Assembly (NCBI GenBank): GCA_018302815.1
Contig: JAGVZE010000008.1
Location: 60,526 to 124,525 of the forward strand
Length of the DNA stretch: 64,000 nucleotides
Source: Candidatus Woesearchaeota archaeon
GTDB lineage: Archaea; Nanobdellota; Nanobdellia; Woesearchaeales; ARS49
Direction: 5' to 3'
Below are positions 1 to 64,000 of the stretch, in pieces (position 1 is the first letter of the stretch; the number at the start of each line of letters is the position of its first letter). The position numbers were made by a program, and so were the translations under genes. The notes below the pieces were generated by a model. It made no database searches. It was not told the origin of the DNA and saw only the letters and a list, made by a program, of their open reading frames with translations.

Positions 1-1956
1 ATTTTCTTCCTGCTCGCGCTTTGCGATTGTGATAAGAAGTTCAGCAGTATCCTGCTCGTTCTTTGTCTGAATTATCGGGATGCCATAACTTACAGCAATC
101 GTCGCAAGCATACCTCTAATCGAATTAGGATGAACATTTCGAACAGAATAAATATCCTGATCGCCCTGAATTATAAGAATGGGTTTTGAGTATGACTGTT
201 TCAATCCCTTGAGCTGCTCTAAAAGCCTGCCATCAATGATGCTATCCACAAAATCAGCCACCAGTTTGAGCTCTACAGCGACACGATCGCTCAACACATA
301 ATCAGCAACACCCAACATCTCAAGCTTCACATCCGCGTCCTTATCAACAAGCGCTTTGAGCGTGCCATCGCTCTTCTCGCGATAATCAGCGAAAATTTTC
401 ACTTTAGCAGTTTCGAACGATTGTATGGATGGTTGAATCGGTTTGACTTTATCCCTTAAAGTTCCGCGCATACTCTCGAGCGCAGACACCATTTTTTTCT
501 CCTTATTCTTCGCGCTCCAACTATACGCCTCCTCTCTTGTTCCTTTCGTCATGAAAACAACAACCCTTCCCTTCTGCGAACGGCCTGTTCTGCCCCTTCT
601 TTGAATGCTCCTCACAGCACTTGGAATCGGCTCGTAAAAAACAACAATGTCAACTTTAGGAATATCCAAACCTTCCTCCGCAACACTTGTCGCAATCAAA
701 ATATTGAACAATCCGTCCCTAAACTGGTCAAGCATCTCAACCTGCTTTTTCTGCGAAAGCCCAGTATTGCCTTTCTTCGCCTGCCCAACAAAAACCTGCG
801 GGAAAAGACCCTGCACTTTGCTTAGTTCCTCTGAAATACGCACAGCACTATCACGGAACTGCGTGAACAAAATAACTTTCAACATCCTGTTCTTATCCAC
901 TTCCTCTCTTAAAAATTCCACAATCTTCGCAAGCTTAGGATGGTCAACCTTCTTCTCAAAAAGACGCTGCGAGAGAATGAACGCCTCCTTAAATCTAACG
1001 TCCTGTGTGAGATTTCTTACCGCTTTCACCTTACTCGACTGCCCCTGAGCGAACAAACCCTCAAAATAATTAATAAGCGGAACAATCCCCTGCCCCTCAA
1101 GCAATTCCAACGCATGCTGAGCCTTCATAACCTCCGCAAGAACACTTAACGCCTTAAGCGTATCAAAATCGTGCTCGCCCTTTGCCATCTTGCGCTGCAA
1201 CTCCATTTGAGCGCCAAGAAGCTCTCTTTTGGTCAGCAAAGAACCGCGAAGGCCAAGAGTCTTCAGATTGTCTATTCGCTGTTTAATGCATTGGTCCAAC
1301 AGAACCTTGATAGTCTTTAGTTCTAATGGAAGCTCAAGCTTAACCCATTCAAGCTCAACCTCCTGAACGTACGGCGCGACATCAGGATCCTTATCAGTCC
1401 TAATCTCAACAGCCTCGATAAAAAGATTCTTGCAAACATCCTCAATCTTCTGCATCTCGCTTCCAGGAGACGCGCTAAGCGCAAGAACCAAAGGATTAAT
1501 CGCCCTCTTCAGGTATTGCTTTGCCAAAAACACATAACTGTACTCACCTGTAGCGCGATGCGCCTCATCAAAAACAACCAAGCTAACCTGAGAAATATCA
1601 ACCTTGCTTCCAATAATATCATTCTCAAGCCCCTGAGGAGTCGAAAAAATGACTTTAGCCGACGACCACGACTGCGCGCGCAATTGCGGAGAGATTTCAC
1701 CTGTAAACAAAGCGAACTTATCTTCTTCAACATCAAGATGTTGCTTGAACGTGGTCAAGTGCTGTTCAACAAGAGGCTTAGTCGGAGCAAGAATCAATAT
1801 TTTCGATTCAGGAAATATCGACAAACGCTGAGCTGCCAAAAGCAAAGCGACACCAGTCTTTCCCATGCCGGTTGGAAGAACAACCAAAGTATTCTTATTC
1901 GCAGCAGTGGCAAGAATAGTCTCTTGGTACAACCTTGGAACAAACCCCTTAAGCAT
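1..1956 (-). CDS. hef: Hef: XPF-family helicase-nuclease (partial, 3' end beyond window)
   Basis: This is the N-terminal 652 residues of an archaeal Hef-type protein, which acts at stalled replication forks. The gene runs off the left edge, so the C-terminus (including any helix-hairpin-helix region) is not seen. The start is ATG at 1956 (MLKGFVPRLYQ). Helicase motifs appear in order: Walker A PTGMGKT, DEAH box (VVFDEAHRATG), SASPGS, and motif VI QRRGRTGRS. An ERCC4-type nuclease domain follows, with ADYREKSDG and then VELKLVADF. In the family the nuclease signature reads ERK; here the middle Arg is Leu (read at about 265-275), so E and K are kept but R is not. It is followed on the same strand by nothing else in the window; the 106-residue membrane protein lies just upstream. 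Confidence 0.95.
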   Translation of the reverse strand, partial: MLKGFVPRLYQETILATAANKNTLVVLPTGMGKTGVALLLAAQRLSIFPESKILILAPTKPLVEQHLTTFKQHLDVEEDKFALFTGEISPQLRAQSWSSAKVIFSTPQGLENDIIGSKVDISQVSLVVFDEAHRATGEYSYVFLAKQYLKRAINPLVLALSASPGSEMQKIEDVCKNLFIEAVEIRTDKDPDVAPYVQEVELEWVKLELPLELKTIKVLLDQCIKQRIDNLKTLGLRGSLLTKRELLGAQMELQRKMAKGEHDFDTLKALSVLAEVMKAQHALELLEGQGIVPLINYFEGLFAQGQSSKVKAVRNLTQDVRFKEAFILSQRLFEKKVDHPKLAKIVEFLREEVDKNRMLKVILFTQFRDSAVRISEELSKVQGLFPQVFVGQAKKGNTGLSQKKQVEMLDQFRDGLFNILIATSVAEEGLDIPKVDIVVFYEPIPSAVRSIQRRGRTGRSQKGRVVVFMTKGTREEAYSWSAKNKEKKMVSALESMRGTLRDKVKPIQPSIQSFETAKVKIFADYREKSDGTLKALVDKDADVKLEMLGVADYVLSDRVAVELKLVADFVDSIIDGRLLEQLKGLKQSYSKPILIIQGDQDIYSVRNVHPNSIRGMLATIAVSYGIPIIQTKNEQDTAELLITIAKREQEEN

Positions 1957-1988
1957 AGAGCATTACTTCAAACAACCCTTTAAAACCT

Positions 1989-2309
1989 TTACGCGCGTAT
2001 ATGTCCAGTCTTGTGAAGATAATACCCTGCAAGCATTCCTACCGCGAAAATTATGATAAAAAGACGAACATTCGTGTATAAGCTCAAAAGAAGAAACCCA
2101 ATCAAAAATCCAGTGAACATTATAACAACTTGCACGCGGTTCGTAGATTTGAGCCTATACCACAATCTGCCAAACAACAAACCCATAAGCGCGCACACAG
2201 CGTACAACGTCCAAACAGAATCTGAAAATAGCGCAAGAAAAATCCCTGCAACAAAAAACGCGACACCTAACAGTTCAGGCCAATCAAGCAAAGGGTCCAT
2301 CAAGCCCAC
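1989..2309 (-). CDS. Small membrane protein, unknown function
   Basis: A 106-residue protein with about four hydrophobic segments (WPELLGVAFFVAGIFLALF, TLYAVCALMGLLFGRLWY, VVIMFTGFLIGFLLLSLY, LFIIIFAVGMLAGYYL). I do not recognise a family. Its start overlaps the end of the site-2-protease-like gene by 10 bases and it lies 33 bases upstream of hef, so the four minus-strand genes from TraB to hef probably form one transcription unit. A plus-strand reading of this stretch has no domain and is taken as a shadow. Confidence 0.7.
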   Translation of the reverse strand: MGLMDPLLDWPELLGVAFFVAGIFLALFSDSVWTLYAVCALMGLLFGRLWYRLKSTNRVQVVIMFTGFLIGFLLLSLYTNVRLFIIIFAVGMLAGYYLHKTGHIRA

Positions 2310-3022
2310 CCCTTCTTAGAAAGGAAAATCGTGATTCCTATCGCAATCACAATTGACAAAATGGCTGATGAAAATCCAAACCAAAGAAGCAACGCAAGAT
2401 ACGCAGACAATCCAATGAACAACAACGCATACACCGCACGCGACCAAAACAACACTTTCGAACCATCAAGAAGAGGAATCGGCAACATATTCCACCAAGC
2501 GAACACCAAATTCAAAAGCATAAGCTCTCTTAGAAACGGCGATGAAACAAACATATCGACAACAGCTATCAATGAAGCGAACAACACATTACCAAAAGGA
2601 CCAGCCAAACAAATCTTGGCAATCACTGACATGTTCGCGCCGTATCTAAACGCGCCAAGCCGATGAATCGGAAGAACAAACGCGAGCGTTGAAGAAACCG
2701 CAAGCATCTTGACATCTCCTTGAGACACAATGACGAGCATCAAACCAATAATGATTCCATACCACCACACCTCATTTCGCGCCCTAAGGCCGTGCTTTAA
2801 AGCTATAACGCGTTGAAAGGCATGATGAACATAAAGAGTAAAACACACAAGAATAAACGCGCGCAAAAAATTCTGAAGGCCTGAAGCGAAATCGAACATA
2901 GCGCCGCCCCATTGGTCCCAAGAATAAATCACTGCCAGAGCGAGCGAACACAACACGAACTGCGAACGCTCAACAGCCGAAAACCAGCCATACCTCTTCC
3001 ACTTATCAATAAAATTACGCAT
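2300..3022 (-). CDS. Site-2-protease-like (M50) membrane protein, degenerate active site
   Basis: A 240-residue polytopic membrane protein with the overall plan of small archaeal M50/site-2 proteases: an N-terminal membrane pair, a zinc-motif helix, and a late NxxPxxxLDG motif. The late motif is intact (NMLPIPLLDG, residues 178-187, with the metal-ligand Asp at 186). The expected HExxH is instead HHAFQ (residues 66-70), so the catalytic Glu and the second His ligand are replaced by His and Gln. By family knowledge this should abolish proteolysis, suggesting a pseudoprotease; that is inference. It abuts the TraB gene (stop of TraB and start of this gene touch at 3022), implying co-transcription. 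Confidence 0.78.
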   Translation of the reverse strand: MRNFIDKWKRYGWFSAVERSQFVLCSLALAVIYSWDQWGGAMFDFASGLQNFLRAFILVCFTLYVHHAFQRVIALKHGLRARNEVWWYGIIIGLMLVIVSQGDVKMLAVSSTLAFVLPIHRLGAFRYGANMSVIAKICLAGPFGNVLFASLIAVVDMFVSSPFLRELMLLNLVFAWWNMLPIPLLDGSKVLFWSRAVYALLFIGLSAYLALLLWFGFSSAILSIVIAIGITIFLSKKGWA

Positions 3023-3711
3023 CAGACCTCTTTTACACTATCCAATATCTCCTGCTTTAAATACATTTTCAGCAAACGCTTAATCTCATCCTCATGGCCT
3101 GCGCCAACAACAGCGATTATCTTCCCTTGCGGAACCCGTTTTCCAAGCTGTAAAAGCGCCCGCGCCATAAACACGTTGCGCTCCTCAACAAGAACACGAT
3201 GAACATTAGGATAACGAACTTTAACCTCGCCTAATAATTTAGTGATAAGCTCCTTAGGCGGAACTTTCGATAAGTCAAACTCTATTCCTTTGCGAAAAAC
3301 AACACCTTTCACAATATCGACCAAAAACCTCCACTTCTCCTTCCACGTCAACGCCTTTGAAAACCTCTTTAACGTTATTTCTATATCCTGGTCGATCAAA
3401 GCGAGCTTTGCGCCCACACGCTGCGCGACACTCATAGCTCTTAACATCTCATCGCCAGGCATAACCCCTACTTTGCTTCCAAGCTTACGCTCAATCCAAG
3501 AACCAATCAACGCGAACAGCCAGCCCTTAAGACCCACACGCCTCGCGTCACGCAATCTCATCTTGCGCTCTCCATGCGTTAAAGCCTGCAAACGCTTCCT
3601 ATCAAGCTCTATGGCCACAATATCCGGAACGTCATCTGTGATAATCTTCTCGACCATTTTCACGCTCTGCGGCGCTATGTGCGAGGTCCCGATTATCTTT
3701 ATCGTTGTCAT
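3022..3711 (-). CDS. TraB/PrgY-family protein
   Basis: A protein of about 229 residues belonging to the TraB (pheromone shutdown, COG1916-type) family, identified by the N-terminal GTSHIAPQSVK, the AIELDRKRLQAL segment and the C-terminal ERNVFMARAL and VVGAGHEDEI motifs. The usual family has additional C-terminal membrane segments; here the protein stops after the soluble domain and the next gene encodes the membrane part separately, which may represent a split arrangement. Start chosen at the ATG giving MTTIKIIGTSH (3711); an upstream ATG would add two residues. Biochemical activity in archaea is unknown. Confidence 0.85.
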   Translation of the reverse strand: MTTIKIIGTSHIAPQSVKMVEKIITDDVPDIVAIELDRKRLQALTHGERKMRLRDARRVGLKGWLFALIGSWIERKLGSKVGVMPGDEMLRAMSVAQRVGAKLALIDQDIEITLKRFSKALTWKEKWRFLVDIVKGVVFRKGIEFDLSKVPPKELITKLLGEVKVRYPNVHRVLVEERNVFMARALLQLGKRVPQGKIIAVVGAGHEDEIKRLLKMYLKQEILDSVKEV

Positions 3712-3747
3712 ACACAATCACATCACATTTCACTATATTAACCTGTT

Positions 3748-4046
3748 CACATGTCGGAATGCCACCGGTCTTAATTGGACGGGTGGTTCGTCGGAAATGC
3801 TCAAAACTTATTTTTTTGTGAGCATTTCCGAGCGTGCTCGCAGTGATGCAGTCTTCTCATCAGTTATGCATCACTGCGACATGTGTGCAAACCAATTTGG
3901 GTGGCATTCCGAGACGCGAAAAGCCGAGCTTTTCGAGTTCCCAAAAACGCCTGCGTTTTTGTGACATGCTCAAGAACCACGGGTCATTTTATGTATATAC
4001 TGTTGAGCGCCGTAGTGCGATTACCAGTGATTCTTGACAGCGTCAC
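3748..4046. repeat. Gene-free compound inverted-repeat block
   Basis: This interval fills most of the 3718-4108 gap and is made of perfect inverted repeats. Arms seen: CACATGTCG 3748-3756 with 3877-3885; CGGAATGCCACC 3755-3766 with 3900-3911; AATTGG 3773-3778 with 3892-3897; CGGAAATGCTCA 3792-3803 with 3819-3830; CGCAGTGATGCA 3839-3850 with 3867-3878; CGAAAAGC 3917-3924 with 3928-3935; CAAAAACGC with GCGTTTTTG at 3942-3961; GTGAC..TCAAGAA 3961-3976 with TTCTTGA..GTCAC 4031-4046. The outer 12-bp arm encloses two 12-bp hairpins, a cloverleaf-like plan. No plausible protein lies here. It could be a structured RNA, a non-autonomous mobile element or a binding region. Confidence 0.8.
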
Positions 4047-4108
4047 CATAATCTTTAAATAGAACACTCGACCTAAAAAGAACATACTTATTCAAAGGAG
4101 GAATCACA

Positions 4109-4405
4109 ATGCTTCGAATGAAAAAAATATCTGAAACATACGACATGAAAGTATTCACCGACCAAGGTGACTATTTCGGCGACATCGAAGAAGCCCAGTT
4201 AACATCCACAAAAATACACGGCTGGAGAATCCGCGCCACAAAAAACAGCTTCCTATCAAAAGTCTTGGGCTCAGCAAAAGGAGTCATCGTGCCCCACCAG
4301 CTAGTAAAAGCAGTCGGCGACATAATGATAATCAGCAAAGCCGCAGTACCAAGCTATTCTGAAGAACCAGGCGATGAAAAACCGCTCGCAGCAGAAGAAG
4401 CATAA
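4109..4405 (+). CDS. PRC-barrel domain protein
   Basis: A 98-residue protein. The N-terminal ~75 residues fit a PRC-barrel beta-barrel (MKVFTDQGDYFGDIEEA at the start, then VIVPHQLVKAVGDIMII). The tail is acidic and low-complexity (EEPGDEKPLAAEEA). Archaeal PRC-barrel proteins include RNA-processing (RimM-like) and FtsZ-associated CdpB-type division proteins, but nothing here decides between them. The start is well supported: AAAGGAGG lies 7 bases upstream of the ATG, one of the clearest Shine-Dalgarno sites in the window, with a TTTAAAT box near 4054. It stands alone, next to the hairpin block. Confidence 0.8.
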   Translation: MLRMKKISETYDMKVFTDQGDYFGDIEEAQLTSTKIHGWRIRATKNSFLSKVLGSAKGVIVPHQLVKAVGDIMIISKAAVPSYSEEPGDEKPLAAEEA

Positions 4406-4485
4406 TTAGAATTTATTCATCTTTTTTCAATAGTTATTTATTTTTTAGTTGAAAAATCATTCATTGTGATGAAGGCACACAGACA

Positions 4486-4758
4486 ATGACGCAGCTATTA
4501 CAAACTTTGTTCCACATATTGTTTCCCAAAAAATCCGAATTCTTTGATGATGAAGACAAAGCACTTGAGGCAGTTTTTCGATATAAAGGAGAAACCGTTC
4601 CAAACGGCGAACTAGAAAAAATAGGCAAACTCTTAACCTGTCTTGGTGAAAATTCAATCGTTCCTCGAATCGAACGCACAACCGAATACGTGCACGGCGA
4701 ACCCATGCACATACAATTCACGACACGGTATTTTGTTCAATACGACAGAATGAAATAG
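4486..4758 (+). CDS. Hypothetical protein, 90 aa
   Basis: A small soluble protein of unknown function, MTQLLQTLFH at the N-terminus, moderately acidic, without cysteines other than one, no transmembrane segment and no motif I recognise. It ends with TAG. Two minus-strand readings cover the same DNA, but their composition (Ser/Arg/Cys-rich) looks like antisense shadow. Support is only coding appearance and a position in line with neighbouring plus-strand genes. Confidence 0.55.
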   Translation: MTQLLQTLFHILFPKKSEFFDDEDKALEAVFRYKGETVPNGELEKIGKLLTCLGENSIVPRIERTTEYVHGEPMHIQFTTRYFVQYDRMK

Positions 4759-4859
4759 ATTTAGACTTCTAAAGGGTCAGCAAAACTTCATGAGCGCCGT
4801 TTTTCTTCACTTTCACATCACTATAAAAGTTTAAGAACCAACTTCTTACAGCACAACAT

Positions 4860-5261
4860 ATGAATCTAAAAGAGTGGATGATAACGTACCTTAAAAGCAG
4901 GGACGCGATAAAACAGGAAATAATTGGAATAGAAGATAACGGCGATTCTTTTATCGTGCGCAAACAAAACACTGACACTTTATTCTTAATCCGGCCTGAA
5001 TTAAATTCTATGGATGAAATAAAGCAAAAAGCCAACGAGCAGACCTCTCTTGCAGTACACAACACAAAACGCAACGTCGATTTTGTCATAACAAACTGGG
5101 ACGCGCTCTCAAAATTCGAGAAATTGTGCATTTACTTTGTCAATTCCGTCTCAAACGAAAAATGGATGCTCTATCCGCACACCCACAATCAAATAACAGA
5201 AAAAACGGCTCTTAGAAAAGGACTTGAAGCCATGTATTCAGAAGTCACACCGGCAACGTGA
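4860..5261 (+). CDS. Hypothetical protein, 133 aa
   Basis: A soluble 133-residue protein of unknown family (MNLKEWMITYLKSRDAI). The N-terminal half has alternating charged and hydrophobic residues typical of a small alpha/beta fold (IGIEDNGDSFIVRKQNTDTL). A TATA-like CTATAAAAG box sits near 4821-4829, about 30 bases before the ATG, so the transcript is probably leaderless or nearly so. The 3' end converges with the HAD gene at 5267 with 5 bases between. Confidence 0.7.
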   Translation: MNLKEWMITYLKSRDAIKQEIIGIEDNGDSFIVRKQNTDTLFLIRPELNSMDEIKQKANEQTSLAVHNTKRNVDFVITNWDALSKFEKLCIYFVNSVSNEKWMLYPHTHNQITEKTALRKGLEAMYSEVTPAT

Positions 5262-5266
5262 TCGTT

Positions 5267-5872
5267 TTATTTTTGATAATGTCTTTTCACGAATTCTACC
5301 GCGCTTGGAACCTCGTTCCAATCATAAACCCTGATAACTCCATTCGGAACAGCTCCCTGATTCCAAGACCTATCCAGCAAAATGCCGGCAACACCATGAG
5401 ATGCGCAATTCTCAAGATGAGGAATAAGATCATCAATATGGACGAGAGCGCCCTGCTCTCTGCAAACTTCTCCCTTAGTTTTCTTTTGTTTATCGAACGA
5501 ATCGATGAAAACAATCTGCCTGAACACATCACCAATTTCCCTTCTTATCGAATCCACAGTCAACTCACGAATGTCATCAGGCCGGCTAGTCACAGAAATC
5601 AAATCATACCGCTCTTTTAATCTCCTAATTCCTTCAATTGCCCCTGAAACAACAGGTATGTTTTTGAAATCTTCAGAGCGGTAATACTCAAAAATCTTAG
5701 CCGCGCGCTCAGGGCGAGTCCTTCCAATCGCGTGAGCGTACTCCCTAAAATCATAATATTTCAAACCCTTATGAGAAACCACGTGCTCAGGATACGCGTT
5801 GTTATGCCAATCAAATAGGCCCGGAACAAAATGAAACAACACATCATCGATGTCAACGCTTAATAGGTCCAC
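5267..5872 (-). CDS. HAD-superfamily phosphatase, 5'-nucleotidase-like
   Basis: A 201-residue HAD hydrolase. The nucleophile motif is DIDDV near residue 7, motif II is the Ser/Thr in ISVTSRPDD, and the acidic motif is VHIDDLIPHLENC. The size, a capless layout and the C-terminal WNQGAVPNGVIRVYDWNEV resemble the NT5C/YqfW-type 5'(3')-deoxyribonucleotidase-like group (family-level inference). It has a paralogue immediately upstream (5909-6517) sharing the order of motifs and the C-terminal W-N/S-x-x-P pattern, so the pair looks like an old tandem duplication. Natural substrate unknown. Confidence 0.85.
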   Translation of the reverse strand: MDLLSVDIDDVLFHFVPGLFDWHNNAYPEHVVSHKGLKYYDFREYAHAIGRTRPERAAKIFEYYRSEDFKNIPVVSGAIEGIRRLKERYDLISVTSRPDDIRELTVDSIRREIGDVFRQIVFIDSFDKQKKTKGEVCREQGALVHIDDLIPHLENCASHGVAGILLDRSWNQGAVPNGVIRVYDWNEVPSAVEFVKRHYQK

Positions 5873-5908
5873 TTAAATAGAGTATGGCAGATGAGTATAA
5901 CTTCTTTT

Positions 5909-6517
5909 CTATTGCTCAAGCATGAGATGAACTAGGTGTGGAATTTCGCTCCACGAATACGCACGAGCCACTCCTTTCGGAAGAGACTTTCGATTCCACG
6001 GCGCGTCCATAAGTATGACTTTAATATCCTGCTCGGCACATTCATTCGCATAAGGAAGACCATCTTCAATAATCAGCCTTGCGCCAATCTCTTGGCACTT
6101 TCGCGCTTTCCTTCCTTTCTCACGAAAACCTTCGACGGAATGAACTTCGTAAATACTCGAGAATTCCTGATTCACCCATCGACTCGTGTGCTCGTGCCAA
6201 AGAGTCGGCCTTGCAGTCACTGCATGAATCTCAAATCCTGCAAGTTTTGCCAGCCCTTCTTTTGCCCCTTCAAAAACACCGATTTTTTGGACGTGACCCT
6301 CTTCGTAAAATCGCTTCATCCACGAAAGCCAATATTTTTGCGTATTGCCAAGACTCTCGTGCAGTTCGTATGACTCAGTCAACATATCTCTGGTGTATTT
6401 CGTTCCATTGATTTTATTGTACCAACATAAAAAACTCACAACATAATTCGCTAGCACTTCATCGATATCGGTCGCGATGACGATATTATCCTGTTCGAGA
6501 TAAGAATCCAAGCCCAT
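5909..6517 (-). CDS. HAD-superfamily phosphatase, paralogue of the neighbour
   Basis: A 202-residue HAD protein with DIDEV (nucleophile Asp), HAVTARP (motif II), and IIEDGLPYANEC (acidic motif), and a C-terminal DAPWNRKSLPKGVARAYSWSEI segment matching the neighbouring paralogue. The ATG at 6517 lies one base beyond the 3' end of tRNA-Gly on the same strand, so this mRNA may be generated by tRNA 3'-end processing of a joint transcript; that is inference from spacing. The paralogue follows 36 bases downstream. Confidence 0.85.
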   Translation of the reverse strand: MGLDSYLEQDNIVIATDIDEVLANYVVSFLCWYNKINGTKYTRDMLTESYELHESLGNTQKYWLSWMKRFYEEGHVQKIGVFEGAKEGLAKLAGFEIHAVTARPTLWHEHTSRWVNQEFSSIYEVHSVEGFREKGRKARKCQEIGARLIIEDGLPYANECAEQDIKVILMDAPWNRKSLPKGVARAYSWSEIPHLVHLMLEQ

Positions 6518-6518
6518 A

Positions 6519-6589
6519 TACGGCAGCCGGGAATCGAACCCGGACCATAAGCTTGGGAAGCTCAGATCATACCACTAGACCACTGCCGT
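6519..6589 (-). tRNA. tRNA-Gly (CCC)
   Basis: A 71-base cloverleaf read by eye: acceptor ACGGCAG/CTGCCGT, D-arm GTC/GAT, anticodon stem TGAGC/GCTTA with loop TTCCCAA giving anticodon CCC, T-arm CCGGG-TTCGATT-CCCGG, discriminator A. The first pair is A-U rather than the usual G-C. There is no intron and no encoded CCA. Unlike the Leu, His and Arg tRNAs in this window, no partial copy of this tRNA is seen nearby. Confidence 0.95.
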
Positions 6590-6724
6590 GCAAAACATTC
6601 TGGAAAGCCGATGAATAAAAAGCTATGCACGAAGCCAGTATACTAAAAAGTAACATTTATATATCAGTATATTCTAATAACAGACACGCCAGAGTGATGT
6701 GATAGAGAGTAAAAAAGAGAATAT

Positions 6725-6764
6725 AGAGGTATCGCAGAACTGCGGTTCGCGTGGCCTCTTTTTT
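6725..6764 (+). terminator. Terminator-like hairpin in the leader of the solenoid-protein gene
   Basis: AGAGG (6725-6729) pairs with CCTCT (6755-6759) around an inner CGCAG/CTGCG pair, followed directly by six T residues. TTATATAT near 6657-6664 could be the promoter for the gene starting at 6812, which would place this hairpin-T6 unit inside its 5' leader. It could be an attenuator or the end of a short RNA; no test is possible from sequence alone. Confidence 0.4.
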
Positions 6765-6811
6765 CATGAAATAATAATCAAAAAGAGTGATGAAAACAGA
6801 GGTGTTGTGAA

Positions 6812-7549
6812 ATGGATACAGTTCTACAAAAAATAGTCAATAACGCGGCAGAAAGCGCCCAAGAGCTTCGCAAAAAAGAACAGAAACTAAGCAATTTCAG
6901 ACAAATTCTTCCAGCGCTCATCGAAAAAGGATTCGACAACATAAACCTCTCAATGTTCGATGAAGAAACCAGAATGGGACTTCTCAACGCATTCGGCGAT
7001 GAATACGTACGCAAAGGACGCCTACCTGAAGCGATGAAAGTCTACATACTCGCAGGCAACAAAGCCAAACTCACCTCTATCGGTGAAGACTATGAGAAAG
7101 TCGGCCTTTACAGCAACGCGATAGACTGCTACCGCCTCGCAGACAACAACGACAAACTCCTCAAAGTCGGCAACAAATGCCTCGAAGAAGGCAAAACGGG
7201 AGACGCCATCAAAGCCTTTCGCGCTGTTAACGATGTGGAACGACTTACCAGAGTAGGCGAAGACAGCCTGCGCAAAGAAAAATACGACCACGCAATCGAA
7301 GTATTCTCTGCAGTCGGCAACAAGCAAAAACTCGCAGAAGTCGGAGACAAAGCCCTTCGTGAACGACAATTAGGTTACGCGGCCAAAGCCTACGAAATGG
7401 CAGGCGATTCAACCAGACTATCAACTCTTGGCGATACTTGCCTTCGAGAAGGACTATTCGCGACAGCATACAAAAGCTATGTTCTCGCAGGCAACACAAT
7501 GATGGCGCAATTCGTCAAAGAAAACTTCGGAAACCAAATGACACTATGA
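6812..7549 (+). CDS. Alpha-solenoid (TPR-like) repeat protein
   Basis: A 245-residue protein. After a helical N-terminus (about residues 1-65) it consists of about five tandem helical repeats of ~33 residues with the pattern L-x-x-x-G-[DE]-x-x-x-[RE]-x-G-x-x-x-x-A-[IA]-x-x-[FY]-x-x-A-[GN]. Visible repeat cores include AFGDEYVRKGRLPEAMKVY, IGEDYEKVGLYSNAIDCY, VGEDSLRKEKYDHAIEVF and LGDTCLREGLFATAYKSY. Such repeats are protein-binding scaffolds. The stop overlaps the start of the zinc-finger gene (ATGA), and a coiled-coil gene follows 1 base after that, so all three are probably translated together and may form one complex. The partner is unknown. Confidence 0.8.
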   Translation: MDTVLQKIVNNAAESAQELRKKEQKLSNFRQILPALIEKGFDNINLSMFDEETRMGLLNAFGDEYVRKGRLPEAMKVYILAGNKAKLTSIGEDYEKVGLYSNAIDCYRLADNNDKLLKVGNKCLEEGKTGDAIKAFRAVNDVERLTRVGEDSLRKEKYDHAIEVFSAVGNKQKLAEVGDKALRERQLGYAAKAYEMAGDSTRLSTLGDTCLREGLFATAYKSYVLAGNTMMAQFVKENFGNQMTL

Positions 7550-7788
7550 ACAAATGCGATAGACATAAAAAAGAGCACGTAGGCAGCTGCATGTGGTGCG
7601 GCAAAAAAGTCTGCGAATTCTGCGTAGCCAGACAAGAAGGCACAAAGAAATATTGCGAGAAATGCGCGATACAACTCGGAGGAGTTAGACGTGAACCTTT
7701 GCCAAGAGTAGGCAAAATGCCTTTGCCCGCGAGCGGCCGCAAGTTCAAATTCGAAAACGGCTACTTAGTCATGGACGGAGGAGAGTAA
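7546..7788 (+). CDS. Small B-box-like zinc-finger protein
   Basis: An 80-residue protein starting at the ATG that overlaps the preceding stop (ATGA). It has an ordered set of metal ligands: C4, H7, H11, C15, C18, C23, C26, then C37 and C40 (CDRHKKEH, CMWCGKKVCEFC, YCEKC), the layout of a B-box/treble-clef two-zinc module. The C-terminal 40 residues are basic and without a domain. It sits in the middle of a three-gene coupled operon with a solenoid and a coiled-coil protein. A longer upstream frame start is possible but would overlap the solenoid gene heavily. Confidence 0.8.
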   Translation: MNKCDRHKKEHVGSCMWCGKKVCEFCVARQEGTKKYCEKCAIQLGGVRREPLPRVGKMPLPASGRKFKFENGYLVMDGGE

Positions 7789-7789
7789 G

Positions 7790-8236
7790 ATGGATGTAGA
7801 TAAACTTCAACGCATAAACGCTCTTGCAGGAGAATTACGAAAAAGAAACATGACCTTTTCCAGCGATGACGCGTACAAACAAGCTGAACAAGTATACGAA
7901 CAAGGACTGGTACAAGAAATGCCCATGCAAGAGACAGTGGTTTTGAAGCCTGTTCAAGACATGCTTGAAACGCGCAAAATAGAACTGATGCTAGAACTCA
8001 ATAATAAGAAATACGAGGCTGAATTTGAGAGATACAGATCCGCAATCAATACACTCGCGCTTGAGATACAACAGTTGAAAGAAGCGCTCTCTAAAGCAAC
8101 ATTTGAAGCTCCAAAACAAAAAGAAAAACAAGCTGAACTTAAAACCGAAGTCAAAGAAGACCATCCAAGACAAGGCAAATACCAACCTGCAGATGTAGAT
8201 ATACAGAAAATGTTCTATTTCGGGTCTAAACGATAA
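7790..8236 (+). CDS. Coiled-coil protein
   Basis: A 148-residue, mostly helical protein with a long charged coiled coil in the middle (KKYEAEFERYRSAINTLALE onward to about residue 115) and a conserved-looking C-terminal DVDIQKMFYFGSKR. It starts 1 base after the stop of the zinc-finger gene with a GGAGG just upstream (GGAGGAGAG overlapping the previous stop), so it is surely translated as part of that operon. No enzyme motif. It converges with the UbiA gene at 8236/8237 without a gap. Confidence 0.8.
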   Translation: MDVDKLQRINALAGELRKRNMTFSSDDAYKQAEQVYEQGLVQEMPMQETVVLKPVQDMLETRKIELMLELNNKKYEAEFERYRSAINTLALEIQQLKEALSKATFEAPKQKEKQAELKTEVKEDHPRQGKYQPADVDIQKMFYFGSKR

Positions 8237-9079
8237 TTAATATAACGCCCATAACGCGAGCACGAGCCACAACGCCATCGCAATAAGCATTCTTTTATCC
8301 TTGAACACTAACTGAGGTTCTCTTGCCGTTCTTGAACCCTGCTCTATCAATGAAGCGTATCGTAGAATCGCATACAATGCAGGAGGAAGAGTGATGAATA
8401 ACTTCTCGTGGCCGCCGAAAAAAGCGTATAAAACATACGAGATGATTAGTGTGGTAGTTGAGATTGCGCTGAGCAGCGAAAGACTCTCTGCGGTGTAGCC
8501 GCCCAACGCTTTTCTCTGAGAAATCGCTTTTTCCTTTAGAAGCAAAAGCTCGCTCTTCCTCTTGCCAACTGCAAGAAACAAAGCAAGGAAGAAAACTCCA
8601 ACAATAAGCCAAGGACTCACCCAAACTTGTATGGCAAATGCACCGCCTACTGCTCTTAAAACGAAGTTCACTGCGATAGTCAGGATATCTGCGAACGCCT
8701 CGTGCTTTAGCAAAAGAGTGTATAGTTGTGAGAGAACGAAATAACTGAACGCACACATCACAAAACCAACCGGAAGCAACAATGAGAGAGCAACGCCCAC
8801 TGATGCTAAACTGAATGAGAGGATGAATGCTCCTTGAACGCTAACACGTCCTGACGGCAAAGGACGCGAACGCTTCTCAGGATGCAACGCATCACGCTGA
8901 CGATCAGCGATGTCATTCAAAACGTAAGTCGACGATGACAACGCGCAAAACGCAGCGAACGCGATAAGCACCTGCGGGTAAACTGAAAAATTCAAAAGAT
9001 TACCTGAAAAAACCAACGCGAGAGCGACAAGAAAATTCTTGTACCATTGAAACGCACGAACGAGCTCTAAATATGACAT
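8237..9079 (-). CDS. UbiA-family prenyltransferase, DPPR-synthase-like
   Basis: A 280-residue membrane protein with eight to nine hydrophobic segments. The first Asp-rich motif is NDIADRQRD, followed by HPEKRSRPLPSG, which is the pattern of decaprenyl-phosphate phosphoribosyltransferase (UbiA-type) rather than of menaquinone or heme prenyltransferases; the N-terminal FQWYKN also fits. Family knowledge predicts transfer of phosphoribose (or a similar sugar phosphate) to a polyprenyl phosphate for cell-surface glycan synthesis. The gene stands alone, convergent with the coiled-coil gene, upstream of PCNA on the same strand. Confidence 0.85.
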   Translation of the reverse strand: MSYLELVRAFQWYKNFLVALALVFSGNLLNFSVYPQVLIAFAAFCALSSSTYVLNDIADRQRDALHPEKRSRPLPSGRVSVQGAFILSFSLASVGVALSLLLPVGFVMCAFSYFVLSQLYTLLLKHEAFADILTIAVNFVLRAVGGAFAIQVWVSPWLIVGVFFLALFLAVGKRKSELLLLKEKAISQRKALGGYTAESLSLLSAISTTTLIISYVLYAFFGGHEKLFITLPPALYAILRYASLIEQGSRTAREPQLVFKDKRMLIAMALWLVLALWALY

Positions 9080-9113
9080 GAACCCAAGAAAAGCAAAACC
9101 AGTTTAAAAAAGC

Positions 9114-9857
9114 TTAGTCGTTCTCGACACGAGGAGCCAAGATGAAGCTCATAAGAAGCTTATCAACAACCTTGTATTCGAGTTTTAGCGGATAGTCCTG
9201 ATTGAAAAAAATGCTCACTTCATCAGAAAGCTTGCCTGCGCTAATCATCTTCTTTAGATATTCAATAGAATATTTCGACTTAACTTTCGCTGACGTCTCT
9301 GACTTAATCTTCGCAGAATCGCCCTTCATCTCAATTTGCGCTTTAGACAAGTCGCCTTCAGCTGCAATGACAAATTTCTCAGGCTCTGCCGCGAAAGTCA
9401 CGCTTTCAGCTACAACATCAGCGTCAGAAATCGCGTCATTAAGAACAGAACTCTTCATAGTGACCGTGACAGGGAATGTGAGGTTCGGGATGCGCTGCTC
9501 GCGCTCCTCAAGCTCGATTAAAGGCAAGCTGAACGTTCTTGTCGTGCTGCCTTTCAACTGGATTTGAAGCTTGTTATCAGAACCAACTTCAAGAGATATA
9601 ATGTCGCTCGCGTTCGAACGCTTAAGCACTTGCTTAAGGCTCGCAAGATTTATCGCCATCTCCTGGTCTTTATCTATATCGTACTCTGTGAAACTGCTCG
9701 AGAGAAGCTTGAAAATGACCATCGCCACATTCGCAGGATCCATAGCAACAAGCTCAACACCATCACGCGTGAGCTTGAATCTGGCCTCATTAACCAATTC
9801 CGAAAGGACAGCAATACTATCTTTTAACATCGTTGGATCAGCAAGCACAAGTTTCAT
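9114..9857 (-). CDS. pcn: DNA polymerase sliding clamp (PCNA)
   Basis: A 247-residue PCNA, normal length for archaea. Diagnostic stretches are ELVAMDPANVAMVIFKL, the interdomain EEREQRIPNL (the partner-docking connecting loop is close by) and the C-terminal LLMSFILAPRVEND. The start is the ATG at 9857 giving MKLVLADPTML; a longer frame start would add 12 non-conserved residues. A TTTAAATA box (9903-9910) lies about 46 bases upstream. It clamps DNA polymerase, RFC, FEN1 and ligase on DNA. Confidence 0.97.
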   Translation of the reverse strand: MKLVLADPTMLKDSIAVLSELVNEARFKLTRDGVELVAMDPANVAMVIFKLLSSSFTEYDIDKDQEMAINLASLKQVLKRSNASDIISLEVGSDNKLQIQLKGSTTRTFSLPLIELEEREQRIPNLTFPVTVTMKSSVLNDAISDADVVAESVTFAAEPEKFVIAAEGDLSKAQIEMKGDSAKIKSETSAKVKSKYSIEYLKKMISAGKLSDEVSIFFNQDYPLKLEYKVVDKLLMSFILAPRVEND

Positions 9858-9929
9858 ATCAAAACACCTACGTTTTCTTATAGAATTGCGCACAGGACGT
9901 GCTTTAAATATTTTCCTATACTAGAATCT

Positions 9930-11276
9930 CTACTTAAGAACCAATCGCTCGCCGTTTTTCAGAGGGTGCAACGAGACCCCATCTTTATATCCAACTTCCA
10001 ACGCAAGCGCGTTGAACGCGTTCATCATGGAATCCTCGCCATGAGTGGGAAGAACGTGCACTGGCTTTACCATTTCCAACATGTCGCGCAAATCCTCTCT
10101 TGAACTGTGGCCTGACACGTGAATGTCGTTGAATATTCTCACGCCGAACTTTTTTAGTTTTGCATCCATCACCGCGCGCTGCTCACGATTGATATCGGCA
10201 GGAATAATGGTTGAGCTGAAAACCACGTGATCGTTAGAGCCAAAATTCCATTGATAAACACCATCAAGCATCTTGCTCAAGGTGCTCTGCGGCTCGCCCT
10301 GATGTCCTGACACAACCATCAAATATTTATCTTTTCCACGCCTTTGAATCTCGCTAAGCATATGCCGTGTTTGGCGCGAATATTTGAGAATCTTCGCATC
10401 CTTTGAAAGATCGATGATGCCCGCATCCTTTGCCGCAAAACAATACTTCGCGACACTGCGCCCCATAAACACGACCCTGCGCTTTAACAAACGACCGCAG
10501 TCAGCGATGGACTTTAATCGGGCAATATGGCTTGCGAAAGTCGTCACGATAAGCCCCTTGCCCTTGTTATCAACCTCAAGCAAAACTTCTCTTAACATAT
10601 CCTTTGCAACCTGTTCGCTAGGAGTTTTTCTTTGCTCCGCAGCATAAAGACAGTCCTGAATAAGCGCGAAAACACCCTGCTGGCCAAGCTTTTTTAGCCT
10701 GTCTAAATTCGCAGGCTTGCCGAGCGTTGGATGCAAATCCAACTTGTAATCATTCGCGTACATCACAACACCTTTCGGAGTATGAAGACACGCGATAATA
10801 GTTTGAGGCGTGCTATGAGTTATGTGGCAAAATTCAAGCTTCAACTCGTTTGATAACGGCATTGACTGGCCAGGCTTAAGAGCAATAATCTTATTTGGGA
10901 TAATTATTTTTTCATCACGCATGATAGTTTTCAGGATAGCTGCTGAAAACGGACTGCAAATAATAGGGCAATCATATTTGCTTGCCATATACGGAACAGC
11001 CCCTATATGGTCAAGATGAGCATGAGTTACAACTATCGCCTTAACTTTCGAACGCCACTCCTTGATAATGCCATCCTGAGGAATGGCTTCAGCACGCTTC
11101 AACGACTGTTCAGTATGCCTGCTGAATTCACCAATTGCCGCGTCAGTAAGCTTGATGTAATTAGGCATGTGCAAGCCCATATCAAAAATAATAACAGAAT
11201 CATCGACTTTCACAGCAGTCATATTCCTTCCAACCTCACCCCAACCGCCAACAGGGCAAACCTCTATATGAGTCAT
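9930..11276 (-). CDS. rnj: Archaeal RNase J (beta-CASP metallo-beta-lactamase)
   Basis: A 448-residue beta-CASP ribonuclease. Motifs: THAHLDHIGAVP (HxHxDH, zinc ligands), HSTPQT region (His of motif III), YANDYKLD (motif IV Asp), and the late VSGHSSREDL and LPTHGEDSMM segments. Family members are 5'-to-3' exonucleases acting on mRNA and rRNA; the WGEVGRNM N-terminus matches RNase J rather than the archaeal CPSF types (no KH domains). The start at 11276 (MTHIEVCPVGGWGE) is chosen because the homologous region begins there. TTTAAAT at 11299-11305 is a suitable promoter box. Confidence 0.95.
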   Translation of the reverse strand: MTHIEVCPVGGWGEVGRNMTAVKVDDSVIIFDMGLHMPNYIKLTDAAIGEFSRHTEQSLKRAEAIPQDGIIKEWRSKVKAIVVTHAHLDHIGAVPYMASKYDCPIICSPFSAAILKTIMRDEKIIIPNKIIALKPGQSMPLSNELKLEFCHITHSTPQTIIACLHTPKGVVMYANDYKLDLHPTLGKPANLDRLKKLGQQGVFALIQDCLYAAEQRKTPSEQVAKDMLREVLLEVDNKGKGLIVTTFASHIARLKSIADCGRLLKRRVVFMGRSVAKYCFAAKDAGIIDLSKDAKILKYSRQTRHMLSEIQRRGKDKYLMVVSGHQGEPQSTLSKMLDGVYQWNFGSNDHVVFSSTIIPADINREQRAVMDAKLKKFGVRIFNDIHVSGHSSREDLRDMLEMVKPVHVLPTHGEDSMMNAFNALALEVGYKDGVSLHPLKNGERLVLK

Positions 11277-11378
11277 ACTGCCCGAAAGAGCTTCTGTTGA
11301 TTTAAATGTTGCCAATTGTACGGCTATACATACTATATTGCCCAAGAGATTTTGTAGTAAGCACACTTCTCGTAACTA

Positions 11379-11702
11379 ATGAACAAAAAAGGCTCGATGT
11401 GGGCGCTGCTAACCGTAGCAGCAATAGCTCTTGCAACCCTTGCGATAATAGGAACTGGAATGAGCCTCACCGGAGACGTCACAGGCCCCCGGCCACCCAG
11501 AATCGCGCCTTTAAGACCAGTGGTAATTGACAGACCCGAAACAGTAGTATACGAACAACCCGCCGCTTCCGACGCGATGGCCGACGAGATGGCACAAATA
11601 GAACGAAGCGTATGCTACCTAATCAACCTGCAGCTCGACAAAGACGCAGGACTTCAAACACCACCAGAAAGAATATCCACCAGTTGCCCCTTGTGGATAT
11701 AG
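11379..11702 (+). CDS. Secreted or membrane-anchored small protein
   Basis: A 107-residue protein with one N-terminal hydrophobic helix (WALLTVAAIALATLAIIGTG) after a short basic start (MNKKGS), then a Pro-rich linker (PRPPRIAPLRPVVIDRP) and an acidic outer part with two cysteines (VCYLI, TSCPLW). It is most simply a protein tethered to the outside of the membrane. No family recognised. It is divergent from RNase J with about 100 bases between. Confidence 0.65.
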   Translation: MNKKGSMWALLTVAAIALATLAIIGTGMSLTGDVTGPRPPRIAPLRPVVIDRPETVVYEQPAASDAMADEMAQIERSVCYLINLQLDKDAGLQTPPERISTSCPLWI

Positions 11703-11847
11703 AAAGCGAGTGACGTACGAGCTTTCAAAGATATAGTGTTAACTTTAGGAAAAAGAGAAAAAGACAGAGATAGTTTTTACTATATTCAACCTAAAGCTTT
11801 AAAAAGAGTTTAACATCGACAATTCTCACGGCCCAAGTACCAACCAC

Positions 11848-11962
11848 GCGGCGGTACCCAAGCGGTCAAAGGGGGCAGCCTCAAGCACAAACTAGCCACG
11901 AAGCGAATGTGGTGAAAGCTGCTGACTTAGTGTCTTCGCAGGTTCGAATCCTGTCCGCCGCA
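11848..11962 (+). tRNA. tRNA-Leu (CAA) with intron
   Basis: A class II tRNA: acceptor GCGGCGG/CCGCCGC, D-arm CCC/GGG with loop AAGCGGTCAAA, anticodon stem GCAGC/GCTGC, spliced loop CTCAAGA with anticodon CAA, long variable arm (GAC/GTC), T-arm around TTCGAAT, discriminator A. A 31-base intron (about 11886-11916) sits at the canonical 37/38 position and contains CCAC/GTGG, compatible with a bulge-helix-bulge for the archaeal splicing endonuclease. The last 16-20 bases of this tRNA recur nearby in both orientations and again at 16727-16800 (see repeats). Confidence 0.95.
11886..11916 (+). other. tRNA-Leu intron
   Basis: A 31-base intron between tRNA positions 37 and 38, inferred because removing it restores a 7-base anticodon loop between perfectly paired 5-bp stems. 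Exact ends can shift by a base. Confidence 0.8.
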
Positions 11963-12103
11963 TATTTCTTAGTTGAAAGCACTTCGTTCTTCTTGTTTCT
12001 TGCGATAAGCGGACAGGATTCGAAGTCATCGGACCGCTAGGCGGTCCTCGACATCAAAGTCCTCGCTATCGCTTCGGACATTTGATGACTCCTGTCCGCC
12101 GCA
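11950..12103. repeat. tRNA-Leu tail copies and hairpins downstream of tRNA-Leu
   Basis: After the tRNA gene comes a 16-base inverted copy of its 3' part (12009-12024 is the reverse complement of 11943-11958) and then a direct copy of its last 14 bases (12090-12103). Between them lie the palindrome GGACCGC-TAG-GCGGTCC (12031-12047) and CATCAAAGTCC against GGACATTTGATG. The spacer between the gene and the inverted copy has AAGCACTTCGTTCTT (11977-11991) followed by TTGCG. The same plan appears at 16727-16800 and next to tRNA-His. The remaining stretch 12104-12416 has only a CTGAAAAG/CTTTTCAG hairpin near 12162-12184; no gene is convincing there. Confidence 0.85.
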
Positions 12104-12416
12104 CTTGATTTAAGGATAAATTCATTCCTTTTTGGACGGTTGTAGAAGGTAGACGTTTTTCGAGAGTCTGAAAAGGTGGCTCTTTTCAGAGAGTCGGATT
12201 GAGCAGAGCTTGTTACACAATTACGTTAATTTCTGCTTGAATTATTGATGGCGTAATATACGGACGACAAGGGGGCTTGCGTTTGATTTGCGTACTTTGT
12301 CACAATATTTACGAGAACGTTTGCATCGTTTAAGTTATCCGTAGAGTGGATCTCTGTTGTTCGTTTAACAATCAGATATCCGATGTTAAGCGTACTAACA
12401 GTTCGTTTAATGGTTG

Positions 12417-13001
12417 TTAAGTGCAATTGATTTTTGCAGCCTTCAAGTCTGTGTTTTTGGTGAAATGAATCGCATGCAACCCTTCTTTCCTGGCGGTGGA
12501 AATATTATCTGATTTATCATCAATAAGAACCATGTCGCATTTTTTACAATTTAGCCTTTTTTGCAGATAAGTATAATACTCGGGTTGTTCTTTTCTGAAT
12601 CCCGTATTGAATGATAAAATTCGCTGATTGAATATGGTGAGAAAGGGATACTTTTTCTTTATGAACTCCCAAGAATATTTTGAAATATCGCTTATGAGAT
12701 AAACTTTAACTCCATTTTTCTTCACCTTCTTTATAAAATCAATGACTTTTCTGTTAACAAAAGGATATTCCGTTCTTTGCTTAAAGAACTCCTTTGTCGG
12801 AATCTTAGTTCCTAATGAATCGTTGATTATCCTGACTGCTTTACTGCAACTAATCGTGCCCCTATGGAGATCCCATACTATTTTCTGATAAATCTCATGC
12901 ACGTTAGAAGGATTTGCATCCAGTGACTTAAGCCAGGGTTGATACTTCTTTCTCCTTCCACCAACGATGACACCTTCTAAATCCACAAGTAAACATTTCA
13001 T
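12417..13001 (-). CDS. HAD-superfamily hydrolase
   Basis: A 194-residue HAD protein, MKCLLVDLEGVIVGG at the start, motif II in VYLISDISKYSW, Lys of motif III around GFRKEQPEYY, and motif IV VLIDDKSDNISTA followed by AREGL-type spacing (ARKEGLHAIHF). The second position of the nucleophile motif is DLE rather than DxD, as in some HAD groups that are not simple phosphatases. It is the first gene inside the tRNA-Leu-associated island and its base composition is more AT-rich than genes on either side. Substrate unknown. Confidence 0.8.
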   Translation of the reverse strand: MKCLLVDLEGVIVGGRRKKYQPWLKSLDANPSNVHEIYQKIVWDLHRGTISCSKAVRIINDSLGTKIPTKEFFKQRTEYPFVNRKVIDFIKKVKKNGVKVYLISDISKYSWEFIKKKYPFLTIFNQRILSFNTGFRKEQPEYYTYLQKRLNCKKCDMVLIDDKSDNISTARKEGLHAIHFTKNTDLKAAKINCT

Positions 13002-13191
13002 AATCTAACTAATATGTTTCTCACTCTTAAACATAACGGCTAAAAAAATCAACTCTTGACACCTGAGTTTCAATCCATATACTGTTTAAACCGTGAGAAA
13101 AGTCAGTACAAACAACCTTTTAGGACTGTAGGACAATGCAGGAGTTTTTGCATCATTTGCCAGTACAATTTTCTTGCCGCCCTAAGTGTCT

Positions 13192-14025
13192 CTATTTGGT
13201 CATTATGAACTTTGTGAGCATGCTGCAGAATTCTCTTGGATTGTCAGTCATAACAAAATGGCCGCTATTAGAAATGGGAATTTTGGAAATAGAATCTAGA
13301 TAGCTCAATATTTTCATTTGTGAATTTTTCGCACCATACACATAGATCTTTGGTACGCGAAGAGCCTTGAATTTTTTAATGAGATTACCACTATCTGACC
13401 ATTTGACGAGTGACCCGGCTGATCGGTAAAATGCAACTGGATCTGATTTTGCGGCCCACTTCGCCCATAAACGTGCTCCTGACTCTTTGGATCCCGCCAT
13501 CGTTGTTATAAGTTCTTCAAAGAGATTATTCTTGAATTCTTTGAAACTTACGCTTATTGTCTTTCTGCTTAATAGGCCACAGTCTTCTTTAATGAGATTT
13601 CCTTCAATATTCACAAAAGATACAAGTTTGGTTGCGATCTTTTCTGTTAACAGCAACCCAATTGCTCCACCCATGCTGTGAGCAACGATATGAACTTTCT
13701 TTGGATGGAGCTTTTCCAGAAGCAAGTGAATAATTTCGGCTTGTTCTTCCAGTTGGTAAGTGAAATCTTGCGGCTTTGAAGAATCACCAAACCCAATCAA
13801 ATCATACGCTAACAATGAGAACTTCTTCAATTCCTGATACTTGACGACTTGTTCAAAAGAGTCCTTTGTGCACCCAAGTCCATGAATGAGCAAAACAAGT
13901 TCGTCCCCACGATTCGAATACGTTGCGGAGATATCGAGATCACATCCCTGATAACGAACCTTGAAGACTTGCGGCATATGCAAAAAACTCTCCCACATCT
14001 TAAAAAACCTTTTGAAATTGCTCAC
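13192..14025 (-). CDS. Alpha/beta-hydrolase
   Basis: A 277-residue alpha/beta-hydrolase. Oxyanion-hole motif HGLGCTKDSFE, nucleophile elbow AHSMGGAIG (catalytic Ser), acid probably in the YVYGAKNSQM region, and the catalytic His in SGHFVMTDNP near the C-terminus. No signal peptide is seen. Family members include esterases, lipases and C-C hydrolases; the substrate cannot be told. The gene lies in the putative island, has an AT-rich 5' flank, and its codon endings are richer in T and G than those of the core genes, which suggests later acquisition. The 190-base gap 13002-13191 shows nothing convincing. Confidence 0.85.
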   Translation of the reverse strand: MSNFKRFFKMWESFLHMPQVFKVRYQGCDLDISATYSNRGDELVLLIHGLGCTKDSFEQVVKYQELKKFSLLAYDLIGFGDSSKPQDFTYQLEEQAEIIHLLLEKLHPKKVHIVAHSMGGAIGLLLTEKIATKLVSFVNIEGNLIKEDCGLLSRKTISVSFKEFKNNLFEELITTMAGSKESGARLWAKWAAKSDPVAFYRSAGSLVKWSDSGNLIKKFKALRVPKIYVYGAKNSQMKILSYLDSISKIPISNSGHFVMTDNPREFCSMLTKFIMTK

Positions 14026-14141
14026 TTTGTTGTACGGTGTTTGGTTTGCTCTTTTGAGTGATTGTTTGATGTGTTCTTCAATGTTTTATTTCTTGCTCGC
14101 CATTGCGAGCTTGTGAGAACCTCTGGTTCCGTAAAGCTTAT

Positions 14142-14179
14142 ATACTGCTATTAGTATCAGTTGATACTACTATTAGTAT
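14142..14179. promoter_or_regulatory. Tandem palindromic operator before the first HTH-nucleotidyltransferase gene
   Basis: Two 16-base copies of ATACTRCTATTAGTAT (14142-14157 and 14164-14179) repeat with a 22-base period, that is two helical turns. Each is an imperfect palindrome with ATACT/AGTAT arms. The first overlaps the TATA-like TTATATA and the second ends 5 bases before the ATG at 14185, so a bound protein would block transcription. The winged-helix protein encoded downstream is the obvious candidate binder (inference). Confidence 0.65.
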
Positions 14180-14184
14180 ATCTT

Positions 14185-14778
14185 ATGACGAAGACCCAAG
14201 AACAAATATTGAAGCTCTTGCTCGGCAAGCCTGAAGAGCATCTTTCAATGAGGCAAATCGCTCGGCTGTTGGGTAAATCGTACGCGCTTACCTACAATAA
14301 TATTCAAAAGTTGATAAAAACTGAAATTGTGCGAACTAAAGACGTTCCGCCCGCGCAGATTGTTAGTTTGAGCGATCAAGCACCGACAAGCGTACTTGTT
14401 GACATCGAAAGGAAGCGAACAGATGATTTTCTCGTAAAACACGCTTGGTTGAGTCTTTATCGTAAGGACATTCTTTCTGCCGTAGAAAGTCCTTTCTTCG
14501 TTATGATAGTCTTTGGAAGTTACGCCAAAGGGACTGAGACAAAGGGCTCTGACTTGGACATCTTCATTATTGCGCCTGCAAAAGAGGACATTCCTGCTCT
14601 TGAAAAGGTCGCTCAGCAATATACGAAAGCCAAAAAGGGTATTGTTGTGGTTGATGTTCATGGATTTTTGGAAATGATTAAGAATCAGAATACGTTGAAT
14701 GTTGGCAACGAAGCGCGAAAGCATCATATACTTCTTTACGGCGCGGAAACGTATTACGAACTCTTGAAAAAAACATGA
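14185..14778 (+). CDS. Winged-helix DNA-binding domain fused to MNT-type nucleotidyltransferase
   Basis: A 197-residue two-domain protein. Residues ~1-60 form a winged helix (MRQIARLLGKSYALTYNNIQ), and residues ~95-197 a minimal nucleotidyltransferase with the signature GSYAKGTETKGSDLDIF (GS..x..DxD). MNT proteins act as antitoxins that AMPylate or otherwise silence HEPN toxins. This one is followed not by a HEPN gene but by a second HTH-MNT gene. The start at ATG 14185 is chosen because the upstream alternative TTG lies inside the operator. Autoregulation through the tandem operator is likely. Confidence 0.85.
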   Translation: MTKTQEQILKLLLGKPEEHLSMRQIARLLGKSYALTYNNIQKLIKTEIVRTKDVPPAQIVSLSDQAPTSVLVDIERKRTDDFLVKHAWLSLYRKDILSAVESPFFVMIVFGSYAKGTETKGSDLDIFIIAPAKEDIPALEKVAQQYTKAKKGIVVVDVHGFLEMIKNQNTLNVGNEARKHHILLYGAETYYELLKKT

Positions 14779-14808
14779 ACGTAACGAAAAGTATATATAG
14801 GAACTATG

Positions 14809-14826
14809 AGTTCTCATATGAGAACT
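14809..14826. promoter_or_regulatory. Perfect 18-bp palindromic operator before the second HTH-nucleotidyltransferase gene
   Basis: AGTTCTCATATGAGAACT is a perfect palindrome, itself flanked by AGGAAC (14799-14804) and GTTCCT (14831-14836), so the dyad extends over 38 bases. It lies between the TATA box GTATATATAG (14791-14800) and the ATG at 14837. The sequence is unrelated to the operator of the preceding paralogue, implying that each regulator reads its own site. Confidence 0.7.
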
Positions 14827-14836
14827 GGTGGTTCCT

Positions 14837-15421
14837 ATGCGTCCATTGACTGAAAAGGAAAAGGCAATCGTGCTGGTATTGGCAAAAGATTTTTCTACGT
14901 TTTACAACGCTCGTTCATTAAGCAAGCACGTGGGAATGACGCCTCGGGGCACCTTAAAAGCATTAAAGTCATTAGAACAACTTGAGATAGTCACAGGTAA
15001 GCCAATTGGAAAGGCAATTATTTACAAACTCACCTTTAACGAGCACGTTAAAAAACTCCTGCCCTTGTTTCTTTTTGAAGAAGCGCAGACAAAAGCCCAA
15101 CGATGGGTTAAGGAATTCGAGCACTTCAAAGCGAACGCGCTCATTCTCTTTGGATCGGCCCTTCGAGGCAAAGGCCATAACGACATCGATGTTATGATGC
15201 TTGTCAATCCAAAAGATTATGACGTTGTCAACAAGCAGGTTGAGGAGAAGAACGAGATATTGGTAAAACCGATTCATCCTGTTTGGCAAACGCGTGATGA
15301 TTTGGAAAAGAATGTCAGAAAGCCTGACAAGGTGATATTAGATATCCTTAAAACAGGGGTTGTCTTGAAGGGTCAAGAAATGATCGCTGAGGTTCTTTCA
15401 AATGTCGCACGCAGCCAATAA
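14837..15421 (+). CDS. mntA-like: Winged-helix plus MNT nucleotidyltransferase, antitoxin of the HEPN pair
   Basis: A 194-residue protein: an N-terminal winged helix (ARSLSKHVGMTPRGTLKAL) and a C-terminal minimal nucleotidyltransferase (GSALRGKGHNDIDVMML, with the two Asp in DID). It overlaps the HEPN gene by 20 bases, the usual genetic signature of a type VII MNT/HEPN toxin-antitoxin pair. ATG 14837 is preferred to GTG 14828, which is inside the palindrome arm. It shares domain order but little sequence with the gene before it. Its codon use (many G/T third positions) differs from neighbouring core genes. Confidence 0.87.
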   Translation: MRPLTEKEKAIVLVLAKDFSTFYNARSLSKHVGMTPRGTLKALKSLEQLEIVTGKPIGKAIIYKLTFNEHVKKLLPLFLFEEAQTKAQRWVKEFEHFKANALILFGSALRGKGHNDIDVMMLVNPKDYDVVNKQVEEKNEILVKPIHPVWQTRDDLEKNVRKPDKVILDILKTGVVLKGQEMIAEVLSNVARSQ

Positions 15422-15911
15422 GGTCAAATGGTGTCTGGATAAGGCCAAGAAAGAAATTACAGAGAAGCGTAAGCATCGCGGACTTGTAAAAGCCGCACCT
15501 GCTCGCGATCTTGCATATCAACACCTTGCGAAGGCAGAGCATAATTTCAAAGCAGTGCTTTACTTTGAGAGGGGCGGTTTTACTGACTGGAGTGTGAGTG
15601 CGGGGTTTTATTGCCTCTATCACTGTCTCATGGCCGTGCTCGCCAAGCATGGCTATGAATCGCGCAACCAAGAATGCACTTTGGCTGCAATAGACTATTT
15701 GATTGAGCAAAAGACGTTCATGCTTGACAAGAAATTCATCGACGCTCTGAAGCAATATGATGAGTCAGAAAGACACGAAACGAATGTGATTGAACTTCGT
15801 GAAATACTACAATATGGGGTCAGCGTTAAGGCGGAATCAAAAGAATTGGTGAAAATCAAAGAACTTTGCAAAGAAGCAATTGATGCTGTGAAAGACATCA
15901 TTTCAGCGTAG
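15402..15911 (+). CDS. HEPN-domain protein, toxin-like partner of the nucleotidyltransferase
   Basis: A 169-residue all-helical HEPN protein (AYQHLAKAEHNFKAVLYFER, then AGFYCLYHCLMAVLAKHGYE). By context it would be the RNase-like partner of the overlapping MNT antitoxin. The canonical HEPN RNase motif R-x4-6-H is not clear: at the expected C-terminal place the protein reads RHETNVIELREILQYGVSV, with R-x4-Y rather than R-x4-H. That fits the UPF0332-like branch of HEPN proteins and leaves real toxicity uncertain. Confidence 0.8.
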   Translation: MSHAANKVKWCLDKAKKEITEKRKHRGLVKAAPARDLAYQHLAKAEHNFKAVLYFERGGFTDWSVSAGFYCLYHCLMAVLAKHGYESRNQECTLAAIDYLIEQKTFMLDKKFIDALKQYDESERHETNVIELREILQYGVSVKAESKELVKIKELCKEAIDAVKDIISA

Positions 15912-15921
15912 AAGGTGAAAA

Positions 15922-16191
15922 ATGAGAATCTTTGTCGTAGGTGATTCGGGGCCAGAGCATAACAACGTTATAAGCATTCATCGTACGTATGAAGGCGCGC
16001 TCAAAGCTTGGAACAGAAGACGTTTAGAACTAATTGAAGAGGCACAATCATATTTGAAATCAATGACGAGTGAATCTGAGAAGGAAATGTACGAACGAAT
16101 AATCAAGAATCTCTCATGTGAAGATCCTGAGAGAATAGACAATTATCCGCAAGAAACGCCGTACATAACGGAAAAGAAACTGCAAGAGTGA
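15922..16191 (+). CDS. Hypothetical protein, 89 aa
   Basis: A small protein starting MRIFVVGDSGPEHNNV with a helical, charged middle (KAWNRRRLELIEEAQSYLKS) and an acidic end. No recognised domain; the beginning resembles small proteins that describe a YxGAL/YEGALKAW-type helix but I cannot name a family. It lies 10 bases after the HEPN stop and just before a zinc-ribbon gene, so the three may share a transcript. AAGGTGAAAA before the ATG could serve as a weak ribosome-binding site. Confidence 0.65.
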   Translation: MRIFVVGDSGPEHNNVISIHRTYEGALKAWNRRRLELIEEAQSYLKSMTSESEKEMYERIIKNLSCEDPERIDNYPQETPYITEKKLQE

Positions 16192-16196
16192 AACTG

Positions 16197-16649
16197 ATGC
16201 AAAAAGTCAAATGCTCAGAATACGGGTCTGAAATGGACTGCCCAGAGAATATGCTCCAAGCAGAAAACCATCTTTGCGCCAACTGCGCTGATGAACTAGC
16301 TGGAGAAGAAAACCCACTCGAAACTTTTTGGGAATTCGCTGAAAACATGAACTACGTTGAAGGCATTGTCAACGAATTGACAGAACTCAAGCTCGCCGCT
16401 ATCTGGAAGAAAGATAAGGAAGAACTCAAAGAAATGCCCAGAAAGGAACTTGCACGAGAAATGCTGCGCGAAGGAATGGGTTCTGCATTCTTTCTCCTCG
16501 CAACAATGGGATATTCAAAGGAAGAACTTGCCCGCCTGCGCGAGCTTGCAATCGTCATGCAGTCCGAAGACGAAGAAAAGATGAAGGTCTTATTCGAGAA
16601 GTGGAAAAAAGAAGAGCAAGCCGAGCTTCAAGAAAACGCAACAAATTAA
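16197..16649 (+). CDS. Small protein with N-terminal zinc ribbon
   Basis: A 150-residue protein. The first ~30 residues carry four cysteines as Cx8C...CxxC (CSEYGSEMDC, CANCADE), a likely zinc ribbon; the rest is charged and helical (REMLREGMGSAFFLLATMGY and KEELARLRELAIVM). No enzyme signature. The ATG at 16197 starts 5 bases after the preceding stop; an upstream in-frame GTG at 16188 overlaps that stop and is less likely. Function unknown. Confidence 0.68.
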   Translation: MQKVKCSEYGSEMDCPENMLQAENHLCANCADELAGEENPLETFWEFAENMNYVEGIVNELTELKLAAIWKKDKEELKEMPRKELAREMLREGMGSAFFLLATMGYSKEELARLRELAIVMQSEDEEKMKVLFEKWKKEEQAELQENATN

Positions 16650-16726
16650 TACTTCATCAACTTCTCAACCATCAGAACGATTTCTCGAAAGAAATCTACC
16701 GTCTCTTTTGTCCCTTACATACGTCG

Positions 16727-16815
16727 CCTGTCCGCCGCATATAGTTTCTAATAAGCGCTTCGCGCTTCACTATTTTTGCGATATGCGGACAGGATTCGAA
16801 CGTCTGCAGCTGCAG
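16727..16815. repeat. Displaced tRNA-Leu tail, inverted pair with central hairpin
   Basis: CCTGTCCGCCGCATAT (16727-16742) exactly repeats tRNA-Leu 11950-11965. An inverted tail ATATGCGGACAGGATTCGAA follows at 16781-16800. Between them is the hairpin AAGCGC-TTC-GCGCTT (16753-16767) and TTTTTGCG, the same plan as downstream of tRNA-Leu. A 12-bp palindrome CTGCAGCTGCAG (16804-16815) is adjacent. No complete tRNA can be drawn here. It could be the right-hand attachment-site remnant of the island that starts at the tRNA-Leu gene. The gap 16650-16874 holds no gene. Confidence 0.85.
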
Positions 16816-16874
16816 TGACAATTCAGACCGGGTGAACATTTAAAAACAGTTGAGATATTCACCTGATTGAAAAA

Positions 16875-18761
16875 ATGAGACTGGAATCACGCTTCGCAAT
16901 AATATTCCTGTTCGTTATCTTGTTACTTTCAACGACTGTGCTTAGCCAGTCAAGAAGCGAGTGCACAGGCAAATATCTTTGGTGGAACAACGCCCTAAAT
17001 CAATGCGAAATGGCAGAAACCAAGGCATGCATAGATGCGCACGGCGAGGACCAACACTATAATGCAAACACAGGCTCGTGCGAGCCGCTTCCACATTACG
17101 CTCAAATAAAAGCCTGCCAGTCAAGAGGCGATGAATACGAATACAACACTAACTGGGAAAAATGCTGCAAAACCCCAATCACAGACTGGGGAACTTGCGA
17201 ATTACCCCCTGCAGCAGTGCAGCAAAGCCAACCGCCAACCACCGCTCCAAGCGAATTATGCGTACGATGCAAAAACGTGATGTTAGGCGGAATGAGCAGC
17301 CCCGATCCTGAATTTCTCGCGCAATGCAAAGCAGCGGCCTGCTATGGCACAGGACAAGGAACGTGCCCTTCAGGATATCATCTCGACAACGGAATATGCT
17401 GCGAGCAAAACTACAAAGCAGCAGCGAACGCACAAGCATGCGTCTACGTAGGCGAACCGCAAACCGCCAAAAAACCAACCGGAGAAACTTCCACGCAAAA
17501 GACATTCACCGACGATGAACTTCGAACAAAAATCAAAGAATTGCTGAAAAAAGAAAAAGGAACAATGACTCAAAAAGAACTCTCATTGCTCTCCATATAT
17601 CTTGGTGAATTCGCACTTCGCAAAGCAGGAACAATCCCAAAACCAACTGACGCGGAAAAAGAAGGATTCGTGCTAAGCGATCTTGAACTCGTCCAGATGG
17701 GACTTGAACGCGTGCGTGATAAACTACAACAGCTCCTGCTTGAAGCGCAAGGACTCCACCCAACAGACAACAAACCAGTCTCGATAAGCTTGATGGCAAC
17801 ACTATTGCCGCCAGAATGGTTCAAACAACTCGCATGGTATGTAGGAAAAACCGGCCAAGATTTAGGACTATTAGGACTTTCACAGCCAGTTGGCGCGACA
17901 CGACAACTCGGCGATGCTTTACACGATATTTACACCATGCTGCTCAATGGTTTGCCAAACAAACCTGATACGCCTTGGAAATTCACCACATCACCATTCG
18001 ATCCCAAATTCGCACCAAAAGTCAAACCTCCCTACGGCAGAGGATTCGGATCCATCGCTGAAGCAAAATCCGCAATACAAAAAGGAACATTCGATCCACG
18101 CCTTAACAAAATGCTGCCCAGCGAAGGGCCAAAAATCCCGCACCCAGAACCAGGGCCAATAAAAGCACCAGTAAGCCCAAAAGTCAATAAAGCCCTCAAG
18201 GCGCTACGACTCGTAGACAACTCGCTAACCGGCCTTCAGGCAGCAGCAGATATGAACGAGATAGACAACGATCCAGACATTCCTCCCAGCACTAAAACCG
18301 CGACAAAAACATTGATAGGCGGTCTTGCAGGCGCAAAAATAGCAAGCAATGGATTTAGCGCCACCGGAATTGGCGCGCCAATAGGATTCATCATCAGCAC
18401 AACCGCTGACGCAGCATCAGGCGTAGTCGTTGCAGCGGCAAAAACAGCAGGCATACTCAACAACAACTGGGAAAAACAAGCAGGCGCTCCCTCAAAAGAA
18501 GATTGGAACGGCCTTGCCAGAAATTTCGTCGGAAAACGCATGCTTGACCCCGACACCGGCAAATGGTTCGCAGAAGAAGGAGATCAAGTCAATTTCAAAA
18601 CTGTGCCGAGCAAAGATGGGACTCTTTTCGTTGGAAACGATGGAACGGGCAGAGTTTACAGGCTCACAACCGACAAAGCAGGCTGGTTTAGCAGCACACA
18701 AAAAATGCAAATATTGAACAAGGAGGGCCACTGGGTCGATGCGCAGACAAAAAATAACTAG
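16875..18761 (+). CDS. Large secreted/surface protein, Cys-rich N-terminus
   Basis: A 628-residue exported protein: signal peptide (basic MRLESR, then IIFLFVILLLSTTVLS, cleavage near residue 24), a Cys-rich region to about residue 195 (CPSGYHLDNGICCEQ and similar Cys pairs), a helical region (residues ~210-300), a Pro-rich linker (PHPEPGPIKAPVSPKV), and a Gly/Ala-rich hydrophobic stretch near residues 475-535 (GGLAGAKIASNG, GIGAPIGFIISTTADAASG) like a glycine-zipper membrane-inserting segment. No catalytic motif recognised. It overlaps the next gene by 23 bases, so the two are co-expressed; the layout recalls exported effector or adhesion proteins but that is speculation. Confidence 0.75.
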   Translation: MRLESRFAIIFLFVILLLSTTVLSQSRSECTGKYLWWNNALNQCEMAETKACIDAHGEDQHYNANTGSCEPLPHYAQIKACQSRGDEYEYNTNWEKCCKTPITDWGTCELPPAAVQQSQPPTTAPSELCVRCKNVMLGGMSSPDPEFLAQCKAAACYGTGQGTCPSGYHLDNGICCEQNYKAAANAQACVYVGEPQTAKKPTGETSTQKTFTDDELRTKIKELLKKEKGTMTQKELSLLSIYLGEFALRKAGTIPKPTDAEKEGFVLSDLELVQMGLERVRDKLQQLLLEAQGLHPTDNKPVSISLMATLLPPEWFKQLAWYVGKTGQDLGLLGLSQPVGATRQLGDALHDIYTMLLNGLPNKPDTPWKFTTSPFDPKFAPKVKPPYGRGFGSIAEAKSAIQKGTFDPRLNKMLPSEGPKIPHPEPGPIKAPVSPKVNKALKALRLVDNSLTGLQAAADMNEIDNDPDIPPSTKTATKTLIGGLAGAKIASNGFSATGIGAPIGFIISTTADAASGVVVAAAKTAGILNNNWEKQAGAPSKEDWNGLARNFVGKRMLDPDTGKWFAEEGDQVNFKTVPSKDGTLFVGNDGTGRVYRLTTDKAGWFSSTQKMQILNKEGHWVDAQTKNN

Positions 18762-19590
18762 CTGGATAGCACTATTTTTGCTCCTAATGGGGATAGCGCA
18801 CGCTTTCACACAAGATGGGCCGCACATGGAAGAAAGACTATGGCGCTACACAAGCACGCTAGACTCGCTCGAACCATACGGCAAAGCAGATATCGGTTTT
18901 TACGATCAGGAAGACGATGGTTATCCCGAATGGACCGCAGTCGATTATAACGGTGATGAAATAGCCGACGTGCACATGCGAGATTATGACGGCAACGGCG
19001 TTCCAGAATTATATTATTATGATTACAATGGCGATGGCTATGTTGATGCCGCAGGATGGGACTACGCCGGCGATGGCCTTCCTGATACTTATGACATGAA
19101 CGCGAATGGCAAGGAAGATACGTTCGATTACAACCACGACGGCTGGCCAGATGCGTGGGATGATGATGAAGACGGAACAATCGACAGAACAGATGAAAAC
19201 GGAGACCATATCCCTGACACAACAGCCACGACAGGAACGTCTATTCCAACATTGCTATTGGGCTTTTTGTTAGGCGCTGCAATCGCAGGCTTTTTTTACT
19301 GGAAACGCAACTTTAAGCCACACGAAAAAATAAAAACGCATACTGCCAAACTTTTTGGCTTTATGCCTGCAAACGAAACGGGCAAAACCATCGCAGCACT
19401 ACTGTTCAACCTGCTGCTCCCCGGCACAGGCTATTTCCTATTCGGATATCGGAAAAAAGCCATGACTTTCACAATAATATCACTAGCATCATATTTCTTG
19501 CTTGGGATAATACCGGTACTTGTTATCCCACTGCTTGGCCTTTGGGCATTTTGCATAATAGACCTGATACATTCGATGATAAAGAGGTGA
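18739..19590 (+). CDS. Calcium-repeat surface protein with membrane anchor
   Basis: A 283-residue protein: signal peptide (ITSWIALFLLLMGIAHA), then about eight Asp-rich loops of the form D-x-[DN]-x-D-G (YNGDEIADVHMRDYDGNGV, YNGDGYVDAAGWDYAGDGL, DDDEDGTIDRTDENGDHI) at residues ~50-160. These match thrombospondin type 3/EF-hand-like calcium-binding repeats. They are followed by a transmembrane segment (LLLGFLLGAAIAGFFYW) and two or three more near the C-terminus (TGYFLFGYRKKAMTFTI onwards). The repeats should lie outside the cell. It overlaps the preceding and is 4 bases from the next gene. Confidence 0.82.
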   Translation: MRRQKITSWIALFLLLMGIAHAFTQDGPHMEERLWRYTSTLDSLEPYGKADIGFYDQEDDGYPEWTAVDYNGDEIADVHMRDYDGNGVPELYYYDYNGDGYVDAAGWDYAGDGLPDTYDMNANGKEDTFDYNHDGWPDAWDDDEDGTIDRTDENGDHIPDTTATTGTSIPTLLLGFLLGAAIAGFFYWKRNFKPHEKIKTHTAKLFGFMPANETGKTIAALLFNLLLPGTGYFLFGYRKKAMTFTIISLASYFLLGIIPVLVIPLLGLWAFCIIDLIHSMIKR

Positions 19591-19594
19591 ACGC

Positions 19595-20188
19595 ATGATT
19601 GAAATCATAGGAGTTACGGCAGGAATCATCGCGGTGATTCTGGCAATTTGGGCAGTGTTGATATCAATAGGAATGATAAAAAAAGAGTTTCGAGTCACTC
19701 ATCCTAAAAACGGAATCAAACAAGCCTCCAAACAGCAATTAAAAAACATGTTTTTGAAGCTCAATAAAAACAAAGCGTTCACAATATCTTCGCAAAAAGA
19801 CACGGATTTGTCAATCCACTGGAACATAGTCGATAAAAAATGGATGGAGGTATTGGGCCCCGCATGGCTCAAGAAAAATTACCGCGCGTGGATGCTCTTG
19901 GATGATGATAAAAAAATGGTCAAATACAACGAACAAATAACCGAAAAAAGCTTCACTTCAGGCTCAACTGGCGCGCATTACGAAACAAGCTTTTTTCGAG
20001 GCATCCAACTTTGGCGTACAGAACACGGCTATCGCTGGGGAATAAAAACCGATTTTACCGTCGGAGAAATATACAACTATAAATTCAATCCGAACGACAT
20101 CAAAGAAGTCATACGACAAATCGCGAACGATCAGGGCTGGAGCTTTGGATTAGTGACGACAAAAAAGCAAGCGTTATATACTCGATAA
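19595..20188 (+). CDS. Membrane-anchored protein of unknown function
   Basis: A 197-residue protein with one N-terminal transmembrane helix (IIAVILAIWAVLISIGMI) and a soluble ~160-residue domain rich in Trp and Lys (SIHWNIVDKKWMEV, RGIQLWRTEHGYRWG). No family recognised. It is the third gene of the exported-protein operon and is followed after 1 base by a 40-codon reading frame. Confidence 0.7.
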   Translation: MIEIIGVTAGIIAVILAIWAVLISIGMIKKEFRVTHPKNGIKQASKQQLKNMFLKLNKNKAFTISSQKDTDLSIHWNIVDKKWMEVLGPAWLKKNYRAWMLLDDDKKMVKYNEQITEKSFTSGSTGAHYETSFFRGIQLWRTEHGYRWGIKTDFTVGEIYNYKFNPNDIKEVIRQIANDQGWSFGLVTTKKQALYTR

Positions 20189-20189
20189 A

Positions 20190-20312
20190 ATGGCAAAATG
20201 GAAAATCACTTCATCCGGCTCTGATTCGATTTCATCCGCAAAAGGAGAAATAACCAGTTGGGGAGATATCATAACGTGGATAAGGAATTCGTTCAGTCGC
20301 ATGAAAAAGTAA
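20190..20312 (+). CDS. Candidate 40-residue microprotein
   Basis: An ATG one base after the preceding stop opens 40 codons starting MAKWKITSSGSDS and ending in an amphipathic, basic helix (GDIITWIRNSFSRMKK). Tight spacing suggests translational coupling to the operon. The Ser-rich first half and cationic end could suit a membrane-associated peptide. Evidence is only position and frame, so the call is tentative. Confidence 0.45.
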   Translation: MAKWKITSSGSDSISSAKGEITSWGDIITWIRNSFSRMKK

Positions 20313-20368
20313 ATCACGTGAAGTTAGGATAAAATTTTAATATTTTTGCGGAGTGTCTGAAGAATTAA

Positions 20369-20383
20369 TTTATCGTCGATAAA
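20369..20383. promoter_or_regulatory. Palindrome TTTATCGTCGATAAA upstream of the giant surface protein
   Basis: A 7+1+7 perfect palindrome within the 20313-20469 intergenic region, about 45-50 bases upstream of the TATA box CTTTATATAG (near 20424) and 87 bases from the ATG. An identical palindrome apart from the central base lies at 36908-36922 in front of gyrA, so it is probably a binding site for a common regulator (inference). Confidence 0.55.
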
Positions 20384-20469
20384 ACTACAAATATTTTTCA
20401 CTAATTTATTGCATTATCCTTAACTTTATATAGTTGTAATTAAACAGACAACAACAAAAGGGGAAATAA

Positions 20470-23400
20470 ATGCAGATTCCACGACGGTTGACATTGTTTT
20501 TTGTTCTAGCCTTCTTGCTCGCGCCAGCTGTTTATGCGCAAACAGCAATTTCTTCATGTCAAACGATTTCTACTCCGGGAATATATCAATTACAAAATGA
20601 TGTGAGTGCGCCTGGAAGTTGCATGGTGATCAATGCGAACAACGTGGTCCTTGACTGTCTTGGACGTACGATAAATTACTCTTCTACCACATATGGTGCC
20701 GGTATCACCGCACAGTTCAGAGACAATGTGACAATACAAGGCTGCACTGTCAAACAAACAAATACTGCAATCACAGCAGATGCAGCTGTGAAGTTTGTGT
20801 TCACCTCAAATAGCAAAGTCTTGCAAAACACATTACTTTCAGATTCAACAAACCTCTACTTACAATCATCGAATGGGAACCTCATCGATGGCAACACTAT
20901 CTCAGGCACCCGCAAAGGAATAGATCTTGGCGGAAGCAATAATGTTGTCATAAACAACGACATCACAAGTTCAACTAACGAAGGTATCGGAGTTGCTGGC
21001 GGCGGGTCCACTAACAACTTGATCCAGAACAACGTTGTGCGCAGTGTCAGCCTCCAAGCGATCAAACTCTCAACAGCTCATGGAAATCGAGTCAATGCTA
21101 ACACAATCTACAACAATTTCTCAAACGATGGAGTTGGAATCTCTAGCGGTAATGACAACAACATCACAAATAATATCCTAATGGGAGGCGGAATCTCGCT
21201 CAATGGAGCGCTTAGAAATAGAATCACTGGAAACATAATGAACACTAGAAGAGGACTTGATATTTCTGGAAGCAATAATAACGTGTTCATAAACAATTTT
21301 GCTAACACAACAGGCAGCAGTATAATCATTTTCAACTCCCAAAACAACGTGTTCACTGATACCACGGTAGAGACCTATGTTTTGACAAATAATAACGCAG
21401 TCTCCCTTTCGAGCTCGCACAATAACACTTTTGTGAACCTCTCTGCGATGTCAAATAGGACTACTGCGTTGAGTATGGATAATTCTGATAATAATACCGT
21501 GCTCAATGGTTCGCTTATCACAAAAACAGAGACTTCAGGACTTGGTTTCCGTCTATCAAATGCCAATGGAAACACAATTAGTGGCGTTTCTACAAACAGA
21601 TCTTACCTCTTGTATAGTGCGAATAACGTGATTAGCGATAACAGTTTCAGATCACCGCAGACAGAGTCATTGGTGATCTCTGGATCAACAACTACCAATA
21701 ACCGAATTGAGCGGAACAACATGAAAGGAGCGTGGATGGTGATTTTGCTCCAAGATGGCGTTGGTAATGGCAATATCATCACTGATAACACTATCGAGTT
21801 AGCAAATCCGCATGCATTTGGGCAGGGTATCGTTGTATCGTCATCAAATAACATCATTGACCGGAATATCATCACAACTGACAATGGCAATGCAATATCG
21901 CTAACAGCATTTTATTCCAACAATAATTCTTTGACAGGTAATGTCTTCATCAAAGCAGGAGCTAACTTTGGCGGACATATAATCGCACTTGGCGGGTCTG
22001 ATAATGTATTCAGAGATACAAGAATGCAGTTGGTGACCACGCTTGAGAGTTGGTTGTATGAAGGCTCTCCAGAAAGAGTATTATCCAATAACCAGTTCAT
22101 TAACACCTCATTTGAGAGTGCTCATGGTAGTATCATATTCCCAGGAACGATAGACCTTCCAACCCTCAATCCAGGACAGTATGTCTTTTTGGGCTTAAAC
22201 GAACTCAATATTTCTGAAGGAACGGCAACAGTCAGATCATCAGTTGTTCCATTCCTCAACGCATCTGCACGAGTGACGCTCAATGGAGTCACCAATTCTG
22301 CAGTAGAAGTCGATTTCGAAGATGATGGAACTTACCAGCCTTGTACTGCTCCACAATGTACCGCAGTTAGCTATACTGGAAACACCAAAGTATTTGACGT
22401 TGCAAGCTTTACAACGTATCGTTTGCCGTTAGCTGGCGCAGGCGACACAACCCCTCCAGTCATAACCTCTGCAACAATCACGCCAGGTATCGTCGGCGGA
22501 TCTGCTCAGATCACGATCACAAAAACAGTAACCGACGACACAGCGGTCGCAAGCGTAAGCGCGGCTGTGAAGAATTCAACAGGCGCACTTGTCGCAACAG
22601 TTCCACTCAGTTTAAGCTCAGGCACGGCGCAATCAGGAACATGGACTGGAACATTCACGTTCACCACTCAGCCTGACGGAACGTACACGGTAACTGACAC
22701 TGCGACGGATACTTCTGCGAATTTCGTCACGCAAGTAGATGGAAGCGTGCTTCTTGACAGAACAGCACCCATAACCTCAATTGTTTCCATTCTTCCAGGA
22801 GCAGCTAAACTAACAGACACAGTCACGGTCACTGCGGCAACACAAGATATGACTAGCGGCATTTCAGGAATGACTGCTCGAGATTCAACAGTTGGTGAAA
22901 GCCCTGTAGCCATGACGTTCCTTTCAGGATCAACTGCGGCAGGAGCTTCAAGCACGTGGCAACGGACATTAAGCGCACAATTACCAGAGGGCAATCATTC
23001 AATTGTCGTGACGTCAACGGACAATGCGGCGAACACAAACAGTCAAACTGGCATTTTTAACCTTGATGCAACAGCACCTGACGCGCCAGTTACAGTAGAG
23101 CCATTAACTGCCACAGAGACTAACAATCCACAATTAACGTTCAACTGGCAACCCGTTGGCGATACAAGCGGAGTAAGTTATACTCTTCAAATAGCCGCTG
23201 ATGCGGGTTTCACTAACGTACTTATTAGCGAAATACTTCTAACAGAATTTTTCAGTCCTGCCGCACCACTTGCAGACGGCCTGTATTATTGGAGAGTTCG
23301 CGCAGTAGACGGCGTTGGCAATGAAGGATTATACTCTGCACCTGAAAGTTTCTTAATAGACACGGCTATTCCAGCAGCACCAACACTTGTGAGCCCACTC

Positions 23401-26400
23401 GAATCATTCACAACAAATAACGCACCAGTCACGTTCGACTGGGATGACGCTATTGACCCTGCACCAAGCAGCGGAGTATTATACGATTTGGTTGTCGATA
23501 ACGATCAGTCATTCATTTCGCCAGAATTGGAAATCGGCAGCCTGAATGTTTCACAATACACTACCCCCACATTCTTGCCCGACGGCACGTACAACTGGAA
23601 AGTCAAGTCCAACGACGAAGCAGGAAACGATCCACCAAGCGCGCCCCGCACATTCACATTCGATAGAAACCCATCACTTATCGGACAGGCAAACTTATCT
23701 GCATTGCTTCTTGGCGGGCCTTCAGCACAACTCACACTCAATGTCAGCGTTTCTGACTCAATTGGAGTTAACAGCGTAAGCCTTGCAGTCAAAGGACCAA
23801 CACCTGCAACAACAACCATCGGCACAGCAACTCTCACGCTCATCTCAGGAACAACACAAGACGGCATTTGGAGCGGAACATTCAATTTCCCAAGCGTTCC
23901 TGATGGCCAATACAGAGTAGAAGTGGTCGCAACAGATCAAGCAACCAACCAAGTAATAAAAGATGTCGGCGCAGTCACTGTCGATTTAACCGCGCCAACA
24001 TTCTTTGTCACATCAATAACTCCCGGCTTCAAAGGAGCAGGCAGCACTGTAACAGTACAAGTATCAGCACTTGACACTCTTAGCGGATTCGCAAATCAAA
24101 ATGACGTCACTACAGTCGATATAACTTCCGGACTTCCTGCGACGCGCACAACATTCACAGGCTCACTTGCAGCAAACCAAGTAGGAACCTGGACTTTCAG
24201 CCAGCCAACAGCAGCGCCAGACGGCACACACACAGAACGAGTATCGGCACGAGATGCAGCGAACAACACTGCGACAAACACGGGCAGCTTCACAGTGGAT
24301 GCAAACGCGCCAACCATTGCGGTAACACATTCTCCAACAACCTCGATAACAGGACCAGTCACAATCAATGCAAGCGCAAGCGATAGCAACGGGATTGGGC
24401 AGATAAAAATTTATGTTGATGGCGTCCTCAAGAATACTTGCACAGTATCGCCATGCACTTTTGATAGCACATACTTGTTAGGACTCCATACTTATTACGC
24501 AACCGCAACCGATGTTTCTGGGAACGAAGGAAGAAACCCTATTAGTGGAACCAAGACTTTCACTGTCTCAAACTCACTTGCATGGATAAGGCAATATTCT
24601 CTTAGCACTACCTCTAACTTATACACATACGCCAATGGAGTCGCAACTGACTTGCTCGGAAACGCATATGTTGCAGGGTACATGCAATATTCAACTACCA
24701 CTGCTTACATTGCTGATGGATACGTGCGCAAATATGATCCAAACGGCGTACAACTCGCGCAAAGCACATTCACCAGCACAAGCCCTTCAGGATATCCAAA
24801 CAGCGATCGTGTCTTTGACGTTGATACAGACGGCACTTCAGTTTATGTTGTAGGAATTACTGATGGCGCGTTTACCGGAGTTACTTTCTCAGGATTGACC
24901 AACGGATTCATCAGAAAATACACGAACACGCTTACTACTGCTCCCTGGACAAGACAACTCGTGGGTAGTACTCTCACGGGCGCCGTCATGGGCAACGTCA
25001 ATAGAGTAGATGGTGTTGTCATCGATACCAACGGAGATGTCTTCGTCGTCGGAACCAGCACCACAACCACCATCCCAACAAAACAGATATTCATGCGAAA
25101 ATACGACACCAACGGAGTCTTGCAATGTCAGGCACGACTCGCAAGCGGAGCCACAACCGACCTTGGCGTCGACATCGCTCTTGACACAACAGGAGTCTAC
25201 GTGCTCGGTCAAACAACCGGCGCGTTCGTCGGCAACACGAACGCCGGACTTACTGATACTGTTCTCATCAAGTTCACTAAGGCGTGCGGTAGCGGATTCG
25301 TTAAACAATTCGGCACTACTGCAGCGGATATAGCAGGCGGTATTACTGCAGGACCAAGCGGAGTCTATGTGACTGGATCAACAGATGGCGCACTTGCAGG
25401 ACCATCCGCGGGATATACTGATGTTTACGTACGAAAATTTGATTCGAACGGCAATATAATTTGGACTAAACAATTTGGAGCTAGTTATGTTGATAAGGCA
25501 GCAGATATAGATCTTGATGCTGCAGGAGTCACTGTTGTTGGCAGTATTGGCTTTGGCGCGCTTCCCAATCAAATAAGCGCAGGCAGCCAAGACATCTTTG
25601 CACGCAAATACGACTTTAACGGTAATGAAGTTTGGACAAAACAAATAGGCAGTACAACAACTGACACCGCCTCTGGAGTCGCCGATGGGTCAGTATACAT
25701 CACAGGAACAACCATGGGTTCAATGCCAGGACAAACCAAACTCTCAACTTCAAAATCGGAAGCATTCCTTGTAAAGATCGCAGAAGCTGTTCCGGACACC
25801 ACTGCGCCCGCAGCACCTGTTCTTTTAAGCCCACTCACTAATGATGTGACTAACGACGTCACTCCAACACTCGATTGGACTGACGTCACAGACCCAAGCG
25901 GAGTTGTGTACTCATTGCAAGTCGCAACAGACCTCGCATTCAGCAATATTGTCGTAATTACAACTGATATTGGAACTTCAACTTTCACTCCGACTCTTGT
26001 GCCAGGCACGTATTACTGGAGAGTACGAGCAGCAGACGGATCAGGCAATGTCGGTTTGTTCAGCACCCCATTCACATTCACAGTTGACGTTCCGGATACA
26101 ACTCCTCCAGTGATTGTTTCTGCAACAGCTACGCCAGTAATCGATGGAGCAAATGTTCAACTAGCCATATCAAAAACAGTCAGCGATGACGTTGCAGTCG
26201 CAAGCGTAACAGCTGCAATCAAGGGACCTGCGCCTTCAACAACAACTGTCGGCACAGTTTTGCTTACAAGAACATCCGGAACAGCCAAACTTGGCACGTG
26301 GATTGGAACATTCACATTCCCATCACAAGCTCTAGCACCTGATGGATTATATTCTGTTTCAGATACCGCAACAGATACTTCATCAAACAGCGTCACAGTT

Positions 26401-29400
26401 GCAGATGGACAAGCGCCTCTGGACAGAACACCTCCAATACTAAGCGTTGTCACTTTATCTCCAACTATTGTAAAAACAGGAGCTAGCGTCCTTGTCAAAG
26501 CAGCAGTCACAGACACGGCATCAAGCGTTTCAACAGTAAGCGCGCAAGATATAACTGCAGGAGCACTACCAGTAACTCTAACTTTCTTATCCGGAAGCAA
26601 AAGCGCAGGACAAGTAGCAAATTTCCAAGGAACAATAATTTCAGCAGCGCCTGACGGCAACCACAATGTGCGCGTCAATGTGACTGACGTAGCACTTAAT
26701 GTGGGTTCAACCACTATTTCGCCAGGATTTTTCGTTGACAACACTGCTCCAGCAGCACCAACACTTCTGAGCTTGGCAAATACGGCGATTACTCAAGATA
26801 ACACTCCGACACTCGATTGGAGCGATGTATCTGATGTCAGCGGAGTACGCTACGATCTTCAAGTCTCAACAGACAACACCTTTGCAACAAGTACTTTAAG
26901 CCTGCAAGACCTTACAAATTCAGTACAAACAGTTTCACTTAACGATGGAATATATTATTGGAGAGTGCGCGCAAAAGACTCACTTGGAAACATCGGACCA
27001 TATAGTTCAGCATTCAGCTTCACAATAGATTTGTCTGCACCACCCGCGCCTCAACTACTATCTCCTGCAGGCAACTTACTAACAAACGATAACACTCCAA
27101 CACTCGACTGGACAGATGTAACTGATATATCCGGCGTCACATATACCCTGCAAGTTTCAACGAACGAAGAATTCACTAGCCTTGCGGTAAACCAACCAGG
27201 ACTTGCTGTCTCAACGGTAACTCCAGTGTTACCTGACGGAGTATATTACTGGCGCGTCACAGCAGTTGACGGCCTTGGCAACATCGGAACGCCAAGCTTG
27301 TCACGCAAGATAACAATTGATACAACATCACCAAGCGCGTCAACACTTGTCACACCAGTTAGCGCACAACTTTTGAGCACGAGCGAAGTACACTTTGACT
27401 GGTCAGACGCAGTTGATCCTGCACCAAGCAGCGAGGTATTGTACGACTTGCGCGTAGATAACAACGCGAATATGCTTTCACCTGAAGTATCTGTTCTTGA
27501 TCTTGTAGTGTCAGGACATACAACGACTCTTGCCGACGGAACGTATTACTGGCAGGTCCAATCAAAAGACAAAGCAACAAACGGTCCTATATCCAGCGCA
27601 GTTGGAACATTCACAGTTGATACTACTGCGCCGGTCATCCAATCTGCCGCAGCAACACCATCGCTTAACTTAGGCCAAGCACAAGTAACAATCCAAAAAA
27701 CAGTAACTGATGCAACAGGAGTTGCGAACGTCGTCGCACGAGTCCGAGGACCGTTACCATCAACTAATGTTGTAGCCACCGTTCCACTTTCACTTCTATC
27801 AGGAACCGCTCAAAACGGCAACTGGCAGGCAACAGCAACCATTGCTGCACCAATGGATGGCACTTACAGCGTAGAAGATACCGCAACAGACACTCTTGGA
27901 AATATAGTCGCGAAAACGGACGCGACACTCCAACTCGATCTCACACCACCAACTTTGATTGTAGTAAGTATTGAACCACAATTGGTAAATACAGGCCAAA
28001 ATGTACTTGTCACAGCAGCAGCATCAGATTCCGTCAGCGGCATATCTGGCGTTACTGCGCAAGACATCACAACAGGAGCTCCAACCATCACACTCATGTT
28101 TGTATCAGGAAGCACCGCAGCAGGACAAACAGCAACCTTCCAAGGAACAATAGTATCTGCAAGTCCCGAGGGTGGACATGACGTTCAAGTCACAGCGACT
28201 GATAATATGGCAAACCCCAACACTGTTGTTTCAACACCAGGATTTACCGTTGACACGACAGGTCCTGCGACGGTAACGCTGCTCTTGCCGACAAATAACG
28301 CCAAAACCAACGATAATACTCTAACATTTGACTGGACAGACTCCGAACCAGGAACTACATACAGAATTCAAATCTCAAGAGGAGCAGGATTCCAACCAAC
28401 AGAAATCGAAATAGACCAAAGCGGAATCAGCACATCAACTCTAACACTTGTGAACCCATTTAGCGACGGCGCATACTTCTGGAGAATACAAGCAATAGAC
28501 GGCACCGGAAATGCAGGAAGCTTTAGCGACGCGTCAACACTGCTTACGGATACCGTACAGCCAGGAGCGCCCGTACTTGTAAGTCCGGCAAGCGGTTCTG
28601 CAACTAATAATACTCGACCAACTTTTGATTGGAACGACGCACCTGACGCGGCAACGAGCAGCGGAGTGCTCTACGATTTCATAATAGACAACAACGCAGA
28701 CTTTTCATCCCCAGAGATCAGCGCGACAAGTCTTGCAACATCAGAATTCACACCGACGACGGATTTAGTTGAAGGGAAATTCTACTGGCAAGTCAAGTCA
28801 AAGGACGAAGCAGGGAACGATCCGCCGAATAGCGACGAAGGCACCAGCGATTATACCCCTCCTAGTGGTGCCACAAGTATGGAAAACGAGTTTGGCGAGG
28901 GTGATTCTTTAGAAATTCACACAATCGCAACGGACGAATTGAGCGGCGTCGACGAAGTTGTCGTGTTTATTGAAGAACTCACAACAGGAACTATAGTAGC
29001 TACGTTCCCAATGACACAAGATACTTTGACCTCACCTACATGGAGCGCAGATTACGACCTTACTAGTTTACCAGACGGAAACTATCTTGTCGATGTCCGA
29101 GCCAAAGATGGTGCAGGAAATGGCGGGCTTGTCGGACTCAAGGTTATCTCCCTTGACACCAGCGGACCGCAGATCAACACTATCGAACCGCCATCAATCG
29201 TACTCGAGGGCGAAGCCACAACGCTCCACATTAACACCGCTGATCCAAAAGGCACGAAGACCGTGGTTGTCACCGATATCGACACAGGAAAAGAATCAAT
29301 CGCAACAGTGGTATCAGATGGCCCTGCGAACGGAGAAACCAACTGGCAAGCGGTTCTTCAAATCGACGGACCGCCCGGAACGCACACTATTACTGTCACT

Positions 29401-32178
29401 GCAATAGACGCTCTAGGTAACCCCGCAACGATATCTTTTACTATAGAGGTAAAATCAAGCACGATCACTTCGTGTCCATTTTACATCCAACTTCCAGGAG
29501 CTTACGTCATCATTCCCGGCGTCCTCGACCAAGATTCAGCGGGGCCGTGTATTGACGTCGTAGACAATACTGGCGCGGTCAGTATCGCAGGCACGCCTGG
29601 CAGCGAAATCCACGTTAATAATCCTACTGGCAGTGCAATCGATGGAGGGACAGGTAATGAGTTGGAACTTGATAACATCATCAGTGTAAACCTGATTATT
29701 CCCCTCAATGGGGCTCTAATCAAAAGTCGTGGGACTGTGCAAATTACTAATAGCAATATCAGTGGAGAAAGTACTGGCGCCATACTGGACCTCATAGATG
29801 CTGATGTTGTAGTGAGCAACTCACAAATTACACAAAGCGGTTCAGGAGCAGCAGCGGCTACGACAGGGTCGACTGGAAGCATCACTGGATCTAGCATCGC
29901 AGCAGTAGGAGTAGCAATCGCAGCAGTTACAAGCGTATTCCAAATCACGGACACTACAATTGAGAGCGATACTGGTACTTTTGTCGAAGGTCAAGATAGC
30001 GATATCACTTTCACTGATGTTTCTTGGGGTAACAATGCGGGACAAATAACCTTGCAAGGAACCATCACAAGCGATTCAACCGGAACCACGAAAACCATAG
30101 GTCAGACTGAATTTTTCGTTGACGATGAAAAAATAGGAGTGAACTTCGTCGCACCAAACGTGGATACTTTTGATGTTTCAGGTGCAGTCGCAATCTTGTT
30201 CGGGCAAGGCACTAAAACCAACGCTGCAGTTGACACTGACGGCGATGGCACTGCTGACGCGCCTTGCGAAAATTCACCAACAGGACCAGGAACACCTGGT
30301 TGTTCAGTCGACCAAGTAGGTGCTGATGCAGTCCTCACTGAGGCATCACCTTTTGTCGTTCAGCCACGACAAGAAATCAAGCTCACTCTTTGCGGTGATG
30401 GCACTTTCGAAGGATTCACCGAACAATGCGATGATGGCAACACTGACAGTGAAGATGGATGCGCATCGGCATGTGATGAGGTTGAATCAGGGTACCTATG
30501 CACAACATCGGGCCAAGCATGCGAACCAGTTTGTGGTGATGGTTTAGTAAAAGGAGCAGAAGCTTGTGATGACAATAATGAAGCGAGCAGCGATGGCTGC
30601 AGCGCCTCATGCGGTGAAATAGAATCAGGATACACCTGTCCGCCTTTAGGAGGTCCCTGTGAGCCAACCTGTGGTGATACAATCGTGATATCTCCCGAAA
30701 CTTGCGATGACGGTAATGAAAATAATGATGATGGTTGCAGTGTAAGCTGTCAAGTTGAAGTTTTAGAATGCGGCAATGGCATAAGAATCGGAACTGAGCA
30801 ATGTGACGATGGTAATCCAAATTCCAACGACGGTTGCAGCAACACTTGCCAAATCGAGCAAGGCATTCCGATGACATTCTTGCCCGGTTCTTCAGTGACC
30901 GAAGACAGAGGGGACATGCATATTGGTGCTACTGTTGACATAATTAACAGCGGTGATGTGACTGCATCATTGACTTGGCTTGGCGACACTGCGTTCGGGT
31001 CAGCATATCCATACACGTTGGTCGTCCCAGAAGGAGGAGAGGTCACCTTACAGGTGTCTTACTCAGCAAACGATACATTCAAAGTAGATCCAATAACGGG
31101 TTACACGTATACCTTTGGACCAGGCAGTTACCGACTAGGATACACTGCATGGCCAAGTTGCTATGGGTGTGTGCCTGGCGTGATCAAGATGTTCACGTTC
31201 CAAAAAATTCCAGGAACACCAACAGCCACGGTCGAGAAGACAACTCATTATGTAACTGGTAGTGACGTGACGTCTGTATACACGCTGTACGGATCAGCAG
31301 TAATCACAATGTCAAAGCCCGGAAATGATGGAGATATAGTGTGTACAATTGAGGGCGAAGTGGAACTCAACTCGCACAATGGAATCCTACTGACCTCACG
31401 TGTGGTAGACACAGATGTGACGCCTACGCAGATAATGCCGGTGACACCAAGCTACTATGAAGTGTTAAGCGCAAGCGGTGAAGTACTCGCATCCGGAGGC
31501 ACTACAAATGCAACTGGAGCTCTAGACACAGGAGCAGCATTCTTCCTAGATAACAATGGAAGAGGCGCAAAGAACAACTGTGTGCTCACAATGAATCCGA
31601 ATTCGCAACCTGCGAAAGTACGAGTGACTATTAATGGCGTAAATATAACCAAGCAGTATGTGCCAGGACAGCGATTGACGTTCACCCTCAATAAGCGCAG
31701 CAACAAGTACTTCCCAGCCAACGAAAAAACACTTTTCGGCTCTGAACTCACAATATTCGAACCGGCAGAGATTCCAATGGAGTCGTTTATTGAGGTGCCT
31801 GTAGCATACTACACTGATGACCATTACTGGGATGTTGCCACAAGCTTCACCCCGCCTGAAGGCTGCACTGTACAGACTTCCACGCAATCTACCACAGTTG
31901 ATCAGTCAACAGGCGCTGCCATCTTCCCTATGCAATGCGGAGGAAGCAACTCAATCACAGGCCTTGCAGTCTCTGAGAACGCAAACGATCGTGCAAAGAC
32001 TGTTCACAATGCAAGAGACTGCACTAAGCCAGGATGCCCGCCACAAAGAGTTGAGAGTAATATTCCTGTGAAGAAATCAAATGACGGCAAGAGCAAGGGC
32101 AGAATCACCGGTGAAGTTGTCAGTACTGAACCAGTAGGGCTTTTGGACTGGTTGATTGACTGGTGGAACGACGAGTAA
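20470..32178 (+). CDS. Giant multidomain surface protein, 3,902 aa
   Basis: An exported protein with signal peptide (FFVLAFLLAPAVYA). Domains in order: right-handed parallel beta-helix (residues ~30-640, repeated N-x-I-x-x-N-x-I strands such as NNNITNNILMGG); Ig-like/cadherin-like repeats (from ~658, each starting near TTPPVI or PAAPTLLSP); a beta-propeller of SBBP-type repeats (~1371-1774, GNAYVAGY, GDVFVVGTS, GVYVTGSTDG); a second long run of about twelve Ig/FnIII-like repeats (~1776-2994); a second short beta-helix (~2998-3218); four DUF4215-like Cys-rich repeats (~3304-3464, EQCDDGNTDSEDGCA type); and a C-terminal beta-rich region. No transmembrane anchor is clear; it ends LLDWLIDWWNDE after an ITGEVVS segment. 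Likely a filamentous adhesin or attachment protein. GGGGAAATAA precedes the ATG. Confidence 0.9.
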   Translation: MQIPRRLTLFFVLAFLLAPAVYAQTAISSCQTISTPGIYQLQNDVSAPGSCMVINANNVVLDCLGRTINYSSTTYGAGITAQFRDNVTIQGCTVKQTNTAITADAAVKFVFTSNSKVLQNTLLSDSTNLYLQSSNGNLIDGNTISGTRKGIDLGGSNNVVINNDITSSTNEGIGVAGGGSTNNLIQNNVVRSVSLQAIKLSTAHGNRVNANTIYNNFSNDGVGISSGNDNNITNNILMGGGISLNGALRNRITGNIMNTRRGLDISGSNNNVFINNFANTTGSSIIIFNSQNNVFTDTTVETYVLTNNNAVSLSSSHNNTFVNLSAMSNRTTALSMDNSDNNTVLNGSLITKTETSGLGFRLSNANGNTISGVSTNRSYLLYSANNVISDNSFRSPQTESLVISGSTTTNNRIERNNMKGAWMVILLQDGVGNGNIITDNTIELANPHAFGQGIVVSSSNNIIDRNIITTDNGNAISLTAFYSNNNSLTGNVFIKAGANFGGHIIALGGSDNVFRDTRMQLVTTLESWLYEGSPERVLSNNQFINTSFESAHGSIIFPGTIDLPTLNPGQYVFLGLNELNISEGTATVRSSVVPFLNASARVTLNGVTNSAVEVDFEDDGTYQPCTAPQCTAVSYTGNTKVFDVASFTTYRLPLAGAGDTTPPVITSATITPGIVGGSAQITITKTVTDDTAVASVSAAVKNSTGALVATVPLSLSSGTAQSGTWTGTFTFTTQPDGTYTVTDTATDTSANFVTQVDGSVLLDRTAPITSIVSILPGAAKLTDTVTVTAATQDMTSGISGMTARDSTVGESPVAMTFLSGSTAAGASSTWQRTLSAQLPEGNHSIVVTSTDNAANTNSQTGIFNLDATAPDAPVTVEPLTATETNNPQLTFNWQPVGDTSGVSYTLQIAADAGFTNVLISEILLTEFFSPAAPLADGLYYWRVRAVDGVGNEGLYSAPESFLIDTAIPAAPTLVSPLESFTTNNAPVTFDWDDAIDPAPSSGVLYDLVVDNDQSFISPELEIGSLNVSQYTTPTFLPDGTYNWKVKSNDEAGNDPPSAPRTFTFDRNPSLIGQANLSALLLGGPSAQLTLNVSVSDSIGVNSVSLAVKGPTPATTTIGTATLTLISGTTQDGIWSGTFNFPSVPDGQYRVEVVATDQATNQVIKDVGAVTVDLTAPTFFVTSITPGFKGAGSTVTVQVSALDTLSGFANQNDVTTVDITSGLPATRTTFTGSLAANQVGTWTFSQPTAAPDGTHTERVSARDAANNTATNTGSFTVDANAPTIAVTHSPTTSITGPVTINASASDSNGIGQIKIYVDGVLKNTCTVSPCTFDSTYLLGLHTYYATATDVSGNEGRNPISGTKTFTVSNSLAWIRQYSLSTTSNLYTYANGVATDLLGNAYVAGYMQYSTTTAYIADGYVRKYDPNGVQLAQSTFTSTSPSGYPNSDRVFDVDTDGTSVYVVGITDGAFTGVTFSGLTNGFIRKYTNTLTTAPWTRQLVGSTLTGAVMGNVNRVDGVVIDTNGDVFVVGTSTTTTIPTKQIFMRKYDTNGVLQCQARLASGATTDLGVDIALDTTGVYVLGQTTGAFVGNTNAGLTDTVLIKFTKACGSGFVKQFGTTAADIAGGITAGPSGVYVTGSTDGALAGPSAGYTDVYVRKFDSNGNIIWTKQFGASYVDKAADIDLDAAGVTVVGSIGFGALPNQISAGSQDIFARKYDFNGNEVWTKQIGSTTTDTASGVADGSVYITGTTMGSMPGQTKLSTSKSEAFLVKIAEAVPDTTAPAAPVLLSPLTNDVTNDVTPTLDWTDVTDPSGVVYSLQVATDLAFSNIVVITTDIGTSTFTPTLVPGTYYWRVRAADGSGNVGLFSTPFTFTVDVPDTTPPVIVSATATPVIDGANVQLAISKTVSDDVAVASVTAAIKGPAPSTTTVGTVLLTRTSGTAKLGTWIGTFTFPSQALAPDGLYSVSDTATDTSSNSVTVADGQAPLDRTPPILSVVTLSPTIVKTGASVLVKAAVTDTASSVSTVSAQDITAGALPVTLTFLSGSKSAGQVANFQGTIISAAPDGNHNVRVNVTDVALNVGSTTISPGFFVDNTAPAAPTLLSLANTAITQDNTPTLDWSDVSDVSGVRYDLQVSTDNTFATSTLSLQDLTNSVQTVSLNDGIYYWRVRAKDSLGNIGPYSSAFSFTIDLSAPPAPQLLSPAGNLLTNDNTPTLDWTDVTDISGVTYTLQVSTNEEFTSLAVNQPGLAVSTVTPVLPDGVYYWRVTAVDGLGNIGTPSLSRKITIDTTSPSASTLVTPVSAQLLSTSEVHFDWSDAVDPAPSSEVLYDLRVDNNANMLSPEVSVLDLVVSGHTTTLADGTYYWQVQSKDKATNGPISSAVGTFTVDTTAPVIQSAAATPSLNLGQAQVTIQKTVTDATGVANVVARVRGPLPSTNVVATVPLSLLSGTAQNGNWQATATIAAPMDGTYSVEDTATDTLGNIVAKTDATLQLDLTPPTLIVVSIEPQLVNTGQNVLVTAAASDSVSGISGVTAQDITTGAPTITLMFVSGSTAAGQTATFQGTIVSASPEGGHDVQVTATDNMANPNTVVSTPGFTVDTTGPATVTLLLPTNNAKTNDNTLTFDWTDSEPGTTYRIQISRGAGFQPTEIEIDQSGISTSTLTLVNPFSDGAYFWRIQAIDGTGNAGSFSDASTLLTDTVQPGAPVLVSPASGSATNNTRPTFDWNDAPDAATSSGVLYDFIIDNNADFSSPEISATSLATSEFTPTTDLVEGKFYWQVKSKDEAGNDPPNSDEGTSDYTPPSGATSMENEFGEGDSLEIHTIATDELSGVDEVVVFIEELTTGTIVATFPMTQDTLTSPTWSADYDLTSLPDGNYLVDVRAKDGAGNGGLVGLKVISLDTSGPQINTIEPPSIVLEGEATTLHINTADPKGTKTVVVTDIDTGKESIATVVSDGPANGETNWQAVLQIDGPPGTHTITVTAIDALGNPATISFTIEVKSSTITSCPFYIQLPGAYVIIPGVLDQDSAGPCIDVVDNTGAVSIAGTPGSEIHVNNPTGSAIDGGTGNELELDNIISVNLIIPLNGALIKSRGTVQITNSNISGESTGAILDLIDADVVVSNSQITQSGSGAAAATTGSTGSITGSSIAAVGVAIAAVTSVFQITDTTIESDTGTFVEGQDSDITFTDVSWGNNAGQITLQGTITSDSTGTTKTIGQTEFFVDDEKIGVNFVAPNVDTFDVSGAVAILFGQGTKTNAAVDTDGDGTADAPCENSPTGPGTPGCSVDQVGADAVLTEASPFVVQPRQEIKLTLCGDGTFEGFTEQCDDGNTDSEDGCASACDEVESGYLCTTSGQACEPVCGDGLVKGAEACDDNNEASSDGCSASCGEIESGYTCPPLGGPCEPTCGDTIVISPETCDDGNENNDDGCSVSCQVEVLECGNGIRIGTEQCDDGNPNSNDGCSNTCQIEQGIPMTFLPGSSVTEDRGDMHIGATVDIINSGDVTASLTWLGDTAFGSAYPYTLVVPEGGEVTLQVSYSANDTFKVDPITGYTYTFGPGSYRLGYTAWPSCYGCVPGVIKMFTFQKIPGTPTATVEKTTHYVTGSDVTSVYTLYGSAVITMSKPGNDGDIVCTIEGEVELNSHNGILLTSRVVDTDVTPTQIMPVTPSYYEVLSASGEVLASGGTTNATGALDTGAAFFLDNNGRGAKNNCVLTMNPNSQPAKVRVTINGVNITKQYVPGQRLTFTLNKRSNKYFPANEKTLFGSELTIFEPAEIPMESFIEVPVAYYTDDHYWDVATSFTPPEGCTVQTSTQSTTVDQSTGAAIFPMQCGGSNSITGLAVSENANDRAKTVHNARDCTKPGCPPQRVESNIPVKKSNDGKSKGRITGEVVSTEPVGLLDWLIDWWNDE

Positions 32179-32288
32179 ATTTTCGGAATGTGCTTATCTT
32201 GATAGAAGCAAATAACCGCTCATTACAAATAAGCGCATGATCGTTCATATTCGGATTACTCCCACTGTACAATATACTTCATGGCGCT

Positions 32289-32492
32289 ATGAGCGGCGGC
32301 ATTTTTGGGATAGGTTTAATGCATATCTCATATGCTGTTTATCTTTTACTGCCAATTGCCGCAATTATCACTGGCGTGATCGCCATCAAAAGTAAACAAA
32401 CCCTTGGCTATGTGGGCCCTGCTCTTGGCATCATTAGCATCGCGCTCAGCATAGGTCCCGTGATTTTTCTGATGGCAGCAGGAGGACGCTAA
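32289..32492 (+). CDS. Small two-helix membrane protein
   Basis: A 67-residue protein with two hydrophobic helices (YAVYLLLPIAAIITGVIAI and GPALGIISIALSIGPVIFL) separated by a KSKQTLGY turn. This is the shape of DUF4190-like small membrane proteins. Alone between the giant gene and the AbrB gene. Function unknown. Confidence 0.6.
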   Translation: MSGGIFGIGLMHISYAVYLLLPIAAIITGVIAIKSKQTLGYVGPALGIISIALSIGPVIFLMAAGGR

Positions 32493-32635
32493 CGGATGTT
32501 CTCAATTCATCACTGATAGCATCGCCTTTTACCACGTCATAAACCTGTCTTTATGAATAGCATTTTCGTACCGTTTAAGAAGTTATTAGGATGAGATGTT
32601 TTCTAAGAGGGTGCGAAAGCGAAAGGTTTAAATAC

Positions 32636-32647
32636 AAGATTAATCTT
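32636..32647. promoter_or_regulatory. Palindromic operator before the AbrB gene
   Basis: AAGATTAATCTT is a perfect 12-base palindrome, and its left half recurs as ACAAGATT at 32652-32659. Both lie between the TTTAAATA box (32627-32634) and the ATG at 32674, the usual place for antitoxin autorepression by an AbrB-type protein. Confidence 0.55.
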
Positions 32648-32673
32648 ATTTACAAGATTGAGGTGTTTTTATT

Positions 32674-32925
32674 ATGGCTGAAACAATTGATATGGGAACG
32701 GTAAGTGCTCGCGGGCAGGTAGCGATTCCTGCTGAAATTCGCCAGAAGATGCATTTGAAAGAAGGAGAAAAAATACTTTTTGTGTTAGAAGGCGACTCGT
32801 TACTCGTGAAGAAAGTGAGCTCGCTGTCCTGGGAAGAGGTCACAATGCCCTTGCGTGAGGCAAAAAAGAAGATTCGTGAAGAAGATGTTTCTGAGCTTGT
32901 GCATCGTGTGCGCAAGCAACGATGA
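32674..32925 (+). CDS. AbrB/SpoVT-family antitoxin-like DNA-binding protein
   Basis: An 83-residue protein whose N-terminal ~48 residues are a swapped-hairpin AbrB domain (SARGQVAIPAEIRQKMHLKE, then FVLEGDSLLVKKV). The C-terminal 35 residues form a charged helix of the type that wraps a PIN toxin. The stop overlaps the start of a PIN-domain reading frame (ATGA), the normal antitoxin-toxin arrangement, but that toxin is broken. It presumably still represses its own promoter. Confidence 0.85.
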   Translation: MAETIDMGTVSARGQVAIPAEIRQKMHLKEGEKILFVLEGDSLLVKKVSSLSWEEVTMPLREAKKKIREEDVSELVHRVRKQR

Positions 32926-33130
32926 ATCGTGTTGTTCTTGATACGAATGTTTTAGTTTCAGCTACTTTTTGGACTGGCTATTCTTTTCGCGTTCTGAGAC
33001 TCGTTGCAAGCGGGAAGGCAAAGCCAATTATCTCGTGACTCAAGACAAGAAGCATATTCTTCCAATCAAAGAATTCAAAGGGACTAAAATTGTTACTCCG
33101 GAAGAATTTTTACGCTTAATGCCATCATAA
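32922..33130 (+). pseudogene. Truncated PIN-domain toxin (VapC-like, COG1569-type)
   Basis: The frame opens normally (MNRVVLDTNVLVSATFWTG, with the first PIN Asp) and runs to GKAKPIIS before a TGA at about 33037. In another frame the DNA immediately continues with the family's C-terminal part (NYLVTQDKKHILPIKEF, then FKGTKIVTPEEFLRLMPS, stop TAA at 33128-33130). Intact members are about 135-140 residues, so roughly 70 residues including the central acidic ligands are missing at a junction around 33025-33035, and the frame is shifted. The toxin cannot be an active nuclease, though the antitoxin before it is intact. Confidence 0.82.
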
Positions 33131-33224
33131 AACTGGCAGTTCTCATCTTAGCTACGTTTTTGACAGCATACAGTCAACACCCATTGAGCGCACACTTTTA
33201 TACTTTAGCTATGCATCTAATATT

Positions 33225-33542
33225 ATGGAATTCAATGAATTATTGGAATTTGTAACGGTTGAGAATAAAAGGCTCTCTGCCAAGTACAACGTGGAACCAG
33301 GACACGGAGTCCTTGCCCGCACTGTCAAACTAGGAGAAGAAGTCGGGGAATTATGCGCGGAAATACTCGCGCACCAGTCTTTGCAGCGCACTGAGAAATT
33401 AGAGAAAAGCTCCAACGATACGCTCAGTGAAGAACTCGCCGACGTTTTGATTACGACGCTGTTAGTCGCAGGGTCGTTAAATGTGGACGTAAAGACTGCT
33501 CTTCGTAAAAAAATGGAAAAGATAAATGCGAGATACCATTAA
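33225..33542 (+). CDS. MazG-like NTP pyrophosphohydrolase
   Basis: A 105-residue all-alpha NTP pyrophosphatase of the MazG/MazG-like group. The magnesium-binding pattern EExxE...ExxD is visible as GEEVGELCAEIL and EELADVLITTL. Such enzymes hydrolyse (d)NTPs to monophosphates in house-cleaning. CTTTTATACTTT near 33194-33205 is a likely TATA region for a leaderless mRNA. It converges with the coiled-coil genes across a GACGG-rich tract. Confidence 0.85.
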   Translation: MEFNELLEFVTVENKRLSAKYNVEPGHGVLARTVKLGEEVGELCAEILAHQSLQRTEKLEKSSNDTLSEELADVLITTLLVAGSLNVDVKTALRKKMEKINARYH

Positions 33543-33543
33543 T

Positions 33544-33669
33544 GACGGTAGGGCGGCACGAAGGCAGGTACGGCAAGACGGACGACGGCTGGACGGAAAG
33601 ACTGAGGTAGGACGGTAGGAAGGAGGACGGTGGGTTGTAGGAAGTTGACGGAAGCGGGCGGTACGGACG
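33544..33669. repeat. GACGG-rich degenerate tract 1
   Basis: About 125 bases on the plus strand consist of G, A and ACGG units with few T: seven GACGG pentamers plus TACGG and GGCGG variants, often as GTAGGACGG or GGACGGAAG. It fills the gap between two convergent genes. A tract of the same style and strand sense, sharing GTAGGACGG, lies at 57655-57775. Not a simple microsatellite, since the spacing of the units varies. No reading frame in it looks real. Confidence 0.8.
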
Positions 33670-33677
33670 TTATAGAA

Positions 33678-34073
33678 TTAATGAAGCCGGCCCAATCTCT
33701 CTTCGACTCTTGCGAGCTCTTGTTCTAGCATGTCAAGCTTGCTAAGTTTCTCTTGACGCTCCATTTTAATCGGCTGCTTTTGTGATTGTTTGATTGGTTG
33801 TTCTTCCTCTTCAACAGGCTCTTTAGCGCCCGGAAGCATCGGAGTCTTTCCAGGAACCTTAGGCATTTTGCCGCGCAGTTTCTTGTTCAAAACTAAAAGC
33901 TCATCAAAAACGCGCTTAAGCTCGGCAACGTATTGGAATTTCTGATCTTTTATGACTTTATACTGCTCGTACTTTCGCAGGCTATCAAGAACATTCTTCG
34001 AACTTAAAAGAAGCTCTTTTCGCAGTTCAACAGAATCCCTGATGCCGACAAAAAACAAGTCCTGCTCCATCAA
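33678..34073 (-). CDS. Coiled-coil protein A
   Basis: A 131-residue helical protein: a long helix (residues ~10-65), a Pro-rich linker (MPKVPGKTPMLPGAKEP), and a terminal coiled coil (LDMLEQELARVEERLGRLH). Last of three overlapping minus-strand genes with similar style; its start overlaps the stop of the preceding gene by 4 bases. Function unknown. Confidence 0.75.
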   Translation of the reverse strand: MMEQDLFFVGIRDSVELRKELLLSSKNVLDSLRKYEQYKVIKDQKFQYVAELKRVFDELLVLNKKLRGKMPKVPGKTPMLPGAKEPVEEEEQPIKQSQKQPIKMERQEKLSKLDMLEQELARVEERLGRLH

Positions 34074-34297
34074 ATCCCCGGTTCCATCAAAGTCCTATCA
34101 ATGCTTCCAATGCTTGATTCGACTTCCTCAAGCTCCTTTGCCCAAGTCGCAAGCTCCTGATCCTCCTGAGCCTTCATCTCGGCAATCTTGTCAAGCAAAA
34201 ACTTCGCCTGACGAACCTTCTCACGCATAAGAGTCATAATATCAACAATATCCTTATACTCATCGATTTTCACGAATACAGGAGCTTTTCCGTCCAT
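34070..34297 (-). CDS. Coiled-coil protein B
   Basis: A 75-residue protein (start MDGKAPVFVKIDEY at 34297; an upstream start overlapping the previous gene would add eight residues). It aligns with the C-terminal half of the preceding gene's product: F-V-x-[IV]-[DE]-[ED]-Y, then ~25 residues, then [ED]-x-x-L-x-x-W and [LE]-E-[ED]-V-E. The two are therefore paralogues of one short helical-hairpin module. They may form hetero-oligomers. Confidence 0.72.
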   Translation of the reverse strand: MDGKAPVFVKIDEYKDIVDIMTLMREKVRQAKFLLDKIAEMKAQEDQELATWAKELEEVESSIGSIDRTLMEPGI

Positions 34298-34301
34298 AGT
34301 A

Positions 34302-34790
34302 TCACCTTTGGGCTTTTTCAATCAACTGATCAACATAACCTAACTTCTTTTCCACATCCTCTAACTGCGAACGCCACTTTTCCAAACTGCGCTCCTCATC
34401 AGTTCTAAGCTCGGTCAAACGCTTCACGAAATTCTCAGCGTCCAATAATTTCGATCTAACAACATTAGTATCATTCACAATACGCCTGTAATCCTCAACA
34501 GCCACGAAACTCTTCGAAGGCATATGATGCACAGTCTCTGTCCTTTGAAGTGATTCAACACGCCTTGGAGGCTCCGAAGGAATAGTCCTATCAAATACCC
34601 TTGGAGACTGTTCCTCTTCTTCTTGCATCATTGGAATTTGAGGCATGCGTGGAGTTTGCATCTGCGGCGCCGCAAGCAAAGGAATCTGTGGCATGGGCGG
34701 CTGAATAGACTCCATATCTCCTCTTAACGGAGGCAATGGAGGAGGAGGCAAAGGAAGCTCCTCTTTCTTTTTTTTGAGAAATTCAAACAT
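34302..34790 (-). CDS. Coiled-coil protein C with Pro-rich N-terminus
   Basis: A 162-residue protein. The N-terminus is MFEFLKKKKEELPLPPPPL, followed by a Pro/Met/Gln-rich low-complexity region to about residue 85, then the module FVAVEDYRRIVNDTNVV with EERSLEKWRSQLEDVEKKL shared with protein B. Basic start plus Pro-rich linker suggests a tether and a helical head. An upstream ATG at 34796 adds two residues. TATA-like TTTTATATG (34817-34825, read on the minus strand as CATATAAAA) supports the promoter. Confidence 0.75.
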   Translation of the reverse strand: MFEFLKKKKEELPLPPPPLPPLRGDMESIQPPMPQIPLLAAPQMQTPRMPQIPMMQEEEEQSPRVFDRTIPSEPPRRVESLQRTETVHHMPSKSFVAVEDYRRIVNDTNVVRSKLLDAENFVKRLTELRTDEERSLEKWRSQLEDVEKKLGYVDQLIEKAQR

Positions 34791-34923
34791 AGCCATAGGT
34801 CACCACCGCTCTTCCTTTTATATGTAATCTTAAAAACTTTTATGACTATTGCAAAATAGTGAATCGGACATATCCTCTGATACCGCCAAAACCTTTATAA
34901 TACGCGCAACGTGGGGGTTTCAT

Positions 34924-35487
34924 ATGGAACAAACACAGCCAATAGTCGGGCGGTTCATCATAGAAATACTAGGCGCTCCAGCAGAATTCATCACGCAAAA
35001 ACTCGAAGAACACGTACAAAAACTAAAAGACGCAGGCGTTCAGATAATAACTGAAAAATACGAAGAACCAGCGCCAAAAGACAACCTATTCACACAATTC
35101 GTGGAATTGCAGATAAAATTCCCAAAAATGGTAGACCTGTTAGATTTCTGCTTCGATTCAATGCCGTCCAGCGTCGAAATCATCAGCCCTGAACAATTAA
35201 CACTCGATATGAACGATTTCGAAGATTTGATGAATGACTTTCAGGCAAAACTGCACCACGCAGACATGATGCTAAAAGGACTGCAGGCGCAAAAAGCGCT
35301 CCTTGACAAAAACGCCGTCAACGTATTCCACAACTTCATCAAATTCGCCTGCAAGGCGCCACAAACACTAAAAGAACTAACTTCTCTTCTGGGCATGGGC
35401 GAAAAAGAGCTCACTCCCTTCGTAGACGGACTCGTACAAAAGGGAACCTTAAAAAAAGACGGAAACAAATACCATACCAATGGATGA
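34924..35487 (+). CDS. Hypothetical protein with C-terminal winged-helix-like part, upstream of ScpB
   Basis: A 187-residue protein starting MEQTQPIVGRFIIEILGAP. The first ~95 residues look like an alpha/beta regulatory fold of ~90 residues (FIIEILGAPAEFITQKLEEH); a coiled-coil stretch follows (FQAKLHHADMMLKGLQAQ), then a C-terminal helix-turn-helix-like segment (TLKELTSLLGMGEKELTPFV). CTTTATAAT at 34891-34899 is a good TATA box, giving a short leader. It overlaps the ScpB-like gene by 8 bases, so a role in the same chromosome-organisation complex is plausible. Confidence 0.72.
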   Translation: MEQTQPIVGRFIIEILGAPAEFITQKLEEHVQKLKDAGVQIITEKYEEPAPKDNLFTQFVELQIKFPKMVDLLDFCFDSMPSSVEIISPEQLTLDMNDFEDLMNDFQAKLHHADMMLKGLQAQKALLDKNAVNVFHNFIKFACKAPQTLKELTSLLGMGEKELTPFVDGLVQKGTLKKDGNKYHTNG

Positions 35488-36715
35488 TGAACTAAAAAGA
35501 GTGGTAGAAGCGATTCTATTCGCAGCCGCGCGCAAAATAGACATCGAAGAGATAGCGCGCTTGTGCAAACATTCCGAAGATGACGTTCTGACCGTGCTTT
35601 CTGAATTTAAGAGTTCACTTGACGCTTCAGGCGGACCCACAATGCTTGTCAACGAAGGCAAAGCATGGAAGCTAACAGTTCGCGAAAAGTATGTCTCAGT
35701 TGTAAAAAAGGTGGTTACCAAAACAGAACTGCCAAAAAGCATACTTGAAACACTCGCGGTTGTAGCATATAAGGCCCCGGTCATTCAAAGCAAAGTCATC
35801 AAGATACGAACAAACAAAGCATACGACCATTTGAGTTCTCTTGAGGAAAGCGGTCTGATAACCCGCGAGAAATACAGTCGGACGAAAATGATCAAATTGA
35901 CGCCTAAATTCTTCGAATACTTCGATATAGATCCTTCTAAGTTAAGGGACAAATTCAAAGACATGGGCGATGTCGAAAAAGCAATCGAAGCCAAAGAAAA
36001 AGAAATAGGCGCAATCGAAAAGCAGCAGCAGGAGCAAACAGAAGAACAGCTAGGAAAGCCGCAGATAGATCTTGCGCGCAACGTCGAAGTCGTCCCGATG
36101 ACCGAGATTGTCGAGGAATTGAAACCGACAGGGGTAGAACTTATTGAAGAAAAACTAGGCGAACTGCCAGTATTTGACGTTCCAAAAGAAAGCATGACGC
36201 CTGAAGAAATAGTCGAAATCGAAGCAGCCTTGCCGCACAAGAAGAAGCATAATAAGAAGAAACACGCTGCTCATACTGTTCAGAAGAAAGAAGAAACGGC
36301 AAAAGAAAACGAAACTGCGGTAAACGAATCCGAACCAGCTGACGTTACAGAGAAGACTGACGCTCCTGCAGTTGAGACCACGCAAGAAGTGAAAACGCAC
36401 GAGCCGAAAAAACACGCGCCAAAAAAAGCAGAAGTTGAAGCTCAAGCAGCAGCAGTAGCGCAAGCAGCCAAGAAAGTCGAAGAAGAACTCGCGGGCAAAA
36501 AAGAACCATTAGCCGCGCCAGAACCAGCACCGCTCACAACCGAACAGAAAATAGCGCAGGAAACACAAGCGAAAACATCAAAACTCAAAGAACGAGACTT
36601 CGAAAAGGGCGACGGCATCAAAACAACCCCCGAAATGGAAACAGAAATAGAACGCAAAGTTCGAAAAATACTCGGACAAGAGCCTGTGAATGATGAAACT
36701 CCTCCTTCAATGTAA
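35480..36715 (+). CDS. scpB: ScpB-like segregation and condensation protein with long C-terminal tail
   Basis: A 411-residue protein. The first ~170 residues are a normal ScpB tandem winged helix (VVEAILFAAARKIDIEEIA, LPKSILETLAVVAYKAPV, YDHLSSLEESGLI). ScpB joins SMC and ScpA kleisin in condensin. The rest (residues ~175-411) is an unusual low-complexity, charged Lys/Glu/Ala/Pro tail with KKKHNKKKH and repeated EPKK/APKK segments, more than doubling the usual length. Neither smc nor scpA is in this window. Confidence 0.85.
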   Translation: MDDELKRVVEAILFAAARKIDIEEIARLCKHSEDDVLTVLSEFKSSLDASGGPTMLVNEGKAWKLTVREKYVSVVKKVVTKTELPKSILETLAVVAYKAPVIQSKVIKIRTNKAYDHLSSLEESGLITREKYSRTKMIKLTPKFFEYFDIDPSKLRDKFKDMGDVEKAIEAKEKEIGAIEKQQQEQTEEQLGKPQIDLARNVEVVPMTEIVEELKPTGVELIEEKLGELPVFDVPKESMTPEEIVEIEAALPHKKKHNKKKHAAHTVQKKEETAKENETAVNESEPADVTEKTDAPAVETTQEVKTHEPKKHAPKKAEVEAQAAAVAQAAKKVEEELAGKKEPLAAPEPAPLTTEQKIAQETQAKTSKLKERDFEKGDGIKTTPEMETEIERKVRKILGQEPVNDETPPSM

Positions 36716-36836
36716 ACACTGCGGAAACAAAATGCAGTACGAAACACGGTCGGCCACGATAACAGAACAGAAGAAAGCTTGCGTGTATTGCGGGAAGAGT
36801 TTTGGGGTTAGGGAAGGGATTCGTGCGAAGGCTTGA
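36690..36836 (+). CDS. Small zinc-ribbon protein, 48 aa
   Basis: A short gene overlapping the end of scpB in another frame: MMKLLLQCKHCGNKMQYET at the start, with two CxxC knuckles (CKHC at residues 8-11, CVYC at 31-34) and a basic end (VREGIRAKA). Two CxxC pairs 20 residues apart define a zinc ribbon. Overlap with the upstream stop supports coupling to scpB. Alternative start at the second ATG (36693). Confidence 0.72.
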   Translation: MMKLLLQCKHCGNKMQYETRSATITEQKKACVYCGKSFGVREGIRAKA

Positions 36837-36907
36837 TTTTAGCCTTCTTTAATATATTTCTTTTATATATAAAATAATCACCTTTTTATACCCCTAAAAC
36901 CGAATAA

Positions 36908-36922
36908 TTTATCGACGATAAA
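36908..36922. promoter_or_regulatory. Palindrome TTTATCGACGATAAA in the gyrA promoter
   Basis: A 7+1+7 palindrome matching the one at 20369-20383 except for the central base. Here it lies 33 bases before the ATG and about 25 bases after the TATA-like TTTTTATACC (36880s), so it would cover the transcription start and act as a repressor site. Confidence 0.55.
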
Positions 36923-36954
36923 CAGTTTCAAAGAAGGGGTTGGATTTTTACCAC

Positions 36955-39900
36955 ATGCCAGACACACAAAAGACAGATGTGCCAAACACCGAGAAAATAA
37001 TCACTCGGCTAATAGAACAGGAGATGAGAACATCGTACCTAGACTATTCGATGTCCGTCATAGTCGGCAGAGCCCTTCCTGACGTTCGCGACGGCCTAAA
37101 GCCCGTGCACCGCAGAGTACTCTTCTCAATGTACGAAATGGGACTTGCTTACAACAAACCCACCAAAAAGTCCGCCAGAATAGTAGGAGATGCGATGGGA
37201 AAATACCACCCGCACGGCGACTCAGCGATTTACGACACAATGGTCCGAATGGCGCAGGATTTCTCACTACGCTATCCGCTTGTATCCGGACAAGGAAATT
37301 TTGGTAGTGTCGACGGGGATAATGCCGCGGCAATGAGGTACTGTGTAACAAAAGATACACTCGTCGCAACAGAAAAAGGACTCATTCCTATGGGAGAAAT
37401 CGCACAGCAAGAAAATATCAATCTCTCAATTCTTTCCAAAGATCAAAAAATCAATCGAGCTTCGAAATGGTTTGACTCGGGAGAACACCCAACACTAAAA
37501 CTCATTACCAACAAAGGTTATACCATCCAAGGCTCAAATAACCATCCTCTCTTGACACTCACCACCGCTGAAACCGGCAAACCAATCTTTTCCTGGAAAC
37601 TGCTCGAAAACATTAAAGCCGGCGACATCGTCGTTCTCGACCGCTCAGATTCACTATTCCCAAACAAAATGCTCCCACTGGCAGCATATCACCCAACACA
37701 ACGCACGAACCGCACCACAATCAGAACTATTCCAAATCACCTTACTGAAGACCTCGCGTTTATCATGGGCGCACTCATAGCCGAAGGCACTATTACACAG
37801 AACAAAATTGAATTCTGCAACAGCGATCCTGAATTCATCCAACAATTCGAAGAACGCTGGCGCGCAACCTTCAAAGACTCAACACTCCACAAATTCGCGC
37901 GAAAGCCAACTTCCTACGGCAAAAAACCATACTGGATCCTAGAATGCCATTGCCTATTCACCATAGACTTCCTTAAAAATATCGGCATTACCCCTGTGAA
38001 ATCACGTGAAAAAACGCTTCCGTTCTCAATACTACAATCACCTAAAAATGTCGCTGCGACGTTCATCAAAAGCTATTTCGAAGGAGATGGCTCCATTAGT
38101 TCGGCAAAAAAAATGGTTGAACTAAGCTGCTGTTCAGTTAGCTCAAACCTACTGGAAGTGCTTCAGACACTCCTGCTTCGCTTTGGTATTGATACATTCA
38201 GACGCTACGACAAGCACCGTTTTATTTACAAACTTTACATCAGAGGTGCCCGCAACGTACTCAAATTCTATTCCCAAATAGGATTCGCCGCCCCAATTAA
38301 AAACAAAAAACTCGAACACGTTCTCTTGACATACCAAAAAGATAACTCTCTGACCGATTACGTTCCATTCATTTCAGACTTCATCAGACAATTCACAGGC
38401 AGCTCAGGCTTTTCTGCACGCCACAATTTCGACCGTTACGGCTCCATGGAGCGAAATTATCTACAAGTATGTCAAGAAGTCAAGCAAGCGACTCAACAAG
38501 ACCACACCGGCCTCTTCGAATACCTCCTCACATACAATTACCTCTTCGAACCAGTCGTTTCTATCGAACCTGCCGGCATCGTGCGCGTTTATTCTATCAA
38601 AGTTGAAAGCAACTGTCATTCATTCATCGCAAACGGTTTTATCAATCACAATACAGAAGCTCGCCTCGCCAAATTCGCGGAAGAGCTCTTGCAGGACATA
38701 GACAAAGAAACAGTAAATTTTGTACCAAACTACGACGCATCGCTCAAAGAACCATCAGTTCTTCCAAGCAAAGCTCCAAACCTTCTGCTCAACGGAAGCT
38801 CAGGAATCGCAGTAGGAATGGCAACAAGCATCCCACCGCACAACATGCACGAAGTATGCGATGGAGTCATCGCAATGCTCAACAAGCCAGACATCGACGT
38901 AATTGGACTCATGCAGACAATCAAAGCGCCTGACTTTCCAACCGGCGCGATAATAATGGGAACATCAGGACTTCTTGAAGCATACAAAACAGGAAAAGGC
39001 AAGATAACAGTACGAGCCAAAACACACCTCGAAGAAGGCAAAACAAGACAACACATAGTCATCGACGAAATCCCATACATGGTAAACAAAGCGACGATGA
39101 TCGAGAATATAGCGGAGCTTGTGAACGATAAAAAAATACAAGGAATCGCAGACGTACGCGATGAAAGCGACCGCGACGGAATGCGAGTTGTGATAGACCT
39201 CAAACAAGGAGCGAATTCCGATGTCATACTGAACCAACTATTCGCGCATACTCGCATGCAAGAGACATTTAGCATCAATATGCTCGCACTTGTAGGAAAC
39301 CAGCCGCGCGTTCTGCCGCTAAGAGATATAATCAACGAATTCATCGTGTACAGAAAAGATGTCGTTCGCAAACGAACCCAGTACGATTTAACGCAAGCAG
39401 AAGACAAAGCCCACCTGCTCGAAGGACTCATAGTCGCACTAGACCACATCGACGCCATAGTCAAACTTATCAAAGAAAGCAAGTCCGCCGACGAAGCCAA
39501 AAAAGGCCTTATGGCGGACTATTCACTATCTGAAAAACAGGCCCAAGCAATACTAGACATGACCTTGCGCCGCCTTACCAGCCTTGAACAAACCAAAATA
39601 CGAGGAGAACACCAAGATTTAGTGCGGCTCATCAAAGACCTCAAAGACATCCTTGCGAACGCGCAGAAAATCATCGGCATAATCAAAGCAGAACTACTCG
39701 AACTAAAAGAAAAATACGGCGATGAACGACGCACACAAATAGTGCAAACCGAGCTCGCAGAAATGGACGATGAAGAACTAATCAGAAAAGAAGACGTCGT
39801 AATCACAATCACCCACGCAGGATACGTCAAACGCCTGCCAATGGACACATACAAACAACAACGACGCGGCGGAAAAGGAATCATCGCAGCAGAAACCAAA

Positions 39901-40713
39901 GAAGACGACTTCATACAGCACCTATTCGTTGCCAACACGCACAACTACCTGATGTGCTTTACAAACAAAGGACGAGTACACTGGATAAAAGTCTACCAGC
40001 TACCTGAAGCAGGAAGATACGCAAAAGGAACAGCGATAGTTAACATACTACAGCTGCAAGAAGGAGAACAAGTCAGCGCGTTCATACCAATCGAGAAATT
40101 CGACGCCTCACACTATCTGTTCATGGTAACCAAGCTAGGAACAGTAAAGAAAACCTCGCTAGAAGAATTCAGCAACCCAAGAAAAGGCGGAATCATCGCG
40201 CTCACGCTAGACGAAGGCGACGAACTTAAGAGCGTAATGCTAACCGACGGAAAATCACACATAATCATCGCAACAGAAAAAGGAATGGCGATTCGATTTG
40301 AGGAGACCAAGGTTAGAAGCATGGGAAGAAGCGCCACAGGAGTCATCGGCATCAAGCTGCGAAAGGACGCAGTCGTTGGCGCGACAATAGCTGATGAGAA
40401 GCAGACGATACTCACTGTCACTGAAAAGGGATATGGTAAAAGGACAGCTGTCAACGATTACCGTATAACCGGACGCGGAGGAGTCGGCGTCATCAACATA
40501 AAAATAACCGACAAGAACGGAAAAGTCGTCGGCCTTCAAAGCATAACAGACACAGATGAAATAATGCTTATCAGCCACAGCGGAACACTCATTCGAATCC
40601 CCGCATCAGGCATCAATGTAATCGGAAGAAATACACAAGGAGTCCGAGTAATGAAACTCGACGACAAAGACACAGTTATCAGCGTAGCCACAATCGCACC
40701 GGAAAATGATTAA
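36955..40713 (+). CDS. gyrA: DNA gyrase subunit A interrupted by an intein
   Basis: A 1,252-residue precursor; without the intein the extein is 815 residues, normal for GyrA. Extein signs: [20 protein letters not shown], the catalytic Tyr129 in [18 protein letters not shown] immediately after the intein, and the C-terminal pinwheel with a GyrA-box-like QQRRGGKGI. The start is ATG 36955 (MPDTQKTDV); an upstream TTG is less likely. Gyrase A of archaea is considered to be of bacterial origin. gyrB is not adjacent, and topoisomerase VI is also encoded in this window, so the cell has two type II topoisomerase systems or a split gyrase locus. Confidence 0.96.
37342..38652 (+). mobile_element. GyrA intein with LAGLIDADG homing endonuclease
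   Basis: A 437-residue intein (precursor residues 130-566) lies exactly between the catalytic Tyr and the Thr of RY/TEARL, the same site as the mycobacterial GyrA inteins. It begins with Cys ([13 protein letters not shown], block A), has NNHPLL as block B (an Asn-x-x-His variant with the His kept), and ends [19 protein letters not shown] then NHN, so Asn is the last intein residue and Thr is the +1 nucleophile. The DOD endonuclease motifs are GALIAEGTI and SYFEGDGSI; the first has Glu in place of the usual Asp, so nuclease activity is uncertain while splicing residues look intact. Confidence 0.93.
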
Positions 40714-41797
40714 CGGACTTATCATAACCAATCCAGGATTGGAAGCGATATCAGCTGAAGAGATAAAAGAACTTGTTAAAGCCACGAATGTAAAAACTTC
40801 GTCTGGAAAAATCACGTTTTCCTGCACTGATTATCAAGCACTAATTGATCTTTGCTATCACGGACGAACGTTCACCAAAGTGATGTTGCTTCTAGATTCT
40901 TTTAGTTTCGAAGGAATGCCAGCCCCGCGCGTCGATAATTTACCTTTTGTACAGCCAACAATATTGGTCGACTGCGAACGAATCGGAGAACACGGCTTTA
41001 CTTCCGCCGACGTTTCGCGCGATTGGAGCCTTGCAATCGTAGAGAAATATTCAGTCAAAATGAACTGGAAAAAACCTTTAACAACCTACTTTTTGCTCAT
41101 CGAAGATGATAACGCCTGGTTCGGCGTAGACTTTAGCGGCAAAGACCTCGGACGGCGCGATTACAGAATATTCCTTGGAACAGAATCGCTCAAAGGAACC
41201 ATCGCCGCAGGAATACTCAAATTCGCAGAATACGAACCTAAAAAATCCATTCTGGACCCATTCTGCAGGCACGGAATAATACCAATAGAAGCCGCGCTGA
41301 TAGCAACCAACACATCTCCTAACCTGTTCGGCAAAGAGAAGTTCGCGTTTGCGAATTTAAGCATACCATTCGAACTTACCGACAAACCAAGAGAACGCAA
41401 AGGAATCATAATCTCAATGGACGATAACTTCAAAAACGTAAGCTCCGCGCAGAAAAACGCTAAAATCGCAGGAGTCGTGAAGTCGATTGATTTTTCTAGA
41501 ACTGACTTGAAATGGCTAGACGCAAAATTCGGCAAAAACTTCCTAGACATGATAGTCACAATGCCCGCACAACCAGGCAAAATATTGACTGACGAGATTA
41601 TTAAGAAAATAGCGCACCAATTTTTTTACCAGGCGGAATTCATCATGAAAAAAACAGGAACAGTATGCCTATGCCTGAAACGAGGACACGAAATCTACCA
41701 CGCAAAAGCGGTTGAGTTTGGCTTTAAACAAATAAAAAGCTTAATTGTGACACAAGGCGGCGAACAAATGACGTTCGTGCTATATTCTAGGGTTTAA
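40706..41797 (+). CDS. THUMP-domain RNA methyltransferase-like protein with degenerate motifs
   Basis: A 363-residue protein related to the TrmN/Trm14/RsmL group: N-terminal THUMP-like region and a C-terminal class I methyltransferase fold. The SAM-binding motif I, normally DPFCGSGT, reads [16 protein letters not shown], and motif IV, normally [ND]PPY, reads VTMPAQPGK. Both are altered at positions central to SAM binding and catalysis, so it may have lost activity or serve as an RNA-binding protein. It overlaps the end of gyrA by 8 bases, an uncommon partner for gyrA. Confidence 0.8.
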
Positions 41798-41846
41798 TTC
41801 TTTATGAGACAACACGTTTAAATATTATTGAACGATAGTTCTATTA

Positions 41847-42601
41847 ATGGCAGCGATAGCATCTTTCGAAGAACGCTGGACTAAACAGCTCATCCCCGAA
41901 CTTGTGCGATTAGGCGCAGTTTCAAAAGAAGGAGCAGCCATAGTCCAGTCCTGGATTTCACATACTATTCAAGAATTGCAAACAGCATTGCAACACGAGG
42001 GAATTTCATCACCTGCGCATCCAGTCCAATCCGAACCCGCCATTCCAGAAGGCAAATGGACATCTGATCAAGTCATCAAAACATTCCTCGAGCATCCTCT
42101 TGTGACCCACGTCGCTTTCGGAGCAGTTCCCGGAAAACCAGGACACAGAGTACAAGAAATCAAAGGAGCAAAAGACAACAACACGATCAGCTACGCACAA
42201 AAAGAAGTCCACCACAAAGGACTATTCATAGAACAATAGAAAGGAACATTCGAAGCAGTATTCAACAAACAACTAAACCTCGCGCGAATCACAGCTCCAG
42301 TTTGGATAGGAAACCTGATAGTACTCAAGTTATCATATAACGATGAAACTGGCGATAGCAGAGACGGCTCTCACACAGACTATACTGTGAGCTTTCCAAA
42401 AGAATGGGGCCAAAAGCAATCAGCACCATCTGGGACAATCCAGAAATACTCATAAGCTTATTCAGAACACTATTTCCTGAAATGGAAAGAACACGCGGAC
42501 AACTGCAAATGGATCCAAATTGGAAACGAGCATACAAAGACTGCGCAAAATACGACCAAGAAAACCTCTGGCCAGCCATAGAAAGGCTTCACTGGAAATA
42601 G
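41847..42601 (+). pseudogene. Broken gene: in-frame TAG and frameshift
   Basis: An open frame of 130 codons (MAAIASFEERWTKQLIPEL) stops at TAG 42237-42239. The same frame continues with coding-like sequence for 71 codons (KGTFEAVFNKQLNLARI to TVSFPKEWG) to TAA 42453-42455. From about 42404 a second frame takes over (PKAISTIWDNPEILISLF to ENLWPAIERLHWK, stop 42599-42601). Read together they give one ~250-residue protein. Hence two lesions: a nonsense codon and a one-base shift near 42404. TAG is a normal stop elsewhere here (for example at 4756-4758). Alternatively these are two small separate genes (41847-42239 and 42404-42601). No family recognised. Confidence 0.6.
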
Positions 42602-42637
42602 ATACCTTTATAAACCGTTTTTCCTGTTATCGACGAA

Positions 42638-42967
42638 GGGTTGGGTGGGTATTGGGCCTGCGGCTTAACAGCTGAGGAAAGTCTGCCCACCAACAAAAAG
42701 GCGGCTCGCAAGAGATCCAGCAATGGATGGCTCCATCACAGAAACGCGACCGTGAGTGAGGAGGATGATGCGTGAAACTCGAGGCGACTTGGGCAAACGC
42801 GCGGACGCTCTCACCTGCTTGGCTGAAACGGATAGCCCCCGCCGGTGCAAGCATCTTTGTATGCGCTAAGTAGAATGCCCAAACAGCCTGTCCCGGCTTT
42901 TCAAAAAAGCCACCCTTGATTCGAAGGGGAGGAGGCTGACAAAAGGCAGCTTACTCCCACCCAACCC
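42638..42967 (+). ncRNA. rnpB: RNase P RNA
   Basis: The helix P1 is a perfect 12-bp pairing of GGGTTGGGTGGG (42638-42649) with CCCACCCAACCC (42956-42967). Conserved core sequences are present: GAGGAAAGTCTGCCC (CR-I), ACAGAAACG, and the 3' GTAGAATGCCC. About 330 bases, typical of archaeal type A RNA. TTTATAAA at 42608-42615 is the TATA box, about 25-30 bases before the 5' end. It is the catalytic RNA that trims tRNA 5' ends. Confidence 0.95.
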
Positions 42968-43002
42968 TCACTTTTAAATATAGGTTGATAGTCACAGCAC
43001 AT

Positions 43003-43176
43003 ATGGCAAAAGAAACAACAAGAATGCCCCAAAGCTCGGCAGGACTCATGTCATTTAACGAGGACATGCATAGCAAGATATCATTCCAGCCAAGCTACGT
43101 CATCGTCTTTTGCATCATAGTCATATTGATCATCGCGGCTCTGCACGTATTCGGAGCACAACTTCTAACAGCATGA
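43003..43176 (+). CDS. secG: Preprotein translocase Sec61 beta subunit
   Basis: A 57-residue tail-anchored protein: MAKETTRMPQSSAGLMSFN fits the archaeal Sec61 beta signature (P-x-S-x-A-G-L), and a single C-terminal helix follows (YVIVFCIIVILIIAALHVFG). It sits in the SecYEbeta channel. The start is ATG 43003; an upstream TTG would add six residues. The stop overlaps the ATG of the NAC gene, pairing membrane export with nascent-chain handling. Confidence 0.9.
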   Translation: MAKETTRMPQSSAGLMSFNEDMHSKISFQPSYVIVFCIIVILIIAALHVFGAQLLTA

Positions 43177-43505
43177 AACTCAACCAAAGAGACATAGCAA
43201 AGGCTATGCAAAGAATGGGCATACAACAGCAAGACATCGAAGCTGAACAAGTTATCATCAAAACAAAAGATAAAGATATCGTGATATTGAATCCTTCTGT
43301 CGCAAAAGTCAACATGATGGGCCAAGAATCATTCCAAATCAGCGGAACAATACACGAACAAGCGCGAACTTCTGAACCAGACATAAAAGAAGAAGACATA
43401 AAGACAGTAATGGACCAAACCAACTGCTCGCACGATGAAGCGCTAACTGCAATCAAGGCAGCCAAAGGAGATTTGGCAGAAGCGATAATGTCCATGCAAA
43501 AGTGA
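43173..43505 (+). CDS. nac: Nascent polypeptide-associated complex protein
   Basis: A 110-residue archaeal NAC: MKLNQRDIAKAMQRMGIQQ, the NAC beta domain (VIIKTKDKDIVILNPSVAKV), and a C-terminal UBA domain (VMDQTNCSHDEALTAIKAA). It binds emerging chains at the ribosome. Start overlaps the Sec61 beta stop (ATGA). Length is usual for the family. Confidence 0.95.
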   Translation: MKLNQRDIAKAMQRMGIQQQDIEAEQVIIKTKDKDIVILNPSVAKVNMMGQESFQISGTIHEQARTSEPDIKEEDIKTVMDQTNCSHDEALTAIKAAKGDLAEAIMSMQK

Positions 43506-43626
43506 TTCTGCCTTAAAAACCCCTTTTTTGACACAATTTTCACATATAATTTATATATGCCGTCGTCTTACCACTCTTCACTCGTACACTGAGCGACGGA
43601 ATGAACACACCATCGAGGCTTCTCGA

Positions 43627-44097
43627 ATGAACCCGGGCGAAGCACTGCAACAAGCCCAACAGGAACTTAATCGCGCAGACCACAGTATCGCTGTTAGCTT
43701 GAAGTATACTAGAACCGTTGACGTTATACGAAGCATAGTTGAAAGACTCATCAACGCAATCGGATTCTGCCTTGATTCACTATTAGCTGAAGCGAAAGCA
43801 GAAAAAAAACTAGCCGAAGTACCAGAACTTGCAAGACTCAAAGTCGAAGAAGCAAGACGATTATTCGCTTCTGATAAATTAGTGATGGATTTTTGCGACT
43901 TTTACTTATTGCTTAGACGAATACACAAAGCAAAATTCGAAAAAGCGCAAGAATACCGACGACACGTCACGATGACCGCTGAACTCGACGGCGGACAGAA
44001 AATCGACATAACAATCGATATCATTTCTGAATATTTCGAAAAAACAAAGGAATTCTACCTTTACATTCTCAGGAGGATACAAGCAGTCTGTGAGTAA
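43627..44097 (+). CDS. Helical protein, HEPN-like, partner of the MinD-like ATPase
   Basis: A 156-residue helical protein (MNPGEALQQAQQELNRADHS, then VERLINAIGFCLDSLLAE and FCDFYLLLRRIHKAKFEKA). The length and pattern resemble HEPN-type four-helix proteins but no R-x4-6-H motif is seen. The ATG at 43627 is preferred over an earlier non-conserved start. It overlaps the GTG start of the MinD-like gene by 8 bases. TTTATATATG near 43550-43559 is a promoter box. Function unknown. Confidence 0.65.
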   Translation: MNPGEALQQAQQELNRADHSIAVSLKYTRTVDVIRSIVERLINAIGFCLDSLLAEAKAEKKLAEVPELARLKVEEARRLFASDKLVMDFCDFYLLLRRIHKAKFEKAQEYRRHVTMTAELDGGQKIDITIDIISEYFEKTKEFYLYILRRIQAVCE

Positions 44098-44797
44098 TCT
44101 CATTCTTGTACGCGGAAACGCGGGACAAGGCAAGAGCACTGTAGCCTTGAACCTCGCGTTCGCTCTAAAACACTTCGGATATGACGTGCTTTTAGTAGAT
44201 GCAGACACGAAAAATCCCAGACTCGGGCATTACTTGGGAATGCCATTGGTGCAGAACACAGTGCAAGCGGTCTTGTCCGGACGACTCGAACTTTCAAAAT
44301 CAATCTATCAACTACCAAACGGAGTCAAAGCACTTTTCTCGAGCATAAACGAAGATGCCGCGAAGCATCCTTCGACTTTTCTTGACGCGGTCAAACAATA
44401 TTCAACTCTTGTTATAGTGGATTGTTCAAATGATGCGCAGTGGGATTCTGTGAACGGCGAACATTTAATCGTGGTTGAACCTGATTTTCCATCAGGACTA
44501 TCGGCGCTCAAAATCAAGAAATCTACAAATGCACGGTACTGCGTTGTGAACAGAGCACGAGCGCCACAACTTCCAACGCAAAACATCGAAGAAATAACAC
44601 ATACCAGATGTTTGGCCAGAATAAACGAGGATTTACTTATACGAGAGGCTTCTTTGAAGGGGCACAGCGTGCTAGATTACGAACCTAATTGCGCGTCCTC
44701 CGAAGCGTTCAAACAACTCGCCGCAAACCTTATGAACCTCGAATACTCACCATCAGCCAAGAAAGAGCCGCTCCTCGCGCGCCTTGGCATCCTATGA
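44090..44797 (+). CDS. MinD/ParA-like P-loop ATPase
   Basis: A 235-residue MinD-type ATPase: deviant Walker A RGNAGQGKST, switch region LLVDADTKNP, and Walker B-like VIVDCSNDAQ. The signature lysine two residues before the loop glycine (K-G-G-x-G-K-[ST] in MinD/ParA) is Arg or Asn here (RGN), so dimerisation-dependent catalysis may differ. No C-terminal amphipathic helix is obvious; the membrane contact could be supplied by the next gene, a membrane protein overlapping by 4 bases. Start codon GTG. Confidence 0.82.
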   Translation: MSNLILVRGNAGQGKSTVALNLAFALKHFGYDVLLVDADTKNPRLGHYLGMPLVQNTVQAVLSGRLELSKSIYQLPNGVKALFSSINEDAAKHPSTFLDAVKQYSTLVIVDCSNDAQWDSVNGEHLIVVEPDFPSGLSALKIKKSTNARYCVVNRARAPQLPTQNIEEITHTRCLARINEDLLIREASLKGHSVLDYEPNCASSEAFKQLAANLMNLEYSPSAKKEPLLARLGIL

Positions 44798-45267
44798 TAG
44801 AACACGCAGCGAAAACACAAGAAATCCTCGAACACCACATAAAACCATTCTGGACACAATTCTTAGACACAATACTTTACTGGAGTTTGCTGCTTATTGC
44901 AATATTGGCAAATTTGATACTAAGCGTTGTCTTAGTGCCGTTATTATTAGTATTGAAAGGATGGTACTTGTATTTCACACTGGCCGTTATTGCCTTTTGC
45001 TTTGGATGGGTGTTCTCGTTCATACTTCACAGCATTGAACAATTGAAAACACAACAACACATCATTGCAGGATTGTTCATTCCGGCGATCGCACTTATCA
45101 CTATAGGAATGTTCACGATATTATCGAATAAACTAATTGTTCTAATGAAACTGGCTACACCCGAGCACAGTCCGGTGCTAGTGGCTTTTGTTTACGTTAT
45201 CGCGTACGTTGTGCCACAAGGGATGATGCACGCGATGAAAAAATCAGAACAAGCGCTAACAGGCTGA
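44794..45267 (+). CDS. Membrane protein with four to five helices
   Basis: A 157-residue protein with a short charged N-terminus (MIEHAAKTQEILEHHIKPFW) and four or more hydrophobic helices (WSLLLIAILANLILSVVLVP, YLYFTLAVIAFCFGWVF, AGLFIPAIALITIGMFTIL, VLVAFVYVIAYVVPQG). It starts on the ATGA overlap with the MinD-like gene. A membrane recruiter or effector of that ATPase is the natural guess. Confidence 0.75.
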   Translation: MIEHAAKTQEILEHHIKPFWTQFLDTILYWSLLLIAILANLILSVVLVPLLLVLKGWYLYFTLAVIAFCFGWVFSFILHSIEQLKTQQHIIAGLFIPAIALITIGMFTILSNKLIVLMKLATPEHSPVLVAFVYVIAYVVPQGMMHAMKKSEQALTG

Positions 45268-45269
45268 TT

Positions 45270-45545
45270 CTATAAATCTCTTGCTCCATATGTACGCAGC
45301 GGCAAATCATCGCCGTGTTTTATCGGCGGTTCGATATGAACTTGCGTTTTATCATAGGGAAACCCTTTGCGCAGTTCTTCCAAAGTACCCTTATAGTTTG
45401 CAACAATGATTCGACCGTCATTGTTAATAATGCTCACTCCCTTTGCTTCAAGAGCACAAACAACCTCGTCTATGGTCGGAGTCTCATTCTTTCTTGATTC
45501 ACGCGACAATGCGATTGTAAATTTTACCATATTCATTGATTTCAT
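45270..45545 (-). CDS. Hypothetical protein, 91 aa
   Basis: A small soluble alpha/beta protein (VKFTIALSRESRKNETPT, then VCALEAKGVSIINNDGRIIV). No family recognised. Start MKSMNM; a shorter start at the sixth residue (MVKFTIAL) is possible. It converges with the membrane-protein gene with 2 bases between. Downstream of the tRNA-His region on the same strand. Confidence 0.62.
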   Translation of the reverse strand: MKSMNMVKFTIALSRESRKNETPTIDEVVCALEAKGVSIINNDGRIIVANYKGTLEELRKGFPYDKTQVHIEPPIKHGDDLPLRTYGARDL

Positions 45546-45570
45546 GAGGCGGGTATAATAATTTAACTAC

Positions 45571-45680
45571 TTAATAGAAGGGCGACCGCCGAGAATCGAT
45601 CGGACTTTTGTCCGCTAGCTTCTCGGGCTCGCCTTGCGTATTTTATGAATAGCACTTCGTGCTTGCATAGTTAAGAGAAG
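45571..45680. repeat. Partial tRNA-His copy and hairpins beside tRNA-His
   Basis: A 29-base copy of the tRNA-His 3' part (45571-45599) repeats 45671-45699 exactly 100 bases away with one mismatch. It then pairs imperfectly with GCTTCTCGGGCTCGCC (about 45618-45633) around CGGAC-TTTT-GTCCG. The spacer contains TTGCG and the hairpin TATGAATAGCAC-TTC-GTGCTTGCATA (45645-45670 region). Read from the tRNA end, the order (tRNA tail, AGCAC/GTGCT mini-hairpin, TTGCG motif, inverted tail) is the same as at tRNA-Leu and at 16727-16800. Confidence 0.85.
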
Positions 45681-45752
45681 GGCGACCGCCGAGAATCGAA
45701 CTCGGTCCAAGGGAGTCACAGTCCCCTATCCTGCCATTAGACTACGGCCGCC
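45681..45752 (-). tRNA. tRNA-His (GTG)
   Basis: Cloverleaf: acceptor GCGGCCG/CGGTCGC, D-arm GTC/GAT, anticodon stem GGGGA/TCCCT with loop CTGTGAC giving anticodon GTG, T-arm CCGAG-TTCGATT-CTCGG. The extra G at position -1 that histidyl-tRNA synthetase requires is encoded in the gene and faces discriminator C73. TTTATAAATC at 45781-45790 read on the other strand (GATTTATAAA) is the likely promoter. Confidence 0.94.
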
Positions 45753-45833
45753 ATATATGTGATGGATTTTAGAGGGGAGGTTTATAAATCTTAGCCGAGT
45801 CATCAGATTATCAATTATTGGTGACTTCGCAAG

Positions 45834-45894
45834 ATAGCAAATTCATTTCGCCAGCTCGTCATTGAATTCCTCGTTTGCAGAATGAATTCGCTAT
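45834..45894. repeat. Long inverted repeat between tRNA-His and the rps13 promoter
   Basis: ATAGCAAATTCATT (45834-45847) pairs with AATGAATTCGCTAT (45881-45894), 14 bp with a single mismatch, loop 33 bases. It lies between two divergent promoters (tRNA-His and rps13), so it may separate them or be another member of the compound hairpin group. Confidence 0.65.
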
Positions 45895-45940
45895 AACCCA
45901 AACCGCAACCTTTATAAACCACCTGTGTTCCCTTTCAGAA

Positions 45941-46040
45941 TAACGCCCGAGTTTCCGGGTGACGTTCAGGTCCTGACGGTCCTGAAGGTCAGTGGAAGCG
46001 CACTTTAGGGTGGGATGAAAATATTCATTCTACGGCGTTA
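45941..46040 (+). promoter_or_regulatory. Structured 5' leader of the rps13 operon
   Basis: TTTATAAA (45911-45918) is the TATA box, so transcription should begin near 45940. The first 100 bases are closed by TAACGCC (45941-45947) and GGCGTTA (46034-46040) and contain CCCG/CGGG, TTCAGG/CCTGAA (with CTGAC/GTCAG as an alternative overlapping stem) and ATGAA/TTCAT. The overlap of two mutually exclusive stems suggests a switch. Autoregulation by S4 or another product of the operon is the simplest idea. The ATG of rps13 follows 25 bases later. Confidence 0.6.
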
Positions 46041-46064
46041 AAATAAGACGGTAAACAACAGAAA

Positions 46065-46532
46065 ATGGCAGAATTTCGACACCTAGTACGAATCGCGAAC
46101 ACCGACCTCAAAGGAGAAAAAGCAGTAGTTTATGCACTCAAAAATATCAGAGGCGTTGGAGTGCCACTCGCACACGCCCTATGCGTTCTTCTCAAAATCG
46201 ACGGAATGTCAAAAATCGGCAACCTCTCAGAAGCGGACTCAAAACGACTCGATGAAGCCGCACGAAACCCGCTCAAACACGGCGTTCCTATCTGGATGCT
46301 CAACAGACAAAAAGACCCGGAATCAGGAGAAGACAAACACGTCATAACCAACGATCTCATATTCAACCGCGAAAACGACATCAAGATGATGAAGCGCATC
46401 AAATCATACAAGGGAATGCGCCACTCACTCGGACAGCCAGTACGCGGACAGCGCACAAGAAGCAACTTCAGAGTCAACAAAGGAAAAGTCATGGGAGTCA
46501 AAACATCAGGCAAGAAAGCAGGGGCGACTTAA
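46065..46532 (+). CDS. rps13: 30S ribosomal protein S13
   Basis: A 155-residue archaeal/eukaryotic-type S13 (EFRHLVRIANTDLKGEKAV, the H2TH-like IRGVGVPLAHALC, C-terminal RMRHSLGQPVRGQRT-like basic segment). First gene of the alpha-type cluster, preceded by a structured leader. The stop touches the start of rps4 without a gap. Confidence 0.97.
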   Translation: MAEFRHLVRIANTDLKGEKAVVYALKNIRGVGVPLAHALCVLLKIDGMSKIGNLSEADSKRLDEAARNPLKHGVPIWMLNRQKDPESGEDKHVITNDLIFNRENDIKMMKRIKSYKGMRHSLGQPVRGQRTRSNFRVNKGKVMGVKTSGKKAGAT

Positions 46533-47102
46533 ATGGGAGATCCAAGAACACTCAAAGCAAAATATTCAGGGCCAAGACATCCATGGCAAAGAGCACGCCT
46601 TGAAGAAGAAAACCTACTCGTTCGAGAATACGGACTTAAAACCAAAAGAGAACTCTGGAAAATCACAAGCAAAGTCAAAACATTCGCAGCACAGGCAAAA
46701 AAAATCATCGCGACAAGAACCGCTCAATCAGAACTCGAAAAGAAACAACTCCTTGACAGACTCGCACGCCTTGGACTTTTGCCATCAGGAGCATCACTCG
46801 ACGACGTCCTTGCACTAACATCACGCAAACTCCTCGATAGACGACTGCAAAGCGTCATAGTCAAAAAAGGACTTGCGAGAACACACAACCAAGCAAGACA
46901 ATACATAGTACACGCTCACGTCCTTGTCGCAGACAAAAAAGTCACCGCGCCAAGCTACATAGTACCGATCGCAGACGAACCCACAATTAGCTTCATTGCG
47001 AACAGCACACTTGCCAATCCAGAACACCCTGAGCGCACAATCAAGGCAAAGCCAAAAGAGCCGCGCCGAGAACCTAGACGCTCAAGAGAGGGACGACGAT
47101 GA
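46533..47102 (+). CDS. rps4: 30S ribosomal protein S4
   Basis: A 189-residue S4 with the S4 RNA-binding domain ([33 protein letters not shown]) and a basic Arg-rich end. Starts [17 protein letters not shown] after Met, typical for archaea. A known autoregulator in bacteria, which makes it a candidate ligand of the operon leader. Overlaps rps11 by 4 bases. Confidence 0.97.
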
Positions 47103-47491
47103 GAGACATAAGATGGGGAGTAGTCCACATTTATTCAAGCTACAACGACACAATCATCCACGTAACTGACGTTACAGGCACAGAAACCATCGCGATGGCG
47201 AGCGGAGGAATGATGGTCAAAGCAGACCGCCTCGAAAGCTCACCAACCGCAGCAATGATGGCAGCCAAACGAGCAGCAGAAACAGCCCTTGAAAAAGGAC
47301 TCGAAGGACTGCACGTCAAAGTACGCGCGCCAGGCGGACACAACGGACCGCACAGCCCAGGACCCGGAGCGCAAGCTGCAATTAGAGCAATGAGCAGAAT
47401 GGGACTTAAAATCGGAATCATCGAAGACGTAACCCCAATACCGCACGGCGGATGCCGAAAGAAAGGCGGAAAACGAGGACGACGAGTATGA
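47099..47491 (+). CDS. rps11: 30S ribosomal protein S11
   Basis: A 130-residue S11 ([37 protein letters not shown]-terminal [18 protein letters not shown]). Standard length. Its stop overlaps the rpoD start (ATGA). Confidence 0.98.
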
Positions 47492-48255
47492 TAGAGCAAC
47501 TCAAGAAAGACAAGAAAACAGGACGAGTATCATTCCTATTAAAAAACAGTTCACCCGCATTCGCAAACTCGCTTCGACGCCTAATGATGGAATTCGTTCC
47601 AACAATGGCAATAGAAGACGTCACGTTCGTCAAAAACGACGGCGCGCTCTATGATGAAATGCTCGCGCACAGACTAGGACTCGTACCACTCACAACAGAC
47701 CTTAAAGGATACGACATCAAAAAAGCCGAAGATGAAGTCTCAGCCAAAAACAGCATCAAACTCACACTATCCGCAAAAGGACCATGCACAGTATACTCAG
47801 GAGATCTCAAAAGCAAAGATCCGAAAGTAAAACCGGTCTTTCCAAACATGCCGCTTGTCAAACTCCTCAAAGGACAAGAACTCGAACTCGAAGCCACAGC
47901 AGTACTGGGACTTGGCAAACAACACGTCAAGTTCACCCCCTGCCTAGCATGGTACGTATACCAGCCAAAAGTCACAATCAACAACAATCACAAACAGTTC
48001 GATGAGTTCAAAGACAAATACCCGCCGCAAGCATTCACAAACGGAAAGCTTGACGCCAAACTCATCGAACAACACAACCTATACGAAGCGGTCGACGGAA
48101 TCAACGACGAAATAGTCAAAGTCGAACGCGACCCGACAACGTTCATATTCACGATAGAACCGTGGGGGCAACTCTCCTGCGCAGAAATTTTGGCCACAGC
48201 ATGCGACTCATTCACAGAGCTTTTGAACCAGTTTTCAGAAGCCCTCGAAAAATGA
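47488..48255 (+). CDS. rpoD: DNA-directed RNA polymerase subunit D
   Basis: A 255-residue alpha-like subunit: [19 protein letters not shown] and [11 protein letters not shown] are the conserved dimerisation stretches. There is no ferredoxin-like four-cysteine insert, so this is a D subunit without the Fe-S cluster found in some archaea. Start overlaps the S11 stop. A tRNA-Leu gene follows after 10 bases. Confidence 0.97.
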
Positions 48256-48265
48256 GCACCCTAAT

Positions 48266-48351
48266 GAGGGGGTGGCAGAGCCTGGTCAAATGCGCTAGCT
48301 TGAGGTGCTAGTCCCTTAGTGGGTGCGAGGGTTCAAATCCCTTCCCCCTCA
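48266..48351 (+). tRNA. tRNA-Leu (GAG) within the ribosomal cluster
   Basis: Class II cloverleaf: acceptor GAGGGGG/CCCCCTC, anticodon stem CTAGC/GCTAG with loop TTGAGGT giving GAG, long variable arm CCC/GGG, T-arm GAGGG-TTCAAAT-CCCTT, discriminator A, no intron. A tRNA-Leu at this point between rpoD and rpl18e is also known from haloarchaeal S9 operons, so the arrangement appears ancestral. Confidence 0.95.
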
Positions 48352-48376
48352 TATACATAAACAGAAAACGAATACC

Positions 48377-48739
48377 ATGAAACCAACCGGACCAACAAAT
48401 CCATTGCTGCAGCAGCTCATCGCGAGCCTGCGAAAAGAGAGCACTAGCTCCAAAGCTGCACTATGGGACCGAGTAGCCGACGACCTCGAAAAACCAACGA
48501 GGCTCAGACGAGCAGTCAATCTAAGCCGCATCTCACGATTCACCAAGGCAAACGAAATAGTGGTCGTTCCAGGAAAAGTCCTCGGCTCAGGCGTCCTTAG
48601 CCACGGCCTTGTCATCGCAGCGCTCAACTTCAGCACAGGCGCCAAAGAAAGAATCGCAGAAGCAAAAGGAAAAGCACTCACGATCGACCAATTACTCAAA
48701 CAAAAACCAAAAACAAGCGAGGTCAAAATCCTAGGCTAA
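48377..48739 (+). CDS. rpl18e: 50S ribosomal protein L18e
   Basis: A 120-residue L18e (KPTGPTNPLLQQLIASLRK, VAVVPGKVLGSG-like VVVPGKVLGSGVLSHGL). The ATG at 48377 follows the tRNA by 25 bases. One base separates it from rpl13. Confidence 0.95.
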   Translation: MKPTGPTNPLLQQLIASLRKESTSSKAALWDRVADDLEKPTRLRRAVNLSRISRFTKANEIVVVPGKVLGSGVLSHGLVIAALNFSTGAKERIAEAKGKALTIDQLLKQKPKTSEVKILG

Positions 48740-48740
48740 C

Positions 48741-49166
48741 ATGGTAGAAATAAACATCGACGCAACAAATCTCATCGTAGGACGATTGGCATCTTACGTA
48801 GCAAAGCAAGCGCTACTTGGAGCCACAGTCAACATCTTAAACTGCGAAAAAGCCATAATCACAGGCTCGCCAACACAAGTACGCGAAAAATACTACCACG
48901 GAATCTTCCAAAGAGGACAACCTTGGAGAGGACCATTCATCAGCCGAATGCCTGATCGATTCGTTCGACGAATGCTTCGCGGAATGCTCGACCACAACAG
49001 CCCGCGCGGCAAAAACGCGTACGACAGAATCATGTGCTACATGGGCGTTCCAGTGCAGTTCAAAGACGCAAAACTTGTCAGCCTCGGCAAGAAATCAAGC
49101 GACCTTCCAACTCTTAGATACCAAACAATAGGAGAGCTATGCACCTCCCTCGGAGGCAGAGTATGA
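48741..49166 (+). CDS. rpl13: 50S ribosomal protein L13
   Basis: A 141-residue archaeal L13 (IDATNLIVGRLASYVAKQA, FVRRMLRGMLDHNSPRGK). Normal length. Overlaps rps9 by 4 bases (49163-49166). Confidence 0.97.
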   Translation: MVEINIDATNLIVGRLASYVAKQALLGATVNILNCEKAIITGSPTQVREKYYHGIFQRGQPWRGPFISRMPDRFVRRMLRGMLDHNSPRGKNAYDRIMCYMGVPVQFKDAKLVSLGKKSSDLPTLRYQTIGELCTSLGGRV

Positions 49167-49558
49167 AAATCATCCACGAAAGCGGAACACGAAAAACAAG
49201 CGTAGCACGAGCCACACTACAAGCAGGAGCAGGAATAGTTCGCGTGAACAGCCAACTCTTACAATCAATGCAAGACACGCTCTTTAGAGCAAAAATAGAA
49301 GAAGCACTAATCCTCGCAGGAGACACCGCAAGCAAAGTCAACATCAGCGTCAAAGTAAACGGCGGCGGAGTCAACAGCCAAGCAGAAGCCGCCCGAACAG
49401 CAATAGCAAAAGCACTCTCACAATTCGACAAAAAATTACACGTAAAATACCTTGAATACGACAGAGCCTTCCTCGTTCCTGACGTTAGGCGCAAAGAAAC
49501 AAGAAAGCCAAACTGCCACGGAAAAGCACGAGCGAAAAGGCAGAAGTCGTACCGTTAA
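49163..49558 (+). CDS. rps9: 30S ribosomal protein S9
   Basis: A 131-residue S9 (IHESGTRKTSVARATLQAG, C-terminal DVRRKETRKPN and KARAKRQKSYR). The conserved C-terminal Lys/Arg tail that reaches the P-site tRNA ends SYR. The start overlaps the L13 stop. Confidence 0.97.
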   Translation: MKIIHESGTRKTSVARATLQAGAGIVRVNSQLLQSMQDTLFRAKIEEALILAGDTASKVNISVKVNGGGVNSQAEAARTAIAKALSQFDKKLHVKYLEYDRAFLVPDVRRKETRKPNCHGKARAKRQKSYR

Positions 49559-49570
49559 GGAGGACACAAA

Positions 49571-49768
49571 ATGATCATACCAATGCGATGCTGGAGCTGC
49601 GGAAAACCAATATCACACCTATTCGAAGAATTCGAAGCGCGCGGCAAAAAGGGCGAAAGCAAGAAAGACATACTTGACGATCTTGGCGTAGACCGCTATT
49701 GCTGCAGAAGCATGATACTAGGACACGTTGATTTGATAGATACTGTCGCACAGTTCAAGAAAGTATAA
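49571..49768 (+). CDS. rpoN: DNA-directed RNA polymerase subunit N
   Basis: A 65-residue Rpb10 homologue with the zinc pattern CWSCGKP and RYCCRSM. AAGGAGGA upstream of the ATG is a strong ribosome-binding site. Unlike many archaea, rpoK, eno and rps2 do not follow; the cluster ends with an SFM1-like gene. Confidence 0.97.
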   Translation: MIIPMRCWSCGKPISHLFEEFEARGKKGESKKDILDDLGVDRYCCRSMILGHVDLIDTVAQFKKV

Positions 49769-49800
49769 TTTTTTAACTTCTTCAATTATCTATTCTCTTT

Positions 49801-50358
49801 ATGGCGCTTTATCTCATAGAACACCTTGAACCTCGCATATATAATTGGTGCAAGCTAGAATACGCGCACATATCCTCGGTTGTCGGCGCGGATAATCTTG
49901 TGATTTTTAACACGCGCAATAAGGAACTCGCCAAGTTTGCACACGTCGAACCAAACAGCATCCACAAAATCCATATAATGTACAACTCGCCGTGTGTTCT
50001 AGACCCGGAAGCTCCTGAAACTTTAACGCCAGAGATCGCGTTAGAGCACCAAAACTTCATCTTCGGAGGAATACTTGGCGATTATCCGCCGCGCAAAAGA
50101 ACACAAGAAGAAGTCAAACTGCCATATCCGCGGTATAATCTGGGCAAAGACCAAATGAGCACAGACACTGCAGTGATTGTAACACACAAAATAGTGAATG
50201 GGACACCACTTTCAGAAATGAAATTCAAAGACGGAATAGATGTCGACATATCTAAGGGAGAAAGCATACATCTGCCTTACAAATACCTACTAGTTGATGG
50301 AAAACCACTTTTGCCGAAGGGCTTGATTGAGATGTTAAAGAAAAGAAAAGGGTTCTAA
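49801..50358 (+). CDS. SPOUT methyltransferase, SFM1/DUF431-like
   Basis: A 185-residue protein whose conserved stretches (MALYLIEHLEPRIYNWCKLE, FGGILGDYPPRKRTQEEV, Y..LGKDQMSTDTAV) match the SPOUT family of yeast Sfm1, a protein-arginine methyltransferase that modifies ribosomal protein S3. Its place directly after the ribosomal cluster fits modification of a ribosomal component. Substrate in archaea not known. Confidence 0.85.
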   Translation: MALYLIEHLEPRIYNWCKLEYAHISSVVGADNLVIFNTRNKELAKFAHVEPNSIHKIHIMYNSPCVLDPEAPETLTPEIALEHQNFIFGGILGDYPPRKRTQEEVKLPYPRYNLGKDQMSTDTAVIVTHKIVNGTPLSEMKFKDGIDVDISKGESIHLPYKYLLVDGKPLLPKGLIEMLKKRKGF

Positions 50359-50360
50359 TT

Positions 50361-50403
50361 AGTAAAAGACACAAATTTCAATATAATTGTTGTGTCTTTT
50401 ACT
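50361..50403 (+). terminator. Hairpin at the end of the SFM1-like gene
   Basis: AGTAAAAGACACAA (50361-50374) and TTGTGTCTTTTACT (50390-50403) form a perfect 14-bp stem with a 15-base loop, 2 bases after the stop and followed by CTTTT. A transcription end for the ribosomal cluster is likely. Confidence 0.6.
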
Positions 50404-50451
50404 CTTTTAAAACAGGATACACCGGTCCAATACTCAATGTCCTGTTCTAAA

Positions 50452-50708
50452 TCAAAGATACTTTTTTAAACCCACATTCTGCCCAACCTGTTATGGACCT
50501 GTAGCTCAACCTCAAACTTTCAGAAAGTTTGATCAAATTCCTACTCGTTCATGCTCGAGAAGCAATTCATAACTGACTCGCTTCGCTCGCAGGGTAAAAA
50601 CTCTTCTCTCGCATTCACGATGTCGGAAGACTTGAAATCCGCGTCTTTCAAAGATACTTTTTTAAACCCACATTCTGCCCAACCTGTTATGGACCTGTAG
50701 CTCAGCCT
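50452..50708. repeat. Duplicated promoter and 5' end of tRNA-Arg, with hairpins between
   Basis: Bases 50452-50512 and 50648-50708 are the same over 61 positions with one mismatch: they span TCAAAGATACTTTTTTAAAC, the region up to the tRNA, and the first 18-22 bases of tRNA-Arg. The first copy is cut in the D-loop and continues into CAAACTTTC-A-GAAAGTTTG, a perfect hairpin, and GACTCGCTTCGCTCGC. The period is 196 bases. The first copy keeps the promoter and could still be transcribed. Confidence 0.88.
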
Positions 50709-50798
50709 GGATAGAGCACCTGCCTTCTATTCGGGACCGTCCCAGGACGGTCTTAAGACGGCAGCAGGGGGTCGTGGGTTCGAATCCCATCAGGTCCG
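50691..50798 (+). tRNA. tRNA-Arg (TCT) with intron
   Basis: Acceptor GGACCTG/CAGGTCC, D-stem GCTC/GAGC, anticodon stem CCTGC/GCAGG, spliced loop CTTCTAA with anticodon TCT, T-arm GTGGG-TTCGAAT-CCCAT, discriminator G. A 33-base intron at position 37/38 (about 50730-50762) holds a strong GACCGTC/GACGGTC stem. The next gene starts 4 bases downstream. Confidence 0.94.
50730..50762 (+). other. tRNA-Arg intron
   Basis: A 33-base intron at the canonical position; removal leaves a 7-base anticodon loop. Boundaries may shift by one base. Confidence 0.75.
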
Positions 50799-50801
50799 TA
50801 C

Positions 50802-51311
50802 ATGATCCTTGGCACGAGAATACTCATCCTCGGAGACACCGGCTCAGGCAAGACCACACTTGCAAAAGACCTGTCGATAAAACTCGCTCTGCCATTTCAC
50901 GACCTTGACGACATCTACTGGGAGAAAAAGTACACGCTCGTAAGAATGCTTCCAATGCGACTGCGCATGCTCCTTCGCATAATCAATACAGAAAAATGGG
51001 TCATCGCAGGCATACCTCGCAATTGGAACGAATCCGCACTATCTTCAGCTCACCACATAATTCTTATCAAGCGAACCCGCATTGCTGAAACCTTGCGAGT
51101 CATACATCGTTTTCTAAAAGGAAAGCGCGCAGGCCAATCTCCAAACAAGTTATGGACTCTTGCAAGCACAGTCTATAATAAATTCCTTCCTCCATCAAAA
51201 ACACGAATACTCTTGGCGCATATAAAAAAGCAGTATTCACACAAAATCATAATATTCCAATCAGAAAAACAGATACGCCAATTTGCCCGGAACGTCAAAA
51301 AACAAACTTAA
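50802..51311 (+). CDS. Small P-loop kinase-like protein (adenylate kinase/FlaR-like)
   Basis: A 169-residue P-loop protein: Walker A LGDTGSGKTTLAKDLS, then LPFHDLDDIYWEK and WVIAGIPRNW, the order seen in adenylate-kinase-like and topology-modulation FlaR-type proteins. The central lid region is basic (KRTRIAETLRVIHRFLKG). It starts 4 bases after tRNA-Arg and so may be made from the same primary transcript. Substrate unknown. Confidence 0.8.
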   Translation: MILGTRILILGDTGSGKTTLAKDLSIKLALPFHDLDDIYWEKKYTLVRMLPMRLRMLLRIINTEKWVIAGIPRNWNESALSSAHHIILIKRTRIAETLRVIHRFLKGKRAGQSPNKLWTLASTVYNKFLPPSKTRILLAHIKKQYSHKIIIFQSEKQIRQFARNVKKQT

Positions 51312-51325
51312 ACTAAAAAAATAAC

Positions 51326-52414
51326 TCACTCAATCCAGTCTTTGTTGCGGATTTTCTCAGGAAGGTATTTGTCAGTTATGAAACTAAGACCACGCGAGCT
51401 TAACGCCTGAATCTCCGCCTTGGCCTTGAGAGCCTTCATCATCTTGAACTGGCGCTGCCACTCCTTGTTGCTCTTGAACCACTCATAATTCTGCAACTGC
51501 TCAAGACGCTTAAGATCAACATCCTTGAACGTGATAAGGTGCTTTTTCAAGCCATATTTCTCAATGTCATCAACAGTGATTCCAAGGAACTTAGCAGTGT
51601 TCAAAGTCATGCTTCCCGACATGTGCGCCAAGTTGATAGAACCGTATTTAAGAACTGAATAAATGTAGTATCCCCACGGGTCAGCGTCAGCTAAAATGTA
51701 AATCGGCAAATCAAACTCCTGCGAAAGCCTTTGCAATAGACGTCTGATACCTCTAGTAGTCTGACCCTGCGAACTCATAATTATGCAGTTCTGCTTGTCC
51801 CAAAACTTATCCTCATGAAGACGCTCCCAAACGGCAGCTTTCTCCATATAAATCACGTATTTCGCCTTGACTTTCTTGAACTTGATCTCCTCAACATTGC
51901 TCGGAATACTCCAACCGCCCGAACCAAGCTTACTCCAATCAATCTCATCGCCCTTATCCTCAATCACAACATGGCCTGCGACAGAACCCATCTTGTTCGC
52001 ATTGATGTTGAGCTGCTCACGCGAATATCCTGACAAAACTTCAAGGTCTTCGATAGCATCATCGCTCTCCGGCTGGTCATCAACAACATTAGTCTTAGTA
52101 TTCGGAATAGTGCGCTTGATCATATAGAATACGTCTCTTAGAGATGCGTGCTTGCCCTCGTTCAACAAATCCTTGCTGACAGCCGCAACTTCCAAAGTCT
52201 GCAAAAACTTCTTGCTATGAGCAACATTGAAAAAATTACGCTCGGACACTTTATCTCCAAGCTCAAGAGTCTGCGACTTCGCATTATACATCGTGTTAGA
52301 AAGCGCGCGAATAGGAACGTTCAAAACAGGAGGCTTGTTCGAAAGAACAGTCTTAACCAAATCCTTACCCAAATCTTCAAGCGCCTCAATTGCCTTCTTA
52401 TCCTTACTCATCAT
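51326..52414 (-). CDS. top6A: DNA topoisomerase VI subunit A
   Basis: A 362-residue Spo11/Top6A protein. The catalytic Tyr lies in [12 protein letters not shown] (RD-x-F-Y, as in Spo11, where the second aromatic is the nucleophile). The Toprim metal motifs are [11 protein letters not shown] and [14 protein letters not shown]. It makes the double-strand break in the A2B2 enzyme. Overlaps the end of top6B by 11 bases; both translate in one operon with B first. Confidence 0.97.
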
Positions 52415-54038
52415 TCTCGAACCCCGTCAAACTAATCTGACCTTCCCTATCAACATGCTCTTTTTTCTCAACCTTATGCGCTTCTTTATGAGCTTGGATG
52501 TACTCCTTGTTCTTCTCAAGCATATTGCGCATGCATTCAATTATACGCTCCTTGCCAGTGCCGCTGAGCTTCGCGAGCGCCTGCGCGACTTCCGGAATAT
52601 AATTCTCGAAAATGCTAACTCTTTCCTGCTGGTCCGCAACCCTGCGCTTCTTGTTCACGTAAGCGCCAAGCTTCCTTCCAGCTTCCTGCAAGGCAAGCTT
52701 CATCTCTTTGATTATTTCAGGATAGTGAGCGACAGCCTCTTTAGCCTCGCTTGTGAACGGAGGCCAAACAGAAACTAAAGACACCACGATTGTGAGCGGG
52801 CCCATAGGAATACTACCTTGGCTTTGGCTCAAACCATACGGGCGCCAGTTCGTCTGCACGACTGATTTCGTGCAAGCGCACGCGCCCTGCTGGTACAAAA
52901 GCGGAACACGATTCGCGAAACGAAGCATACGCACAGGCTCATCAGCAGTCTGCGCCCCGCCATACGCGATAGCAACCTCGATAACGAAAGGAATACCTCT
53001 GTAAACATCAGGACTTCTTGAAACCGCAGTGTAAAATTCAGCGTTAATCTCTTTTCTCAAACCCTTCTCTAAAAGTTCTTCGCCAATCGGGCTGATACAA
53101 TCCGTACTTGGAGCGATAATCTTGGTTTTCTTGATGCCCTCGACAAGCTTTTCCACATGAGGAAGCTGCAGTTCATCAGGCTTCATATTAGTGAACAATC
53201 CGCCAGCATCGCAAATATCTTTCGCGGTCTGCGGGCCAACCCTGCTGAATTCCTGCGTTAGGAAACTCTGCAAAGTTCGGCACTCAGTGTTCTTTAGCAT
53301 CTTCAACATGATTCCAAGCTCAACACCATACGGGTGAGGCTTAATCTCAGTGGGCTCTTTTGGAAGATTATCAGTTGCCCTTGCGAAAATAAACTGCTCA
53401 GCTTTTGGATTTGTATAAATAAAAGTCGCGTGAGGATTTCCTATTGCAGTCTGTTTAAGATAGCTATCAACACTCTGATCGCCCTTCTGATACGTCGCGT
53501 CAATATCAAGCTCAATCTTGACGCCTGATTCTTTCTTCTTCCAATCAATCTCCTCTTCCTTCACAATTTCAGGATTGTTAGTTTGCGTGTCAATATGAAG
53601 CTCAAAATACTGCGCTGGCTTATCAGAACCAGTCTTGCTCCAAATCTTAGCAGGCCTTCCAGTAGTCAGCTGCGCGTAAAGAACAGCCGCGGAAATACCA
53701 ATACCCTGCTGGCCCCTTGCCTGCTTCATAGTGTGGAACTTAGAACCATACAACAATTTCGCGAAAATATTCGGAATCTGCTTTTTGATAATGCCCGGAC
53801 CGTTATCTTCAATCGTGATTCTGAAACGATCATTGCCCATCTCGACAATCTGAACATTAATCTCCGGAAGAATCTTCGCTTCTTCACAAGCATCAAGAGA
53901 GTTATCAACAGCCTCCTTGACCACGGTAAGAAGAGCTTTTCTTTTGTTATCAAAACCAAGAAGATGGCGGTTACGTTCGAAAAACTCAGCAACAGAAATA
54001 TCTTTTTGCTTTTTCGCCAACTCATCAGCTTTCGACAT
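52404..54038 (-). CDS. top6B: DNA topoisomerase VI subunit B
   Basis: A 544-residue GHKL ATPase subunit: N-box [14 protein letters not shown]1 DNGPGI, G2 [11 protein letters not shown], then the H2TH and transducer domains with the conserved switch Lys region ([16 protein letters not shown]). Ends in an acidic/basic tail ([11 protein letters not shown]). Starts 1 base after the KH gene. With gyrA also present, the cell carries two type II topoisomerase types. Confidence 0.97.
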
Positions 54039-54039
54039 C

Positions 54040-54582
54040 TTACAATAACCTCATTTCTTTCCTCTTTTTCTCCAACCAACGATACACATGAGCATGCGGG
54101 CTTCCGCCAAGCAAACTCTCAACCGCCCTTCGCGCGTTGACCATCTGCTCAGCAGGACCTATGATTCCAACTGTCTTTCCGAAAATGCAGACAGTCGTCT
54201 GCGTCAACTCCTCAATTGTCTTGCGGCTCTTGCCGCCTTCGCCAATCACGCGGCCCCGAAGACGCTCCAAGTCAGCTGCGTTGCGTGAATAATCCTGAAT
54301 GCTCACCATATCAAACGAGTAATCCTGCTTGAGAAGCTGCATCGCAATCTCGGGATTGAAACCTCGCCCTATGGCTCGCACTATCTCACGGCATAAGTAC
54401 AAAAGAAGCGCATCTTTTCCAGTGATACGAATATCGCCCTCTGCGCTGTCGATACCAAGCTTTGTCTTGGTTTCGCGCTCAAGAGCACGCTTCATCTCGC
54501 CCCTAGTGCCAATCAATACAGCGATGCGCTCCTTAGGGATGCGCAACTCATATGCAAACTCCTCGATAGGAGTGGAGGCCAT
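54040..54582 (-). CDS. KH-domain ribosome-assembly protein, Dim2/Pno1-like
   Basis: A 180-residue protein with two KH domains: KH1 around [20 protein letters not shown] and KH2 around [19 protein letters not shown], both with a GxxG loop. The size and C-terminal [20 protein letters not shown] match archaeal Dim2 (Pno1/Krr1-like), which helps mature the 16S rRNA 3' end and, in the family, stimulates RIO1. A RIO1-type kinase is encoded 2.4 kb away. Co-directional with top6B and 1 base away. Confidence 0.9.
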
Positions 54583-54621
54583 AAATTGAGAACTTGAGCA
54601 GGCCTTTTTAAACGTTACGAT

Positions 54622-55170
54622 TCACCGCGGATTTGTCCCCTCAATACTACGATAAATCTCGTTCAAACGCCTAACCAAAGATTCGTATTTATTCTGCAGA
54701 ATCAGAGGATTATTGTCAAAATCCTGACCGCTATCGCACGCCCTATTGCACGTTCCGTCTATATGTTCATCAAGGACTATCGTCGGATATCCTCCTCTTG
54801 CGCGATCCACTTTCACTCTAATCTGATTTTGACACCAATTTGAATCGCATGGCGCGTCAACACCATGCTCGAGAACTACGAGTATATTATACAAATCCAT
54901 ACTCACAGGGTCCATAAACTGCGCAGTCTTATCGTTATTCTCCCCACGAAGATAGTAAATGCCGTCATAAGCACCTTCTTCGCGCCAAATACGCTCTGCA
55001 AGTTCACGAGCCTGTCTTGCAGGTTCGGTCCAAATAGACGTTAAGTCCGCTGTAGAATCAACAGGCGCAACAGCAGTGGTTATGGACGTTTCGCAGTCCT
55101 GGCTTGCGGAAGGCACAATCGCGGGCTGGCAGCCAGCCAAAAACGCAAGAGAGAACAGTGTTTTTCGCAC
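54622..55170 (-). CDS. Putative lipoprotein
   Basis: A 182-residue exported protein with a lipobox-like LAGC (residues 11-14, MRKTLFSLAFLAGCQPA), then four or more cysteines (APCDSNWCQNQ, GTCNRACDSGQ). The body reads like a soluble hydrolase-like domain but I recognise no family. It is divergent from the transglutaminase-like gene, sharing the 55171-55292 promoter region. Confidence 0.72.
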   Translation of the reverse strand: MRKTLFSLAFLAGCQPAIVPSASQDCETSITTAVAPVDSTADLTSIWTEPARQARELAERIWREEGAYDGIYYLRGENNDKTAQFMDPVSMDLYNILVVLEHGVDAPCDSNWCQNQIRVKVDRARGGYPTIVLDEHIDGTCNRACDSGQDFDNNPLILQNKYESLVRRLNEIYRSIEGTNPR

Positions 55171-55219
55171 AAAAATTCAGATGATTATTATGTATAAATA
55201 TTAGTCGGTCTCCGAGTGC

Positions 55220-55245
55220 TATTTGTCACTTTTAGGTGACTAAAT
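55220..55245. promoter_or_regulatory. Dyad between the lipoprotein and transglutaminase-like genes
   Basis: ATTTGTCAC-TTTTAG-GTGACTAAAT is a near-perfect inverted repeat just upstream of the GATTTAAATA box (55251-55260); GGTGA-TTAA recurs next to the start codon. It could be an operator for the surface-protein gene. Confidence 0.45.
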
Positions 55246-55292
55246 AGAAAGATTTAAATAGGTTTAATTTTTACTACCTTTGGGTGATTAAT

Positions 55293-56909
55293 ATGATGAT
55301 AAAGAATGCAGTAAAAAACGCGATCGCGGCAGGAACCGTACTTTGCGGCCTTGCAATGCCTGCAAAAGCAGACGATATCACGCTCAGTTATGACTACATA
55401 GAGAACGCCAGCAGAGCGCCATGTTCAGTACAGAGATCAGGCTTCATAGACGGATTCAACTCGTATAAGCAGATACGCGAGTCTGACAACCATGCTGATT
55501 TCATCCAAAGAGCAAATCAAGCGGAACTTTCAACCGAAGACAAAATCGCTCTTTTGAGCTATCTGGGAGGCAGGGCTGGAGATAATTATGACGATTCAAA
55601 TACATTTGAAAAGGTCTCCCTTGACCGCATTTTTGGCGGCATACAGACATTAGTCGAAACAGGAGAAATAACACCAAGCGGCGCCATGTGCGGAGGAATC
55701 CATGATTTCATACGCGAAAGCGCCCAAGGCCTTGGCCTGCAGGCGGCAACCTATTCGGGCAGAATGGGAGCTGAAGGCAACGGACACATCTTTGCCAGCG
55801 TGCTTGGCGAGGACGGCTTTGTAAATATTGATTACGATGAGCTCGTGCGCACAGGAACATTCAACTTCTATCGCGCGCTCGACCTTGCACAACAGGTAGA
55901 AGGAAGCACTGTATTCGCGCACCACGTTTACGACGATAAATTCTTATTTCGGCGCATAACACCTGATGGACAGAGATTCTTTAGATTCATACAAGTGGAT
56001 CCATCACTCGACTCTTTCATCGGACGCGTGGAGAACGGATTGCAATTCAGTCCAGGAGCGCACATAACCCTTGGCAACACAGAAGTTTCTGCAGGGTACG
56101 AGTTAAAGCCATACGAGCAAGTCCCAATATCATTCACATTCAAAGCAGGAACAATGTTCGGACAACCAAACGGCGCTCTGGATAGGGCTGAAATGTTTGA
56201 AGCGCTCGGTCGCTGGGATTTCCAAATCAGCGACGCTCCATGCGATATCGATTTTGATTTTCGCGCAGGACTTGTATACGGACTATTCCATCAAGCGAAA
56301 ACACAAAAATCGCTGATAGCCTTGGCGGATGGACAGTTATCTCTGGCAGTTGAACTACCAGAAGATCAAAAAGTAAAACTCTATATTCGAACAGTATTCG
56401 CAGTAGATATGCTTGGAATCGAAGACAGCGAAGGATCAACAGGAGTGGTTCATCTTTTTGACTTAAACGCAATGCTCGCATACGAAAGCGGCGTTTTGAA
56501 CCCTTACGCAGCGATACAACTTATGGGCGGAAGCAATAATGTGCAAGAACAAAGCTCAGCTTTACACGTGGGCGATGTGGAAGCAGGATTGATTTGGAAA
56601 ACTCCGTTGGCAAATATCCGCACAGCAGGACGACTCGCACCTGAAGCGCTTGTAGCAAGACTTGGCGTTGAAACAGACCGCTTTGGACTTGACCTTCGCT
56701 ACGGTCATGGAAGACAAGGAGTGTTCACGCCTGACTTCATAGAGGCAGATGCGCACGGACGAATCATACTACAAGATATCATGCCGGCGCATCCATTAGC
56801 AAACAGAACATCTCTTGAAGGCAAAGTGGGAGTTCGCCACGAACGATGGAGCAACGGCGAAGAAAACAACCAAGGAACAGCCCAGCTCACGCTTCAAATA
56901 GAGTTCTGA
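55293..56909 (+). CDS. Exported transglutaminase-like protein with beta-barrel-like C-terminal half
   Basis: A 538-residue exported protein. After a signal peptide (AIAAGTVLCGLAMPAKA) the N-terminal domain has a Cys-His-Asp triad spaced as in transglutaminase/protease folds: C133 (GAMCGGIHDF), H165 (GNGHIFASV), D180 (VNIDYDEL). From about residue 255 on, the sequence shows alternating hydrophobic/polar strands with Gly and aromatic residues at the ends (ITLGNTEVSAGYELKPY, IDFDFRAGLVYGLF, FGLDLRYGHGRQGV) and finishes TAQLTLQIEF, ending in Phe like bacterial outer-membrane barrels. Such a barrel would be unexpected in an archaeon. Start ATG 55293 (or 55296). Confidence 0.75.
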   Translation: MMIKNAVKNAIAAGTVLCGLAMPAKADDITLSYDYIENASRAPCSVQRSGFIDGFNSYKQIRESDNHADFIQRANQAELSTEDKIALLSYLGGRAGDNYDDSNTFEKVSLDRIFGGIQTLVETGEITPSGAMCGGIHDFIRESAQGLGLQAATYSGRMGAEGNGHIFASVLGEDGFVNIDYDELVRTGTFNFYRALDLAQQVEGSTVFAHHVYDDKFLFRRITPDGQRFFRFIQVDPSLDSFIGRVENGLQFSPGAHITLGNTEVSAGYELKPYEQVPISFTFKAGTMFGQPNGALDRAEMFEALGRWDFQISDAPCDIDFDFRAGLVYGLFHQAKTQKSLIALADGQLSLAVELPEDQKVKLYIRTVFAVDMLGIEDSEGSTGVVHLFDLNAMLAYESGVLNPYAAIQLMGGSNNVQEQSSALHVGDVEAGLIWKTPLANIRTAGRLAPEALVARLGVETDRFGLDLRYGHGRQGVFTPDFIEADAHGRIILQDIMPAHPLANRTSLEGKVGVRHERWSNGEENNQGTAQLTLQIEF

Positions 56910-57623
56910 TCAAGCAATTATTTTTTTCATTATTTCTTTCTCATCACATTTTACGCCGAACTTCTTGAACAGAAAGCAGACGTTATGAATGTCGCGCTCC
57001 AAAAACATCTTCGCGTTAGGATTATCAAGAGGAGTTGATTGCGACATATCGATGAATACTGGTTTATCGTCGAGATTCAGGATATTGAACCCGCTCAAAT
57101 CAGCGTGAACAAGACCTGCCTTGTAGAGCTTTCTCATCTGGTCCACAATATCATCAAAAAATTTCTGCGGATCCTTTGGAGGATAATTCTTAACTTTCTG
57201 AGCCGCGCCCTCGGCGTCACCGATAAATTCCATGACCAAAATGTTATCCATAAACGAGTACACGGTAGGCACCCTAAGCTTCGCCTCCCTTGCTTTTAGA
57301 AGATTACGATATTCCCTATGAGCCCAAGCGAAAATAACGTCCCGCCTTCGCTTAGATGTACCGATATACCTTGGATCAGCCTTCAAATAATCATACATCC
57401 GATTGAAATCGCAGGTCTGAAGGCGGTAGATTTTGACGACCCTAGTCTCATCGCCGTGCCTTGCCGTGAACACATTAGATTCCTTGCCGATGCTCAAAGG
57501 ACTTGAGAGCCCTTCGAAATAACCCTGAGACATCAGCTTGAAAATGTTCCTTTCAGTAAACAAATCAAACACGTTATTGAGAGTCTTGTACTTCTCCTTC
57601 TGAACAGTTCCCATACGGGGCAT
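56910..57623 (-). CDS. rio1: RIO1-type serine/threonine kinase
   Basis: A 237-residue RIO kinase. Phosphate-binding loop SIGKESNVF (STGKEANV in relatives), catalytic loop VHADLSGFNIL and metal-binding FIDMSQS. The RIO1 group is favoured over RIO2 because no N-terminal winged helix is present. It acts in late 40S/30S assembly. The start MPRMGTVQKEKYK is at 57623, with another Met four codons later. A GACGG tract lies directly upstream. Confidence 0.93.
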   Translation of the reverse strand: MPRMGTVQKEKYKTLNNVFDLFTERNIFKLMSQGYFEGLSSPLSIGKESNVFTARHGDETRVVKIYRLQTCDFNRMYDYLKADPRYIGTSKRRRDVIFAWAHREYRNLLKAREAKLRVPTVYSFMDNILVMEFIGDAEGAAQKVKNYPPKDPQKFFDDIVDQMRKLYKAGLVHADLSGFNILNLDDKPVFIDMSQSTPLDNPNAKMFLERDIHNVCFLFKKFGVKCDEKEIMKKIIA

Positions 57624-57654
57624 AGAAATATTCAGGAATTGAGGGTATATAAAG

Positions 57655-57775
57655 GGGATGGACGGCGGAAGTAGGACGGATGGATGGCAGACGGATGACG
57701 GCGGGACGGAAGACAGTAGGACGGCTGACGGACGATGGCAGGAAGCAGGACGGACTACTGTAGGACGTGGGAAGC
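57655..57775. repeat. GACGG-rich degenerate tract 2
   Basis: About 120 bases with eight GACGG pentamers, TAGGACGG units and very few T, in the same strand sense as the tract at 33544-33669. It lies immediately upstream of the RIO kinase start, in a 550-base intergenic region that also holds the structured block before dnaG. No gene. Confidence 0.8.
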
Positions 57776-57904
57776 AAAAATATTTGGTGCTCAGTAATCG
57801 GTAATTAGTATTATCTGCGGTTTATCTATGGCTTAGAACATACTCCTTAGTGAGTTGCGATTTCATAAGCTTTATAAATCCTCAAAACGTCAATTATTTA
57901 CATT

Positions 57905-58160
57905 AGAAAAGGTCATATTCACGGCCCTTCACGAGAGTACCCAATGGAGCGTTGGCGAACGCCTTGCTGTGAGCTTGGGGGTTAGTGTTAAGGGCTACAA
58001 GACCTTTTCTGAACACAAAACACAAAATTACGCCGAAAAAAGAACGAGCGTACCTTACAATCACAAGATCACAAGGTAAATGCCAAAAATGAGTCAAAAC
58101 CAACCTGAAAATCAATAAGCGGGCTGATTTAGGCTTATTTTTGACAAAACTCGTTCTTTA
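57905..58160 (+). ncRNA. Candidate structured RNA or leader upstream of dnaG
   Basis: TTTATAAATC (57871-57880) is a TATA box about 30 bases before a set of nested perfect stems: AAAAGGTC (57907-57914) with GACCTTTT (58001-58008); inside it GCCCTT (57924-57929) with AAGGGC (57990-57995) and the GGC-GAAC-GCC hairpin (57954-57963); then a second domain closed by AAAGAACGAG (58039-58048) and CTCGTTCTTT (58150-58159), containing TACCTT/AAGGTA, GTCAAAA/TTTTGAC and AATAAGC/GCTTATT (58114-58139, followed by T's). It ends 20 bases before the dnaG start. It lacks SRP RNA, tmRNA-like and RNase P core sequences. It could be a leader element or an independent RNA. Confidence 0.62.
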
Positions 58161-58179
58161 AGGTGAATTGGGGGCAACC

Positions 58180-59439
58180 ATGGGAAAAATCAGTCCAGTA
58201 TCATCTAAATACATTGTCAACGCCGTCATAGAAATCGACGGTGTCGTCGACCGACCAGACGTAATAGGAGCCATCTTCGGACAAACCGAAGGACTCCTAG
58301 GAGAAGAACTTGAACTACGAGAACTCCAACGCTCAGGACGAATAGGAAGAATAGAAGTCAATATCGATGTAAAAGGCGGCAAGGGAATAGGCCAAATAAT
58401 AATCCCAAGCAGCCTAGACAAGAGCGAAACAGCAATCGTAGCCGCTGCGCTCGAAGTCATACAAAGAATCGGCCCCTGCAACGCTAAAGTCAAAGTCCAA
58501 AATATCGAAGATGTCCGAATAAGCAAAAGACAATTCGTCATCGAACGAGCAAAACAACTACTTCGCCAGCTCATGGATCAAGTCATGCCTGACAGCCAAG
58601 AGCTCGCAGAAGAAGTCGCTCATTCTGTTCGCATAATGGAAGTCACAGAATACGGGAAAGATAGATTGCCAGCAGGACCCGATGTTGAAGACAGCGAAGA
58701 AGTCATCGTAGTCGAAGGCCGAGCTGACGTCGTGAACCTGCTAAAGCACGGATTCAAAAACGTTATCGCGATGAACGGAACATCGGTTCCTCAAACAATT
58801 ATCGAACTCTCGCGCAGAAAAGACCTCGTCGTATTCGTCGACGGAGACCGCGGAGGAAACCTAATCCTTCGAGACCTCTTCAACGTAGCCGAGATAGACT
58901 TCGTGACAAGAGCGCCTGACGGCAAAGAAGTAGAAGAACTCGCCAAGAAAGAAATCCACAAAGCGCTGCGCTCAAGAATCACAGTAGAACAGGCAAAGCT
59001 GGAGCTCTCACATATCGATACGAGCCAATCATTAAGAAAGCCAGTCATGATGAGAACAACAGCTCCACCTGCCGCGCGAGGAGCAGTTCCTACGCGAGCG
59101 CCAATGGGAACCATCCCACGGCCAGTGGCAGTGAAAGCAGCTTTGAAGGACGACGAGAAAAAAGCACTCGGAACAGTACTTGAAGGGCTCATCGGAACAA
59201 AAGGCGCATGCCTACTCGATGAGAAAATCAACGTCCTTGGTAAAGTGCCTCTTGCTGAACTTTCAAGCACGCTCAAAAGCCTAAGCAACGGAGTCTACGC
59301 AGTAGTCCTAGACGGAGTCGTTGAACGAGAACTCGTCGACGTCGCCGAACGAGGAAGCGTAAAACACCTAGTCTGCATGGACACGCGCGTAAAGCCGATG
59401 GAAAGCAGAGTAAACATAATCACAGCCGCAGAGCTGTGA
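58180..59439 (+). CDS. dnaG: DnaG-type primase
   Basis: A 419-residue archaeal DnaG: N-terminal MGKISPVSSKYIVNAVIEI, the Toprim core (EEVIVVEGRADVVNLLKHG with the conserved Glu, then VVFVDGDRGGNLIL) and a C-terminal extension with a helical linker (IPRPVAVKAAL). Archaeal DnaG is a poly(A)-type RNA-binding subunit of the exosome as well as a primase. ATG at 58180 has GTGAATTGGGGGC upstream. The structured block lies directly before it. Confidence 0.95.
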   Translation: MGKISPVSSKYIVNAVIEIDGVVDRPDVIGAIFGQTEGLLGEELELRELQRSGRIGRIEVNIDVKGGKGIGQIIIPSSLDKSETAIVAAALEVIQRIGPCNAKVKVQNIEDVRISKRQFVIERAKQLLRQLMDQVMPDSQELAEEVAHSVRIMEVTEYGKDRLPAGPDVEDSEEVIVVEGRADVVNLLKHGFKNVIAMNGTSVPQTIIELSRRKDLVVFVDGDRGGNLILRDLFNVAEIDFVTRAPDGKEVEELAKKEIHKALRSRITVEQAKLELSHIDTSQSLRKPVMMRTTAPPAARGAVPTRAPMGTIPRPVAVKAALKDDEKKALGTVLEGLIGTKGACLLDEKINVLGKVPLAELSSTLKSLSNGVYAVVLDGVVERELVDVAERGSVKHLVCMDTRVKPMESRVNIITAAEL

Positions 59440-59540
59440 TTTAGTTTTTATTTTTCATTTATTTTCTTCTCTTTTTTTCAATTTTTCTTCCCAAACGCCC
59501 AAACCTTTAAAATAAACCCCTGCCATAGTCCTATCTAAAG

Positions 59541-60872
59541 ATGGTGTACGAAATCATTCTCGGACGAGAGGAAAAAGATCAGAAGAAATACGGAACAGAG
59601 GCAGCCATCCTCATAGGAAAGCACTACGTCAAAATGGGGCAGGTAAGCACGCTATCGCAGCCAGTCTATTTGGACCTCACCAAAGCTCATGTCGTGTTCG
59701 TTTGCGGAAAACGAGGTTCAGGAAAATCGTATTGCATGGGAGTAATCGCAGAAGGAATATCCAAACTGCCCGAACAGTACCGCGAAAAACTATCAGTCAT
59801 AATGCTAGACACAATGGGAATCTATTGGACGATGAAATTCCCAAACAACAAAGACGAGGCCCTGCTCAAAGAATGGGGATATGAGGGAGCGCCAATCGAG
59901 AACGCGCGAGTCTACACTCCTTACGGCTTCTTCAACAAATGGAAAGAACAAGGCATCCCAACAGACAAAGCATTCGCGCTAAACCCTGCGGAGCTCACGC
60001 CCGACGATTGGAATCTGAGCTTTGAACTAGAATCAAGCAACCCTGTCGCGGTATTTATTGAGAGAATAGTATTGGATCTTAAGAAAAAAGCAGAACCATA
60101 CGATATCCCTGACATAATCAAGATAATAGATTCAGATCAAAGCGAAGATCGAACCATAAAAAACGCCGCGCGCAACAGATTCATCTCAGCCCAAGAATGG
60201 GGACTCTTCTCGCCGAACGCGACACCCATAAAAGAACTCGCCCAAGGAGGCCAAGTCACAATACTCGACATGAGCCCATACGCCACAATGCCGAACGGCT
60301 GGAGAATAAAACAACTCGTCATGGGAATTGTCTGCATGAAACTATTCATTGAACGAATGCTCGCGCGAAAAAACGAAGAATTCGCAGCAGTACACCAAGC
60401 CCAGCACTATCTTTTGGAAGAACACGAAGACCCTAAAGAAAACAAAATGCCAATCTGCTGGATAATGATAGACGAAGCCCACGAGTTTTTGCCATTCTCA
60501 GGAAAAGTAGCGAGTTCTGACGCTTTAATAACTCTTTTGCGAGAAGGACGACAGCCCGGAATCGCGATGGTAATGGCAACACAACAGCCAGGCAAAATCC
60601 ACACAGACGCAATGACACAATCAGACGTCATCCTAGCGCACAGACTAACAGCCAAAATAGACACCGACGCGCTCGGAGCGCTGCTTCAAAGCTATCTTAG
60701 ATCCGGACTCGACAAAGAGCTCACCAACTTGCCTAGAATGGCAGGAACCTGCATAGCAGTAGACGATGTCAATGAAAGGATGTATCCAATGAGAATACGC
60801 CCGCGCTTTAGCTGGCACGGCGGAGGAGCGCCATCAATCATACAAGAGAAAAAAGAAGCATTCAAGTTCTAA
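59541..60872 (+). CDS. herA: HerA-like helicase/ATPase (DUF87)
   Basis: A 443-residue FtsK/HerA-clade ATPase: Walker A CGKRGSGKSYCMG, Walker B WIMIDEAHEFLPF, and a sensor near LREGRQPGIAMVMATQQP with the C-terminal arginine region. HerA with NurA resects DNA ends; nurA is not adjacent, and the Mre11/Rad50 genes are not seen. TTTAAAATAA near 59505-59514 is the promoter box. The gap 59440-59540 holds nothing else. Confidence 0.92.
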   Translation: MVYEIILGREEKDQKKYGTEAAILIGKHYVKMGQVSTLSQPVYLDLTKAHVVFVCGKRGSGKSYCMGVIAEGISKLPEQYREKLSVIMLDTMGIYWTMKFPNNKDEALLKEWGYEGAPIENARVYTPYGFFNKWKEQGIPTDKAFALNPAELTPDDWNLSFELESSNPVAVFIERIVLDLKKKAEPYDIPDIIKIIDSDQSEDRTIKNAARNRFISAQEWGLFSPNATPIKELAQGGQVTILDMSPYATMPNGWRIKQLVMGIVCMKLFIERMLARKNEEFAAVHQAQHYLLEEHEDPKENKMPICWIMIDEAHEFLPFSGKVASSDALITLLREGRQPGIAMVMATQQPGKIHTDAMTQSDVILAHRLTAKIDTDALGALLQSYLRSGLDKELTNLPRMAGTCIAVDDVNERMYPMRIRPRFSWHGGGAPSIIQEKKEAFKF

Positions 60873-60936
60873 AGCGCATTAATAATCTATCAATGAAGAA
60901 ATAATTAATTAAAAAAATAAAAGATAAAAAACAAAA

Positions 60937-61749
60937 CTACTTCGCACAAGGCGGAACGAAATCAACATCCTTCAAGCCGTTGAATTTCAAATCATTGAAC
61001 TGGTGCTTGATTTCAGAACCATCCGTAGAAGTTATAACAATCTTGTGCGGAATTCCATAAGTATCATCAAGCCACATGCTCACTTCATTTCCATCCTTCT
61101 GATACTTGATGTAAGTCACACTGCGCTCATTGAACGTCTGAGGACCCACAACCTTTGCTGAAGATTGAATGTCAAGAAGCCACTCTTTTGGAGTCAATGG
61201 TACGTTCAAAGATTCGACATCCACGTCAAACTTCTTATTAGTGTTGTCAACGTTGTGGCTCTTGCACCTGCTCAATTCCTCGCAGCAGCCAATAGCATCG
61301 TTCACATAGATAGTATCGAAGTAACCATCACGCACGTAATAATTCTCCTCATACTTCTTAACTTTCATTTTGTCGCCTTTCAACAGATATGTGTCAAGGA
61401 ACAAGTTCTTAGTTGCGGTTCCGCCATACAAATACTGCATACTGGTGAGCTTCTCTTCTGCGCGCTTAAGCAAGTCGCGAATCTGCGGGCTTAACTGCTC
61501 TTTAGGCGCGGTCACGGTAGTCGTCGAAGACGAATCAACACGCTCGCTAGGAAGCGGCCTTACAGGCGCAGTCACTCCAATTGCGGGCTCTTGCTGAGCT
61601 ACCGGCTCTGTAACCTGGCTTTGCGCAGGAGAACTTTGAACTCCTTCTGAACCAACCTCGCTCTCAATCGGCGTTTGTTCAACCACTGTAGGCGCTTTCG
61701 CGCATGCTACAAGAAGCAGCAACAATACAATAACAAAACTCTTTCTCAT
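60937..61749 (-). CDS. Lipoprotein with LolA/TraN-like fold signs
   Basis: A 270-residue exported lipoprotein: signal peptide ending VACAK (Cys16), a long Ser/Pro/Glu/Thr-rich linker (residues ~20-95), then a domain starting ISPQIRDLLKRAEEKLTSMQ-like helix, with beta strands (YYVRDGYFDTIYVND) and four cysteines (IGCCEELSRC, VPPCAK). The organisation resembles outer-membrane lipoprotein-carrier-like domains found in archaea (family inference). Followed by a small membrane protein upstream. Confidence 0.75.
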   Translation of the reverse strand: MRKSFVIVLLLLLVACAKAPTVVEQTPIESEVGSEGVQSSPAQSQVTEPVAQQEPAIGVTAPVRPLPSERVDSSSTTTVTAPKEQLSPQIRDLLKRAEEKLTSMQYLYGGTATKNLFLDTYLLKGDKMKVKKYEENYYVRDGYFDTIYVNDAIGCCEELSRCKSHNVDNTNKKFDVDVESLNVPLTPKEWLLDIQSSAKVVGPQTFNERSVTYIKYQKDGNEVSMWLDDTYGIPHKIVITSTDGSEIKHQFNDLKFNGLKDVDFVPPCAK

Positions 61750-61762
61750 ATCAAATCCCTCC

Positions 61763-61966
61763 CTACTTTCTTCTCTTAGACCTGAGCTGTTCTGTCTCAG
61801 GCCCTGAAACCATCGAAATCAAACTCGCCACAAACATGCAAGTGAACACTAATCCGAACGCGAACGCCCAATTAAGCGAAAAACGCGGAATATAAAGAAC
61901 ACTCACCAAAAAGCCAACCATGGCCGCGACCATGAATGACGTGTTAAGCGGAGCTACATTACCCAT
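61763..61966 (-). CDS. Small membrane protein
   Basis: A 67-residue protein with two hydrophobic helices (MVAAMVGFLVSVLYI and WAFAFGLVFTCMFVASLIS) and a basic end (QLRSKRRK). Lies 13 bases upstream of the lipoprotein gene on the same strand, so it probably shares its transcript. Start MGNVAP at 61966; two more residues if the upstream ATG is used. Confidence 0.68.
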   Translation of the reverse strand: MGNVAPLNTSFMVAAMVGFLVSVLYIPRFSLNWAFAFGLVFTCMFVASLISMVSGPETEQLRSKRRK

Positions 61967-62001
61967 ACACACAAAAACGGCTCAGGGGTATAAATATGTT
62001 T

Positions 62002-62439
62002 TCACCCAAAAAGTCTAAGTGCAAGAGCCTTTGCAGTCTCGAGCTTCTTCGGGAAAACCGCCAAAGTGAATTTTAGATGGAAACAATCACCTGACTCAGT
62101 AATCATGGCCTTTCTTTCAAACATCCAAGCGCGCTTGTCAAGACGCACATACCAGTTGAAATCCTCCTCATCCTCGTGCAAACGATTCGCCTGAGACGCT
62201 ACGGCCTTCATCTGAAATTCGCCAAGCAATTCCCTGAAATGTTTGAGGAACGTGTTAGTCTGCGAATCTTTCTTGATGGAGACTTTTGCGACTTCCATCT
62301 TTCCTTTTGAAAGATCAACCTGTTCAATAGCAGGAACCACCTCAAAAGGGAAAAACGCCTTTAATGCGTTAAGAACATCATCTTTCTTATCTTCTGCCTT
62401 GCTGAACACGGTCACTAAAACTTCATGCAATACCTTCAT
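62002..62439 (-). CDS. RNA-binding protein of the exosome-associated COG1325 type
   Basis: A 145-residue protein: MKVLHEVLVTVFSKAEDKK at the start, an alpha/beta fold with repeated strand pattern (GKMEVAKVSIKKDSQTNTF) and WMFERKAM and FHLKFTLAVFPK near the end. It matches a small archaeal RNA-binding protein family (COG1325/DUF54) linked to exosome genes. DnaG, itself an exosome partner in archaea, is nearby, though not adjacent. The ATG at 62439 is used; an earlier start at 62451 adds four residues. Confidence 0.75.
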   Translation of the reverse strand: MKVLHEVLVTVFSKAEDKKDDVLNALKAFFPFEVVPAIEQVDLSKGKMEVAKVSIKKDSQTNTFLKHFRELLGEFQMKAVASQANRLHEDEEDFNWYVRLDKRAWMFERKAMITESGDCFHLKFTLAVFPKKLETAKALALRLFG

Positions 62440-62489
62440 AACTGTGACCAAAAGGTAAGTTTATAAAAACCTTCACGTTCTAAACACCC

Positions 62490-63368
62490 ATGAAACATAC
62501 GTACACAATCACACTTCTGCTCTTTAGCCTCTTCATCACTGCCCACTTAATAGGGCTTGGAGTCATCAATTCCTATCTCAACGTAACTCCTGAAGGAGTC
62601 GAATGGAAAAGCCTGCCATCAATTGCAGGCGTTGAAGTAGAAAGACCGGATGTCGCACCGCAGTACAGCATATGGTACATACTATTCGCAGTGCTCTTCG
62701 GCACAGTGCTGATACTATTCATAATAAAGTTCAAGACAATGATGCTGTGGAAAATCTGGTTCACACTCGCGGTCACGCTCTGTTTGTTCATCGCGTTCGC
62801 AGCATTCGTTCGGCCAAGCTTCGCGTTCTCACTCGCGCTAGTATTGGGCCTAATCAAAGTGTTCAAGCCAAACATATACGTGCATAATTTGACAGAGATA
62901 TTCGTCTATGGAGGACTTGCGGCAATATTTGTCCCAATCCTTGACGTAATGTACGCGTTCATACTTTTGCTGCTGCTATCTGTGTATGATATGTACGCAG
63001 TCTGGAAAAGCAAACACATGGTAAGCATGGCACAATTCCAAACAAAAAGCGGAATCTTCGCAGGGCTTTTGATTCCCTATTCAAAAACAGGAATATCAGT
63101 AAAAACAACATCAAAAACAGCAGCTAAACAAACAGCAAAATCAGTAAAAACCGCAGTCCTTGGCGGAGGAGACATAGGGTTCCCACTCATATTCTCAGGA
63201 ACAGTGCTTGCGGCATCAGGGTTTGTCAACGCATTTATCGTGTCCCTTTTCGCAGGACTTGCGCTAATGTGCCTGTTATTACTAAGCCAAAAAGACAAAT
63301 TCTACCCAGCAATGCCGTTCTTGACAGCAGGGTGTGTAGCAGGGTTTTTGGTCACGCTTCTGATTTAG
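62490..63368 (+). CDS. Presenilin/signal-peptide-peptidase-like aspartyl protease
   Basis: A 292-residue polytopic membrane protein. The two catalytic Asp are D167 in VYDMYAVW (YD motif) and D228 in GGGDIGFPLIFSG (GxGD), and the third signature is PAMPFLTAGC (PAL-like). About nine hydrophobic segments. This is the A22 family in archaea, which cuts membrane-spanning peptides such as leftover signal peptides. TTTATAAA before the start (62459-62468) supports transcription. It overlaps the next convergent gene by 17 bases at the 3' end. Confidence 0.92.
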   Translation: MKHTYTITLLLFSLFITAHLIGLGVINSYLNVTPEGVEWKSLPSIAGVEVERPDVAPQYSIWYILFAVLFGTVLILFIIKFKTMMLWKIWFTLAVTLCLFIAFAAFVRPSFAFSLALVLGLIKVFKPNIYVHNLTEIFVYGGLAAIFVPILDVMYAFILLLLLSVYDMYAVWKSKHMVSMAQFQTKSGIFAGLLIPYSKTGISVKTTSKTAAKQTAKSVKTAVLGGGDIGFPLIFSGTVLAASGFVNAFIVSLFAGLALMCLLLLSQKDKFYPAMPFLTAGCVAGFLVTLLI

Positions 63369-63903
63369 AATCAGTTTCTTTACCGTACGTTCCCATCGTT
63401 ATATGCGCTTTGAACGCGCGCAATTGATGATCGGTAAATCCAGAATAAGTCTCCAAAATCTCACTTATCGGCACACCGCCCTCGAGCAAAGCTAAAGCTT
63501 CGTCTTTTAGCAATTTATCTTTGCCTTTCTCTCTTACGTACGAGCTTCCGAGGTCGATGCGCTGCTTTGAAGCAATCTCATTGGCGGCGGATATTTCTTT
63601 CGAACCTAGAACATAATAACAGTCAGCAGCTTCTTTCCCACGCTTCGCATATTCAGTCTTATTTCTTATTGCGGGATTTAAAACAAACCGATTGTGCCGC
63701 TCATCGTATACGATGAGCTCCTCATGCCTCCTCAATTCTCGTTGATGCTTGTCAAAGAAGAACAAGTCTAACAACATAGGCGTTCCTGAATTGCTCACAT
63801 ATCGGTAACTTTCATGCGCTTCCACGAAATACGGCCGCCGTAATCCCGTATAAACATAAACGTAAACATCTCTTGAAATCTTAGAAACATCCAGGCGAGA
63901 CAT
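63352..63903 (-). CDS. Hypothetical protein, 183 aa
   Basis: A soluble protein beginning MSRLDVSKISRDVYVYVYTG with a Tyr-rich N-terminus, a charged middle (YAKRGKEAADCYYVLGSKEI) and a helical end (EALALLEGGVPISEILETY) resembling a degenerate helix-turn-helix. No enzyme motif and no family name. It overlaps the presenilin-like gene's 3' end. In the last 97 bases of the window (63904-64000) a GACC-TTTA-GGTC hairpin lies before GGGGATGAATGG but no gene can be supported. Confidence 0.65.
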   Translation of the reverse strand: MSRLDVSKISRDVYVYVYTGLRRPYFVEAHESYRYVSNSGTPMLLDLFFFDKHQRELRRHEELIVYDERHNRFVLNPAIRNKTEYAKRGKEAADCYYVLGSKEISAANEIASKQRIDLGSSYVREKGKDKLLKDEALALLEGGVPISEILETYSGFTDHQLRAFKAHITMGTYGKETDSKSEA

Positions 63904-64000
63904 TAAGTGACCTAGCCAGAAATCCAGCGAGCGCCTAGAGTGAGGTCTTTTTTTATCAGTTGGCGCGAGCGGACGACCTTTAGGTCGGGGATGAATGGCG

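Follow-up and report, generated by a model that had tools for sequence, protein, structure and literature searches.

What is the element at positions 16,727 to 16,800 of the DNA analysed here, a 64,000-nucleotide stretch of a contig of a Candidatus Woesearchaeota archaeon (the window), in which two opposed copies of a tRNA-Leu 3' end flank an AT-rich spacer, and how did it come to lie there? The original prediction grouped this locus with two others in the window, one with tRNA-Leu ends and one with tRNA-His ends, as members of an active family that picks up or templates tRNA tails around a common centre made of a mini-hairpin and a TTGCG motif.

Tail-flanked loci in the window

Direct reading confirmed the architecture of the three loci, with coordinates correct to within one or two bases; opposed tail copies, mini-hairpin and TTGCG are all present at each of them (Table 1). 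An additional direct tail copy, missed in the original prediction, closes both the Leu and the His modules. The two Leu loci represent one common module type, and the centre of the His module is reversed relative to its tRNA. The orphan locus (16726–16801), made up of a Leu tail and the opening portion of a Leu-type module, lies 4.8 kb downstream of the matching tRNA-Leu. Its tail and spacer match the window's Leu module at 78% over 75 nt, and no closing tail was seen after its truncated type B head. A search of the window with Rfam at gathering score revealed tRNA and RNase P only; since the RNase P RNA is archaeal, the host is an archaeon. The host genome comprises 1.55 Mb in 26 contigs, with 41 tRNA matches.

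Table 1. Positions of tRNA-associated features in the window
Feature	Position	Strand	Basis or remark
tRNA-Leu (CAA), intron-containing, source of the module's 3' tail	11848..11962	+	Rfam RF00005, 44.1 bits; anticodon call
AT-rich spacer of Leu module	11963..12008	+	sequence
Mini-hairpin in Leu spacer	11977-11991	+	sequence
TTGCG in Leu spacer	12000-12004	+	sequence
Inverted T-arm/tail of Leu module	12009..12024	+	16/16 nt complementary to 11943-11958
Type B head of Leu module	12025..12086	+	hairpins GGACCGCTAGGCGGTCC (12031-12047) and CATCAAAG..TTTGATG (12052-12087)
Closing direct tail copy, tRNA-Leu	12087..12103	+	17 nt, 94%
Gene-bearing segment, 4.6 kb, between two Leu tail copies	12104..16725	.	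ORF inspection
Orphan Leu tail copy	16726..16739	+	13/14 identical; no tRNA gene adjoining
Orphan type B spacer	16740..16784	+	mini-hairpin 16753-16767, TTGCG 16776-16780
Orphan inverted Leu T-arm/tail	16785..16801	+	type B head beyond is truncated
His direct tail copies	45668-45699 and 45568-45599	-	32 nt, 94%
His module	45581..45680	-	spacer, inverted arm, head hairpin, direct tail copy
His head hairpin	45601-45614	-	sequence
His inverted arm, imperfect	45618-45633	-	sequence
TTGCG at His locus	45634-45638	reversed relative to tRNA	sequence
His spacer hairpin	45651-45663	-	sequence
tRNA-His (GTG)	45681..45751	-	Rfam tRNA model
First direct-repeat copy (tRNA promoter region and tRNA 5' end)	50453..50508	+	sequence
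Element E, 5'-side insertion	50509..50648	+	75% over 114 nt to insert behind tRNA-Cys at G000:C26:7573
Second direct-repeat copy, entering intact intron-containing tRNA (50691-50798)	50649..50704	+	sequence, tRNA match

Recurrence and anatomy of the modules

A tRNA gene was scored as module-bearing when a copy of its own 3' end, with a score of at least 11, was present within 300 nt downstream. The flanks used were those of all 41 tRNAs of the window's genome (G000), together with those of 128 tRNA matches out of 141 in four relatives (34 from G013, 40 from G052, 33 of 35 from G002 and 21 of 32 from G017); the 13 matches left out, eleven in G017 and two in G002, were weak or had no flanking stretch. 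A second tail copy was observed behind 60 of the 169 tRNA genes, versus 11 of 665 controls in which tails and flanks of the same genome were mismatched. Copies were present in each of the five genomes (15/41 in G000, 11/34 in G013, 21/40 in G052, 10/33 in G002 and 3/21 in G017). We conclude that the family is recurrent, as had been proposed, and much larger than the three loci. When the whole of G000 was searched with all 41 tails, and 40 of 50 candidate regions were scored, 61 matches were obtained; 40 were tRNA ends, and 20 of the other 21 were no more than 400 nt downstream of a tRNA. Within the reach of this search, which did not show the distal copies of 13–14 nt, tail copies of at least 15 nt sit close behind tRNA genes.

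Read from the tRNA, a module begins with an AT-rich spacer, about 40–45 nt long in most modules, in which a short hairpin is frequent. The spacer is followed by an inverted T-arm (GGATTYGAAC) and then by between one and three hairpins, and the module closes with a direct T-arm or T-loop half and the acceptor tail. Modules are arranged singly or in tandem, up to three. Measured from the tRNA end to where the scored tail copy stops, modules have a median length of 114.5 nt (range 65–272), and the longest ATG-started frame closed within a module encodes 43 aa. Counting 5-bp stems with loops of 3–5, we found 1.81 hairpins per module, versus 0.36 in DNA of the same length further downstream (58 of the 60 modules).

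At all 60 of these tRNAs, the 3' part of the tRNA is directly repeated on both sides of the module and the tRNA is left intact. With tRNA positions numbered backwards from 73 at the final base of the match, the repeat starts at position 58 in 23 modules, at 50–53 in 21, at 59–62 in 11, at 29–32 (anticodon arm) in three and at 48 or 55 in two, and chance identity may move a start by a base or two; the start is at or 5' of position 53 in 25 modules and at 58 or later in 34. Identity extends no more than 3 nt past the tRNA end in 52 of the 60. The commonest repeat length is 16 nt, 21 repeats are 21–24 nt long, and three are 42–45 nt. Several position-58 modules have a second T-arm that would be complete but for extra hairpins placed precisely at the boundary of GTTCR and AATCC, and this class is therefore probably in part the result of nested insertion.

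Each tail copy matches the resident tRNA, which is partly by construction, since the units were found through that match. For the most part, the inverted arm corresponds to the T-arm motif that every tRNA shares, and its fit to a particular tRNA is modest: in 35 modules, the 8 nt past the common motif match the module's own tRNA at a mean of 3.7 positions, versus 2.4 for other tRNAs (Wilcoxon p about 1e-6), and three modules, all of them at tRNA-Leu, match at all 8. The mainly universal character of this arm removes much of the puzzle of a common centre between different tails. No terminal inverted repeats were found in 59 inserts, the first and last 15 nt of which agree at a mean of 5.36 positions, versus 5.41 in mismatched pairs, with no insert reaching 10. 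Rfam searches of three array-bearing loci, with E up to 0.1, matched tRNA alone.

The supposed common centre, an AAGC..GCTT hairpin together with TTGCG, does not generalise as a hallmark of the family. TTGCG is not enriched (4/60 module-bearing versus 6/109 other tRNA flanks), and the AAGCRC.. hairpin, allowing either orientation and up to two substitutions, was found in 5/60 and 1/109, respectively. The mini-hairpin occurs in five places of its own genome at up to one mismatch; at two mismatches, 25 matches were obtained versus 38 for a reversed control pattern, and it was rejected as a hallmark. Hairpins capped C(GAA/TTC/GCA/TGC)G are present within the first 60 nt of 17/60 module-bearing flanks, versus 1/109 others. 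In DNA, a GNA triloop with a closing C-G pair is unusually stable, which offers a lead; the mini-hairpin belongs to this capped class. The hallmark of the family is instead a palindrome that ends in a tRNA tail.

For every one of 24 distinct heads, collected by their outer arms alone, the predicted fold is a single long hairpin, with interruptions in some. In 13 of the 24, picked for equal inner stem and loop length, a choice that favours pairing, 90.8% of cells pair and 14 cells are changed on both sides; covariation in these heads is 0.610, versus 0.170 when shuffled, with none of 500 shuffles as high. The palindrome is kept, and the cause is not indicated, because the selection of heads favours pairing and template-switch correction could give the same changes.

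The genomes compared numbered 26 for the host's family and 352 for its order, counting the host's own. A compact palindrome pattern was found in 18 of the 352, eight of them in the family. Three of the ten positive genomes outside the family (G233, G315 and G316) have the palindrome adjoining a tRNA with its tail; the matches in the other seven, and in G018 within the family, have no tRNA in the examined locus and look like chance. The pattern misses type B and T-loop-insert modules and therefore undercounts. The exact type B core (a 17-mer) gave 24 matches in GTDB r220, 23 in bacterial records and one in a euryarchaeal record, compared to about 30 expected by a rough estimate; at no match does a type B head continue from the core or an inverted arm precede it, and these matches were rejected.

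Presence and absence of modules, and neighbouring genes

In congeneric pairs, tRNA loci were taken as orthologous when their anticodons agreed and BLAST matched at least 80 nt upstream. By the tail test, 10 of 22 such loci are occupied in one species only. For G002/G017 (13 loci), seven are empty in both species, one is occupied in both and five in one only; the corresponding numbers for G013/G052 (nine loci) are three, one and five. At four of these ten, the discordance does not amount to a clean empty site: in G017 the tRNA-Tyr module survives in shortened form, and other differences separate the Glu, Ala and Pro pairs. Clean filled/empty alignments were obtained for three pairs, Ser, Gly and Gln (the last, from G002/G017, is outside the 22-locus count, its anticodon having been miscalled), and reveal one insertion of about 95–115 nt with the tail repeated; such pairs fit gain and precise loss alike. 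The remaining discordant G013/G052 pairs rest on the tail test.

Related modules recur at different tRNAs and in different genera. In G000, the array A-B-C is found behind one tRNA-Leu (L018) and A-C behind another (L017, with masked bases beyond), and type B palindromes are present behind tRNA-Leu, tRNA-Ser and tRNA-Glu. The window's Leu type B palindrome, from inverted arm to tail, matches that of a tRNA-Leu in G052, which belongs to another genus, at 95.8% over 95 nt, and in this comparison no match was reported for the spacer or the upstream flank. An 81-nt stretch (an insert and the following AATCC) is identical behind tRNA-Asp of G017 and tRNA-Tyr of G002. The proposal of an active family thus stands as regards the signs of mobility, namely occupied and empty sites and identical or near-identical palindromes or inserts at different tRNAs or genera, and falls as regards the common centre. 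Templating of the tails was not supported: the tail is better read as a target repeat from insertion or recombination than as a copy templated from a tRNA. Reverse transcriptase (RVT_1) was found in four of seven genomes and in none of G002, G003 and G052, and templating by this enzyme was rejected. As a separate observation, an insert of about 150 bp breaks a type B head downstream of a tRNA-Glu (L028; G000:C16:24947, tRNA strand, from +215), with TTGACAT on both sides.

Six tRNAs of G000 were followed wider downstream. Three have a distant tail copy (Leu at 4.8 kb, Arg at 13.1 kb and Tyr at 9.7 kb); none was found for tRNA-Thr and a tRNA on C7 in the stretch read. The tail-flanked Arg segment (L310, G000:C24, 621–13743) is probably an integrated element: a gene for a 427-aa tyrosine recombinase adjoins the tRNA, further genes resemble, by ORF reading, those of an integrated virus or plasmid, and a tail-hairpin module is located just past the distal end. 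At tRNA-Tyr (L311, reverse strand, 1849 to 11525), the distant copy matches at 13/14 positions and a recombinase gene lies behind the tRNA. The module found 4.1 kb downstream of tRNA-Asp (L309, reverse strand, 916 to 5027) carries a tail that differs at two positions; PIN-, Lrp- and aminotransferase-like genes were noted near this module by ORF reading. The Leu (12104–16725) and Asp segments contain ordinary-looking genes, and no recombinase or integrase gene was recognised in them by ORF inspection; both may be cassettes of the module system, the Leu segment being a possible gene cassette or island. Translations of window positions 14161–15911, inside the Leu segment, read as two nucleotidyltransferase-like ORFs and then a HEPN-like ORF, possibly MNT/HEPN toxin-antitoxin pairs.

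Insertions were also observed on the 5' side of tRNAs. For element E of the window, the duplicated stretch is at least 56 bp long and takes in the 5' end of the tRNA together with its promoter region; a relative of this element lies 3' of tRNA-Cys in two genera, with a repeat of 43–45 nt. Separately, copies of tRNA 5' parts (13–24 nt) were seen upstream of intact tRNAs in L010, L025 and L058, the 5' counterpart of the tail modules; L058 has a 3' copy as well.

Tyrosine recombinases (PF00589) are present in 19 of the 26 family genomes; there are eight in G000, one each in G002 and G017, four in G013, two in G052 and none in G003. In G000, their genes adjoin four tRNAs. Three of the eight G000 proteins scored 113.3, 85.6 and 39.8 with the integron integrase model TIGR02249, the cut-off of which is 265, and the best NCBIfam match of these three was XerA_Arch, in all cases below its cut-off. 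The close relatives of the Arg-element recombinase, among the best 120 of 1834 matches, are mostly unnamed proteins. Cas1 (PF01867) was found in one of the 26 family genomes and in none of G000, G002, G013, G017 and G052, and the Y1 transposase (PF01797) in four of seven genomes and in none of G002, G017 and G052; the presence of these two enzymes does not track that of modules. None of the four families searched (PF00589, Cas1, Y1 transposase and reverse transcriptase) is present in every module-bearing genome checked.

Two groups of recombinase genes were noted besides. Short Xer-like recombinases, with frames of 195–317 aa, are encoded at G000:C17:39515, C17:42041, C24:166169, C13:27721 and C7:33866, and two of them seem to start with the catalytic domain, so that the DNA-binding domain usual at the N-terminus may be missing. 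A tyrosine recombinase frame of 430–476 aa is located just downstream of tRNA-Thr in three genera (G000:C26:33215, G052:C11:6136 and G017:C72:16720); its DNA identity of 72–78% suggests a long-resident, possibly domesticated enzyme.

Possible origins of the modules

The existence of the family, its anatomy and its presence or absence in sister species rest on direct evidence. As to the origin of the modules, we favour, with a probability of about 0.42, the reading that they are short, ORF-poor cassettes gained and lost behind tRNA genes by site-specific recombination at the T-arm and 3' end. A cassette would consist of an AT-rich spacer and a folded palindrome ending in the resident tRNA's 3' tail, single or in tandem. 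Insertion and loss at the T-arm or 3' end would likely proceed by site-specific recombination, probably through putative tyrosine recombinases acting in trans on the folded palindrome. The palindrome would be the recombination site, which would act after folding from a single strand, like attC in integrons; a recombinase would be responsible, and gene-bearing segments such as window 12104–16725 would be cassettes of the same system.

Integration by tyrosine recombinases ordinarily leaves a repeat of the tRNA 3' part and an intact tRNA, and the modules bear the same mark. The module repeats start in the anticodon arm, the T-arm and the 3' end, which are also the three regions that archaeal integrases use according to passages of PMC8371274. 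The excess of tail copies behind tRNAs, the occupied and empty sites in sister species, the tandem arrays, the palindromes and inserts shared between tRNAs or genera, the density of hairpins and the paired heads, the 13.1-kb segment with its recombinase gene and the occurrence of PF00589 in 19 of 26 family genomes likewise speak for this reading. The strongest result against the favoured mechanism is G003: this genome, listed as 100% complete, has no PF00589 match, yet it carries tail copies behind three tRNAs in two loci, in tandem behind both tRNA-Gln genes; old modules or a virus-brought enzyme would explain this case. A repeat start at position 58 also speaks against it, since it falls inside the 7-nt T-loop that a classical tyrosine recombinase needs to be identical on both sides, unless the modules are later inserts into a longer repeat. 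In addition, 5'-side insertions with a long repeat (window 50453–50704) are unexplained by one fixed site, and the compensatory changes in the palindromes can also arise through template-switch correction without selection.

The modules probably work like an integron cassette array. An attC site consists of two inverted core sites that fold from one strand, and its R' box has the consensus GTTRRRY. Modules, too, have a palindromic boundary site, the heads being predicted to fold with the closing arm and pairing being conserved in the 13 selected heads. The closing arm reads GTTC, however, with C at position 4 in 24/24 aligned heads, which departs from the GTTRRRY core, and no recombinase scanned (three of the eight in G000) reaches the IntI cut-off; the modules are therefore not an integron. 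Unlike integrons, they use a tRNA T-arm and tail as their site in place of attI/attC and have almost no cargo genes. According to passages of PMC9668308, archaea possess integrons, including CALINs (attC clusters without IntI), and attC folds from a single strand; the likeness to the modules is in tandem cassettes that each end in an imperfect palindrome able to fold from one strand, and in arrays without a neighbouring integrase. The word tRNA is absent from the main text of that paper. A bolder version of the favoured reading, which we hold to be rather unlikely, makes the modules an archaeal tRNA-anchored counterpart of integrons: the T-arm and 3' end would be the entry site, T-arm palindromes the cassette sites and a non-IntI recombinase the enzyme, with arrays of nearly gene-free cassettes, and occasionally gene islands, behind up to half of a genome's tRNA genes.

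The main rival is host replication and repair. Replication forks would stall at tRNA genes, and template switching via the shared T-arm motif (GGTTCRAATCC) would build the modules with no dedicated enzyme, the tail being duplicated and inverted and the hairpins copied from other tRNA loci. Several features are consistent with this: direct and inverted copies of one short segment occur together, inserts are found exactly at the conserved GTTCR^AATCC (one of them identical at tRNA-Asp and tRNA-Tyr), the quasi-palindromes are imperfect, and no single one of the four enzyme families accompanies the modules everywhere. However, no shared microhomology is seen at the left junction, which falls at the tRNA 3' end or close to it (identity past the end is 3 nt or less in 52/60 repeats), unit size is moderately uniform, and one head plan is found across genera. 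We consider template switching unlikely, though a serious competitor.

That the modules are functional RNA, namely co-transcribed tRNA trailers whose hairpins terminate transcription or guide tRNA processing, is improbable. A hairpin and a T-rich spacer directly after many tRNAs could end tRNA transcripts, the heads retain base pairing, and the excess of capped hairpins within 60 nt of module-bearing tRNAs agrees with such a role. However, presence at the same tRNA varies between sister species (10/22 loci by the tail test), so a tRNA does not seem to need a module; the inverted arm would be expected to compete with tRNA folding, and Rfam found nothing but tRNA in the three array-bearing loci.

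We rate no higher the possibility that the modules are attachment-site scars of ordinary integrated viruses or plasmids, decayed or excised. Gene-poor remnants of tRNA-integrated elements are familiar as attL/attR sites and CIMEs, and the recombinase genes adjoining four G000 tRNAs, as well as the 13.1-kb (tRNA-Arg) and 9.7-kb (tRNA-Tyr) tail-flanked segments, are in line with such an origin. However, one would not expect scars in five genomes to be built on a common palindromic plan, to have heads that are related and sizes close to 100 nt, or to pile up in tandem in the same order. Compared to ordinary tRNA integration, a nearly gene-free unit of about 100 nt, sometimes in tandem, with two inverted T-arms around a hairpin head is unusual. 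The tRNA-targeting integrative elements described in passages of PMC8371274 likewise have the tRNA 3' tail on both sides and use the same tRNA sub-locations, whereas modules are far smaller, lack an integrase and contain an internal palindrome matching the T-arm.

Finally, miniature casposon-like elements, inserted by a Cas1-type integrase with a target-site duplication of about 15 bp at tRNA 3' ends, are very improbable: passages of PMC6614799 describe duplications of 14–15 bp made by the Aciduliprofundum boonei casposase at a site that adjoins and partly overlaps tRNA-Pro, and the commonest module repeat is 16 nt, but Cas1 was found in none of the five genomes studied, terminal inverted repeats are absent from the 59 inserts, and repeat length is variable, with 21 of 60 at 21–24 nt and three at 42–45 nt.

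The open-access literature searched, most subscription papers being outside its reach, contained no description of such tRNA-tail hairpin cassettes. Mitochondrial mobile double-hairpin and repetitive hairpin elements (PMC5910586, PMC2800124) are also short, hairpin-built and mobile or invasive; unlike them, the modules are tied to tRNA 3' ends and end in a tRNA tail.

If site-specific recombination is the correct reading, these small-genomed archaea would own a recombination platform that docks at the most universal of genes, with the tRNA kept usable by the tail repeat, and the modules would be a second case in nature of folded palindromes serving as cassette sites. They would also offer a testable route by which these archaea gain tRNA-flanking DNA and perhaps gene islands. 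Even if template switching is responsible, the modules would be a genome-wide source of structured DNA at the tRNA genes of this lineage.
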